NCBI GenBank assembly: GCA_001829415.1
Contig: MIBE01000050.1
Coordinates: 1 to 44,830 of the forward strand
Source: Spirochaetes bacterium GWF1_51_8
GTDB lineage: Bacteria; Spirochaetota; Brevinematia; Brevinematales; GWF1-51-8
DNA: 44,830 bases
Direction of reading: 5' to 3'
The notes beneath the pieces are model-generated. The model saw only the letters and a program-made list of their open reading frames with translations. It had not been told where the DNA came from and did no database searches. Below, in pieces: positions 1 through 44,830 of the stretch. The number at the start of each line of letters is the position of its first letter. Position 1 is the stretch's first letter. Position numbers and translations under genes: made by a program.

Positions 1-5599
<5,599 letters not shown>

Positions 5600-5607
<8 letters not shown>

Positions 5608-5974
5608 TAAACGCACGATACTGATTGTGGACGATACGCCGCTTAATATCAAGATTCTTTCGGACGCGCTGAAGGATGACTTCCGTATCCTCGTTGCGTC
5701 ATGCGGAAAGCGCGCGCTGGAACTGGCTCCCGCGGAACCCCGTCCCGACCTCATCCTGCTGGATATCATGATGCCGGAGATGGACGGATACGAGGTCTGC
5801 CGCCGGCTGAAAGCCGACAACGCGACGAAAAACATCCCGGTGATCTTTATTACCGCGCTGGAAAAGGGCGGGATTGATAAGCTGGGAAGAGAACTGGGCG
5901 CGGTCGATTTCGTGACCAAGCCGTTCAGCATTCCCGACCTGAAAACAAGGATATTAAAAGCGATAGAAGGTTGA
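5600..5974 (+). CDS. Stand-alone CheY-like response regulator
   Basis: This 124-residue protein is a receiver domain with no output domain. Visible features are the acidic pocket (IVDDTP), the phosphoacceptor aspartate in LLDIMMPEMDG, the Thr in FITA and the KPFS lysine. Its ATG overlaps the stop of the hybrid kinase, and a receiver-HD-GYP gene follows after 31 bases. Much of the sequence matches the receiver half of that next protein (DDTPxNIKxLSDALKDD, MMPEMDGYEVCRRLKA), so the two are probably a tandem duplication. The likely role is phosphate shuttle or sink for the upstream Hpt domain, or action on an unidentified partner by protein contact. The role is inference; the family is certain. 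Confidence 0.95.
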
Positions 5975-6005
5975 TGATCCGGGGTGAACGATCAGTGGAG
6001 GAAAA

Positions 6006-7061
6006 ATGGAAGAGAAGAAATCGCGAATACTGATAGTCGACGACACGCCGATCAATATAAAAGTCTTGTCCGACGCGCTGAAAGACGACTACCGGATTTC
6101 GGTCGCGCAGAACGGCAAAAAGGCGCTCGAGATCGCGGGGTCCGCGGAAAAGCCGGATATCATTCTGCTCGACGTGATGATGCCGGAGATGGACGGGTAC
6201 GAGGTCTGCCGCCGTCTGAAGGCTGTTCCCGAGACGAAGAAGATACCGGTTATTTTCGTGACCGCGATGAGCGAGGAACAGGACGAGGCGCACGGCTTCG
6301 AGGCGGGGGCGGTGGACTATATCACCAAGCCGTTCAGCATCCCCCTCGCGCGTCAACGGATACATCTCCATATCCAGCTCAAGAAATACAGCGATTCGCT
6401 CGAGGAGCTTGTCAACGAGCAGACGGCGATCATCCAGCAGGAACGCGATGTCGCGGTGCATCTCAGGATGAAGGCGGAGAGTCAGTTGGAAGAGTTCCTG
6501 ATGGTGCTGGCGTCGGCGATAGAGTCCAAAGACCCGTACACCGGGCGGCATGTGGAACGTGTGGCTCTCTTCTCGCGCGACCTCGCCGCGAAGTATGGGA
6601 TGGTCGATAAGGAGCTGAAGGAACTTTACCTCGGGGCTATCGTGCACGATGTCGGCAAGATCGGAATCCGTGAGGCGGTTCTGAGTAAGCCCGGGAAACT
6701 CGATCCCGACGAATTCGAGCATATCAAACAGCATCCGCTCCTCGGTAAAAATATCCTTTCCAAACTGAAAGATATCGATTACGCATACATCATCGCTTAT
6801 AACCACCAGGAGCGTTGGGATGGACGGGGCTACCCCGAGGGGTTGTCCGGGACGGATATCCCGTTAGTCGCGAGGATAGTGACGGTCGCGGACTACTGGG
6901 ACGCGATCACGTCCGACCGTCCGTACCGCCAGGCGATGCCGCTTGAAGACGCGATCAGGATAATGGGCGAAGAGCGCGGCAAGGCGTTCGACCCGGAACT
7001 GCTCGACCTATTTATGAACGGGCAGGATAAAATCTATCTCCGTTACCTCGACAGACGGTAA
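6006..7061 (+). CDS. Response regulator with HD-GYP domain (RpfG-type cyclic-di-GMP phosphodiesterase)
   Basis: The protein has 351 residues. An N-terminal receiver (acceptor Asp in LLDVMMPEMDG, KPFS lysine) is followed by a helical linker and an HD-GYP domain. The metal-binding HD is in AIVHDVGKIG, and the signature is complete (HQERWDGRGYPEGLSG, then VADYWDAITSDRPYR). The family hydrolyses cyclic di-GMP to pGpG or GMP. It starts behind GGAGG (5997-6001), 31 bases after the single receiver, and ends 4 bases before the rRNA methyltransferase gene, so the four genes look co-transcribed. Phosphorylation by the large hybrid kinase is the obvious control route but is inferred from position. A PilZ-like protein at 38467-38952 is a possible cyclic-di-GMP reader in the same window. 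Confidence 0.95.
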   Translation: MEEKKSRILIVDDTPINIKVLSDALKDDYRISVAQNGKKALEIAGSAEKPDIILLDVMMPEMDGYEVCRRLKAVPETKKIPVIFVTAMSEEQDEAHGFEAGAVDYITKPFSIPLARQRIHLHIQLKKYSDSLEELVNEQTAIIQQERDVAVHLRMKAESQLEEFLMVLASAIESKDPYTGRHVERVALFSRDLAAKYGMVDKELKELYLGAIVHDVGKIGIREAVLSKPGKLDPDEFEHIKQHPLLGKNILSKLKDIDYAYIIAYNHQERWDGRGYPEGLSGTDIPLVARIVTVADYWDAITSDRPYRQAMPLEDAIRIMGEERGKAFDPELLDLFMNGQDKIYLRYLDRR

Positions 7062-7065
7062 CGCG

Positions 7066-8256
7066 ATGAAAACAATTACCCTTAAACCGGGAAAGGATCG
7101 TTCCGTCCGTCAGCGTCACCCGTGGCTGTTCTCCGGCGCGATCGCTAAGGCCGAGCCGGGGATCGAGCAGGGCGGTATGGTGACTGTCGCGGACAGCCGG
7201 GGCGGATTTCTCGCCTACGGATACTATAACCCGCGTTCGAAGATCGCGCTGCGGCTTCTCGAATGGGACGAATCGCGCACGGTAGACGGCGAGTGGTGGC
7301 GCGAGAAGATCGCCGGAGCCGCCGCGCGGAGGGAGCATCTCTTCCAGTCCGCCGCGACAAGTGCGTTCAGGCTTGTCTTCGGCGAGGCCGATCTTTTGCC
7401 GGGATTAGTCGCGGACTACTTCGACGGGTATATCGTCGCGCAGTTCCTGACAGCGGGCGCGTTCAGGATGAAAGCCGAGGTGGTAGAAATCCTGCGCTCG
7501 TTGTTCAGCCCGAAGGGAATCTATTCCCGTCCGGAGCCGGAACTCCTCGCGCTCGAAGGGATGCATGACGCGCCGGAAGTCCTGTACGGCGAACTGCCCC
7601 CGGAGGACTGGAGTGTGGCGGAGAACGGAATCCGTTACTACGCCGACCTTCGCGCGGGGCAGAAGACGGGTTTTTATACCGACCAGCGGAATAATAGAAA
7701 GCGTGTCGCGGAGTACGCGCGCGGGAAGAAGGTGCTCGACTGTTTCTGCTACTCGGGCGGGTTTACCCTCGGGTGTCTCGCGAACGGGGCGCTGTCGGTG
7801 ACGTCGGCGGATTCTTCAACCGACGCGCTCGCGCTCCTCAAGCGGAATGTCGGGCTGAACGGTTTCGACGGAGGCAGGGTGCGGACGGTCGAAGCGGACA
7901 TCTTTCAGCTCCTGCGGGATTACCGCGATAACGGCGAGAAGTTCGATCTCGTGATACTCGACCCTCCGAAACTCGCGCCCACCAAGGCTTCGCTCGAACG
8001 GGCGATGCGCGCGTATAAGGACCTGAACCTTCACGGCATCAAAGCGCTTGAGAAGGGCGGGGTGCTTGCGACGTTTTCGTGTTCGGGCGGGGTGACGATG
8101 AAGGACTTCCGGACTGCGCTGGCATGGGCGGCCACCGACGCGAACGCGGAACTCCAGATCGTGGAATTCCTCTCGCAGGGCGAAGACCATCCCATCCGGG
8201 TGTCTTACCCGGAGTCGGAATACCTGAAAGGGATTATCGCGCGGAGAGTGAATTAA
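7066..8256 (+). CDS. rlmI: RlmI-type class I rRNA large subunit methyltransferase (23S rRNA m5C)
   Basis: This 396-residue protein has the RlmI/COG1092 layout: an N-terminal PUA domain (about residues 1-75, beginning with the typical HPWLFSGAI), a linker domain, and a Rossmann methyltransferase domain. Motif I is VLDCFCYSGGFTL, motif IV is DPPKLAPT, and motif VI is TFSCSGG with the cysteine expected of m5C enzymes. E. coli RlmI methylates C1962 of 23S rRNA; the same site is inferred here. It begins 4 bases after the HD-GYP gene and is the last gene of that apparent operon. Its stop TAA overlaps the stop of the convergent gene at 8253 through the palindrome TTAA. Paralogues with other targets exist, so the exact nucleotide is less sure than the family. 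Confidence 0.88.
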   Translation: MKTITLKPGKDRSVRQRHPWLFSGAIAKAEPGIEQGGMVTVADSRGGFLAYGYYNPRSKIALRLLEWDESRTVDGEWWREKIAGAAARREHLFQSAATSAFRLVFGEADLLPGLVADYFDGYIVAQFLTAGAFRMKAEVVEILRSLFSPKGIYSRPEPELLALEGMHDAPEVLYGELPPEDWSVAENGIRYYADLRAGQKTGFYTDQRNNRKRVAEYARGKKVLDCFCYSGGFTLGCLANGALSVTSADSSTDALALLKRNVGLNGFDGGRVRTVEADIFQLLRDYRDNGEKFDLVILDPPKLAPTKASLERAMRAYKDLNLHGIKALEKGGVLATFSCSGGVTMKDFRTALAWAATDANAELQIVEFLSQGEDHPIRVSYPESEYLKGIIARRVN

Positions 8257-9233
8257 CGCTCGATGATATACTTCATGTACTGGAAGCGCGAGAACATCTT
8301 CGAGACCGACGGGTCCTTCGCGGAAAGCGTTCCCCGCATATCGTGTATGCTCTTATACCCGTTCTTATCCATCCATTCGTTCAACTGCCGCGTGATTTCG
8401 GTAAGGTACTCGATCTTGTGCAGGTAGAGCGCCGAGGTCACCTGAACTGCCTTCGCGCCCGCGAGGATCAGCTTCGCGGCGTCGAGCCCGTTATGAATTC
8501 CTGTTGACGCGCAGAGGTCGATACGGAGCTGGGGCGACAAAAGGCCGATCCACCGCAATGGGATCATGAACTCGTCGGGCGAGCTTACCCCGCGTCCCTG
8601 CACCACTTTCATTTTATCGAGGTTGATATCGTTATAGAGGAAACGGTTGAACATGACGATCCCGTCGACACCGTGGAGTTCGAGGTCGCGCGCGATGGAG
8701 GAGAGATTGGTGAACTGGTTCGATATTTTCAAGGCGACCGGGATTTTCACTGCCGATTTGACGGCCTTGAGGATTTTCAGATAACGCTCTTCGATACCCT
8801 TCGAGTCGTCGCGGTGCTCGATATCGAAGATATAGACATTCACTTCGAGAGCGTCGGCGCCCGCCTTCTCGATCTTCGCGGCGAAATCGAGCCATCCGTC
8901 GGCCGATACGCAGTTCACGCTCGCGATGACCGGTATCTTCACCGCTTTTTTCGAGTCCGTGATCAGGTCGAGGTACTGGTAGACACTCCGGTCGCGTGTG
9001 ACCGACTGGATATATTCCGCCGCTTCCGGATGCATATCGATATTGGAGGATTGGATTTCCTTGCTGATCTCCGATGTGATCTGCTCTTCGAAAATAGACT
9101 TGAGCACCACGGCGCCCGCGCCCGCTTTTTCGCATTTACGGATTTCATCTACTGTGTTCGACAAGCCGGAGCTTCCCACAATCAGCGGACTTTTGAGTTC
9201 AAGACCTAAATATTTTGTCCCGAGATCGGCCAT
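8253..9233 (-). CDS. Dihydroorotate dehydrogenase-like FMN protein
   Basis: The protein has 326 residues with a TIM-barrel flavoprotein pattern: LGLELKSPLIVGSSGLSN at the N-terminus, AGAGAVVLKS, PVIASVNC and PVALKISN. This matches the 'dihydroorotate dehydrogenase-like protein' group related to class 1 DHODH (COG0167). Members are common beside unrelated genes, and their substrate is not settled. No other pyrimidine genes lie nearby, so a role in pyrimidine synthesis should not be assumed. The last codons overlap rlmI tail to tail. The start at 9233 lies back to back with the adenylate cyclase promoter region. Family assignment is good; the substrate is unknown. Confidence 0.82.
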   Translation of the reverse strand: MADLGTKYLGLELKSPLIVGSSGLSNTVDEIRKCEKAGAGAVVLKSIFEEQITSEISKEIQSSNIDMHPEAAEYIQSVTRDRSVYQYLDLITDSKKAVKIPVIASVNCVSADGWLDFAAKIEKAGADALEVNVYIFDIEHRDDSKGIEERYLKILKAVKSAVKIPVALKISNQFTNLSSIARDLELHGVDGIVMFNRFLYNDINLDKMKVVQGRGVSSPDEFMIPLRWIGLLSPQLRIDLCASTGIHNGLDAAKLILAGAKAVQVTSALYLHKIEYLTEITRQLNEWMDKNGYKSIHDMRGTLSAKDPSVSKMFSRFQYMKYIIER

Positions 9234-9309
9234 AAAAATCCCCCTGTAAACATGTTACTAAAATTCTAAAATAAAATCCGGCGGATAGCAATAAACGGAA
9301 AGGATAAAT

Positions 9310-9338
9310 TTGACTTTTTTTCCCTCCGGACATAGGCT
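9310..9338 (+). promoter_or_regulatory. Predicted sigma70-type promoter of the adenylate cyclase gene
   Basis: TTGACT at 9310-9315, a 17-base spacer and TAGGCT at 9333-9338. The ribosome binding site AGGAGG lies at 9345-9350. The transcript would have a very short leader. Confidence 0.6.
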
Positions 9339-9355
9339 TATTTCAGGAGGAATTT

Positions 9356-10573
9356 ATGCGGGACGAAGTGTTTCAGGGGATGTTCGAAAACCCACGTATC
9401 TCGAGGGAATACTTCCATGTCTATCTTGTCGGGAAGTACACAATCCCTATTTCCATCGCGGGGCATCTCTTCCTTATGATCTTCTTTTTCACGATAGGCG
9501 TCATACCGCTTGCGGTGTTCAATATCTTCTCGGTCATCGTGTGGGTGATCGCGTATCTTATCGGGCTGAGGGGGAAGCAGGTCGAGGCGATGACGATGGG
9601 TTTTTCGGAAATCCTCCTGCATGCCGTTACCGCGGTCTATTTCCTCGGATGGCGGAGCGGATTCTATGTGTATATAATCGGGGTGGTCTCTTATATTTTC
9701 CTGTTTCCCACAAAGAAGCTGACCGGGAAAATCCTGTTTTCCGCGGCGCTCTGCCTGATGTATGTCGGTCTCAACCTCTACACGTCCGCGTTTCCGCCGG
9801 TGTACGCCATTGACCCGCTCTTCCTTACTGTCTTCGAGAACTATAACGGGACGATCCTGATATTCCTGATCGGGTATATGTCGTACTTCTACTCACGGTC
9901 GTCGTCGCGGGTGGAGAAAGCGCTTGACAATGAACTTGCCCGTTCGGACGCGCTGTTGCTGAATATCCTGCCGGAATCGATTGCGCGGCGTCTCCAGAGC
10001 TCCGAGGGACGGGTCACTATCGCCGACAGCTTCGAGAGCGTCACGGTCCTGTTCGCGGATATCGCGGGATTTACCCCGTTCTCCGCGAAGAATCCGCCCG
10101 AGAAGGTGGTCGAGATACTGAACGAGATTTTCTCGATGTTCGATATCCTCAGCGAGAAACACGGGCTCGAGAAGATCAAGACGATCGGCGACAGTTATAT
10201 GCTCGCGGGCGGTTTGCCGGAACAGTGCGCCGATCACGCCGAATGCGTGGCCGAGGCCGCGTTCGATATGCTCGATACGTTGGAGGAACTGAGGAACTCG
10301 CGGGATATCCCGCTCTATATCCGGATCGGGATCGCGTCCGGCCCAGCGGTCGCGGGGGTGATCGGCACGAAGAAGTTCACCTACGACCTATGGGGCGATA
10401 CGGTCAACACCGCGAGCAGGATGGAGTCTCACGGCGAGACCGGCAGGGTGCATTGCGCTCACGGGACCTACGAACTGCTGAAAGACCGGTACGTGTTCGA
10501 GCCGCGCGGGGAGATCGATGTCAAGGGCAAGGGCAGGGTGAAGACGTATTTTCTGACCGGGCGGAAGTATTAG
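9356..10573 (+). CDS. Membrane class III adenylate cyclase
   Basis: The protein has 405 residues. The first about 180 are hydrophobic with roughly six membrane helices. A short linker of the type that precedes cyclase domains follows (LLLNILPESIARRL), then a class III catalytic domain. Metal-binding aspartates are in FADIAGFT (Asp235) and KTIGDSYM. The substrate-selecting residues are Lys273 (EKIKTIGD) and Asp344 (YDLWGDTVN), the pair expected for ATP rather than GTP, and the Asn/Arg motif VNTASRM is present. It should therefore make cAMP at the membrane. It starts 6 bases after AGGAGG. No CRP-like receptor is visible in the window, so the effector is unknown. It is bordered downstream by a rearrangement scar. 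Confidence 0.93.
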   Translation: MRDEVFQGMFENPRISREYFHVYLVGKYTIPISIAGHLFLMIFFFTIGVIPLAVFNIFSVIVWVIAYLIGLRGKQVEAMTMGFSEILLHAVTAVYFLGWRSGFYVYIIGVVSYIFLFPTKKLTGKILFSAALCLMYVGLNLYTSAFPPVYAIDPLFLTVFENYNGTILIFLIGYMSYFYSRSSSRVEKALDNELARSDALLLNILPESIARRLQSSEGRVTIADSFESVTVLFADIAGFTPFSAKNPPEKVVEILNEIFSMFDILSEKHGLEKIKTIGDSYMLAGGLPEQCADHAECVAEAAFDMLDTLEELRNSRDIPLYIRIGIASGPAVAGVIGTKKFTYDLWGDTVNTASRMESHGETGRVHCAHGTYELLKDRYVFEPRGEIDVKGKGRVKTYFLTGRKY

Positions 10574-10610
10574 ATATCTTTTTTATGTTGGATTCTTTTC
10601 GATAATTAGT

Positions 10611-10860
10611 TCAGCCTGAAAAACCCCATATTTTACATAAAGGTATAAAAATATAGGAATACAGGGTGTTCCGTAATCCCAAAAACCATTGCAGAATTTG
10701 GCGCAAGAAAGCCCGCAGGAGCTTTCTCAAGTTGAAACCAGCCGCCGCAAGGATCGCGTTCATAACATTACCCTCGACCCCTGAAAGATAATTCCGTTTC
10801 ATTCCGCAATCGTTTTTCACATGTCCGATATACGCCTCAATCGAGCTTCTCCGCCAACAG
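10611..10860 (-). pseudogene. C-terminal remnant of an IS5/IS1182-like transposase
   Basis: On the minus strand the frame reads RRSSIEAYIGH, then VKNDCGMKRNYLSG, VEGNVMNAILAAAGFN and LRKLLRAFLRQI, which is the characteristic C-terminal end of DDE transposases of the IS5/IS1182 type. The catalytic core and N-terminus are absent. Upstream, the frame runs into an unrelated N-terminal coding fragment (10837-11073), joined within the stretch CGGAGAAGCTCGAT. The remnant is therefore non-functional. The last about 20 residues (FLGLRNTLYSYIFIPLCKI) look unlike usual family ends and may be readthrough into flanking DNA. No terminal inverted repeat could be identified. Confidence 0.75.
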
Positions 10861-11073
10861 GAGGAGAAAGTCGATCGAAAGTCCGTCGATATCGCCGTCC
10901 TCGCCGAACCATTCGATCGGAGGGAACCCGGGATTCGGCGCTACACGGATAACCGGATGGCCGGCAAGCCAGGGGAACTCCTCGGCCGTCAGGTTGGTGA
11001 GCGAGGTTTTCGGATACCCCGCGGATATAGTAAATAGAGTGAAAACACAAATAAGGAGGGATATTTTTCTCAC
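10837..11073 (-). pseudogene. Orphan N-terminal fragment of the solute-binding sensor kinase (near-copy of the gene at the window start)
   Basis: The reading frame gives a signal peptide (MRKISLLICVFTLFTISAG), the beginning of a bacterial solute-binding domain (HPVIRVAPNPGFPPIEWFGE), and SIDFLLLLAEKLD followed at once by a stop. The last 13 residues match the first 13 in the window frame at base 1 (SIDFLLLLSEKLD). At DNA level 37 of 38 bases of 1-38 recur here in reverse complement. The fragment breaks exactly into the transposase remnant. It is either a truncated paralogue of the kinase, half of a split gene, or an assembly join. Alone it could make only a secreted 60-residue peptide. Confidence 0.85.
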
Positions 11074-11298
11074 GGAATTTTCCTCGATCCGCGCGGTATT
11101 TGCCTGCGCGGTGAGGAAATTATAGAAGAAACCGGAAATTATTGCAAGTCATGGAAACCGCCGTGTATCGGGTTCATGGTGCGCAGTACATAGACTCAAA
11201 CCTCTTAACCCCTCCGTCGCGGGTTTCAATCCTTGTTATGTTGGATATAGGTCTGAAAGACCGCGCCCTCGGGAGACGGGAATACGAAGCCATTTTGT
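11074..11298. other. Non-coding stretch beside the rearrangement scar
   Basis: No convincing gene is seen between the N-terminal fragment and the DUF486 promoter. Short frames on both strands (11142-11384 plus, 11236-11454 minus) have no recognisable composition. A T-arm-like string (GGGTTTCAATCC, around 11219) has no matching cloverleaf. Confidence 0.5.
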
Positions 11299-11327
11299 TT
11301 GAGAAATATCCCGTTTCCGGGTATAAT
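11299..11327 (+). promoter_or_regulatory. Predicted promoter of the DUF486 gene
   Basis: TTGAGA at 11299-11304, a 17-base spacer and perfect TATAAT at 11322-11327, placing the start of transcription about 25 bases before the ATG at 11360. Confidence 0.6.
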
Positions 11328-11359
11328 AGACTTCTAATGCATTCAATTCGGGGTTGTCA

Positions 11360-11701
11360 ATGCCTCCCATATTCTGGACGGTGATTCTGCTGGTCTGTTC
11401 CAACGTGTTCATGACGTTCGCATGGTACGCGCATCTGAAAAATATGTCCGACAAGCCGTGGTGGCTCGCCGCGATAGCGAGTTGGGGCGTGGCGCTCTTC
11501 GAATATATGCTTCAAGTCCCGGCAAACAGAATCGGCTACACAGTGCTCGACTTGCCGAAGCTGAAGATTTTGCAGGAAGCGATCACACTGACCGTGTTCG
11601 TGCCGTTCGCGATCTTCTACATGGGCCAGCCGCTGAAGCTCGATTACCTCTGGGCGGCGCTCTGTATCATGGGCGCGGTGTTTTTCATTTTCAGGAGTTG
11701 A
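11360..11701 (+). CDS. DUF486 / DMT-family small membrane protein
   Basis: A 113-residue protein with about four membrane helices: PPIFWTVILLVCSNVFMTFAW, WWLAAIASWGVALFEY, ILQEAITLTVFVPFAIFYM and YLWAALCIMGAVFFIF. It matches the DUF486 (COG3169) family of small drug/metabolite-transporter-like proteins, including the conserved FAWYAHLK and PANRIGY segments and family-typical length. ATG at 11360 is preferred over the in-frame TTG at 11354 because family members begin with a few residues before the first helix. Transport substrate is unknown. The stop nearly abuts the convergent gene at 11703. Confidence 0.85.
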   Translation: MPPIFWTVILLVCSNVFMTFAWYAHLKNMSDKPWWLAAIASWGVALFEYMLQVPANRIGYTVLDLPKLKILQEAITLTVFVPFAIFYMGQPLKLDYLWAALCIMGAVFFIFRS

Positions 11702-11702
11702 T

Positions 11703-12377
11703 TTACCCGATCACCGACATCGGACAGACTTTCCGGCACTGGTAGCACTTATAGAGAAAGTATCCCTTGCCGGTGATATACGCCGAGGCGGCGCGGCATT
11801 TCTTCTGGTCGACTGTGATTCCGTTCAACGCCTGCCCCGGGCAATTGCTGATACAGAGATTGCATCCGTCGGGACACTTCCGGTCGATTATCTCATCCGC
11901 TTCGACTTCGATCCCAAGTAATATCGCGCCGAGGGTAATCATACTCCCGTAACGCGGATTGATCAGCAGGGTGTTCTTCCCGAGGTAACCCAGACCCGCG
12001 TAGTATCCGGCGTGCCGTAACGACAACAGACCGATCCCGCGCATGCGTTCCGCGTCCCAGTACTCGTAAGGGTCGTCGATCGGCACCATGACATTCGGAA
12101 TACCCATATCCTGAATCGCGAGCGAAAGTTTCAGGGTGAGGGCTTCCATCTGGTTCTTTACCAAATTGTTGATATTCGTATACGGAACAGTGCTTTCGGC
12201 GAAAAGGTTCTCGGAGGGGATTCGTTTCGCGAGAACCGCTACCGACCGGCTTTTCGAGTAGATATCCCCCGGACGGAATCCCTCGGGCGCTTCGGAAAAA
12301 CTTTCCGCCGAAGCGATACCGCATAAATCCGCTCCAAGTTTAAAAGCCGCGTCTTTAATTCTATTTTTCAGATTCAT
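11703..12377 (-). CDS. QueG-like (COG1600-type) 4Fe-4S protein
   Basis: The protein has 224 residues and resembles epoxyqueuosine reductase at the Fe-S end: a ferredoxin-like cysteine set CPDGCNLCISNCPG, then a second set ending in CYQCRKVCP. The YAGLGYLGKNTLLINPRYGSM segment is typical of the QueG superfamily. It is much shorter than true QueG (usually over 300 residues) and lacks the HEAT-repeat tail, so it belongs to the short QueG-like proteins of unknown electron-transfer role rather than proven queuosine synthesis. It starts 5 bases after the stop of a remnant gene tail (12383-12487). No partner enzyme is adjacent. Confidence 0.75.
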   Translation of the reverse strand: MNLKNRIKDAAFKLGADLCGIASAESFSEAPEGFRPGDIYSKSRSVAVLAKRIPSENLFAESTVPYTNINNLVKNQMEALTLKLSLAIQDMGIPNVMVPIDDPYEYWDAERMRGIGLLSLRHAGYYAGLGYLGKNTLLINPRYGSMITLGAILLGIEVEADEIIDRKCPDGCNLCISNCPGQALNGITVDQKKCRAASAYITGKGYFLYKCYQCRKVCPMSVIG

Positions 12378-12382
12378 AGTTT

Positions 12383-12487
12383 TTACTTATCCCAATAGAT
12401 TATCTTATACTCCTGCTTCCTGATCGGGTGAGCCCCGCTTATTTCATCGAAGGTCAGCGCCCGGTATTTTCCAAGGGCTGTTTTCGA
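12383..12487 (-). pseudogene. Remnant 3' tail of a second YD-repeat gene copy
   Basis: A minus-strand frame of 34 codons ends RKQEYKIIYWDK-stop. The intact YD-repeat gene at 13223-14824 ends KKQEYKILYWDK-stop; the final 39 bases agree at 33 positions and most differences are silent. There is no start codon and an in-frame stop lies just upstream. It is therefore a diverged copy of the gene tail, separated from the intact gene by the PIN toxin module, and it overlaps the 3' end of the small ORF 12454-12627 in another frame. Confidence 0.7.
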
Positions 12488-12627
12488 TTATGATATACAG
12501 GTTTCATACCCTTCAGATCTTCCTTGACGAAATCGGTATAGTGTTCATATCCGCTATTTATAAAATCGTGGAACGCTCGGTCCTTCATCTGCAATACTTC
12601 TTCTATATACTTATCATAATTAGTCAT
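12454..12627 (-). CDS. Small ORF after PIN toxin, candidate antitoxin
   Basis: A 57-residue ORF begins MTNYDKYIEEVLQMKDRAF and contains HDFINSGYEHYTDFVKEDLKG, a charged, mostly helical sequence. Its ATG overlaps the stop of the PIN gene (ATGACTAA), so translation is probably coupled. Position, size, overlap and composition are those of a toxin-antitoxin partner in toxin-first order. I do not recognise the family. The last residues (PLENTGR) are read from DNA that in another frame is the remnant YD-repeat tail, so the native C-terminus may have been replaced. Confidence 0.55.
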   Translation of the reverse strand: MTNYDKYIEEVLQMKDRAFHDFINSGYEHYTDFVKEDLKGMKPVYHNRKQPLENTGR

Positions 12628-13099
12628 CGAAAAATACCTCCATCGGGTTATGTAGGTTCAAATCCTTGAAATATCCTAGGGTTTTGTTTAAGGAATTAAT
12701 CTGTGCTTGTTTTTTGATATTTGCTAAATGCTTAAAATTCCAACTGAGAAGAATATCGAAATCGTAGAAAACGCAAAAAGCAACATGGAGAGCATCTTCA
12801 ATTTTATTATGCGGAATAATACTATTTACGATATAAGCATCCGCTAACGATTCAATTTCCTCGGTTAAACTATCGTATACTTCAAGCCCGAATCTTTCGA
12901 TAGTATCTAATAATTGGCGTTTTCGGGATTCGTCTTGTGTCCTGTTAATTTCAACATAAACGATTTCTGAAATAAAAACATCGTATTTGTCGAGATAACG
13001 ATTGAAAAATTCTTCGGTAACAGTTTTATAATCTTTTGCATCTTCCGCAAAAAGGAAGTTTATTATTGACGTGTCTAAATAAATTTTTAGCTTTTTCAT
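12620..13099 (-). CDS. PIN-domain protein, putative ribonuclease toxin
   Basis: A 159-residue PIN-fold protein. Acidic active-site positions are visible in KIYLDTSIINFLFAED (first Asp), SEIVYVEINR (Glu) and NKIEDALHVAF (Asp); the fourth site reads LLSWNFKHL, with Asn in place of Asp, a form I have seen in this PIN subgroup. PIN toxins cleave RNA with Mg2+/Mn2+. A clear promoter lies upstream and a 57-residue ORF overlaps the 3' end. The DNA is visibly AT-richer than the genes on both sides, suggesting transfer. Toxin function is inferred from family and layout. Confidence 0.85.
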   Translation of the reverse strand: MKKLKIYLDTSIINFLFAEDAKDYKTVTEEFFNRYLDKYDVFISEIVYVEINRTQDESRKRQLLDTIERFGLEVYDSLTEEIESLADAYIVNSIIPHNKIEDALHVAFCVFYDFDILLSWNFKHLANIKKQAQINSLNKTLGYFKDLNLHNPMEVFFDD

Positions 13100-13149
13100 A
13101 ATATATTCCAGACATCGATTATTATATCTAACACATATATTCTTAAGGG

Positions 13150-13178
13150 ATTATAAAGCTTAATAACGAAGCCGTCAA
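13150..13178 (-). promoter_or_regulatory. Predicted promoter of the PIN toxin module
   Basis: Read on the minus strand: TTGACG (13173-13178), a 17-base spacer and TATAAT (13150-13155), about 50 bases before the PIN ATG. The module therefore carries its own promoter inside the gap behind the YD-repeat gene. Confidence 0.65.
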
Positions 13179-13222
13179 ATGATTCTATAAAGGAATGATA
13201 TTTCTTACGATGAAATTTATCT

Positions 13223-14824
13223 TTACTTATCCCAGTACAGTATTTTATATTCCTGCTTCTTGACCGTGTTCCCGCCGGTGTCGATCGTTTCGATCATGAC
13301 CAAATTCCCCTTGGCGTCGTAGGTGTAAACACTCCTGCTTTCTAACAAGTTCGCGGGGGAATACTCCTTCTTCGTGATCAGGCGGCCCTTGTTGTTGTAC
13401 CAGAGTAGGTAGCCGTACTCGACAATCCCCGCCGGGGTGATCTTCCGTTCTTCCATCACTTGGCCGGAGTCGTTAAAGATATACTGATAGGTATACTCGA
13501 GCGTGCCCGCGCTGTCGTACTTTTTTTCCTTGGCGAGTTTGCCGTCGGAAGTGTAGAGGTATTCGAGGCGATACACAAGTTTGCCGTCGGGGGACTTACA
13601 GGCGATACTCTGCGCGACGCCCTTCGAGTCGTTGGAGTAGGCGTAGACCGAGTCGATCTTGCCGTCGGGACTGTAGTCCGTCTCGCCGGTCAGGAAACCC
13701 TTCGTGTCATAGACATAGGTATAACGGTAGCCCTTGCTGTTGTCGGGATAGACCTCGTTCTGCTCGGCCAACAGACCTTTCGGGTTATAGGAATACTTGA
13801 GGGTATAATCGATTTTGGATTTGTCGTTATAGAATATCTCTTCTATAATATGATTCTTGTCGTCGAACTTGTACTTGGTGAATCCGTCGATCTTACCGCC
13901 CGGTGAGAAATAGTACTTCTGGATCATGTTTCCGGTTTTATCGTAGAGGTATTTCTGCACCGAGAGGTAACTGCCCTTCATATAGTTATACGAGGCGACG
14001 ATATTCATGTCCTTTTCGTCATAGTGATAGTAAACAATCTTCTCGACCTGCGAGGAACTGAAATAGGTCGAGTGTTCGATGGGTTTCCTGAGGGTGTTGT
14101 AGGCGAACTCTTCCCAATTCTTCAGCATGCCGTTCTGGTCGTAATACTTCTTCGAAGTGATGTTCTTCGATGTGTCGTAGCCGTAAGCGGTCTTCCCGGT
14201 GAGTTTCGGCTTCGGGTCGAACTGGCTCTTATAGTAGTTCTCCTCTTCGAGCACACAGCCTTCCCCGTCGCAGACATAGTCCTTCTTGGACGTGACGACA
14301 TTCCCGTTCTCGAACGTCTCCTCCATCAGGAGAAATCCGGTTTCGTCATAGGTGTACTTCGTGATCGTCACCGTTTTTCCCTTTGCGCCGTCCGCGGTGA
14401 CAGTTTTGGTGAGCGGTTTTCCCTGGGCGCCGTAGAGGAATTCGATCAGGGTCTTGGTTTTCGACGCGCCGTTATCGATAGATACCGATTTGAATTCGCG
14501 GTTGGTAGTGAGGATGAAACGGCAGACATAGAGCGACTGGTCGTAGAACTTGCCCTCGACCGTGATCATCGTCCTGTCCGGATTGTAGGCGATTTTGAAA
14601 TCGCCGGTCGGGTCCTTGATAGACGTCATCCAGCCGGACAGGTCGAACTGGTAGACTGTCGAGAACGGTGATGAAGGCTCGCCGTCCGACCACTGCTTAA
14701 TCGTTCCCTCGAAGCGTGTGAGAAGGATCGAGTAGAGGCCTTGATAATCCTCGGGAATAATCCCGTAAACCGTGCCCGCGGAAAACATTACTGCGGCGAT
14801 AAACAACACACCCAGATTTTTCAT
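13223..14824 (-). CDS. Exported YD/RHS-like repeat protein
   Basis: The protein has 533 residues. A signal peptide (MKNLGVLFIAAVMFSAGTVYG) is followed by about fifteen loose repeats of roughly 25 residues with the pattern Y-x-YD-xx-G-xx...E-xx-Y-xx-G (for example KYLYDKTGNMIQKYYFSPGG, YVYDTKGFLTGETDYSPDG). This resembles the YD repeats of RHS proteins and of Bacteroidota/spirochaete exported repeat proteins, but no RHS core motif or toxin domain is present. Likely cell-surface or periplasmic, perhaps carbohydrate-binding; function unknown. The final codons (QEYKILYWDK) recur as a remnant at 12383-12421. It lies 78 bases downstream of the J-domain gene on the same strand. Confidence 0.8.
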   Translation of the reverse strand: MKNLGVLFIAAVMFSAGTVYGIIPEDYQGLYSILLTRFEGTIKQWSDGEPSSPFSTVYQFDLSGWMTSIKDPTGDFKIAYNPDRTMITVEGKFYDQSLYVCRFILTTNREFKSVSIDNGASKTKTLIEFLYGAQGKPLTKTVTADGAKGKTVTITKYTYDETGFLLMEETFENGNVVTSKKDYVCDGEGCVLEEENYYKSQFDPKPKLTGKTAYGYDTSKNITSKKYYDQNGMLKNWEEFAYNTLRKPIEHSTYFSSSQVEKIVYYHYDEKDMNIVASYNYMKGSYLSVQKYLYDKTGNMIQKYYFSPGGKIDGFTKYKFDDKNHIIEEIFYNDKSKIDYTLKYSYNPKGLLAEQNEVYPDNSKGYRYTYVYDTKGFLTGETDYSPDGKIDSVYAYSNDSKGVAQSIACKSPDGKLVYRLEYLYTSDGKLAKEKKYDSAGTLEYTYQYIFNDSGQVMEERKITPAGIVEYGYLLWYNNKGRLITKKEYSPANLLESRSVYTYDAKGNLVMIETIDTGGNTVKKQEYKILYWDK

Positions 14825-14902
14825 AAGTACTCCCGGTAAATATAACTTTTTTTAGTGGTACAATATATTCCTTTATTAATTGCTTCCCTCTTGATTATTC
14901 TA

Positions 14903-15190
14903 TTATTTCCACATCGGATCGTTCCCGAAACGGCGGTCCCAGAAATCCTGAGCCGTTTCTCCGATTCTCCCTTTAACGGAAATCGGATAGTTTTCACAGT
15001 ACTCAAGAAGCAGTTTATAAGACTCGTTTAGCAATGCTGTTTTTTCGTTGCACTCCGCCATGTTATCCGAGCATCTGTCGGGATGTACTTCCCTGAGCAA
15101 TTTCTTGTATTGGGCTTTCAGTTCTTTAATCGAGAATGTTTCCGGTAAATCTATTCTCAACGCGGCTTGTAAAATGCGTTCGTTTATCAT
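14903..15190 (-). CDS. Small J-domain protein
   Basis: A 95-residue protein with a single J-domain-like region: ETFSIKELKAQYKKLLREVHPDRCSDN contains the HPD motif between helices II and III, and ALLNESYKLLLEYCE fits helix III. There is no Gly/Phe or zinc-finger region. J domains stimulate the ATPase of an Hsp70 partner; such mini-J proteins usually serve a specific client. It follows a methyltransferase gene by 12 bases and precedes the YD-repeat gene by 78, so co-transcription with both is plausible, but no functional link is evident. Confidence 0.8.
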   Translation of the reverse strand: MINERILQAALRIDLPETFSIKELKAQYKKLLREVHPDRCSDNMAECNEKTALLNESYKLLLEYCENYPISVKGRIGETAQDFWDRRFGNDPMWK

Positions 15191-15202
15191 TTTTTCATCC
15201 TT

Positions 15203-15826
15203 CTATACCGGCTTTTTACCGCTGACAACGACAAACGATCCTTCACCGAATCCACTTCGGACATCAGCTTCTGCCGATTTCCCGAAAATCGTCTGTCTGT
15301 ATTCAAATCCGACAAATCCTGCATCTTTCAAGAAGTCTTCAATCTCAGTGACACTAAAAAATTCGGCCTCACGGTAAAATAGGCTATCCTTTTTATGTAA
15401 AAGGTATTCCTTTCCGAGTTCGCTTTCTTTATCCACAAATCCGATAATCAGCGTCCCGCCCGGTTTTAATACCTTTTTCGCTTCTAAGAGCGCATGAAGG
15501 GGATCGTCCACAAAACAGATGGTTGTAACCATTAGCGTGAAATCAAAACGCGAACTGTCATACGGAAGATGTTCGGCAACCCCAAGTGTCGTAATAATTC
15601 CTTTTTCCCGCGCGGTTTCCAACATAGTCGCCGAAGGATCGATACCGTAACGGATTTCAAGCGGCACGGCGAATCGTCCTGTCCCGACCCCGATCTCAAG
15701 CCCTTCTCCGCCGAGTGGGACCAGTTCGCGGACAGCATTTAGTTCGTTTATATACTGCGGCTTATGAATATCAAACCATGCTTCATAGCGTTCTTTATTG
15801 AGATCGAACGCTTCGGTTTTCGGCAT
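15203..15826 (-). CDS. Class I SAM-dependent methyltransferase
   Basis: The protein has 207 residues. SAM-binding motif I is GLEIGVGTGRFAVPL, the acidic strand end is YGIDPS, and motif post-I/IV is PYDSSRFDFTLMVTTICFVDDP, followed by AKKVLKPGGTLIIGFVD. The pattern is of the UbiE/Methyltransf_11 type. The substrate cannot be told from sequence. The gene is the first of a minus-strand run (methyltransferase, J-domain, YD-repeat). RBS: GGAG about 6 bases before the ATG at 15826. Confidence 0.85.
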   Translation of the reverse strand: MPKTEAFDLNKERYEAWFDIHKPQYINELNAVRELVPLGGEGLEIGVGTGRFAVPLEIRYGIDPSATMLETAREKGIITTLGVAEHLPYDSSRFDFTLMVTTICFVDDPLHALLEAKKVLKPGGTLIIGFVDKESELGKEYLLHKKDSLFYREAEFFSVTEIEDFLKDAGFVGFEYRQTIFGKSAEADVRSGFGEGSFVVVSGKKPV

Positions 15827-15874
15827 ACTCCGCTCCTTGAAGAGAACATATCATTTTTTTATTGATTTTTAAAT

Positions 15875-16696
15875 CTATTTCTTCTTTACCGTGCCGAACT
15901 TTTTTCCGTTACCCCATACCCCGACTGTGTTCGATGAAATTTTCAGCTCCATATCCATCTTGAACGGCGGAAAGTATGCCGTCATGGAGCTGTCGGACAC
16001 GCTGAACGGATACCCGGTGAAGTAGGCCTGTTCGGGCAAGGTGACGATGACGCGCTTGCCGTTATAGGTGCCCATCCCGAACGTGAAACTCCCGCCCGCC
16101 GCCCATGCTCGGATATCCATGAACGCGACGACGCCGGTGTAGACTCCGCTCCATTTCGACGGAATAGGGCTGTCGTTGCCCGCGCCGGACTGACGTGTGA
16201 AACGCCCGATCTCCTTGCCGTTCTGGGTGATCACGATCTGGCCGTTCGTATAGGAAAAGACCTGTTCGCCCTTGGACGTATTCACCGTCACTTTATTCTG
16301 CGTAATGACAGGGTGATTCCCGAGATAAAGGTAGTACTCCGGGATGGTAATCATATACGGAATGTTTTTATAGACCTTTCCCGACGAGTAGGTGATGCTG
16401 CCGTTAGCGACTACTATTTTTTCGGACGAGCCGTTGAGTTTCCCGGTATAGACCCCGTTCCATGTCTTTGGTACGCTCTGGAGGTGAGCCTCTTCGGGTA
16501 CGACGATTTGAACCGGCGGTTCCCCGATATAAGTATTGACAGGTTTGGAGTTTTTCTTCGGCGAGATGTATTTGACGACCTGTTTCGTGACAAAGCCCGT
16601 GATTCCCGAACCCCAGAACGGTTTCAGGAGCCATGCGCCGAAGACAAGGCTGAATAGTGAAAACAGGATGATCAGTATGATACCGGATTTCTTCAT
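15875..16696 (-). CDS. Membrane-anchored exported protein with two internal repeats
   Basis: The start at 16696 (MKKSGIILIILFSLFSLVFG) is chosen over the upstream in-frame ATG at 16744 because it gives a normal export signal or anchor. The 273-residue product has two copies of a beta-rich unit, each opening with P-x-W-x-GVYTG (VPKTWNGVYTGKL and IPSKWSGVYTGVV) and including strands such as YMITIPEYYLYLG and VIVTLPEQAYFTG. No known family recognised. Likely periplasmic or surface. It is transcribed away from the Omp85-like gene. Confidence 0.65.
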   Translation of the reverse strand: MKKSGIILIILFSLFSLVFGAWLLKPFWGSGITGFVTKQVVKYISPKKNSKPVNTYIGEPPVQIVVPEEAHLQSVPKTWNGVYTGKLNGSSEKIVVANGSITYSSGKVYKNIPYMITIPEYYLYLGNHPVITQNKVTVNTSKGEQVFSYTNGQIVITQNGKEIGRFTRQSGAGNDSPIPSKWSGVYTGVVAFMDIRAWAAGGSFTFGMGTYNGKRVIVTLPEQAYFTGYPFSVSDSSMTAYFPPFKMDMELKISSNTVGVWGNGKKFGTVKKK

Positions 16697-16772
16697 GGCA
16701 ATTCCATTTTTTAACATTATAGCAGGTTTCGCCGGGGAAATCAAACCAATGCGGGTTTATCCGTTCCGGGGG

Positions 16773-16800
16773 TTGACATACGGTAATTCCGTATTATAAT
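16773..16800 (+). promoter_or_regulatory. Consensus promoter of the Omp85-like gene
   Basis: TTGACA at 16773-16778, a 16-base spacer and TATAAT at 16795-16800: both hexamers are perfect. AGGAGG lies just before the ATG at 16825. This is the clearest promoter in the window and suggests strong expression. Confidence 0.75.
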
Positions 16801-16824
16801 GACTCATCTGAAAAGGAGGAATTC

Positions 16825-18066
16825 ATGAAGCGGATTGTTTTAATAGTTTCGATTTTCATAGGGATGTATTCGTTAGCGATGGCGCAGGAGACGAACGCCG
16901 CGGTTCCGGCGACAAACACCCCTTCCGCATTTCCGGAAGAGGGCATCGCGTTCAAGCCGTTTCCGCTCGTGTACTACGATGCGGACGCCGGACTCGGGTT
17001 TGGAGTGAGCGTGTCGCTTTTCGGCTACGACGGCAAATCGAAAGAGTATCTTTGGAAGATTTACACCGAGTTCACTTATACGACGAAGGGACAGATGGAT
17101 CCCGATATCCGTTTCGATATCCCGTCGATCTGGATCGCCGGTCAGCCGTTCAGACTCCAGGGAATGGCCGAGTACCTCTATGCGCTCGCGGAGAATTTCT
17201 ACGGATACTCCGGTTCGATGGTTGACCCGCTGGTGACTGTCGGCCACACCAATTCGACCAATTACTTTTACCAGCAATGGCATCCTTATCTGTTTTTCAC
17301 GATCAGCACTCCGTTGGCGTGGGGTAAGCAGTTCGGGCACGACAAGACATTAGACCTGATTGTCGGGACATGCATCGAGTCCTATACATTCCAGACTAAC
17401 GAATCCCAGCCGGTGAAGCTTCCGTCCTACCTGATGAATACTCAGCCGTTAGGGATAGCAGGCGGGGTGGTGTGGTCGATGGTGGTCGGGCTCCGTTTCG
17501 ACAACCGCGACTTCGCGCCCAATCCCCATACGGGAACCTATAACGAACTCTTAGCGGAATTCGCGCTCGCCGGGGGCTATAACTACTCGCGTCTCTCCTT
17601 CACCCATTCCGCGTATTTTACGCCGTTCGGGGGATATAAAAATCTGATCCTCGCGGAACGCCTGATGATCGATCAGTTGTTCGGCGACGTCCCGTTCTTT
17701 AAAGCGCAGAAGATCGGAAGCACCACCGTGCCTCTTTTCGACGGGATCGGCGGCGGGGACACGATGCGCGGGATCGCGAAATACCGCTTTATCGATAACC
17801 TGAAAGTCATATTTACGCCTGAGATCAGATGGCGCTTCCTCGACTTTGGCCCGTTCCTCTGGGATATGTGGCATCTCGAACTGGTCGTCTTCTCGGATAT
17901 CGGTAACTCGTGGAAAAACTTCGAGGACTTCGCGTTCTCGGAAATCTATGCCACGTGGGGTCTCGGACTCCGGATTCTCTGGGGCGAAGACTTTATTATC
18001 GCGGCGGACTTCGGTTTCTGGCGCGACCAGATGGGTGTATATATCGGTTTCGATCACCAGTTCTGA
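16825..18066 (+). CDS. Omp85-superfamily outer membrane barrel protein (BamA/TamA C-terminal type)
   Basis: The protein has 413 residues. A signal peptide ends at SLAMAQ. The mature part is rich in alternating aromatic/polar beta strands, and the region GGGDTMRGIAKYRF corresponds to the conserved (V/L)RGF/Y element of Omp85 barrels. RFDNRDFAPNPHTGTY is the usual strand motif of the bacterial surface antigen domain (PF01103). The C-terminus ends in Phe (GFDHQF), as outer membrane proteins do. There are no obvious POTRA domains, so it belongs with the short barrel-only members, possibly in lipid or protein export. The last 21 bases recur at the end of the HEPN gene (18811-18831). Confidence 0.8.
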   Translation: MKRIVLIVSIFIGMYSLAMAQETNAAVPATNTPSAFPEEGIAFKPFPLVYYDADAGLGFGVSVSLFGYDGKSKEYLWKIYTEFTYTTKGQMDPDIRFDIPSIWIAGQPFRLQGMAEYLYALAENFYGYSGSMVDPLVTVGHTNSTNYFYQQWHPYLFFTISTPLAWGKQFGHDKTLDLIVGTCIESYTFQTNESQPVKLPSYLMNTQPLGIAGGVVWSMVVGLRFDNRDFAPNPHTGTYNELLAEFALAGGYNYSRLSFTHSAYFTPFGGYKNLILAERLMIDQLFGDVPFFKAQKIGSTTVPLFDGIGGGDTMRGIAKYRFIDNLKVIFTPEIRWRFLDFGPFLWDMWHLELVVFSDIGNSWKNFEDFAFSEIYATWGLGLRILWGEDFIIAADFGFWRDQMGVYIGFDHQF

Positions 18067-18093
18067 ACCTGTTAAGTGGAGAATGGAGCGATA

Positions 18094-18423
18094 GTGAATA
18101 ACACGGAATTATTGAACTACATAGCCGATAAGATAAAACATGAATTGGGAAAGAGGAATATACCTGTTCTGAAACTAATCCTGTTCGGGAGCAGGGCAAG
18201 GGGCGACGAACGTGCCGACAGTGACTGGGACATTTTGGCCGTAACCGGAAGAACGGTCGAATGGAAAGAAAAACGCGAGATATGGTTTGAGTTATCATCG
18301 GCGCTTTCGGAGCAAGGGCTTTCCGTCGATATCATGATAAAATCGGACGAAGAGTTTTCGAGGGATAGTTCGGATAAGGGTAAGGTAAGTTACTATTCCT
18401 GTAAAGAGGGAGTCATGCTTTGA
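18094..18423 (+). CDS. mntA: MNT-type minimal nucleotidyltransferase (MntA-like antitoxin)
   Basis: The protein has 109 residues from the GTG at 18094, chosen because GGAG sits at 18085-18088; an alternative GTG at 18076 would add six residues. The active-site signature GSRARGDERADSDWDI and a later acidic strand (LSVDIMI) define the MNT fold. In MntA/HepT modules this enzyme AMPylates and neutralises the HEPN toxin encoded next to it. Here the HEPN gene overlaps its 3' end but is frameshifted. The pair is inserted just behind the Omp85-like gene. Confidence 0.85.
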   Translation: MNNTELLNYIADKIKHELGKRNIPVLKLILFGSRARGDERADSDWDILAVTGRTVEWKEKREIWFELSSALSEQGLSVDIMIKSDEEFSRDSSDKGKVSYYSCKEGVML

Positions 18424-18831
18424 ACCCCGAAACTATCGGACAATGGATCATCAAGGCGGAAAACGATTATAGAATCGGAATTCATGAGATGGACGAAGAA
18501 AATCCGGCGACTGATATGATCTGTTTTCATATGCAGCAGTGCGCGGAAAAATATCTTAAGGCATATCTGGCATATAAGGATAGTGAGATTCGGAAAACTC
18601 ATGATATCGCGGTGCTTTTTAAAGGAATGCTGTCTTATCGAAGGTAGCTTCAATGAGCTGCTTGAGCAAAAGGCGGCGCTATTGACTCCCTACGGAACGG
18701 TAATCCGATACCCGGACGATTTCTATATGCCGGATATCGAAGAGACCTCGGAGGCGGTGAAACTGGCCGAAACAGTAAAATCCTTTGTTCAGGCAAAACT
18801 GCACGATTCGGGTTTCGATCACCAATTCTAA
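18420..18831 (+). pseudogene. HEPN-domain protein gene (HepT-like), frameshifted
   Basis: The first frame (18420-18647) gives an HEPN N-terminal half (WIIKAENDYRIGIHEM, HMQQCAEKYLKAYLAYK, RKTHDIAVLFKG) and stops early. The expected continuation KECCLIEGSFNELLEQKAAL, ALLTPYGTVIRYPDDF and AVKLAETVKSFVQ follows in another frame to 18831. One extra base in CTTTTTAAAGG near 18615-18625 explains the break. HEPN proteins of this kind are RNase toxins. As read, the toxin would be truncated. The end of the second half (SGFDHQF) copies the Omp85-like protein's C-terminus. A sequencing error, a true mutation or programmed slippage are all possible. Confidence 0.8.
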
Positions 18832-18836
18832 TACTA

Positions 18837-18858
18837 GCCCCCGCGAGGGGGCTTCTTT
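18837..18858 (+). terminator. Intrinsic terminator after the HEPN gene
   Basis: Perfect 6-bp stem GCCCCC/GGGGGC with a GCGA loop, then TTCTTT. It lies right after the duplicated Omp85 tail and was probably the original terminator of the Omp85-like gene before the toxin module arrived. Confidence 0.75.
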
Positions 18859-18870
18859 ATGGGGAAACAG

Positions 18871-19629
18871 ATGAACAATAGTAAAGAGCGTTTCTCGGAC
18901 AGGGTGGAAAACTATGTCAAATACCGCCCGTCGTATCCCATCCCCGCGGTCGAGTACCTTCTCGGAGTGCTCGGGTGCGGCGCGGATTCTGTTGTCGCGG
19001 ATATCGGGGCGGGGACGGGAATTTTCTGCGCGCTGCTCCTCGGCCGTGTGAAGACTGTCTACGTGGTGGAGCCGAATTCCAATATGCTCGACGCGGCGAA
19101 GGCGGCGCTATCGGGAACCCCCGGCTTTGTGCCGTTGCACGCGCCCGCCGAGGCGACCGGCTTGCCGGACGGAAGCGCGGACGGGATTACCGCGGCGCAG
19201 GCGTTCCATTGGTTCGACCCGTCTGGGGCAAAGAAAGAATTCGCGCGTATTCTGAAACCCGGCCGACGGGTAGGGTTGATCTGGAACTGGCGGATCACCG
19301 ATAGCGGGGATTTCAGCCGCGCCTACGATGAACTTGTCCCGAAGTACTCCAAGGACTATAAGGAGGTCAACCATCACCGGCTGAACGACGGCGATTTCAG
19401 GGCATTTTTCAGGAATGGAGTCTATGACCGGAAGGATTTCCCGAACTCGCAGTATTTCGACTTCGAGGGCATTAAAGGACGTCTCCTGTCCGCATCCTAC
19501 GCTCCTAATCCCGGCCAGCCCGGGCACGAAGAGATGATCGCGGAACTGATGGAGCTTTTCGGGAAGCACAATTCCGGCGGAAGGGTGGAAATGCGTTACC
19601 GGACGGAAGTGTATACCGGGGAGGTATGA
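18871..19629 (+). CDS. Class I SAM-dependent methyltransferase
   Basis: The protein has 252 residues from the ATG at 18871 (MNNSKERFSDRVENYVKYRPSYP, the usual opening of this family); the ATG at 18859 sits against the terminator's T-run and is less likely. SAM motif I is VADIGAGTGIFCALL, the acidic residue follows in VYVVEPNSNML, and DGITAAQAFHWFDP with ARILKPGRRVGLIWN complete the fold. Similar proteins are annotated only as methyltransferases; the substrate is unknown. It stands alone, between a terminator and the promoter of the kinase gene. Confidence 0.85.
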   Translation: MNNSKERFSDRVENYVKYRPSYPIPAVEYLLGVLGCGADSVVADIGAGTGIFCALLLGRVKTVYVVEPNSNMLDAAKAALSGTPGFVPLHAPAEATGLPDGSADGITAAQAFHWFDPSGAKKEFARILKPGRRVGLIWNWRITDSGDFSRAYDELVPKYSKDYKEVNHHRLNDGDFRAFFRNGVYDRKDFPNSQYFDFEGIKGRLLSASYAPNPGQPGHEEMIAELMELFGKHNSGGRVEMRYRTEVYTGEV

Positions 19630-19713
19630 TATCGTTTCCTGTGAAAAGATTTTCCGTTAAAACCGCCTGAGCATTGAAAATATGAGGGCAATTTTCCGAA
19701 ATATAATTGTAAA

Positions 19714-19742
19714 TTGACATTCGTGACAAGTTGATATATGCT
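19714..19742 (+). promoter_or_regulatory. Predicted promoter of the coiled-coil kinase gene
   Basis: TTGACA at 19714-19719, a 17-base spacer and TATGCT at 19737-19742, followed by AAGGAG and the ATG at 19767. Confidence 0.65.
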
Positions 19743-19766
19743 TTTCCGGTGCAACAAGGAGCGATT

Positions 19767-21527
19767 ATGGCCAAAAAACCCAAAACCGGCACTAATTCCA
19801 GCGATTCCCGCGATCTGATGAAAAAGATCGTCGGGCTTGAGAACGACTTGCGCCGGGTGAACTCAATCCTGAAGACCAAGGACGAATATATCGCTCATCT
19901 CGAAAAAGTCTCCGAGGCTTATAACGCGCTCGCGACGCTCGCCGCCAAGGAAAGAAAAGAGGCGGATGAGATTATCCAGGCTCAAGAGATGATCCGCGAG
20001 TATATGGTTAAGGAAATCCGCGACGCCGAAGATGTGATCCACGCTCATGAGAGCCTGCACGGCCTCACGGTCAAGGAGAAGCTCCAGGCAGAGGCCACGA
20101 TCCGCGCACTCGAGAATCTGGAACAGCTTAGCGACAAGGAAAAAATCGAGGCGCAGAAACTGATCGACGCCCAGCAGAAAATCCTCGAACTTTCGACGAA
20201 TGAAAAACGCGAGGCACAGGATACGATCCGCGCGCAGGAAAACCTCCAGTCGCTGACCGACCGTGAGAGATACGAGGCCGAACAGATCATCCGCGCGCGA
20301 GAACAGCTCTCGATCCTGACGATACAGGAGCTTTCCCAACGCGATACCGCGTTAAGGAACGTCCTCGAGATCAACCATTCGATCAGTTCCCTCATGGACC
20401 CCGATATCCTGTTCGATAAAATACTGCGCAGCCTCGCGCAGAGCCTGAACGCCCAGCGCGGCGTGCTTTTTATCTCCGACGAGATCGGGCCTATTCCGAA
20501 AAGCCTTTACCGGCTCGAGGAACGCGACCTCGCGAAAAAGTCGTTCCGCTTCTCCTCGGCGATCATCGATGAAGTGATGCGTTCGAAGAAAAGCAAGATG
20601 GTGGTCAACCAGAAGATCAGGATCGGGCGGAAAAACTGCAACGTCTCGATTATCAGCGTGCCCTTACAGTACGAGGGAAAAATCCTCGGCGTGATCTATC
20701 TCGATACGATCTCCGATACGGATACGTTCAAGCACATGGATCAGGAAGTCGCGGAGATATTTTCCTCGCAGGCGTCGTTATCGCTCAATAACAGCGCGCT
20801 TTACGATAAGATACGCAAGCAGAACGACGAGCTTCTCAAGCTCATCAATCTCAAGACCCAGTTTATGAGCCATGTCTCCGAGTACCTCGCTCAGCCGGTC
20901 ACGAATATTCAGAACCAGCTCCAGAAGCTGATCGAGGATAAGACCCAGAGCCCGGAGATGAAGGAAAAAACGCTCACCCGTATCCTCGCGCAGGTGAATA
21001 AATTCGACAATACTGTCAACAAGGTGCTCAAAATCGCGTCCATCGAGCAGGAGGTAGACGACCTCTTCGCCGACAGGGTGAACTTCGCCAAACTCTGCCG
21101 CGAGACGATCGACCGTCATATAGAAGAACGCGAGAAGCGGAAAGTCACGATCACGATGAACTTCTCGCAGGAATTCCAGAACTTCCTCGGTAACGAGACG
21201 ATCATCCGGACTATCCTCGACGAGCTGATCTCCAACGCTATTTTCTATAACCGGACGAACGGGATAGTCGATATCCGCGGGTACAAGAAGGACGATTACC
21301 TGCTGGTCGATATTATCGATACCGGGCAGGGTGTGAAGGAAAAAGACCTCGATGGGATATTCAATCAGTTCTACCGGACAGAGGATTCCGCGACTATGAA
21401 CGAATGGGGCGCGGGGCTGGGGCTGTACATGGTCAAGACGTTTATCAACTATTACGGCGGTAAGGTAAAACTGCGGAGCAAATACGGAAAGGGAAGCACA
21501 TTTACTATTTCTTTCCTGATTCATTGA
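19767..21527 (+). CDS. Cytosolic GAF-domain sensor kinase with 21-residue coiled-coil repeats and a degenerate H-box
   Basis: The protein has 586 residues from ATG 19767 (AAGGAG upstream). The first about 200 residues form a coiled coil built from about six 21-residue units (AE-xx-I-x-A-x-E-x-L...KE-x, e.g. AEATIRALENLEQLSDKEK, AQDTIRAQENLQSLTDRER). A GAF domain follows (about 205-350; QRGVLFISDE, LGVIYLDT), then a HisKA-like helical pair and an intact ATPase domain (ELISNAIFY, DIIDTGQGV, GAGLGLYMV, GKGSTFTISF). The expected SHELRTPLTNI is SEYLAQPVTNI: the acceptor position is Glu372, although a His lies three residues earlier (His369). There is no membrane segment. It precedes ptsI by about 115 bases. 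It may be a pseudokinase or use an atypical His. Confidence 0.88.
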   Translation: MAKKPKTGTNSSDSRDLMKKIVGLENDLRRVNSILKTKDEYIAHLEKVSEAYNALATLAAKERKEADEIIQAQEMIREYMVKEIRDAEDVIHAHESLHGLTVKEKLQAEATIRALENLEQLSDKEKIEAQKLIDAQQKILELSTNEKREAQDTIRAQENLQSLTDRERYEAEQIIRAREQLSILTIQELSQRDTALRNVLEINHSISSLMDPDILFDKILRSLAQSLNAQRGVLFISDEIGPIPKSLYRLEERDLAKKSFRFSSAIIDEVMRSKKSKMVVNQKIRIGRKNCNVSIISVPLQYEGKILGVIYLDTISDTDTFKHMDQEVAEIFSSQASLSLNNSALYDKIRKQNDELLKLINLKTQFMSHVSEYLAQPVTNIQNQLQKLIEDKTQSPEMKEKTLTRILAQVNKFDNTVNKVLKIASIEQEVDDLFADRVNFAKLCRETIDRHIEEREKRKVTITMNFSQEFQNFLGNETIIRTILDELISNAIFYNRTNGIVDIRGYKKDDYLLVDIIDTGQGVKEKDLDGIFNQFYRTEDSATMNEWGAGLGLYMVKTFINYYGGKVKLRSKYGKGSTFTISFLIH

Positions 21528-21582
21528 TTACGCCATTATTCCCGCCGGAGCAGTCCCGGCTGTTATTATTCCGGGGGCGGAT

Positions 21583-21611
21583 TTGATTTTTTCCGGGAAT
21601 TGATTTATAAT
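21583..21611 (+). promoter_or_regulatory. Predicted promoter of ptsI
   Basis: TTGATT at 21583-21588, a 17-base spacer and TATAAT at 21606-21611. GGAGGA at 21633-21638 sits 5 bases before the TTG start. ptsI can thus be expressed apart from the upstream kinase. Confidence 0.65.
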
Positions 21612-21642
21612 TTTTGACTGAATTGTCACTTTGGAGGAATTT

Positions 21643-23430
21643 TTGTATTCCTTGCGGGGGATTCCTATCTCGAAAGGGATAGCAATCGGTAATGTTCTCA
21701 TCCGGCATGACGTCATGAAAAGTGTCCATTACAACGCTCGTATCGACGATGCCCAGGTGGAATCCGAGGTATCGAGATACCGTGATGCTATTGTTAAAGT
21801 CCGCGAGGAAATCGAAGCCCTCAAAAAGCGCAATCCCGATCAGATGAACGAGCAGAACTCGCAGATTATCCAGTTCTATTCTCTCCTTCTCCAGGAAGAC
21901 CTTTTCAATAAACAGGTTCCCGATACGATCAAGAACCAGCTCTATCCGGCGGATGTCGCGATGGTCTACGAGCTCGAGAATATCAAAAGCGAGTTCGACA
22001 AGCTCGAGAACGAGTACTTCCAGAGCCGTTACCTCGACTTCAAGGCTATCGCCGACCGTATCCTGCGGAAGCTATACGGCGATATCGACCTGACCGCGTT
22101 ACAGGAGCCGATCATCCTTGTCGCCGAGGAAGTTTCCGCCGCGGAAGTGCTCCATATCTCCAAGGAATTCGTGCTCGGGATAGCCACCGAATCCGGCGGT
22201 ACCACGTCGCACGCCGCGATTATCGCGGAATCCCTCGAAATCCCCGCCGTGTTCGGGATCAAAGACCTGCTCTCTTATGTAAAAAAGAAAGACCAGATCG
22301 TCGTAGACGGTTACAAAGGGATGGTCGTGATCGACCCCGACAACAACACTGTCAACGACTACCAGCATATCAAGGCGGCATACACCGCGAAAGAGAAAGA
22401 AATCTTCCAGGTCGTGGCCTTGCCCTCACGGACGGTCGACATGGAAGACGTCCAGATTTACGCCAACGTTTCCAACAACATGGACCTCAATATCGCTCGC
22501 CGTCACGGCGCCGAGGGAATAGGGCTTTTCCGCACCGAGCTCGCGTTTATCGCGAACCAGAAATTTTTGTCGGAAGTCGAACAGTTCGAGCTGTACAAGG
22601 AATTCCTGCTGCTCTTTCAGGAGAAGGAAGTCGTCATCAGGACATTGGATATCGGCGGGGACAAGTTCTTTATCAACGACAACACCCCGCGCGACGCCAA
22701 TCCGTTCCTCGGCTGGCGCTCGACGCGTGTGTTCCTGAAAGAGGTGGATAAGTTCAAACAACAGCTCCGCGCTATCATCCGCGCGAGCGTGTTTAACGAT
22801 AATGTGAAGATCATGATTCCGATGATCTCGTGCGTGGACGAAGTCCGCCGTGTCCGGGAAATCTTCAAGCAGTGCGAGAGCGAAGTCAAGAGCGAAGGGA
22901 AACCGTTTAAATACAATATCCCGGTCGGTATCATGATCGAAATACCGTCGGCGGCATTGCTGGCGGATAAGCTCGCGAAGGAAGCCGATTTCTTCAGTAT
23001 CGGGACGAACGACCTCGTGCAGTACACCCTCGCGGTAGACCGGAACAACCAGTCGGTGGCGAAGTTCTACCAGCCGCTCAATCCGGCCGTGCTCTACCTG
23101 ATCCGTTTGACGATCCATCACGCTATGAGGAACCATATCCCGGTGTCGGTCTGCGGCGAGATCGCGCGCAACCCGCTCTATATCCGTCTCCTCTTGGGGA
23201 TGGGGCTCCGTAAGTTCAGTATCAACCCGGCGTATATCCCGCTTGTCAAGTCGATTATCATCAAGTCCAATTCGAAGGAGACCCGCGTTCTGTGGGACAG
23301 TGTGAAGAACAAGAGCACCCCGCAGGAGATAGAGGAAATCCTCAAGTACGACCTCAAGCGTAACCTTCTCGAAATCTACGAGTCCTACTTCTACGACGAG
23401 AAGCGCGACTGGAAAGGCCTCCAGCTCTAA
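21643..23430 (+). CDS. ptsI: Phosphoenolpyruvate-protein phosphotransferase (PTS enzyme I)
   Basis: The protein has 595 residues, close to the usual 575. TTG at 21643 is chosen as start because GGAGGA precedes it by 5 bases and the protein then opens YSLRGIPISKGIAIG as expected. The phosphohistidine is His190 in GGTTSHAAIIAESLEIPAV. The PEP-binding barrel shows GIGLFRTE, VIRTLDIGGDK, NPFLGWRS, MIEIPSAALLADKLA, FFSIGTNDLVQYTLAVDR and the cysteine in VSVCGE. It transfers phosphate from PEP to HPr. No HPr, EIIA or permease gene is in the window; the neighbour is a GAF kinase, which may hint at a regulatory rather than transport PTS, as an inference. Confidence 0.96.
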   Translation: MYSLRGIPISKGIAIGNVLIRHDVMKSVHYNARIDDAQVESEVSRYRDAIVKVREEIEALKKRNPDQMNEQNSQIIQFYSLLLQEDLFNKQVPDTIKNQLYPADVAMVYELENIKSEFDKLENEYFQSRYLDFKAIADRILRKLYGDIDLTALQEPIILVAEEVSAAEVLHISKEFVLGIATESGGTTSHAAIIAESLEIPAVFGIKDLLSYVKKKDQIVVDGYKGMVVIDPDNNTVNDYQHIKAAYTAKEKEIFQVVALPSRTVDMEDVQIYANVSNNMDLNIARRHGAEGIGLFRTELAFIANQKFLSEVEQFELYKEFLLLFQEKEVVIRTLDIGGDKFFINDNTPRDANPFLGWRSTRVFLKEVDKFKQQLRAIIRASVFNDNVKIMIPMISCVDEVRRVREIFKQCESEVKSEGKPFKYNIPVGIMIEIPSAALLADKLAKEADFFSIGTNDLVQYTLAVDRNNQSVAKFYQPLNPAVLYLIRLTIHHAMRNHIPVSVCGEIARNPLYIRLLLGMGLRKFSINPAYIPLVKSIIIKSNSKETRVLWDSVKNKSTPQEIEEILKYDLKRNLLEIYESYFYDEKRDWKGLQL

Positions 23431-23532
23431 AAGAGATTCCCATTCCGGTATCGTAAATCTAAAAACTATCTATCGGGTGAAGAAAACAGCCGCCGCACGG
23501 ACGTGTTGACAAAGTCGGAATTCTCCTTTTTA

Positions 23533-23652
23533 TTTGTCACTGCGAGACGCGAGGCGGCGAAGCAGTCAGGGTAATTTATTGTCGAATATTGAAATAGATT
23601 GCTTCTACCTCGCATCAAAAAATAATTGCAGCGCGGTATCGCAATGACAATT
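23533..23652. repeat. Dispersed palindromic intergenic repeat (TGTCAnTGCGAG...CGCAATGACA type)
   Basis: The left end reads TTTGTCACTGCGAGACGCGA followed by GGCGGCGAAGCAGTC. The right half carries GATTGCTTCTACCTCGC and ends TATCGCAATGACAATTT, roughly the reverse complement. This is the layout of the widely dispersed bacterial 'TGTCATTGCGAG...GCGAAGCAATC' palindromic elements, which are non-coding and probably moved by an unknown transposase. It fills the gap between the convergent ptsI and metallopeptidase genes and appears degenerate. Confidence 0.6.
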
Positions 23653-23696
23653 TATTGCCTGAACTCGGACGGCTTCAAGTTTACCCAAACCTACTT

Positions 23697-24860
23697 TCAT
23701 TTCTCCGGATCGTAGTAATCCGGGAATCCCGCGAAAACCGATTTCAACTCCCAGCGGATATGCTCGAATTTCTTTTTCAGGTACGGATCGTCCGCGAATA
23801 ACGCCGAGGCTTTTTTATACTCCGCCGGCGTCATATACGCCGCGAATACCTCGGCTTTGTCGTTATAGGGATCGTACATACAGTAACCGTTGAGGAAGCC
23901 CTTCGCGGGGTGCTGTGAAAACAGATCGCCGGAAAGGAGTTTGTCGGGCGGGATGTTCTTATACTGGAATCCCGGCGTGTTCAGCGATTGCCATTGCTCC
24001 ATATTGCCGTGACCGGGAAGTGTATTATCGAGGTAATGGCAGTACTCGTGCGCGAACGCGTGGGAGACATAGGAGGCCGGAGACGAAAGGGTAATAAATA
24101 TCAGTTTCTCACTGACATCGAAATGCCCGCCGACCGGCTGGCCGAGGAAAATAATCTTCTCCGTGAACACCACCCCCTTGATGCCGGACTTTTTGATAAA
24201 CTCCGGCGGAAAACGTTTCAACGCCTCGATCAGCGCCGGGAAATAATCTTCAATCAGATCATTTTTGGATTTCACCGTGATATTCTGAAATGACCCGGCT
24301 TCTTTTACCTTGTACCCGCCCTTAAAATCGCCGTAAAGGATATCGATCCCGTAGGTCTGCTCGAGCTCTTTCAGCTTGTCCGTATGCCATTTCTTCAGTT
24401 CGTCCAACTGCGCGGTATCCTTCGGGTCTTTCTTCAACTCGATCTTGATCTCCTTGACCACGCGTACCGCCGCAAGAACCTCGGTATTATCCATCCGGAC
24501 CACTTGAAAGATCGCATAGAGCTGGAAAGACCCCTCACCCAAAACAGTGATAGCCTCGGGATCGGATATCTCCAGCACCGTCTCGTCGATTATAAAACTG
24601 TCTTTATCGATATTGACATATTTCAGGGTATAAACCGTCAGGTTTTTCTTCGTGTCGTGGAGCAGGAATTGAAGCATGACAGTCTTGCCCTTCAGGCCGT
24701 CGAGGCGGAGTTTCTTCACGACCGCCTTCGCGCCGTATCCGCCCTTGACCGCGAGTTCGGCCTTCGGAAAGAACTCCGCGCTCGAGAGGGAGTCCGAAGG
24801 GTAGAAATCCGAAACAGCTAATAACATGAGAAAAACCGCGATGACCGGCGTTTTTTTCAT
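23697..24860 (-). CDS. Exported HExxH zinc metallopeptidase
   Basis: The start at 24860 has a perfect GGAGGAAAAT leader and yields a signal peptide (MKKTPVIAVFLMLLAVSDF); an upstream frame extension is discarded. The 387-residue product carries a zinc motif in HAFAHEYCHYLDNTLPGHGN, and a candidate third ligand Glu in NDKAEVFAAYMT about 60 residues later. This gluzincin spacing resembles the anthrax-toxin lethal-factor-like (ATLF) and related HEYGHY...E peptidases. The N-terminal about 150 residues form an unassigned beta-rich region. It should act in the periplasm or on the surface. It is divergent from the sensor/serpin operon and may belong with that protease-inhibitor cluster. Confidence 0.75.
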   Translation of the reverse strand: MKKTPVIAVFLMLLAVSDFYPSDSLSSAEFFPKAELAVKGGYGAKAVVKKLRLDGLKGKTVMLQFLLHDTKKNLTVYTLKYVNIDKDSFIIDETVLEISDPEAITVLGEGSFQLYAIFQVVRMDNTEVLAAVRVVKEIKIELKKDPKDTAQLDELKKWHTDKLKELEQTYGIDILYGDFKGGYKVKEAGSFQNITVKSKNDLIEDYFPALIEALKRFPPEFIKKSGIKGVVFTEKIIFLGQPVGGHFDVSEKLIFITLSSPASYVSHAFAHEYCHYLDNTLPGHGNMEQWQSLNTPGFQYKNIPPDKLLSGDLFSQHPAKGFLNGYCMYDPYNDKAEVFAAYMTPAEYKKASALFADDPYLKKKFEHIRWELKSVFAGFPDYYDPEK

Positions 24861-24966
24861 ATTTTCCTCCTCCGTTCTAAAAATATTATACCTCCTAATA
24901 AAATAAAAGCAAAGCCGATATTTGTTTCGGGGCAATAAATTCCATGCTGAAAGAATTGGAAAAATG

Positions 24967-24995
24967 TTGACTTTCAAATGCTTTCCAGTTAAAGT
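24967..24995 (+). promoter_or_regulatory. Predicted promoter of the sensor/serpin operon
   Basis: TTGACT at 24967-24972, a 17-base spacer and TAAAGT at 24990-24995, 35 bases before the ATG at 25030. Confidence 0.55.
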
Positions 24996-25029
24996 AAGAA
25001 GGTAAGGGATATTTATTTCTGGGGGCATC

Positions 25030-27018
25030 ATGGGCGGAATTTATTTTCGAAGCGTTTTACTCTTAATACTCGCTCTTATACCTTTAGGGGCGGCCGCCGA
25101 AGAAAAGCCCCGCAAGGAAATCCTGATCCTTCATTCCTACCATCACGGTATGGAATGGACGGATAAGATTACGATGGGAATCCTCTCCACTTTTGCCAAT
25201 TCGCCCTATTCGGGCATTATGTTTCATATCGAATACCTCGATACGAAAAACTTTTTCAACGAGGCGTATCTCTCGCAGATTTTCCAGATATACAAGGCTA
25301 AATATAAAGACAAGAAGTTCGACGTCATCATCTCTTCCGACGACGACGCGTTCAATTTCCTTCTCAAGTATCACGAGGAGTTGTTCCCGAAAAGCCCCAT
25401 CGTGTTCTGCGGGGTGAATTACCTCGATCCGGCCATGCTCAGGAACAAACCGCTCTTTACGGGGATCGAGGAGAAATTCGACCTGAAAGGGAATATCGAG
25501 CTGATGATGAAACTTCACCCGCTCGCTCAGCGGATCATCGTGATCAACGACCAGACCGCCACGGGGAAGGGCAACGAGAAGCGGCTCGAGCAGATCATTC
25601 CGCTATTCAGCGATAAACTCCAGTTCGTGATCTACGACAACGAGACCAAAGCGAGTCTTCAGGTCAAGCTGAAAAAGCTATTCCCTACCGACCTTGTGCT
25701 TCTATTGACGTTCAACCGCGACAAGAACGGCGAGAATATCTCCTATCCCGAGAGCGCTTCGATGATCTCCAAAAACAGCCCGGTTCCCGTGTACGGGGTA
25801 TGGGATTTTTATATCGGTCATGGTGTTGTCGGCGGTCTGATGACAAGCGGTTTTCAGCAGGGCAAACTCGCGACCGAACTCGCGATCCGTATCCTCAACG
25901 GCGAGAGCGTCACGAACCTGCCGATCATTCAGGAAAACGCCAATCAATATATGTTCGACTACGAAGAGGTCATGCGTTACCTGATCTCCGTATCCGAAAT
26001 ACCCGAGGATAGTGTCGTGGTTAATCGCCCGTTGTCGCTCTATGAACAGAACAAACTGCTTGTCTGGGTGATTGCGGCGGGAGTAGGCGGATTGATCATC
26101 GCGCTCGTGATCCTTTACTTTGTCCAGCTTCGGACACGGAACGCCTATCTTCACAGCGAGGAGCGTTACAAGAAACTCGCACAGGCATCGTTCGAGGGGA
26201 TAGTCCTGCACGAGAACCTGAAGATCGTCGATGTCAACGACAGTTACGCAAAGATGACCGGATATAAGCCTCACGATATGATCGGGATGAGCGTCCTTCA
26301 GATCATCGCGCCCGAAGACCGTGTGCGCGTGGAAAAGCTGATTATCGAGGGTTACGATAAGCCGTTCGAGTCGAAACTCCAGCGCCGTGACGGTTCCAGT
26401 TTCTGGGCTGAGGCGAATGGCAGAAATATGAAGTACCAGGGGCGAGTCATCCGTGTGGCGACTGTCCGCGATATCACCGAGCAGAAAAAAGCGCAGGAAG
26501 CGATGAAGCGCTGGTTCGACTTCGAGAAGACCGTATCGTCTGTACTGGCATGCTTCATCGATATCACCGACATCGATGCCGCGATCAACGCGTCTTTGAC
26601 CGATCTCGGCAGTTTTACCGGGGCGGACAGGGTGTACGTATTCCTGATCGGTTCCGGCGGCGATACGTTCGACAATACCCATGAGTGGTGCGCCGACGGT
26701 GTACAGAAGGAGATCGATAACCTGAAGAACCTGCCTATCGATATGTTTTCATGGTGGCGGGATAAAACCCTGAAAGGCGAGGTCATTGTCATAGAAAATG
26801 TCGCCTTACTGCCGAATGAGGCGCAGGCCGAGAAAGATATCCTGACTAAGCAGGGAGTCAAGTCGCTTGTCGCTGTGCCGTTACGCAGGGGAAAAAATAT
26901 CGTCGGTTTTGTCGGCCTCGACAACAACAAGAACGAGGGCGTATTTAACGACGATTACGTGGCGATCCTGAGACTTTTCGCTGAGGTGTTGGGCAAGGCG
27001 ATGCTGAAGCTCAGTTAG
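25030..27018 (+). CDS. Membrane sensor: ABC-type binding domain, PAS and GAF, with no output domain
   Basis: The protein has 662 residues. A signal peptide is followed by an ABC substrate-binding-like domain (PF04392 type; ILILHSYHHGMEWTDKITMG, VIISSDDDAFNFLL, PIVFCGVNY; about 30-320). Then come a membrane helix (LLVWVIAAGVGGLIIALVIL), a PAS domain (about 375-490, ending VRDITEQKKAQ) and a GAF domain (about 495-660; SLVAVPLRRGKNIVGFVGL). It ends right after GAF: no HisKA, ATPase, GGDEF or receiver. Relatives with this N-terminus are usually histidine kinases or cyclases. It may be a truncated gene or a true receptor that signals by protein contact. The first serpin gene starts 22 bases later, so the two are probably co-transcribed. 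Confidence 0.88.
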   Translation: MGGIYFRSVLLLILALIPLGAAAEEKPRKEILILHSYHHGMEWTDKITMGILSTFANSPYSGIMFHIEYLDTKNFFNEAYLSQIFQIYKAKYKDKKFDVIISSDDDAFNFLLKYHEELFPKSPIVFCGVNYLDPAMLRNKPLFTGIEEKFDLKGNIELMMKLHPLAQRIIVINDQTATGKGNEKRLEQIIPLFSDKLQFVIYDNETKASLQVKLKKLFPTDLVLLLTFNRDKNGENISYPESASMISKNSPVPVYGVWDFYIGHGVVGGLMTSGFQQGKLATELAIRILNGESVTNLPIIQENANQYMFDYEEVMRYLISVSEIPEDSVVVNRPLSLYEQNKLLVWVIAAGVGGLIIALVILYFVQLRTRNAYLHSEERYKKLAQASFEGIVLHENLKIVDVNDSYAKMTGYKPHDMIGMSVLQIIAPEDRVRVEKLIIEGYDKPFESKLQRRDGSSFWAEANGRNMKYQGRVIRVATVRDITEQKKAQEAMKRWFDFEKTVSSVLACFIDITDIDAAINASLTDLGSFTGADRVYVFLIGSGGDTFDNTHEWCADGVQKEIDNLKNLPIDMFSWWRDKTLKGEVIVIENVALLPNEAQAEKDILTKQGVKSLVAVPLRRGKNIVGFVGLDNNKNEGVFNDDYVAILRLFAEVLGKAMLKLS

Positions 27019-27040
27019 ACCGCCCGGGGCAGGGAGACCG

Positions 27041-28138
27041 ATGATGGACAATTTATCCAAATCCGTGAATCCGTTCGCGTTAAAAATACTCCCGTTCGTA
27101 CTCGAGGGGGAAAGGGGAAACAGCCTCTTCTCGCCTCTCGGTTTATTTGTCATTCTTTGCTCGTTAGCCGAAGGGGCGTCGGGCGAAACAGCAAATCTCA
27201 TAAACTCGTTTCTCAATGCCGGGAAGCCCGGCGGTCTTGCCGAGGCTTATGGCGGATGGATCGAAGGTCTGCCCGCGCCGAACGAAACCCTTTTCCTGTC
27301 GCTCGCGAACATGGTGATGATCCGCGATGACTTCGATGTGACACGCGATTACCTCGAGCGGCTGACTGGCGAGTACGGTTTTTTTGCCGCAGTGAGGAAG
27401 TTCGATTCTGCCGCGCTTGATGAAATCAACAGATGGGTGGGCGAGACGACGCGGGGTAAAATCACCAAAATACTCGACAAGCTCCTTCCCGATGAAAAAA
27501 TGGTTCTCGCCAACTCGATATACTTTGTGGGGCAATGGGAAAGCCGTTTCCAGCACGAGGCGACGGAGAACGCCGATTTCCATTGCGCGGACGGCCGGAC
27601 GTCGAAAGTGCCGATGATGTTCCTACGGGCAAACCTGAGATACTACGGGTGCCCGCAATACCAGGCCGTCGACCTCGGGTATGTCGGCGGACGTTTTTCG
27701 ATGACAGCGGTACTGCCAGCCGACGGGGAAAGTCCCGATCAAGTGTTTGCCGGGTGTCTCGATCGGGGGATACCGTTCGGGAAAGAACCTGTCTATGGCG
27801 AACTGAGATTGCCGCGTTTCGAAATGGACGCCGGGATGGACGCCGGGGTAATTCTAAAAAAAGCGGGGCTGGAACAAATCTTTTCCGATCAGGCTGATTT
27901 CACCGGAATGAATCCCCGCGGAGATCTTAATGCCGGGCGGATGGTGCAGAAGTCGATCCTATCCGTGGACGAGTCCGGCACGATAGCGGCCTCAGTTACC
28001 GCCGCGACCATGCAGTTCAGGGGGATGACCCTGAAAAAGAGCGAGTTCACCATGACATGCGACCGGCCGTTCATCGCGGCCGTCTTCGATAATCAATACC
28101 GCCTTCCGATACTTTTCGCGAAAATCGCCGTACTATAA
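27041..28138 (+). CDS. Serpin, cytosolic, predicted Arg at P1
   Basis: This 365-residue serpin has no signal peptide. Visible family features: SLFSPLGLFVILCSLAEGASGET (helix A/B), IYFVGQWESRF (strand 3A region), the hinge VDESGTIAASVTAATM and the C-terminal FTMTCDRPFIAAVFD. Counting 17 residues from the P17 Glu, as in alpha-1-antitrypsin, puts P1 at Arg327 and P1' at Gly328 (QFR/GM). The small residues at P12-P9 (AASV) are those of inhibitory serpins. It should trap proteases that cleave after Arg. It lies in an apparent operon after the sensor and 20 bases before a second serpin. Target unknown; the caspase-like gene two genes on is a candidate. Confidence 0.93.
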   Translation: MMDNLSKSVNPFALKILPFVLEGERGNSLFSPLGLFVILCSLAEGASGETANLINSFLNAGKPGGLAEAYGGWIEGLPAPNETLFLSLANMVMIRDDFDVTRDYLERLTGEYGFFAAVRKFDSAALDEINRWVGETTRGKITKILDKLLPDEKMVLANSIYFVGQWESRFQHEATENADFHCADGRTSKVPMMFLRANLRYYGCPQYQAVDLGYVGGRFSMTAVLPADGESPDQVFAGCLDRGIPFGKEPVYGELRLPRFEMDAGMDAGVILKKAGLEQIFSDQADFTGMNPRGDLNAGRMVQKSILSVDESGTIAASVTAATMQFRGMTLKKSEFTMTCDRPFIAAVFDNQYRLPILFAKIAVL

Positions 28139-28158
28139 CCGGAATCCGAGGAGGGAAT

Positions 28159-29379
28159 ATGAAAAAATTATTTATAGCGGGCGTCAGCGCCGTTGTGTTT
28201 GCGTCGTTATTCACGGCTTGTCCCAACGGGTCTACGGTCGCGGCGGAATGGAAATCCCCGCAGCTGAATTATACGATACTGAACGGTCAAATGGATTTCT
28301 CGTGGAATGTCGTAAAGACCCTGCTGAATACACATAACGGGGCGAATTTCATCGTGTCGCCCGCGTCGCTTCTGTTTGCTCTGACATGCGTGTACGAGGG
28401 CGCGGACGGGGTCACGCTCGCCGAGATGAACAAGACCCTCGGTTTCGGCGGGTTTGCCTTGCCGGATATCCATACCAACATGGGCTACCTGATGGACTCG
28501 CTCATGACGAGCGACCCGTCGGTCATCCTCAATATCGCGAATTCGGTCTGGGCGGTGAAGGGCAACACGCTCAACAAGGCTTACCTTGAAAATGTCAGCC
28601 TGTTCTACGGCGCGAAGGCCGAGACGATCGATCCCGCCGACAGCGGGAACCTCGAGAAGATCAACGGCTGGGCGAACAAGGCCACCAAGGGTATGATCCC
28701 CAAGATACTGGATCAGCTTCCGGGAGACCTGAGTATTCTCGTGATGAACGCCGTCTACTTCAAGGGAACGTGGGCGAAGGAGTTCGATCCCGCGAAGACC
28801 TACGATAAAGATTTCACCTGCTTCGACGGCACGAAAAAGAAAGTGAAGATGATGAAAAAGTCGGCGAAGTATCATTATATGGAAAACAACGATTACCAGG
28901 CCGTAGTCTTGGAATATGGAAAGGGAAATATCGGGATGGCCGCAGTGCTGCCGGCGCCGGGAAAGACTATCGCCGGGACGCTCGGCGGGTTTGACGCCGC
29001 CAAGTGGAGCGGGATGCTTTCTCTGATGACCGCCGTACCGGTCAATCTGGAAATACCGCGTTTCTCTACCGAGTCCGGGTTCGAACTGGGCGAGATGCTG
29101 AAAACACTCGGGATGCCGGGTGCGTTCTCGCCGGGCGCCGGGTTTACGAAGATAGTCGATAACGGAACCTTGTTCATCACGAAAGTGCTCCAGAAGGCCA
29201 AGATCGAGGTGAACGAGAAGGGGAGCGAGGCCGCGGCTGTCACTGCGGTCATGATGACAAAAGGCGCGGCCAAGGATGATCAGGAATACAATTTCTTCTG
29301 CGACCGCCCGTTCTTCTACGCCATTTTCGACAGGACGACCGGAACTATCTTGTTCGCGGGCGTGATGGGGAATCCGTAA
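28159..29379 (+). CDS. Serpin lipoprotein, predicted basic P1/P2
   Basis: This 406-residue serpin has a lipoprotein signal (MKKLFIAGVSAVVFASLFTAC, lipid-linked Cys21), so it sits on a membrane face outside the cytoplasm. Serpin core motifs: NFIVSPASLLFALTCVYEGA, MNAVYFKGTWAKEFD, hinge VNEKGSEAAAVTAVMM, and FCDRPFFYAIFDRTTGTILFAG. Counting from P17 Glu gives Gly369 as P1 with Lys368 at P2; a one-residue-shorter loop would make Lys368/Gly369 the cleavage site. The hinge is of the inhibitory type. It follows serpin 1 by 20 bases, and the caspase-like lipoprotein gene lies immediately downstream, so inhibitor and potential target share a compartment. Confidence 0.93.
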   Translation: MKKLFIAGVSAVVFASLFTACPNGSTVAAEWKSPQLNYTILNGQMDFSWNVVKTLLNTHNGANFIVSPASLLFALTCVYEGADGVTLAEMNKTLGFGGFALPDIHTNMGYLMDSLMTSDPSVILNIANSVWAVKGNTLNKAYLENVSLFYGAKAETIDPADSGNLEKINGWANKATKGMIPKILDQLPGDLSILVMNAVYFKGTWAKEFDPAKTYDKDFTCFDGTKKKVKMMKKSAKYHYMENNDYQAVVLEYGKGNIGMAAVLPAPGKTIAGTLGGFDAAKWSGMLSLMTAVPVNLEIPRFSTESGFELGEMLKTLGMPGAFSPGAGFTKIVDNGTLFITKVLQKAKIEVNEKGSEAAAVTAVMMTKGAAKDDQEYNFFCDRPFFYAIFDRTTGTILFAGVMGNP

Positions 29380-29389
29380 GAGATTCTTT

Positions 29390-29418
29390 TTGACAAATCC
29401 TCATGAAGCTTATATCAT
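29390..29418 (+). promoter_or_regulatory. Predicted promoter of the caspase-like gene
   Basis: TTGACA at 29390-29395, a 17-base spacer and TATCAT at 29413-29418. GAGGAGG precedes the ATG at 29453. The protease gene can thus be expressed separately from the serpins. Confidence 0.65.
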
Positions 29419-29452
29419 CTATCGACAACGGATTTCATCCGAGGAGGATTCG

Positions 29453-30832
29453 ATGCTGAAAAGGTGTGTGTATCTATTTATCGGTTTAGCGCTTATGACA
29501 GTGCTGGGCGGATGTCCCGGCGGGATGAAGCCGAAGGCGGGCGGCAGCTCGGTCCTCAAGGCCGTCCTCATCATGGAAGACGATTATGACGATCCCGGCT
29601 TGAACAACATCGCGGACAGTGTACGCGCCGACTTCTCCTATATCACGAAATTCCTCGATGTCCTCGAAAAGAACGATATTATCAATGTCGATAAGATCGT
29701 GATCCGAGGTTCCGAAGCCACAAAAGACAATATTATGAACGTCCTCAAGAAGCTCAAGCTGAACAAGAACGACGTCCTGATGGTCTATTTCTCGGGGCAT
29801 GGCGGGATGGAAGGCGGGAAGCTTTTCCTTGAAACTTCCGATCTGGAACAAATCTACCGTTCGGAACTCGCTAAGGTGGTCGAGTCGAAGGACGCGAAAC
29901 TGAAGCTCGTCTTCACCGACGCATGCAGCAGTTCTATCGACGGGCTGATCGCAGTGAAAACGCTCGGCGGCCTGACTAAGGCTAATAAGCAGAAAGCGCT
30001 GGTCGAAATCTATAAGAACCTTTTCCTGAACTACGAGGGGACGCTTTATATGACCGCCGCCTCGGAGGGCGAATACGCGTGGTCGGGCGACCGGGGCGGC
30101 GCGTTCACCGAAGCCCTGATCTACGAGACGTTACTCCAGAACCCGAAGCCCACATGGGAAGAGGTCTGCAAGTCCGCGAAGGTTAAAACGCAGGATAAGT
30201 TCAAGAAGATGATCAGCATGGGGCTGATTGATCCATCGACGCTGAAAGATATGAAGAAGCAGGGCATCAAGAACCAGTCCCCCAAGACTTATTCCATGCC
30301 GAGCCTGAAAGGTAGCGTGACTGTCGACGATGACAAAATAGACGAGTATGAGGATGTGGATAACGCCGTAGATACGGAAATCAAGCTCAAGAATATCACG
30401 GGCGACGAGGTGGCGGTCTATCTCGATAAAAATACTTCCGAGGAAGATTGGGACTTCTCGAACACCGAAGAGATCATCCTCGATTCCGGCGATTCCACGA
30501 CACTGAAAGGGGATAACGATAAGATCGTCCTTTTCTTTATTCTCAACGATGAAGAAGGCAATTTCTTCGAACTCTCCGCCGGAGATTACGTGATCGATTA
30601 TGTGAAAAAGAAAGAACTGGGCATCTTCTATGACGAGGATAATAAAGATCAGGACTCCGACGAGAGCGACTGGTGGGTGTGGGACGATGTCGACGATGTC
30701 GACGAGAACAACGACGAGATCGACGAGATCGATAATGACGACCGCTGGAATTTTGACAAAGACGACTATGAGAAAAACGATGACGACGACGAATCCGACT
30801 CAAGCGACAAAGACCATTTCTTCGGTAAATAG
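29453..30832 (+). CDS. Caspase-like (C14/metacaspase-type) lipoprotein with acidic C-terminus
   Basis: The protein has 459 residues from ATG 29453 (GAGGAGG upstream; an earlier in-frame start lies in the promoter). The lipoprotein signal ends at LMTVLGGC. The caspase-hemoglobinase fold shows the catalytic His116 in MVYFSGHGGMEG and Cys158 in LVFTDACSSSIDG, with preceding strand SVLKAVLIMEDDYDD. A middle beta region follows (about 290-390), and the last about 70 residues are extremely Asp/Glu-rich (DDVDDVDENNDEIDEID), possibly Ca2+-binding or an autoinhibitory tail. It should be exposed on the outer or periplasmic face. Two serpin genes precede it directly. Cleavage specificity (Arg/Lys versus Asp) cannot be read with certainty. 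Confidence 0.88.
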   Translation: MLKRCVYLFIGLALMTVLGGCPGGMKPKAGGSSVLKAVLIMEDDYDDPGLNNIADSVRADFSYITKFLDVLEKNDIINVDKIVIRGSEATKDNIMNVLKKLKLNKNDVLMVYFSGHGGMEGGKLFLETSDLEQIYRSELAKVVESKDAKLKLVFTDACSSSIDGLIAVKTLGGLTKANKQKALVEIYKNLFLNYEGTLYMTAASEGEYAWSGDRGGAFTEALIYETLLQNPKPTWEEVCKSAKVKTQDKFKKMISMGLIDPSTLKDMKKQGIKNQSPKTYSMPSLKGSVTVDDDKIDEYEDVDNAVDTEIKLKNITGDEVAVYLDKNTSEEDWDFSNTEEIILDSGDSTTLKGDNDKIVLFFILNDEEGNFFELSAGDYVIDYVKKKELGIFYDEDNKDQDSDESDWWVWDDVDDVDENNDEIDEIDNDDRWNFDKDDYEKNDDDDESDSSDKDHFFGK

Positions 30833-30838
30833 AGAGTT

Positions 30839-30862
30839 AGCCCGCGAAAGCGGGCTTTTTTT
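30839..30862 (+). terminator. Intrinsic terminator of the caspase-like gene
   Basis: 7-bp perfect stem AGCCCGC/GCGGGCT with GAAA loop followed by a run of T, beginning 6 bases after the stop codon. Confidence 0.9.
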
Positions 30863-31010
30863 ATTGCAGTATTAACGGCTCGGCATTCCGCCGTGGAAGG
30901 CGGGATAAGTGCCCGCCATGACGGCATTACATAAAAGAAGTCCTTTTTTTAATGCTATATCAATAGTCTGACGTATCGGTTATGACGGTACCCCGAAAGG
31001 GGCAATGGGA

Positions 31011-31460
31011 TTATTCCTTGCCGGGCGACATTTCCATCCGTATAATGCTGGGCTTGAAGCCCTGCCGTTCCCAGAAACGGAAACCTTCGTTATCGGCCTC
31101 GGAAATATCGATCACGAGCGAAGACTGCTTGGGGAGATAGTTTCCCGCCAGTTCCGCGAACACGGCCTCGGGTACTCCGGGAAGATTGTATCCCGGACGG
31201 ATATAGAATTCGTAAAGGTGGGTCTTCATCGAGTCCATGTTCTCCGGGTCGACCTCGTCGTAGTAGGCGGCGTATCCGATAGTCTGCTCGCCCTGTTCGA
31301 ACACGATCACGCTTCTGCCGGACATAATCCAGCCGCGCAAGAGCTTTTCGATCAGCGTCTTTTTATCGTCGAAATCTTCAGCCGGATCGAAGCCTTCCGC
31401 GCGAATCGCGGCCAGGTACGGCGCGTCGCTTATTCTTGCGTATCTAAGTTTGGTATTCAT
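31011..31460 (-). CDS. GNAT-family N-acetyltransferase
   Basis: A 149-residue protein with GNAT-like order: N-terminal MNTKLRYARISDAPYLAAIRAEGF, strand RSVIVFEQGEQTIGYAAYYDE, LYEFYIRPGYNLPGVPEAVFAEL (acetyl-CoA pocket region, weakly conserved) and the closing DISEADNEGFRFWERQGFKPSIIRMEM, which is the typical C-terminal N..A..FYEk.GF segment. The acceptor substrate is unknown. It is 137 bases downstream of the MBL hydrolase gene on the same strand. Confidence 0.8.
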   Translation of the reverse strand: MNTKLRYARISDAPYLAAIRAEGFDPAEDFDDKKTLIEKLLRGWIMSGRSVIVFEQGEQTIGYAAYYDEVDPENMDSMKTHLYEFYIRPGYNLPGVPEAVFAELAGNYLPKQSSLVIDISEADNEGFRFWERQGFKPSIIRMEMSPGKE

Positions 31461-31597
31461 AGTTTCCTCGCTTGTCCTCTTTTCTTTGATACTGAATAGT
31501 AGAAAAGAGGGCTTAGGACCGGCATGCGAAGGTGGTGTGCCTCATGACCAAGCCGACTCCTGCTATAATTATACACAGTAATAGGGAAAAGGGCAAA

Positions 31598-32419
31598 TTA
31601 ATGTCCGGATTCCATGCCCGCGAAAACCGCCCGTTGGAGTTCCAAAAGTTCGTCGAAACTATGCGCGTCGATTGCCTCGTGGGACGGCAGGATGACGAGC
31701 GACGGGTCGTGGTCGAGCCATGCGCGTAGTATGACAATCGTTTCGATATACGCATCGGGGATATCGGCGGTATGATACGGGGGATAGAACAGCCCGGCAT
31801 ACCCCTCGCAGATATCGCCCGCGAAAAGCAGACGGTGTTCGTCGAGATCGACGAGGTACGAGACGCATCCGGCGGTATGCCCCGGGGTCAGCAATGCGGT
31901 TACGCCGGGAACACCCGGGATTTGCGCCGAGGGGAAAGGTAGTTCAGCGCGATGGAAATCCTCTTCTCTCAGCGGAGTGAGCGTCATGCTGTTAAATAGC
32001 CCTTTCCGGTAACCGTCACGGCGGCTTAACGGGCGCATCGCTTTTTCGATCTCGCTCTCGTACGCGATGAGCATATCGGGACTGATCTGCTTAAGGTTGC
32101 CGCAATGATCGGAATGGAGATGGGTGAAGAGTACCGCGGTTTTACTGCTACGTCGCGCGAATTCCCCGCGCGCGGAATAGGCGATGGGGAAGTAACGCAT
32201 CTCGCGCGAGGGGCCCATCGGGTAACGGCGGGAATCGAGTCCGCTGTCGATATATACGGTCATACCGTCGAAATCGATCCGGAAGATGTTCACCGGGATA
32301 TTGACCGTGCCGTCAGGCGAGAGGCCGAGAAAGGAAAGCCCGGCGGGGCTGAGATACTCGTCCCGCCGGATTGTTAGTTTTCCCGTATCGATAGCGGAAA
32401 TTGCCGGGATTGTTTTCAT
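31598..32419 (-). CDS. Metallo-beta-lactamase-fold hydrolase
   Basis: The protein has 273 residues from the ATG at 32419 (MKTIPAISAIDTGKL). An upstream extension is rejected because it overlaps the preceding gene's coding end. The metal-binding residues are in FTHLHSDHCGNL (HxHxDH), LTPGHTAGC, LFAGDICEG and LPSHEA. The layout resembles AHL-lactonase/quinoprotein-type MBL hydrolases, but the substrate is unknown. Only 5 bases separate it from the stop of the lipoprotein paralogue at 32425, so it is the distal gene of that minus-strand operon. Confidence 0.88.
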   Translation of the reverse strand: MKTIPAISAIDTGKLTIRRDEYLSPAGLSFLGLSPDGTVNIPVNIFRIDFDGMTVYIDSGLDSRRYPMGPSREMRYFPIAYSARGEFARRSSKTAVLFTHLHSDHCGNLKQISPDMLIAYESEIEKAMRPLSRRDGYRKGLFNSMTLTPLREEDFHRAELPFPSAQIPGVPGVTALLTPGHTAGCVSYLVDLDEHRLLFAGDICEGYAGLFYPPYHTADIPDAYIETIVILRAWLDHDPSLVILPSHEAIDAHSFDELLELQRAVFAGMESGH

Positions 32420-32424
32420 TCCGC

Positions 32425-32919
32425 TTATATCTCCAGAATAATTTGATAAACCTCGGAAAGGGATTTCCCCGTGGAAATCGCTCCATAGAGCGCGATCAGT
32501 TTGCCCGGATCGTTCTTGACAGCGGAAATAGCATCCGGTTCGCACCCGTTTTTCTCTACGGCCAGATTGAATAATTCACTATTCAGGTAGTCGATGGAAT
32601 GTATTGCCGATTCTGGTGTCTCCGCTGAAATCTGGTTTTCGAGATACCCGTGCATAATTATTCCTGAAATACTGGCGATATCGAGTTCATAGATTTTCGA
32701 GAGCATATCGAGATTATGCCCGGTCATTCGGGCGGCCTCGTCTATCAGGAGACTCACCTCGATTTGAGCCTCTTTTTTCTGGTCTTCGGGACTGCACGAT
32801 GAACTGGATGCCTTGGATGATGAGCCTGAAGAAACCCCCAAACCGGAAAAATCTCCGACACATGAAACAAGCAGAAATGAAAGAAACGGAATTATATAGA
32901 AAAATACTTTCTTTAACAT
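32425..32919 (-). CDS. Lipoprotein of the IDEAAR/GHNLDMLSKIY paralogue family (copy 1)
   Basis: The protein has 164 residues. A lipoprotein signal ends in FLLVSC (Cys20), followed by a short Ser-rich linker and SCSPEDQ. Then comes an about 110-residue domain shared with the two upstream genes: EVSLLIDEAARMTGHNLDML followed by SKIY, then a variable helical region and a tail around VKNDPGKLIALYGAI. I do not recognise this family. As a lipoprotein its domain should lie outside the cytoplasm. RBS AGGAGG precedes the ATG; a hairpin at 32975-32999 separates it from copy 2. It is followed after 5 bases by the MBL hydrolase gene. Confidence 0.8.
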   Translation of the reverse strand: MLKKVFFYIIPFLSFLLVSCVGDFSGLGVSSGSSSKASSSSCSPEDQKKEAQIEVSLLIDEAARMTGHNLDMLSKIYELDIASISGIIMHGYLENQISAETPESAIHSIDYLNSELFNLAVEKNGCEPDAISAVKNDPGKLIALYGAISTGKSLSEVYQIILEI

Positions 32920-32974
32920 ACGCGCCTCCTGAAATACTCGACATACATTACGGATAAGGTTGATTTTGAGGAAA

Positions 32975-32999
32975 CGGCGGGGCGGGATTTGCCCCGCCG
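32975..32999 (-). terminator. Hairpin between paralogue copies 2 and 1
   Basis: 9-bp perfect stem CGGCGGGGC/GCCCCGCCG with a 7-base loop, followed on the minus strand by TTTCCTC. It lies 13 bases after the stop of copy 2 and could terminate or attenuate transcription into copy 1 and the MBL gene. Confidence 0.65.
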
Positions 33000-33011
33000 G
33001 GAAATTCGAGT

Positions 33012-33617
33012 TTAAAAAGCAAAGACCATACTGAAAATCTCGCCGGGGGTTTTCTGGTCGGCAATTGCGTCCATCAGTTTCCGGATTTTCTCCGGGTCGT
33101 TCTTCAAAGCCGAGATGATCTTGGGCTCGCCGCCGTTCACCTCGACCGACTTCTTCAATAGCGCCTTGCTCAGGTAATCCTTTGACAGAATAGCGGATTC
33201 CTGCGAGAAGGCGGAAACCTGATCGCCCAGTACACCTTCCATGATGACGTTCGCGACGGTCTGGCAGTCGAGATCGTAGATTTTGGAAAGCATGTCGAGA
33301 TTGTGGCCGTTCATCCGCGCGGCCTCGTCGATCAAGATACTGACTTCGACCTGCGGAGTGGCCTGAGGCTGGGCGGGACTACAGCTTGTGCTGATACCCC
33401 AAATCGCGAGGCCTATCGCCGCCGCGAGAACGACGGCACCGATGACGATCGTGATACTGGAATCGCCCGACGCGTTACCGGAAGAGTTTCCCGATGACTG
33501 GGCAGAGGAGTTTCCCGATGTGGCGAAAATATTGAAAATAGAAGCGTGCGCGGCGGAGAATACCGACGCATTCAAAAACAAAACGACTAACCCTGACGAT
33601 ATGCACTTCTTGAACAT
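33012..33617 (-). CDS. Membrane protein of the IDEAAR/GHNLDMLSKIY paralogue family (copy 2)
   Basis: The protein has 201 residues from ATG 33617 (GGAGG upstream; the TTG four codons earlier is rejected). A signal sequence (MFKKCISSGLVVLFLNASVFS) is followed by a Ser/Asn-rich segment, a hydrophobic helix (ITIVIGAVVLAAAIGLAIWG), SCSPAQPQ and the shared domain (EVSILIDEAARMNGHNLDML). The domain ends around MDAIADQKTPGEIFSMVFAF, a close match to copy 3. Compared with copy 1 it has the extra helix before the same SCSP motif. Function unknown; neighbours are only its paralogues and an MBL hydrolase. Confidence 0.78.
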   Translation of the reverse strand: MFKKCISSGLVVLFLNASVFSAAHASIFNIFATSGNSSAQSSGNSSGNASGDSSITIVIGAVVLAAAIGLAIWGISTSCSPAQPQATPQVEVSILIDEAARMNGHNLDMLSKIYDLDCQTVANVIMEGVLGDQVSAFSQESAILSKDYLSKALLKKSVEVNGGEPKIISALKNDPEKIRKLMDAIADQKTPGEIFSMVFAF

Positions 33618-33671
33618 ACGCACCTCCAAAACAGTTTTATTCTTTTGAAACTCCTTTCATCCAGAATAAAA

Positions 33672-34382
33672 CTAAAAAGCGAAAACCAAACTCATGATTT
33701 CGCCGGGACTTTTATGTTCCTGATAAGCCTGATATATCTTTTTCGACATCGCGGGATTCTTCATCATCTTACCGATTACCGTCTGATCCTCGCCGTTGAC
33801 CTGAGCGGATTTCTCGATCAAGGCCTTGCTGAGATAATCCATGGAATTGCACGCGGAGTCAGGGGTGATCGCGGACACCTTGTTATCAAGATACCCCTGC
33901 ATGATCACCTCGGCGATAACATTTTTCTCGAGGCTGTAGATTTTCGACAGCATATCGAGGTTATGCCCGTTAATACGCGCCGCCTCGTCGATCAGGAGAG
34001 TGACCTCAGCCTGGGGATTGGGTTTGTTAAACGAACCGGTGGTGGAACTGAATCCCCATGCCGCCAAACCGATCGCCGCCGCTACAACGAGGAAGATGAA
34101 TACCCCTGTCAGCCATTGCTCGGAGTTCGAGGCCTGGCTCGACGAGTCGCTGGACGCGTCGGACGAGGCCTGGAAGGAATAGTCGCTCGACGACTGCGTC
34201 GACGATTCGCTCGAAGACTTGGATGACGATTCAATCGAGGACTGCGAGGAATTCTGCATCGACGATTCGCTGGAAGCGTTTGCCGAGGATTCGAATATGC
34301 TGAAACCCGCGGCGAACACGGTTCTCAACAGCACCATATTCGATAACGAGGCGATCAGAAATACGGATATTAGCTTTTTCAT
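33672..34382 (-). CDS. Ser-rich membrane protein of the IDEAAR/GHNLDMLSKIY paralogue family (copy 3)
   Basis: The protein has 236 residues. A signal sequence is followed by about 60 residues made almost wholly of Ser with Gln, Glu, Lys and Asp (SSQSSIESSSKSSSESS), then a membrane helix (WLTGVFIFLVVAAAIGLAAWG) and the shared domain (EVTLLIDEAARINGHNLDML, then SKIYSL). The Ser-rich length differs strongly between the copies, as expected of a low-complexity stalk. It is the first gene of the minus-strand paralogue run, with GGGAGG before the ATG and only 54 bases before copy 2. Family not recognised. Confidence 0.78.
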   Translation of the reverse strand: MKKLISVFLIASLSNMVLLRTVFAAGFSIFESSANASSESSMQNSSQSSIESSSKSSSESSTQSSSDYSFQASSDASSDSSSQASNSEQWLTGVFIFLVVAAAIGLAAWGFSSTTGSFNKPNPQAEVTLLIDEAARINGHNLDMLSKIYSLEKNVIAEVIMQGYLDNKVSAITPDSACNSMDYLSKALIEKSAQVNGEDQTVIGKMMKNPAMSKKIYQAYQEHKSPGEIMSLVFAF

Positions 34383-34437
34383 TCGATACCTCCCTTCTCC
34401 CTACCTGTTAAATATGACATCGTTTTTTGCATATTTC

Positions 34438-34457
34438 AATACTCCATTTGGAGTATT
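34438..34457. repeat. Palindrome AATACTCC-N4-GGAGTATT, copy A
   Basis: Perfect 8-bp inverted repeat directly abutting the stop codon of the minus-strand lipoprotein gene (34458) and 55 bases before the start of paralogue copy 3. A near-identical copy (B) lies at 37867-37886. Could be an RNA hairpin, a REP-like element or an operator. Confidence 0.7.
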
Positions 34458-35015
34458 TTACCAGTTTGTCAATAAGACGAGAGCCGGCGGCAGATGCGGA
34501 AACTCGCCGGAAATCAGCATCTTGTACCTGAAATAAATATACCCTTCCGTGTCGCCCGCGATCCGGTTCTTGTTCGATAACAGAAGCTCCTTCCATTTCA
34601 TGGGATAAGCCCTGTTCGCGAGCCAGTCCTTCGAGTTCAACGAGAGTATAAACAGGTCGGGATTCTCTAAGAAGAACCCGAGCAGGCGGGTATCCTCCTC
34701 CGGGGAATTGTAGAAGTAGAGGAGTTCCAATGCACCGAGAAATCCCTTCAGGTCGTTGGTGCCGGATTTCCCGAGATAGCCGATGATCTTTTCCAGTCCG
34801 GCGCTTTTGTCCGGCAAAAGATGGGCTTTCACCGTCTCCTTCGCCCGGGCGACAATTCCGATCAGTACGGCGTCGCCGTTAGTCCGGAGCGCGAATTCCT
34901 CGGGCCCCATCGGAAAACCGGCGTTCTTGAACTCCCAAACCGCGCCGTAATCGTTGCCGGACGCGCAGGATATGCTCAACACTGCGATAAACGATATCAG
35001 GAAAATGTTTTTCAT
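34458..35015 (-). CDS. Lipoprotein of unknown function
   Basis: A 185-residue protein whose signal ends in VLSISCAS (Cys17), a relaxed lipobox. The mature part is mostly alpha-helical (LEKIIGYLGKSGTNDLKGFLGALELLYF, EEDTRLLGFFLENPDLFILSL), perhaps HEAT-like, and ends YKMLISGEFPHLPPALVLLTNW. No family recognised. It is divergent from the DUF4105/barrel gene with a 120-base gap, and its stop codon is followed at once by the palindrome copy A. Confidence 0.7.
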   Translation of the reverse strand: MKNIFLISFIAVLSISCASGNDYGAVWEFKNAGFPMGPEEFALRTNGDAVLIGIVARAKETVKAHLLPDKSAGLEKIIGYLGKSGTNDLKGFLGALELLYFYNSPEEDTRLLGFFLENPDLFILSLNSKDWLANRAYPMKWKELLLSNKNRIAGDTEGYIYFRYKMLISGEFPHLPPALVLLTNW

Positions 35016-35135
35016 ATCCGCCCTAAATCTTTAGTACATCATTCTATCCTGCGTGACGGTTGTTGTCAAGGAACGAACTGAAACCGTTCTTGCCAAATAA
35101 TCGCGGATAGGTTATGATAACACGAGGAGCCGTTT

Positions 35136-37865
35136 ATGCGAAGAGCGCCTATGCTGATTCTTGTCATACTTAGTTTTGCTTTACCCGCACCGGCATTTTC
35201 GCAGGAAAAGCCGATTACCAATATTCCGCCGCTTGTCCTGATCGACAATCCGCTTATGCCGTGGACAGAAGCCGAGATCGTCGCGGTCGCGGGATTGATA
35301 GCGTTACTGCCCTCGGAATACGCCGCGATGACAGCGATCAAGCTCAAGAAAACAATCAAGCCGCCCGCGCCGGGGCATTCGTGGAAAGACAAGTGCGTCC
35401 TCGATCTCGGGAGCCGCACAATCGTACTGAACCTTGTCTACGAACTGCCGTTACCGTGCACCGAGACCAATCTTTACCTCGGCAGTTTTTACAGCCTCAG
35501 TATCGACAATCCGCTTCATCTCACGAACAGTCCCGACAACCAGAGCTATTTCGACTGGAGCCAGCCCGTCCCGTACACGATCACGGACGACCCGTCGGCG
35601 GTCGTCCCGACTGTCCAGCGGCTGCTCCTCTACGCCCTGACCCGTTTTCTCGATAACGGGAAACACCTGAGCGACCTCGAGGAGTGGAGGACGATCGGGC
35701 GGTTTACGGGGCTGGACCTGCTCGGGAATTTGTCCGAGAACCTGAAGGTGGAAGGCTTTGCCTGCAAGGAGGGGATGGCCAATCCTGCGGAAGACCTCGC
35801 GACATTCGCGGTGGAGTTCTTCCTGCCGTCGGCCTATCCCGATCCGTCGATGCACCTGATCAACCGGCTGCCCGCGAAGTACGCTTATTTCAGCTCGCTC
35901 TTCCAATCCAAGCCCGACCCCCAGAAGGGGCTGGGTTCCGGGTACTGCTACTCGAACTGGATCGATCCGGCGGATGTCGACCATATCGAAATCCTATACG
36001 CCACGCCCGTCTCGTCGTCGATAGCGAACCTCGCCGGGCATATCGTGCTCCTGATCCAGAAAAAGGGCGAGGGCGATGTTCTCGGCATATCAAAATGCCT
36101 GAGTTTCGTCGCGAACATCTACCATTACGGGAAACTGCGCGACGAGGGGCTGACATTCGCGTTCCGGGGGATTTTCGGCGGGTATCCGTCGATGATCCAG
36201 GAGGAAACTCTCGCCGAAGTCGTCTACAGGGCGCGTTATATAGAAAACCGCAATCTCTACCGAATCAAGCTCGTGCTCTCGAAGGAGGAGATCGTGTACC
36301 TGATCCAGCGGCTGTGGGAGATGCGGAATACTTACAGCACGTCGTACCTTTTCTTCAACCGTAACTGCGGCACACTGATGGTGGATATGATCAACGAGGT
36401 TTTTCCGGCGGGGGGGAAGGTGCAGATGGGCGAGATGTTCGGGATGCCGAACAACCTCTGCGCGAAGCTCTATGCCGCGAACAGGCTCGGCGGATTTCTC
36501 TACCCGGAATACTGGAACAGCGTCGCGATAGCCCGTTTCGCGGCATGGCGGAATAATACGATTTTCCCGCAAATCCTTACCGCGCTCGCGGGGATGAAAA
36601 CCTTGCTTCCGGAAGACGTATTGCGGAAATTCGCCGGGCTCTTTGTCACTGCGGTTTCGCGTGAAACGAATATCGATAAAGCCTCGGCATACAAGGAGCT
36701 TTCCGGGTATTACCTCGCGCTTTCCGGGCTGCCGGTATTCCAGAACGACCCGGAGCGGAAGAAGGAGTTCCTCGAGATCGGGCGGCTTCTGCTGAAGTAC
36801 CTGATCTACGCTCTCGACAGGGAACGTTACCTCGGCCCGCCCGACGTCCTGACCAAGGCAAAGAACAATCCCGAGATTGACGCGGTCATCAAGGGGATTT
36901 TCAGCATACGGATGTACCTCCTGCAGAACGGCGCGGACGACCCCGATCCCGCCGAGGAGATACAGCAGGAGTTCGAGGACTATGCTCAGGCCTACCGTGA
37001 GAAGGGCTCGTATGTCTCCTGCGCGAACCCGCTCAGGGTGACTCTCGGCTCGTTCGCCTATCACGGCACGCAGTATGTCTCGGCGGGCTTCATGATGGGT
37101 ATCCAGTCGCAGAAGATGGGCGAGCACGGGCTTTTCGCGATGCGGAACGATGTCCTGCTCGAAGTGGCGACCTACGAGTTCATCCCCTACGCCTCGTGGG
37201 ATACGGTCGCGGGCGGGTTTACTAACGGCGGAATCGGGTGGATACACAAGCTGACCTTCCTCAAGCTCGAACAGGCCATCGGCGGGAACGATGTCGATTA
37301 CAACGGATGGTTCGTGCCGTCGTTCGGGATCACGCTGTGGGAAGCGGCCTATATGCCGGGTCTTGGCGCGAAGAGCGATATCAACGTGTTCGATTTCAGC
37401 CTCGGGTTCTGCCTGTTCGAAGCGAACAATTTCGAGCATTATATCAACCTGCTCGCGGGGGCGGGCTTCTCCTACCTTGTGGACGATAGCGACGTCCTGA
37501 CAAGGAGTATCGACGTAAAAGCGAAGCTGGATGGCAAATTCTACCTTTTCGGCAATTCGCAGAACATCCTGCGTTTCCAGTCGACTCTCGTGTTTCGCTT
37601 CGGGTACTTTTTCGTGCCGTACTGGGGATTTGCACCGGCAACCCCCGCAGTATGGCGTTCGGAGGTTTCGCTCAGCTTCGGGCTCGGTAAGTTCAGGGAC
37701 AATGTGCTGACATTGGGCGGGTACTATGAGCATAAATGGAACGAAGGCCCGGGACAGGCCGGATTTTCGGGCGGCGAGACGAGTTGGGGGATTTTCGCCT
37801 CGATGAAATGGGATAACTTCACGCTCGGGATCGATCTTTACCGGATTCTCAATTACGTATTCTGA
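35136..37865 (+). CDS. Exported DUF4105-like protein with C-terminal beta barrel
   Basis: The protein has 909 residues. A signal peptide ends at APAFSQ. The central region matches DUF4105 (Lnb N-terminal-like, NlpC/P60-related) proteins: ANLAGHIVLLIQ with its His and TSYLFFNRNCGTLMVDMI with the NC motif, the probable catalytic His and Cys. N-terminal to that, DLATFAVEFFLP and nearby segments suggest an extra helical domain. The last about 270 residues alternate as beta strands (TLGSFAYHGTQYVSAGFMMG ... IDLYRILNYVF) and end in Phe, fitting an outer membrane barrel. So a Cys-peptidase-like domain may be anchored by its own barrel. RBS GAGGAG. Substrate unknown. Confidence 0.78.
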   Translation: MRRAPMLILVILSFALPAPAFSQEKPITNIPPLVLIDNPLMPWTEAEIVAVAGLIALLPSEYAAMTAIKLKKTIKPPAPGHSWKDKCVLDLGSRTIVLNLVYELPLPCTETNLYLGSFYSLSIDNPLHLTNSPDNQSYFDWSQPVPYTITDDPSAVVPTVQRLLLYALTRFLDNGKHLSDLEEWRTIGRFTGLDLLGNLSENLKVEGFACKEGMANPAEDLATFAVEFFLPSAYPDPSMHLINRLPAKYAYFSSLFQSKPDPQKGLGSGYCYSNWIDPADVDHIEILYATPVSSSIANLAGHIVLLIQKKGEGDVLGISKCLSFVANIYHYGKLRDEGLTFAFRGIFGGYPSMIQEETLAEVVYRARYIENRNLYRIKLVLSKEEIVYLIQRLWEMRNTYSTSYLFFNRNCGTLMVDMINEVFPAGGKVQMGEMFGMPNNLCAKLYAANRLGGFLYPEYWNSVAIARFAAWRNNTIFPQILTALAGMKTLLPEDVLRKFAGLFVTAVSRETNIDKASAYKELSGYYLALSGLPVFQNDPERKKEFLEIGRLLLKYLIYALDRERYLGPPDVLTKAKNNPEIDAVIKGIFSIRMYLLQNGADDPDPAEEIQQEFEDYAQAYREKGSYVSCANPLRVTLGSFAYHGTQYVSAGFMMGIQSQKMGEHGLFAMRNDVLLEVATYEFIPYASWDTVAGGFTNGGIGWIHKLTFLKLEQAIGGNDVDYNGWFVPSFGITLWEAAYMPGLGAKSDINVFDFSLGFCLFEANNFEHYINLLAGAGFSYLVDDSDVLTRSIDVKAKLDGKFYLFGNSQNILRFQSTLVFRFGYFFVPYWGFAPATPAVWRSEVSLSFGLGKFRDNVLTLGGYYEHKWNEGPGQAGFSGGETSWGIFASMKWDNFTLGIDLYRILNYVF

Positions 37866-37866
37866 A

Positions 37867-37886
37867 AATACTCCGAACGGGGTATT
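37867..37886. repeat. Palindrome AATACTCC-N4-GGGGTATT, copy B
   Basis: Same 8-bp stem as copy A with one G:T pair, one base after the stop codon of the DUF4105/barrel gene. Copies A and B sit in opposite orientation at the two outer ends of a divergent gene pair. Confidence 0.65.
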
Positions 37887-37943
37887 GTGAAACGAATATG
37901 GGCGCGATAAACTATTCCTGTAAAACGAGGTGCATCAAATAGA

Positions 37944-38000
37944 TTAGGAAATTTTCTGTAGAAGAAAGGCGGGAATTGATTCTACAGAAAAATTTCTTAA
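37944..38000. repeat. Imperfect inverted repeat with 20-base arms
   Basis: Left arm TTAGGAAATTTTCTGTAGAA (37944-37963) and right arm TTCTACAG...TTTCTTAA (37980-38000) are reverse complements apart from one mismatch and one extra base, around a 16-base loop. It could be a long hairpin in RNA or the ends of a tiny mobile element. No coding content. Confidence 0.65.
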
Positions 38001-38010
38001 ACGTTTAGTG

Positions 38011-38036
38011 AACCGTCCTGAAAGGGGCGGTTTTTT
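38011..38036 (+). terminator. Intrinsic terminator
   Basis: 8-bp stem AACCGTCC/GGGCGGTT (one G:T pair) followed by TTTTTT. It lies between the inverted repeat and the YjbR promoter and would end transcripts from the DUF4105/barrel gene. Confidence 0.7.
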
Positions 38037-38063
38037 GTTTTTTCAGCCCCTTCACGGTATAAT
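38035..38063 (+). promoter_or_regulatory. Predicted promoter of the YjbR-family gene
   Basis: TTGTTT at 38035-38040 (overlapping the terminator's T-run), a 17-base spacer and perfect TATAAT at 38058-38063. Confidence 0.5.
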
Positions 38064-38091
38064 ATCCCGGAGTATGAAAGCGGAGGATAAG

Positions 38092-38454
38092 ATGGACTTG
38101 CCGGAATTGCGCGATATCTGCCTGAGTCATCCTGGGAGCGCCGAAGGGATGCCGTTCGGGCCGGAAGTGCTGGTCTACAAGGCCGGATCGAAGATTTTCG
38201 CCATCCTCTCGGAGACGGACGGGGTCGCGAGTATCTCGCTCAAGTGCGATCCGTATATCGCCCAGCATCTCCGTGAGACCTATCCGTCGGTACAGCCGGG
38301 TTATCACCTGAATAAGAAGCATTGGAATACGATAGTGTCGGACGGTACGGTGCCGGATGAGGAGATAGTGAAGATGATCGGTCATTCCTACGGCCTGATC
38401 CTGAAAAGCCTGCCCCGCGCCGAACGGGAAAAAATACCGCGTTCGGGAAAATAA
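38092..38454 (+). CDS. MmcQ/YjbR-family protein
   Basis: A 120-residue protein from ATG 38092, chosen over 38074 because GGAGG (38082-38087) precedes it. The sequence follows the YjbR/DUF419 pattern: LRDICLSHPGSAEGMPFGPEVLVYKAGSKIFAIL, SISLKCDPYIAQHLRETYPSVQPGYHLNKKHWNTI, then a helix ending LILKSLPRAER. The family has a DNA-binding-like fold (CyaY-like) but no settled function. It stands alone between a terminator and the convergent PilZ-like gene. Confidence 0.9.
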   Translation: MDLPELRDICLSHPGSAEGMPFGPEVLVYKAGSKIFAILSETDGVASISLKCDPYIAQHLRETYPSVQPGYHLNKKHWNTIVSDGTVPDEEIVKMIGHSYGLILKSLPRAEREKIPRSGK

Positions 38455-38466
38455 TCCTTCCGTTCG

Positions 38467-38952
38467 TTATTTCGCCTGCCCCTTATCGAAAAAAAACTCT
38501 ACTCCGAGGAATTTCTTATGCCTATCTTTGTAGTAACGGATAATTTTTCCGCGGAATGTGTTTTCCGGTGTCGGGTTTTCGGAGAGGTAACGGAATTCCG
38601 CGATTTTACCTTTATCTTCTTTATGAATCTCACCCCGGTAGTGCTTCTCCACTTCAAGAAATCCTCCGTTCGCTGAAAGATTTCTGATTAAACAGATTAA
38701 AGTCCGGCTTTCCAATTTCATTTTAACAAACCGGAAAACTTGAAAACTCTGGTTTGTACCATTTTCCTCAACCGGGAGGATTATTTGACTGTTAATCTCC
38801 GATTCATCAGAGGAAAGCGAGAAGTGAGGGCTTGTAACAGCATTTTCTACGAAAGAGTTGATACTTTGGCTTTTCCTCTCCTGCTCCATCGAGGGGGCGA
38901 AGCGGAAAACATCACTTTTTTCACCGAAAACGAGCGCTTTTAGAATATCCAT
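38467..38952 (-). CDS. PilZ-like domain protein
   Basis: The protein has 161 residues from ATG 38952 (AGGAGGAGACG leader; the ATG seven codons earlier is less likely). After about 60 variable residues comes a PilZ-like beta barrel: FVKMKLESRTLICLIRNLSANGGFLE holds the D/N-x-S-x-x-G element, and FRGKIIRYYKDRHKKFLGVEFF is the usual closing pair of strands. The N-terminal RxxxR of cyclic-di-GMP binders is not clear (Arg residues precede NLSANGG), so ligand binding is uncertain. A cyclic-di-GMP reader would fit the HD-GYP gene at 6006. Confidence 0.6.
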   Translation of the reverse strand: MDILKALVFGEKSDVFRFAPSMEQERKSQSINSFVENAVTSPHFSLSSDESEINSQIILPVEENGTNQSFQVFRFVKMKLESRTLICLIRNLSANGGFLEVEKHYRGEIHKEDKGKIAEFRYLSENPTPENTFRGKIIRYYKDRHKKFLGVEFFFDKGQAK

Positions 38953-39045
38953 CGTCTCCTCCTTTGCGTGCATTATTATGTCCGGGAGAAGTATAAATAT
39001 TGTCGGTTAAGGAGGAATTAGGATGGGGTTAAATGTTGAAAAAGG

Positions 39046-39843
39046 TTATTTCGATGTCTGATGAGCGGTCTGGTCTTCGCCGGGGAATTTGCCGGATTTC
39101 ACTTCGCCGATATACGCAGAAACAGCCTCGCTGAACGGCAGATAGAGATCGGCATAGCGCTTATTGTGCTTGAAGTTCGTGTCCGGGTCGAGACCGAGCA
39201 TGTCGGCGAGCACAAGCACCTGGCCGTCGGTAAAACGTCCGGCGCCGATCCCGATAGTCGGCACGCCGACTGAGTCGGTGACAGCCTTCGCGGCCTCTTC
39301 GGTCGTCCCCTCGATCACCATCGCGAATACCCCGGCTTTTTCCAGCGCGGCGGCGTCGTCGATCAGCTCCTTCGTTTCGCTGTCGGTCTTACCCGCGATC
39401 CGGTAGCCCGAACGGTTCACCGACTGCGGGAGAAGCCCGATATGCCCCATCACCGGGATGCCGAGGCCGGTCATCGCGCGGATAAGTTCGGAGCGTTCCT
39501 CGCCGCCCTCGAGCTTGACGGCGTTCGCGCCGGCTTCTTTCAGGAAACGCCCGGCGTTACGAATCCCTTCTTCCATCGACGCGCCGTAGCTCATGAACGG
39601 CATATCCGCGACCACCAGCGACTGCGGCGCGCCCCGGCGTACCGCATAGGTGTGATAGATCATCTGGTCGACAGTGACCGGCAACGTGTTGGGATAGCCC
39701 ATGATCGCCGTGCCGAGGGAATCGCCGACAAGGATGATATCCGTTCCGGCTTTTTCGAGTATCTTCGCGGAAAGGAAATCGTAGGCCGTGAGCATCGCGA
39801 GCTTGGTTTTTCCTTTTAAGGAGAGTATCTTCGATACCGTCAA
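39046..39843 (-). CDS. panB: 3-methyl-2-oxobutanoate hydroxymethyltransferase
   Basis: PanB makes 2-dehydropantoate from 3-methyl-2-oxobutanoate and methylene-tetrahydrofolate, the first step of pantothenate synthesis. The family signatures are complete: AMLTAYDFLSAKILEKAG, ILVGDSLGTAIMGYPNTLPV (metal-binding Asp), VVADMPFMSYG, AVKLEGG, VMGHIGLLPQS and TIGIGAG. TTG at 39843 is chosen because it gives 265 residues, the normal PanB length, and follows the upstream gene by 16 bases; longer readings overlap that gene. No panC or panD is in the window. Confidence 0.94.
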   Translation of the reverse strand: MTVSKILSLKGKTKLAMLTAYDFLSAKILEKAGTDIILVGDSLGTAIMGYPNTLPVTVDQMIYHTYAVRRGAPQSLVVADMPFMSYGASMEEGIRNAGRFLKEAGANAVKLEGGEERSELIRAMTGLGIPVMGHIGLLPQSVNRSGYRIAGKTDSETKELIDDAAALEKAGVFAMVIEGTTEEAAKAVTDSVGVPTIGIGAGRFTDGQVLVLADMLGLDPDTNFKHNKRYADLYLPFSEAVSAYIGEVKSGKFPGEDQTAHQTSK

Positions 39844-39859
39844 AATATTTATCCCGCCC

Positions 39860-40351
39860 TTACTTCGATTTTTTGGAAATGATCTTCCATTGCCCGTCGA
39901 ACTTGCGGAGGAGATAATCGACATAGACTTCGGAATAGGGTTTGTTCTGCGTCCCCGGCTCGTTGACAGGCTTGCCGGGCTTGAGAGAATAGTCGATCTT
40001 CATGCGCCATTTCGTATAGACGATCGCGAGGATATCGTTGTTGTTGGTATAGACTTCCTCTTTCAGTATCTCGAAGAATTCGATCTTCTGCGATTCCTGC
40101 ATAATGATCTTCAGCGCCTTAGCGTTCGTCTTGATCGTATCGATCGTCATCTGTGTGCGTTTCTTCTCGGATAGCTCGGTGATAGTCAGGAGCTGTTCGA
40201 AATCGCACATCGCGAGCATTTTATTCGCGGCTTTGACTACGCTGGTGGCGCTTGTGCCGTCATAGGGTACGGCTTCTTTGATCTTCACGAAGGCGAGCGC
40301 CGGGAGCAATGCGACCGCGCCGAGTATAATAAATAGTTTCTTAAAATTCAT
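39860..40351 (-). CDS. Exported protein, possibly NTF2-like
   Basis: A 163-residue protein with a signal or anchor (MNFKKLFIILGAVALLPALAF), then a helix-rich region with ANKMLAMCDFEQLLTITEL and a beta-rich end (NDILAIVYTKWRMKIDYSL, DYLLRKFDGQWKIISK). The ending 'DGQWKII' with preceding strands is typical of DUF4878/SnoaL-type NTF2-like exported proteins. Function unknown. It is followed after 16 bases by panB, probably co-transcribed, and is divergent from the 40470 gene. Confidence 0.65.
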   Translation of the reverse strand: MNFKKLFIILGAVALLPALAFVKIKEAVPYDGTSATSVVKAANKMLAMCDFEQLLTITELSEKKRTQMTIDTIKTNAKALKIIMQESQKIEFFEILKEEVYTNNNDILAIVYTKWRMKIDYSLKPGKPVNEPGTQNKPYSEVYVDYLLRKFDGQWKIISKKSK

Positions 40352-40407
40352 TTTCCTCTCCTTATAACCTTTTCTGTATTCTATGTATCGAATTTATTAC
40401 CAAAAAC

Positions 40408-40436
40408 TTGATTTTTCAAGCGGGTAATTATAAAGT
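40408..40436 (+). promoter_or_regulatory. Predicted promoter of the SurA-N-like gene
   Basis: TTGATT at 40408-40413, a 17-base spacer and TAAAGT at 40431-40436; AGGAG precedes the ATG at 40470. Confidence 0.55.
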
Positions 40437-40469
40437 ATTAGACTGAAAATCACAAACTAGGAGTTTTGT

Positions 40470-41228
40470 ATGTCAGAGAGCAAGAATAACAATATGGTCT
40501 TATTTATCATTATCGCCTTCGTAGTCGGAATCGGCGCGGGGGCTGGAGGAATGATGCTGTTCGGGGGCGCGGGCGGGCCCGGCGGTGCTGTTAAATCAGA
40601 TAAAATTTATATCCATCTCGCCAAGGCTTCCGAAGTCGGAGCCGATTGGCTGGTGAAGATCGACGACTACGCGATCTCGAAGTCCGAATTTAACGACCTC
40701 TTCACCCTGATAAAGAGCACTTCGCCCCAGTTCCAGAATATCACTCCCGAACAGGACGCCCAGTTGAAGTACCAGTACTTCGAGAGCCTGATCGACGAGT
40801 TTATCGTTACTCTTCAAGCTGTCAACAAGGGCAATATTGATATCAAGACCGCGAACCTGCTGATCGATCAGTCGGCGCGCCAGTCGATCTACACCCTTTT
40901 CCTCAAGAACAATATGCCTATCGAAAGCAGTTTCAATCCTACCGAGCAGGAGATCGAAGCGTTTTACCAGCAGTATAAGGACCAGTTCAAGCAGTCCGGT
41001 ATGAACGCCGAACAGATCAAGCAGGTGAGTGTCGAGAATATTAAGAAACTCAAGCTCCAGCAGTGGATGATGAGTTTCGTGACCCATATCAAGGAAGGAT
41101 ATAAGATCGAACGCAACTTCGACGCCTTGAAGGAACTCGGCATCTCCGAGATGGGAATGGGCGGCGGAATGCCCGGCGGCCAGCTTCTTCCCGGACAGGG
41201 CGGAATGCAGCCTTTGCCTAACCAGTAA
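40470..41228 (+). CDS. Membrane-anchored SurA-N/PpiC-like chaperone without PPIase domain
   Basis: The protein has 252 residues. An N-terminal helix (MVLFIIIAFVVGIGAGAGG) anchors it with the rest outside. WLVKIDDYAISKSEFNDLF opens the typical SurA/PrsA N-domain, and helices such as QYFESLIDEFIVTLQAVNKGN and PTEQEIEAFYQQYKDQF follow. The parvulin domain is missing, and a Gly/Met/Pro-rich tail (GMGGGMPGGQLLPGQGG) ends the protein. It may act as a periplasmic holdase. A strong terminator follows. Confidence 0.7.
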   Translation: MSESKNNNMVLFIIIAFVVGIGAGAGGMMLFGGAGGPGGAVKSDKIYIHLAKASEVGADWLVKIDDYAISKSEFNDLFTLIKSTSPQFQNITPEQDAQLKYQYFESLIDEFIVTLQAVNKGNIDIKTANLLIDQSARQSIYTLFLKNNMPIESSFNPTEQEIEAFYQQYKDQFKQSGMNAEQIKQVSVENIKKLKLQQWMMSFVTHIKEGYKIERNFDALKELGISEMGMGGGMPGGQLLPGQGGMQPLPNQ

Positions 41229-41245
41229 GAAAAATTTGATATGAT

Positions 41246-41273
41246 AAGGCCGTCGCGATGACGGCCTTTTTTT
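41246..41273 (+). terminator. Intrinsic terminator after the SurA-N-like gene
   Basis: 9-bp perfect stem AAGGCCGTC/GACGGCCTT with a 5-base loop and a T-run. Confidence 0.9.
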
Positions 41274-41342
41274 ATTGACGTAGACGTTAAAGATTCTATT
41301 CCGTTTTTTACGCGCTGTTGAAATCGAACTTGTAATCCATGC

Positions 41343-41371
41343 TTGACTAGATTTTATTATAGTGTTATATT
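41343..41371 (+). promoter_or_regulatory. Predicted promoter of the ART-type module
   Basis: TTGACT at 41343-41348, a 17-base spacer and TATATT at 41366-41371; AAGGAGG lies just before the ATG at 41399. Confidence 0.6.
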
Positions 41372-41398
41372 GATTATATACGATAAGGAGGCAAGATT

Positions 41399-41551
41399 AT
41401 GAAAGAAGAAGAAGCAAAAAAAATAATCGAATTGATAAAAGAGAATGCTGACAAAAATCTTGATACTGAAAAAAAACTCAATCTGTTTTTAAATTCAACG
41501 GGGTTTTACGATAAGGATGGACATCTGAAGGTAGAGATAAAAAATGTATAA
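41399..41551 (+). CDS. Small ORF of 50 residues, candidate antitoxin of the ART-type module
   Basis: The product is a 50-residue charged peptide, MKEEEAKKIIELIKENADKN then LDTEKKLNLFLNSTGFYDKD, ending HLKVEIKNV. It has an own promoter and AAGGAGG leader, and its stop overlaps the ATG of the next gene in ATGTATAA (8 bases), so the two are translationally coupled. Size, charge, AT-rich DNA and tight coupling fit an antitoxin or immunity partner. No family recognised. Strongly AT-rich compared with the surrounding genes. Confidence 0.6.
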   Translation: MKEEEAKKIIELIKENADKNLDTEKKLNLFLNSTGFYDKDGHLKVEIKNV

Positions 41552-42155
41552 ATCGCTTCCTTCTTTTATTCTCGCTTTTCACGGTTGTGATGAATCGGTG
41601 AAACAGAAAGTATTAAATAGTAAGGAAAGGTTAAATCACAGCAAAAACGACTATGATTGGTTAGGTCACGGAATCTATTTTTGGGAAAATGATCCTGAGC
41701 GGGCTATCGAATATGCTGAACTTCTTGCAAAGCATCCTGAAAGAACTAAGGGTAGAATTACTCAACCAGCGGTAATAGGCGCGGTTATTGATTTAGGAAG
41801 ATGTTTAAATCTCGTTGAATCTCATTCTTTGAAAATTGTTAAGGAAGCATTTGTAAACCTAAAACAAAAAATGTATGAGTACCATAAGGAATTACCAAAC
41901 AATCAAGCTGTTCAAGGAAAAACGGATTTATTACTGAGAGAGTTAGACTGTCTTGTATTCGAATATATACATGAGAACAATTCTATTCATCAAGAGTTCG
42001 ATTCTGTTAGAGGCGTGTTTTGGGAAGGAGAAGAATTATATCCTTCTGCCGGCTTTAAAGAAAAAAACCATATTCAAATCTGTGTAAGAAATCCAAATTG
42101 TATAAAGGGTTATTTTGATCCTCTTGATCCGGTACCGGAGTATTCGATCCCTTAA
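41544..42155 (+). CDS. ADP-ribosyltransferase-fold protein (PARP/DUF3990-like), putative toxin
   Basis: The protein has 203 residues. ILAFHGCDESVKQKVL carries the first-strand His (H of an H-Y-E triad), YDWLGHGIYFWENDPERAIEYA is the PARP/DUF3990-type second motif with Tyr and the following helix, and FDSVRGVFWEGEELYPSAGF with HIQICVRNPNCIKGYF could supply the Glu and last strand. I know similar sequences only as uncharacterised bacterial proteins. It is coupled to a 50-residue ORF, has AT-rich DNA, its own promoter and a terminator, and sits beside dnaA. Toxin activity on protein or nucleic acid is inferred from fold and layout. Confidence 0.65.
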   Translation: MYKSLPSFILAFHGCDESVKQKVLNSKERLNHSKNDYDWLGHGIYFWENDPERAIEYAELLAKHPERTKGRITQPAVIGAVIDLGRCLNLVESHSLKIVKEAFVNLKQKMYEYHKELPNNQAVQGKTDLLLRELDCLVFEYIHENNSIHQEFDSVRGVFWEGEELYPSAGFKEKNHIQICVRNPNCIKGYFDPLDPVPEYSIP

Positions 42156-42182
42156 TAAAAGGGCGTTAAAGAGCAAAAGTAT

Positions 42183-42211
42183 AAAAAAACCCCGCGTCGA
42201 GCGGGGCTTTT
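42183..42211. terminator. Bidirectional terminator between the ART module and dnaA
   Basis: A-tract, CCCCGC/GCGGGG stem with GTCGA loop and T-tract. It works in both directions between the convergent genes ending at 42155 and 42242. Confidence 0.85.
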
Positions 42212-42241
42212 CATTGGATAAAGGTTTGGTTGTAATCCGCA

Positions 42242-43585
42242 CTACTTCTGCGCCGAGTTGTAGAACTGGGAAATGATATCCTCGATCTCCCGTTTGACCT
42301 TCTTACGGCTCTTGAGAAGCCCGTTGATCTTCTGGGAAGACCGCATGACCGTAGTGTGAGCTTTCCCTCCGAAAAACTGCCCGATTTCGGTGAGCGAGAG
42401 CGAGGTGTATTCCGTGGCGAGATACATTGCGATCTGCCTCGGGTAGGTGATACTTTCCATCCGTTTCGGCGACTTTAGGTCGTTGATACTGACGCTGAAG
42501 AACTTGCTGACCACTTTCTGGATTTCCGTGATCGTCAGGTTTTTCGGCGCTTCGGCCTTGATCTTGTCCCTCAGGATGTCCTTGGTCAGGTCGAGAGAAA
42601 TCTGTTTCTTCTTGAGGCTGGAATAGGCGATCACCTTAGTCAGCGACCCCTCGAGGGTGCGGATGTCGGTGTCGATATGGTTTGCGATATAGTCCATGAC
42701 GCTATCGGGTATGTCGATATTTTCTTCTTTCGCTTTTTCGAGCAGAATGGCCTTACGGGTCTCGTAGTCGGGTACCTTGATCTCCACAGTGAGACCCGAG
42801 TCGAAACGGGTACGGAGGCGCTCCTCGATGGCCTGGAGGCTCTTGGGAGGCTGGTCGCACGCGAACACCATCTGTTTGCGGTCGTGAAAGAGCTCGTTGA
42901 ATGTGTGGAAAAGCTCGCTTAACGTGGACGCCTTGTTCTGGAGGAACTGGATGTCGTCCATCAGGAGGACGTCGATACTCCGGTACTTTTCGCGGAAACG
43001 GCTCTTACTGGACTGCTTGTCGTCGCGCACCGCTTCGACGAACTCGTTGGTGAAGGCTTCGCTTGTGATATAAAGGACTTTGGCTTCGGGATTATCCCCG
43101 ATAATCTTGTGGGCGATAGCGTGAAGGAGATGGGTTTTTCCGAGGGCGACGTTACCGTAGATGAAGAGGGGGTTGTAGCTTCCGCCGGGGAATTTAGCGA
43201 CGTTCAATGCCGCCGCGTGTGCGAAGTCGTTGGAGTTCCCCACGACGAAGTGTTCGAATGTGTACTTCGGGTTGAGGTTCATCGGGTAGACGGATTCGCT
43301 CTTTCGGGATTTCCCGCCGCGCTCCTTGATCTCGTTGAACGACTTCTCGTTGACAACCTCGATCCGGAACTGGTAGGGTTTCTCGAAAAGTGCCTTCGCG
43401 ATTCCCTGTGCAGTCATCAGGAAGTTTTCGACGAACCAGCCCTTGGTGAATTCGTCGGGGGCGCAGAGTACCAGGGTGTCGTCGTTGACAAGCTCCCGGA
43501 ATTCGATTTTACCCAGAATGGCGCTGTTCAATTGAGAATCGGTTGCTTTCGATAGCTCAGTGTAAATGCTCTGCCAAATTTCCAT
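42242..43585 (-). CDS. dnaA: Chromosomal replication initiator DnaA
   Basis: The protein has 447 residues from ATG 43585 (AGGAGAGGGG leader). The N-terminal domain (MEIWQSIYTELSK...) is followed by the AAA+ core: YTFEHFVVGNSNDFAHAAAL, Walker A GNVALGKTHLLHA, Walker B VLLMDDIQFL, sensor region ERLRTRFDSGLTVEI. The C-terminal helix-turn-helix ends in KAHTTVMRSSQKI, where family members normally read (R/K)DHTTV. Binding of ATP-DnaA to 9-mer boxes opens the origin. The upstream intergenic region is structured and AT-rich. The Asp-to-Ala change in the box-contacting motif may alter box preference. Confidence 0.97.
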   Translation of the reverse strand: MEIWQSIYTELSKATDSQLNSAILGKIEFRELVNDDTLVLCAPDEFTKGWFVENFLMTAQGIAKALFEKPYQFRIEVVNEKSFNEIKERGGKSRKSESVYPMNLNPKYTFEHFVVGNSNDFAHAAALNVAKFPGGSYNPLFIYGNVALGKTHLLHAIAHKIIGDNPEAKVLYITSEAFTNEFVEAVRDDKQSSKSRFREKYRSIDVLLMDDIQFLQNKASTLSELFHTFNELFHDRKQMVFACDQPPKSLQAIEERLRTRFDSGLTVEIKVPDYETRKAILLEKAKEENIDIPDSVMDYIANHIDTDIRTLEGSLTKVIAYSSLKKKQISLDLTKDILRDKIKAEAPKNLTITEIQKVVSKFFSVSINDLKSPKRMESITYPRQIAMYLATEYTSLSLTEIGQFFGGKAHTTVMRSSQKINGLLKSRKKVKREIEDIISQFYNSAQK

Positions 43586-43959
43586 ATCCCCTCTCCTGGA
43601 GTTATTAATGGATCCAAACCTTCCCCTGCATCTTAACGGAATAATTATAACCCGGGATGCAAGCTCCACGCAAAAAATAGTAATGTGCTTGCAGGGTAAG
43701 CAGTTAGGGGAGGCCGCTTTTTGAGCGGAATCATGTCCTCTAACTCCTTGTATGCTTAGGAGTTAACCGGACTGGGTATCTGCTTTCCCGGTAACGAGTT
43801 AACTTTTTTACAAAACACTCTTCCATGCCGTTTATTGCATTAAATCCGATAATTTCTTAAAATATATAGCTTTATGAACCCCGGCTGAATTCGATTCTTT
43901 ATGCACACTAACGCACAAGCTGTGCATTATTAATTTCGGAATAATGGAGAAATATTTTT
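43586..43959. other. dnaA-ribD intergenic region with hairpins and DnaA-box-like 9-mers, possible origin
   Basis: This 374-base gap between divergent dnaA and ribD has no gene. It contains TAACTCCT-N9-AGGAGTTA (43741-43765), a CCGCT/AGCGG hairpin near 43723, GTTAACCGG...CCGGTAAC, an AT-rich block (about 43800-43880), and two DnaA-box-like 9-mers in opposite orientation (TTATGCACA at 43899-43907, TGTGCATTA at 43921-43929) around the palindrome GCACAAGCTGTGC (43913-43925). This is what an origin often looks like, but only two boxes are seen, so a regulator site for ribD or dnaA is an alternative. Confidence 0.4.
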
Positions 43960-44830
43960 ATGTTTGAGAGGATTTATTTTGAGGAAGCGCTCACACTCGC
44001 CCGGACGGTCAAGGGAAAGACTTCTCCCAACCCCGCAGTAGGAGCGATTATCGTAAAAGACGATACTATTGTCGGACGCGGCGCCACGCGCAAGGCCGGC
44101 GAAGACCACGCCGAGGTGATCGCGATCCGTGAGGCCGGCTCCCGCTGCGCCGGCGCGGTGATGTATGTCACCCTCGAACCGTGCGTGGAGTATCCCGGGA
44201 AGCGGACTCCGTCCTGCGCCAAGGCCATCATCGCGTCGGGTATCAAGGGCGTCATCATCGGAATGCGCGATCCAAATCCGCATATCAACGGCAAGGGTAT
44301 CGCCACACTCGAAAGCGCCGGTATCAAAACAAAGGTTCTGCACGAGCGCGAGATGGAACTGCGCGAACTGAACGAGGATTTCTTCAAATATATCCGCACC
44401 GGCATCCCGTTTGTCTACGCGAAGTACGCGATGACCCTCGACGGGAATATCGCCACCGCGGACGGCGACTCGGTCTGGGTGTCGGGCGAGGAAAGCCTGA
44501 AATGGGTGCACGACTTCCGCAACCGGGTCGACGCGATCCTCGTGGGGTCGGGAACCGTGCTCCGCGACAACCCACGTCTCAATGTCCGTCTCGTACCGAA
44601 GATTAAAAATCCGCTCCGGATAATCCTCGATCCGTTGGGCGAAACACCGCCGGACGCGCATGTCATGTCCGACGAAGACCCGACCGTTTTTATCGTCTCG
44701 CCGGACGCGCCGAAGGAGTTCCTCGAGCTTTGCGGAAAATCCGGCAAACGCGCGGTGACGATGGCCGCGCCCTTCGATATGAAGGCGCTTGTCGCGAAGC
44801 TGGGCAAGGACGAAGGGATCGAATCGCTTT
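43960..44830 (+). CDS. ribD: RibD, riboflavin deaminase/reductase, 3'-truncated by window edge
   Basis: The frame is open from ATG 43960 to the window end (290 codons). The N-terminal deaminase domain shows TSPNPAVGAIIV, the zinc site HAE in GEDHAEVIAI, and EPCVEYPGKRTPSCAKAI. The reductase domain begins at about residue 145 (YAKYAMTLDGNIATADGDSVWVSG, VDAILVGSGTVLRDNPRL). RibD deaminates and reduces the pyrimidine intermediate of riboflavin synthesis. No FMN riboswitch could be recognised in the leader; the start is preceded by GGAG about 10 bases upstream. The usual ribE/ribBA/ribH neighbours would lie beyond the window. Confidence 0.95.
   Translation, partial: MFERIYFEEALTLARTVKGKTSPNPAVGAIIVKDDTIVGRGATRKAGEDHAEVIAIREAGSRCAGAVMYVTLEPCVEYPGKRTPSCAKAIIASGIKGVIIGMRDPNPHINGKGIATLESAGIKTKVLHEREMELRELNEDFFKYIRTGIPFVYAKYAMTLDGNIATADGDSVWVSGEESLKWVHDFRNRVDAILVGSGTVLRDNPRLNVRLVPKIKNPLRIILDPLGETPPDAHVMSDEDPTVFIVSPDAPKEFLELCGKSGKRAVTMAAPFDMKALVAKLGKDEGIESL

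Follow-up and report, generated by a model that had tools for sequence, protein, structure and literature searches.

The window analysed here (a stretch of 44,830 nucleotides, positions 1 to 44,830 of contig MIBE01000050.1 from Spirochaetes bacterium GWF1_51_8) carries three tandem minus-strand genes at 32425-34382, which we call paralogues A, B and C after their order of transcription (A, then B, then C). They lie between a gene for a predicted lipoprotein and a gene for a metallo-beta-lactamase-fold hydrolase. The features of the region are listed below by coordinate.

31011..31460, minus: GNAT-like gene, below the Pfam cut-off; downstream after a 137 bp gap, operon membership unsure
31598..32419, minus: metallo-beta-lactamase-fold hydrolase (Lactamase_B, E 1e-8), its ATG 5 bp past C
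32425-32919, minus: paralogue C, 164 aa; lipobox LVSC, short Ser linker, without a second membrane helix; GGAGG precedes the ATG
32428..32775, minus: conserved domain of C (by alignment)
33012-33617, minus: paralogue B, 201 aa from the ATG; architecture as in A, with a shorter loop
33015..33362, minus: conserved domain of B, modelled with seven helices
33393..33449, minus: membrane helix of B (19-residue mean 2.61)
33672-34382, minus: paralogue A, 236 aa; signal-like segment, Ser-rich loop, membrane helix, domain; GGAGG precedes the ATG
33675..34022, minus: conserved domain of A (by alignment)
34059..34115, minus: membrane helix of A (19-residue Kyte-Doolittle mean 2.38)
34116..34310 (bounds approximate), minus: loop of A, acidic and rich in Ser, predicted to be extracytoplasmic
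34458..35015, minus: first operon gene, predicted lipoprotein, 185 aa, no family match
35041..35069, minus: promoter-like TTGACA-17-TAGAAT, an 11/12 consensus match, upstream of the lipoprotein gene
35136..37865, plus: divergent gene for an Lnb_N-domain protein, 909 aa (Lnb_N E 5e-20)

For paralogue B we take the ATG at 33617, which is preceded by GGAGG, as the start; the alternative listed TTG at 33629 (33012-33629, 205 aa) is less likely. The hydrolase likely starts at the ATG at 32419, the mechanically listed GTG at 32545 falling within paralogue C.

A search of the own genome with A recovered A itself (E 1.7e-143), B (E 4.2e-42) and C (E 1.6e-25), far above chance. The three are thus homologues, as an earlier note made from the sequence had claimed, and these three copies at the one locus were all that the search found. 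The core LIDEAARMNGHNLDMLSKIYDL is identical at 19 of 22 residues across A, B and C, in agreement with that note's count, and the domain that it put at about 110 residues is present in all three at ~115 residues. Within a domain alignment of 116 columns, 42 positions are identical across A, B and C. When the six relatives found in three congeneric genomes (two each from G001, G002 and G003) are added to make up the nine family proteins, 26 columns remain invariant, 17 of them within the first half.

AlphaFold modelled the B domain as seven helices (pLDDT 80.5, pTM 0.68), and the same seven helices were obtained for a divergent congener domain (pLDDT 74.1, pTM 0.66; residues 1-20 below 50). Both models were built on five sequences, and the mean pLDDT values of the five B-domain models were 80.5, 73.8, 51.2, 50.5 and 48.1, three of them near 50. 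The two halves of the domain match each other at an offset of 58 (columns 10-30 with 68-88) with a score of 25.2, the next of 81 offsets giving 14.7. This score was reached by 1 of 1000 column shuffles, and the repeat was weaker by hhalign (real score reached by 5 of 100 shuffles). It is likely that the domain arose by internal duplication, possibly of a three-helix unit of ~58 residues, but this is not proven because column shuffles do not preserve helix periodicity. The first unit carries an invariant polar set (D12, E13, H20, N21 and D23).

Ahead of the domain, all family proteins except C (8/9) follow one plan: Lys/Arg, a hydrophobic N-terminus, a Ser-rich loop, a second hydrophobic segment, a short linker and the domain. 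In these eight the loop measures 28-67 residues with 35-57% Ser (A, 47% over 67 residues; B, 35% over 28 residues) and a net charge of -1 to -7, the second segment has a mean hydropathy of 2.38-2.72 over 19 residues, and the stretch after the helix is less negative than the loop. When single-pass proteins are defined by two hydrophobic segments, the second with a mean hydropathy >1.6 over 19 residues, A, B and the congener paralogues (8/8) classify as predicted single-pass proteins with a signal peptide. Based on the two hydrophobic segments and the charge pattern, we predict that the loop lies outside and the domain in the cytosol, after one inner-membrane crossing that follows the signal peptide. 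This topology is read from hydropathy and charge only (positive-inside reasoning), and in the window's B the charge difference across the helix is almost nil.

Paralogue C departs from this plan. Its N-terminus, MLKKVFFYIIPFLSFLLVSC, is a hydrophobic segment that ends in the lipobox LVSC with Cys 20, which places it among predicted bacterial lipoproteins, defined here by a hydrophobic N-terminus that runs up to a lipobox Cys at about residue 20. Since the second segment is absent and the lipobox present, C would be a periplasmic lipoprotein with its domain outside. The earlier view that the N-terminal parts were replaced among the three therefore holds for the anchor of C; A and B share one architecture and differ in stalk length. 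Among the family, SCSP directly before the domain is common to B and C alone, the start regions of the two are nearly alike (GGAGG-x-GCGTATGTT), and C, a long branch, pairs with B in the domain tree (support 76/91, weak). For these reasons, C most likely represents a duplicate of B that lost the stalk and membrane helix. It keeps 26 of the 32 positions that are invariant in the other eight family proteins.

It could be argued that C shows the true side of the domain, which would then be exported in all three copies to the periplasm or surface (as an adhesin, structural or recognition protein), with the helix of A and B serving as an anchor after an odd insertion or as a buried assembly helix. 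The lipobox and well supported start of C, together with its retained core, are in line with this, as are the lipoprotein in the operon and its divergent orientation from an Lnb_N envelope protein. We nevertheless consider it rather unlikely, given that eight of the nine proteins have two hydrophobic segments, an acidic loop and a more positive C-side, that neither the family libraries nor the structure searches returned an adhesin-like fold or family, and that no diversifying selection was found. An exported role may apply to C alone, acting outside.

Selection was estimated by NG86 for four orthologue pairs between congeners. For the domain, dN was 0.03-0.18 vs a dS of 0.35-0.96 (dN/dS about 0.09-0.20), and for the stalk-and-helix N-part dN was 0.015-0.19 (dN/dS about 0.04-0.17); in comparisons involving the window's own copies, dS was near or at saturation. 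Both parts are under purifying, not diversifying, selection in the orthologues. The resemblance to surface adhesins, colony-specific recognition or immunity proteins drawn in the earlier note is not favoured because of this selection and of the domain side predicted for 8/9 proteins (cytosolic); the operon also includes a cytosolic-looking hydrolase in 4/4 genomes. An immunity or self-recognition cassette diversified against neighbours would account for tandem paralogues with altered N-termini, but appears extremely unlikely when a two-copy set is kept under purifying selection in three congeners, the paralogues have no PADLOC match (0 families for A, B and C at E<=0.1) and no toxin gene was recognised beside the cassette.

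The family was unrecognised in the first reading of the sequence and this was borne out by our searches. The paralogues had no match at the curated cut-off in Pfam or NCBIfam, nor at E<=0.03 in PHROGs, and PDB sequences gave no good match for the domain. The two seven-helix models were also without a significant structural match: the best Foldseek E-values were 2.0 and 1.3 against PDB and 0.8 against BFVD (none at 0.001), and the VIA structure search returned none at Z 5 for either model (best Z 4.8 over 69 residues, rmsd 3.8, with the SigE N-terminal domain; Z 4.6 over 62 residues, rmsd 2.8, with pyruvate phosphate dikinase). A likeness to the activator of 2-hydroxyisocaproyl-CoA dehydratase was local only (PDB hmmsearch E 0.26) and was set aside. 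The family was not named in the literature matches listed on DUF3015, Brevinematales/GWF1, serine-rich spirochete proteins, RsgI or Lnb/DUF4105.

Two known families were weighed as possible relatives. DUF3015 (PF11220) comprises small exported proteins that are common in Spirochaetota. With these the paralogues share small size, occurrence in spirochaetes, sometimes a tandem arrangement and a short local motif, in that DEAARMNGHNLDMLSKIYDLD resembles the DUF3015 motif DIAxGxGExLxxLAxLMxV. Full-length profiles align at this motif (P 0.016), which we count as weak since the domain alone gave 0.22. That domain-only comparison was made with the DUF3015 C-terminal half, and 22 and 11 of 100 column shuffles reached the score; the DUF3015 profile used 9 rows of 35 matches. 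PF11220 matched none of A, B and C above the gathering score and none of the nine domains at E<=10, and had 0 matches in the own genome (G000) vs 31 of 198 phylum genomes having DUF3015. In addition, DUF3015 proteins are exported and lack both the stalk and the second membrane helix of A/B, their Cys/ATTN motifs are absent from the paralogues, and the similarity stays under every threshold. A DUF3015 identity is unsupported by family search and profile comparison, and it is very unlikely that the paralogues are very divergent DUF3015 relatives. In three other Spirochaetota genomes (G067, G132 and G159; loci L027, L033 and L056), DUF3015 genes are themselves found in tandem, as pairs.

The second candidate was a membrane-bound transcription regulator, with helices 1-3 of the domain forming a DNA-binding helix-turn-helix. 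The spacing of these helices is compatible with it, and XRE-type proteins made up many of the Foldseek rows, all non-significant (E 0.8 or more, low TM), but these XRE rows from the first model were not repeated with the second. A, B and C had no match to XRE/HTH_3 (PF01381) above the gathering score and no HTH family at the cut-off, and the five PF01381 matches listed for the own genome all lie on other contigs. The score of a profile comparison with 18 XRE domains was reached by 13 of 100 shuffles, 20-mer HTH scores were -9.6 to -19.8 for the domain vs 32.6 to 53.2 for true XRE proteins, and C would be exported. With family search, shuffled profile comparison and 20-mer scores all failing to support an XRE-HTH identity, we give this reading a very slim chance. 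As a separate observation, the 18-domain XRE set compared with the DUF3015 C-terminal half gave a profile score reached by 0 of 100 shuffles (hhalign P 0.011).

Among 41 genomes searched (the own genome and relatives), the family was present in four, all of one genus and comprising 4/4 genomes of that genus. The profile search that the earlier note had proposed was run with 3-row and 9-row profiles over 392 phylum genomes and returned those same four only, with none credible elsewhere. A match in G137 (E 3.8e-4) was rejected because its frame of 437 residues begins like an ATPase (GRRRIGKTT) and has neither a signal peptide nor the domain layout. Six further phylum matches (E 0.006-0.03) were obtained, where chance alone would give about 20 at E 0.05 over the 392 genomes. 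A scan of the species-representative collection, which used two exact peptide patterns and so reaches close relatives only, gave one locus, on a contig of Spirochaetes bacterium GWF1_49_6. The viral_contigs collection held 49 stretches with a pattern, none confirmed as relatives, and plasmid and phage collections had no relatives. Among the genomes searched, the family is confined to a single genus. One-genus orphan families are a very common category; a survey (PMC12236494) gives the remaining share of orphan genes in Spirochaetes as 16% (N=5735). The domain family is real, conserved and unnamed, ordinary among orphan families, with the apparent side change of C as its curious feature.

The surrounding gene block was surveyed for copy number and neighbours, as had also been proposed, and two or three paralogues with the hydrolase were found in 4/4 congeners. 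All four blocks share one gene order, in which the lipoprotein gene comes first, two paralogues follow and the hydrolase comes next, the Lnb_N gene being transcribed divergently; the third paralogue, C, occurs in the window only, the other three congeners carrying two. The gap from the last paralogue to the hydrolase is 5, 2, 12 and 2 bp. A lipoprotein orthologue (41-43% identical) opens the block in G001, G002 and G003, and among 18 class genomes the Lnb_N protein and the operon lipoprotein had matches in the four congeners only. The hydrolase has an orthologue in 4/4 congeners and none at E<=1e-25 in the 292 others of 296 phylum genomes, a restriction judged at that threshold for a protein whose fold family is common. 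Its HLHSDH motif is intact, later metal motifs are present and the N-terminus has no apparent signal peptide. Promoter-like sites numbered 10 in the region vs a shuffle mean of 4.8 (sd 2.5) by consensus match only, and a terminator scan of the region did no better than shuffles.

Elsewhere in the window, positions 25030-30832 encode a sensor that combines ABC_sub_bind, PAS and GAF domains, two serpins back to back (27041-28138 and 28159-29379) and, at 29390-30832, a lipoprotein that is caspase-like (Peptidase_C14) and has a tail rich in Asp; the serpins and the caspase-like lipoprotein could possibly form a protease and inhibitor set. A similar serpin pair occurs in loci L014 and L015, with a caspase-like gene adjoining in L014 (by reading). 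Downstream of the block (38008-43669) are YjbR, PilZ-like, panB and dnaA genes, and a dnaA-like gene is also near the block in L014 and L015.

At the level of sequence, the homology of the paralogues, the conserved order, the near-zero gap to the hydrolase gene and the purifying selection are well established, while any link between the domain and the hydrolase, or another partner, is one that we infer. We tentatively propose, as the best supported of the readings though still only a possible one, that A and B are bitopic proteins of a genus-restricted envelope operon, in which a lipoprotein and a metallo-hydrolase are encoded together with two or three of these small membrane paralogues. After one inner-membrane crossing, their flexible acidic Ser-rich stalk would lie outside and the helical domain in the cytosol. 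Together with the operon's lipoprotein, the stalk may report on the envelope or tether to it, while the cytosolic domain may bind a partner at the membrane. The coupled hydrolase would be the best candidate because of the gene order, and its place or activity might be set in this manner. Paralogue C could serve on the outside, as a binding partner or as a modulator. That C carries the same core on the opposite side of the membrane is odd for a strictly cytosolic partner. One bolder version would be that the duplication of B into C carried a genus-specific domain across the inner membrane, from its inner to its outer side. A single binding module would then serve both faces, for instance within a transmembrane complex whose matching inner and outer components gate the coupled hydrolase; we regard this as quite improbable. 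If the predicted topology is true, the locus would offer a small and clear example of a new family of envelope proteins confined to a single spirochaete genus, in which one duplicate seems to have switched sides of the membrane. It could also serve as a test bed for the origin of orphan domains (with a possible internal duplication) and for membrane-stalk control of a soluble hydrolase.

With regard to known systems, lactonase-like metallo-beta-lactamase-fold hydrolases (NF047925, NF047979) resemble the coupled gene far below cut-off, a likeness that concerns the partner gene product and not the paralogues. The RsgI-type transmembrane anti-sigma factors (PMC12203970) are similar to A/B in that one membrane helix joins a cytosolic domain to a part outside the cytoplasm and in that they occur as several paralogues per genome, but their cytosolic domain is N-terminal with the sensor domain outside, an order that is reversed in A/B. 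Unlike in RsgI systems, no sigma gene was recognised beside A, B and C, and there was no sequence match. Yeast Wsc/Mid2-type wall sensors have a signal peptide, a Ser-rich outer stalk, one membrane helix and a cytosolic tail, as do A and B by prediction; coming from an unrelated organism, they provide an analogy of layout only.
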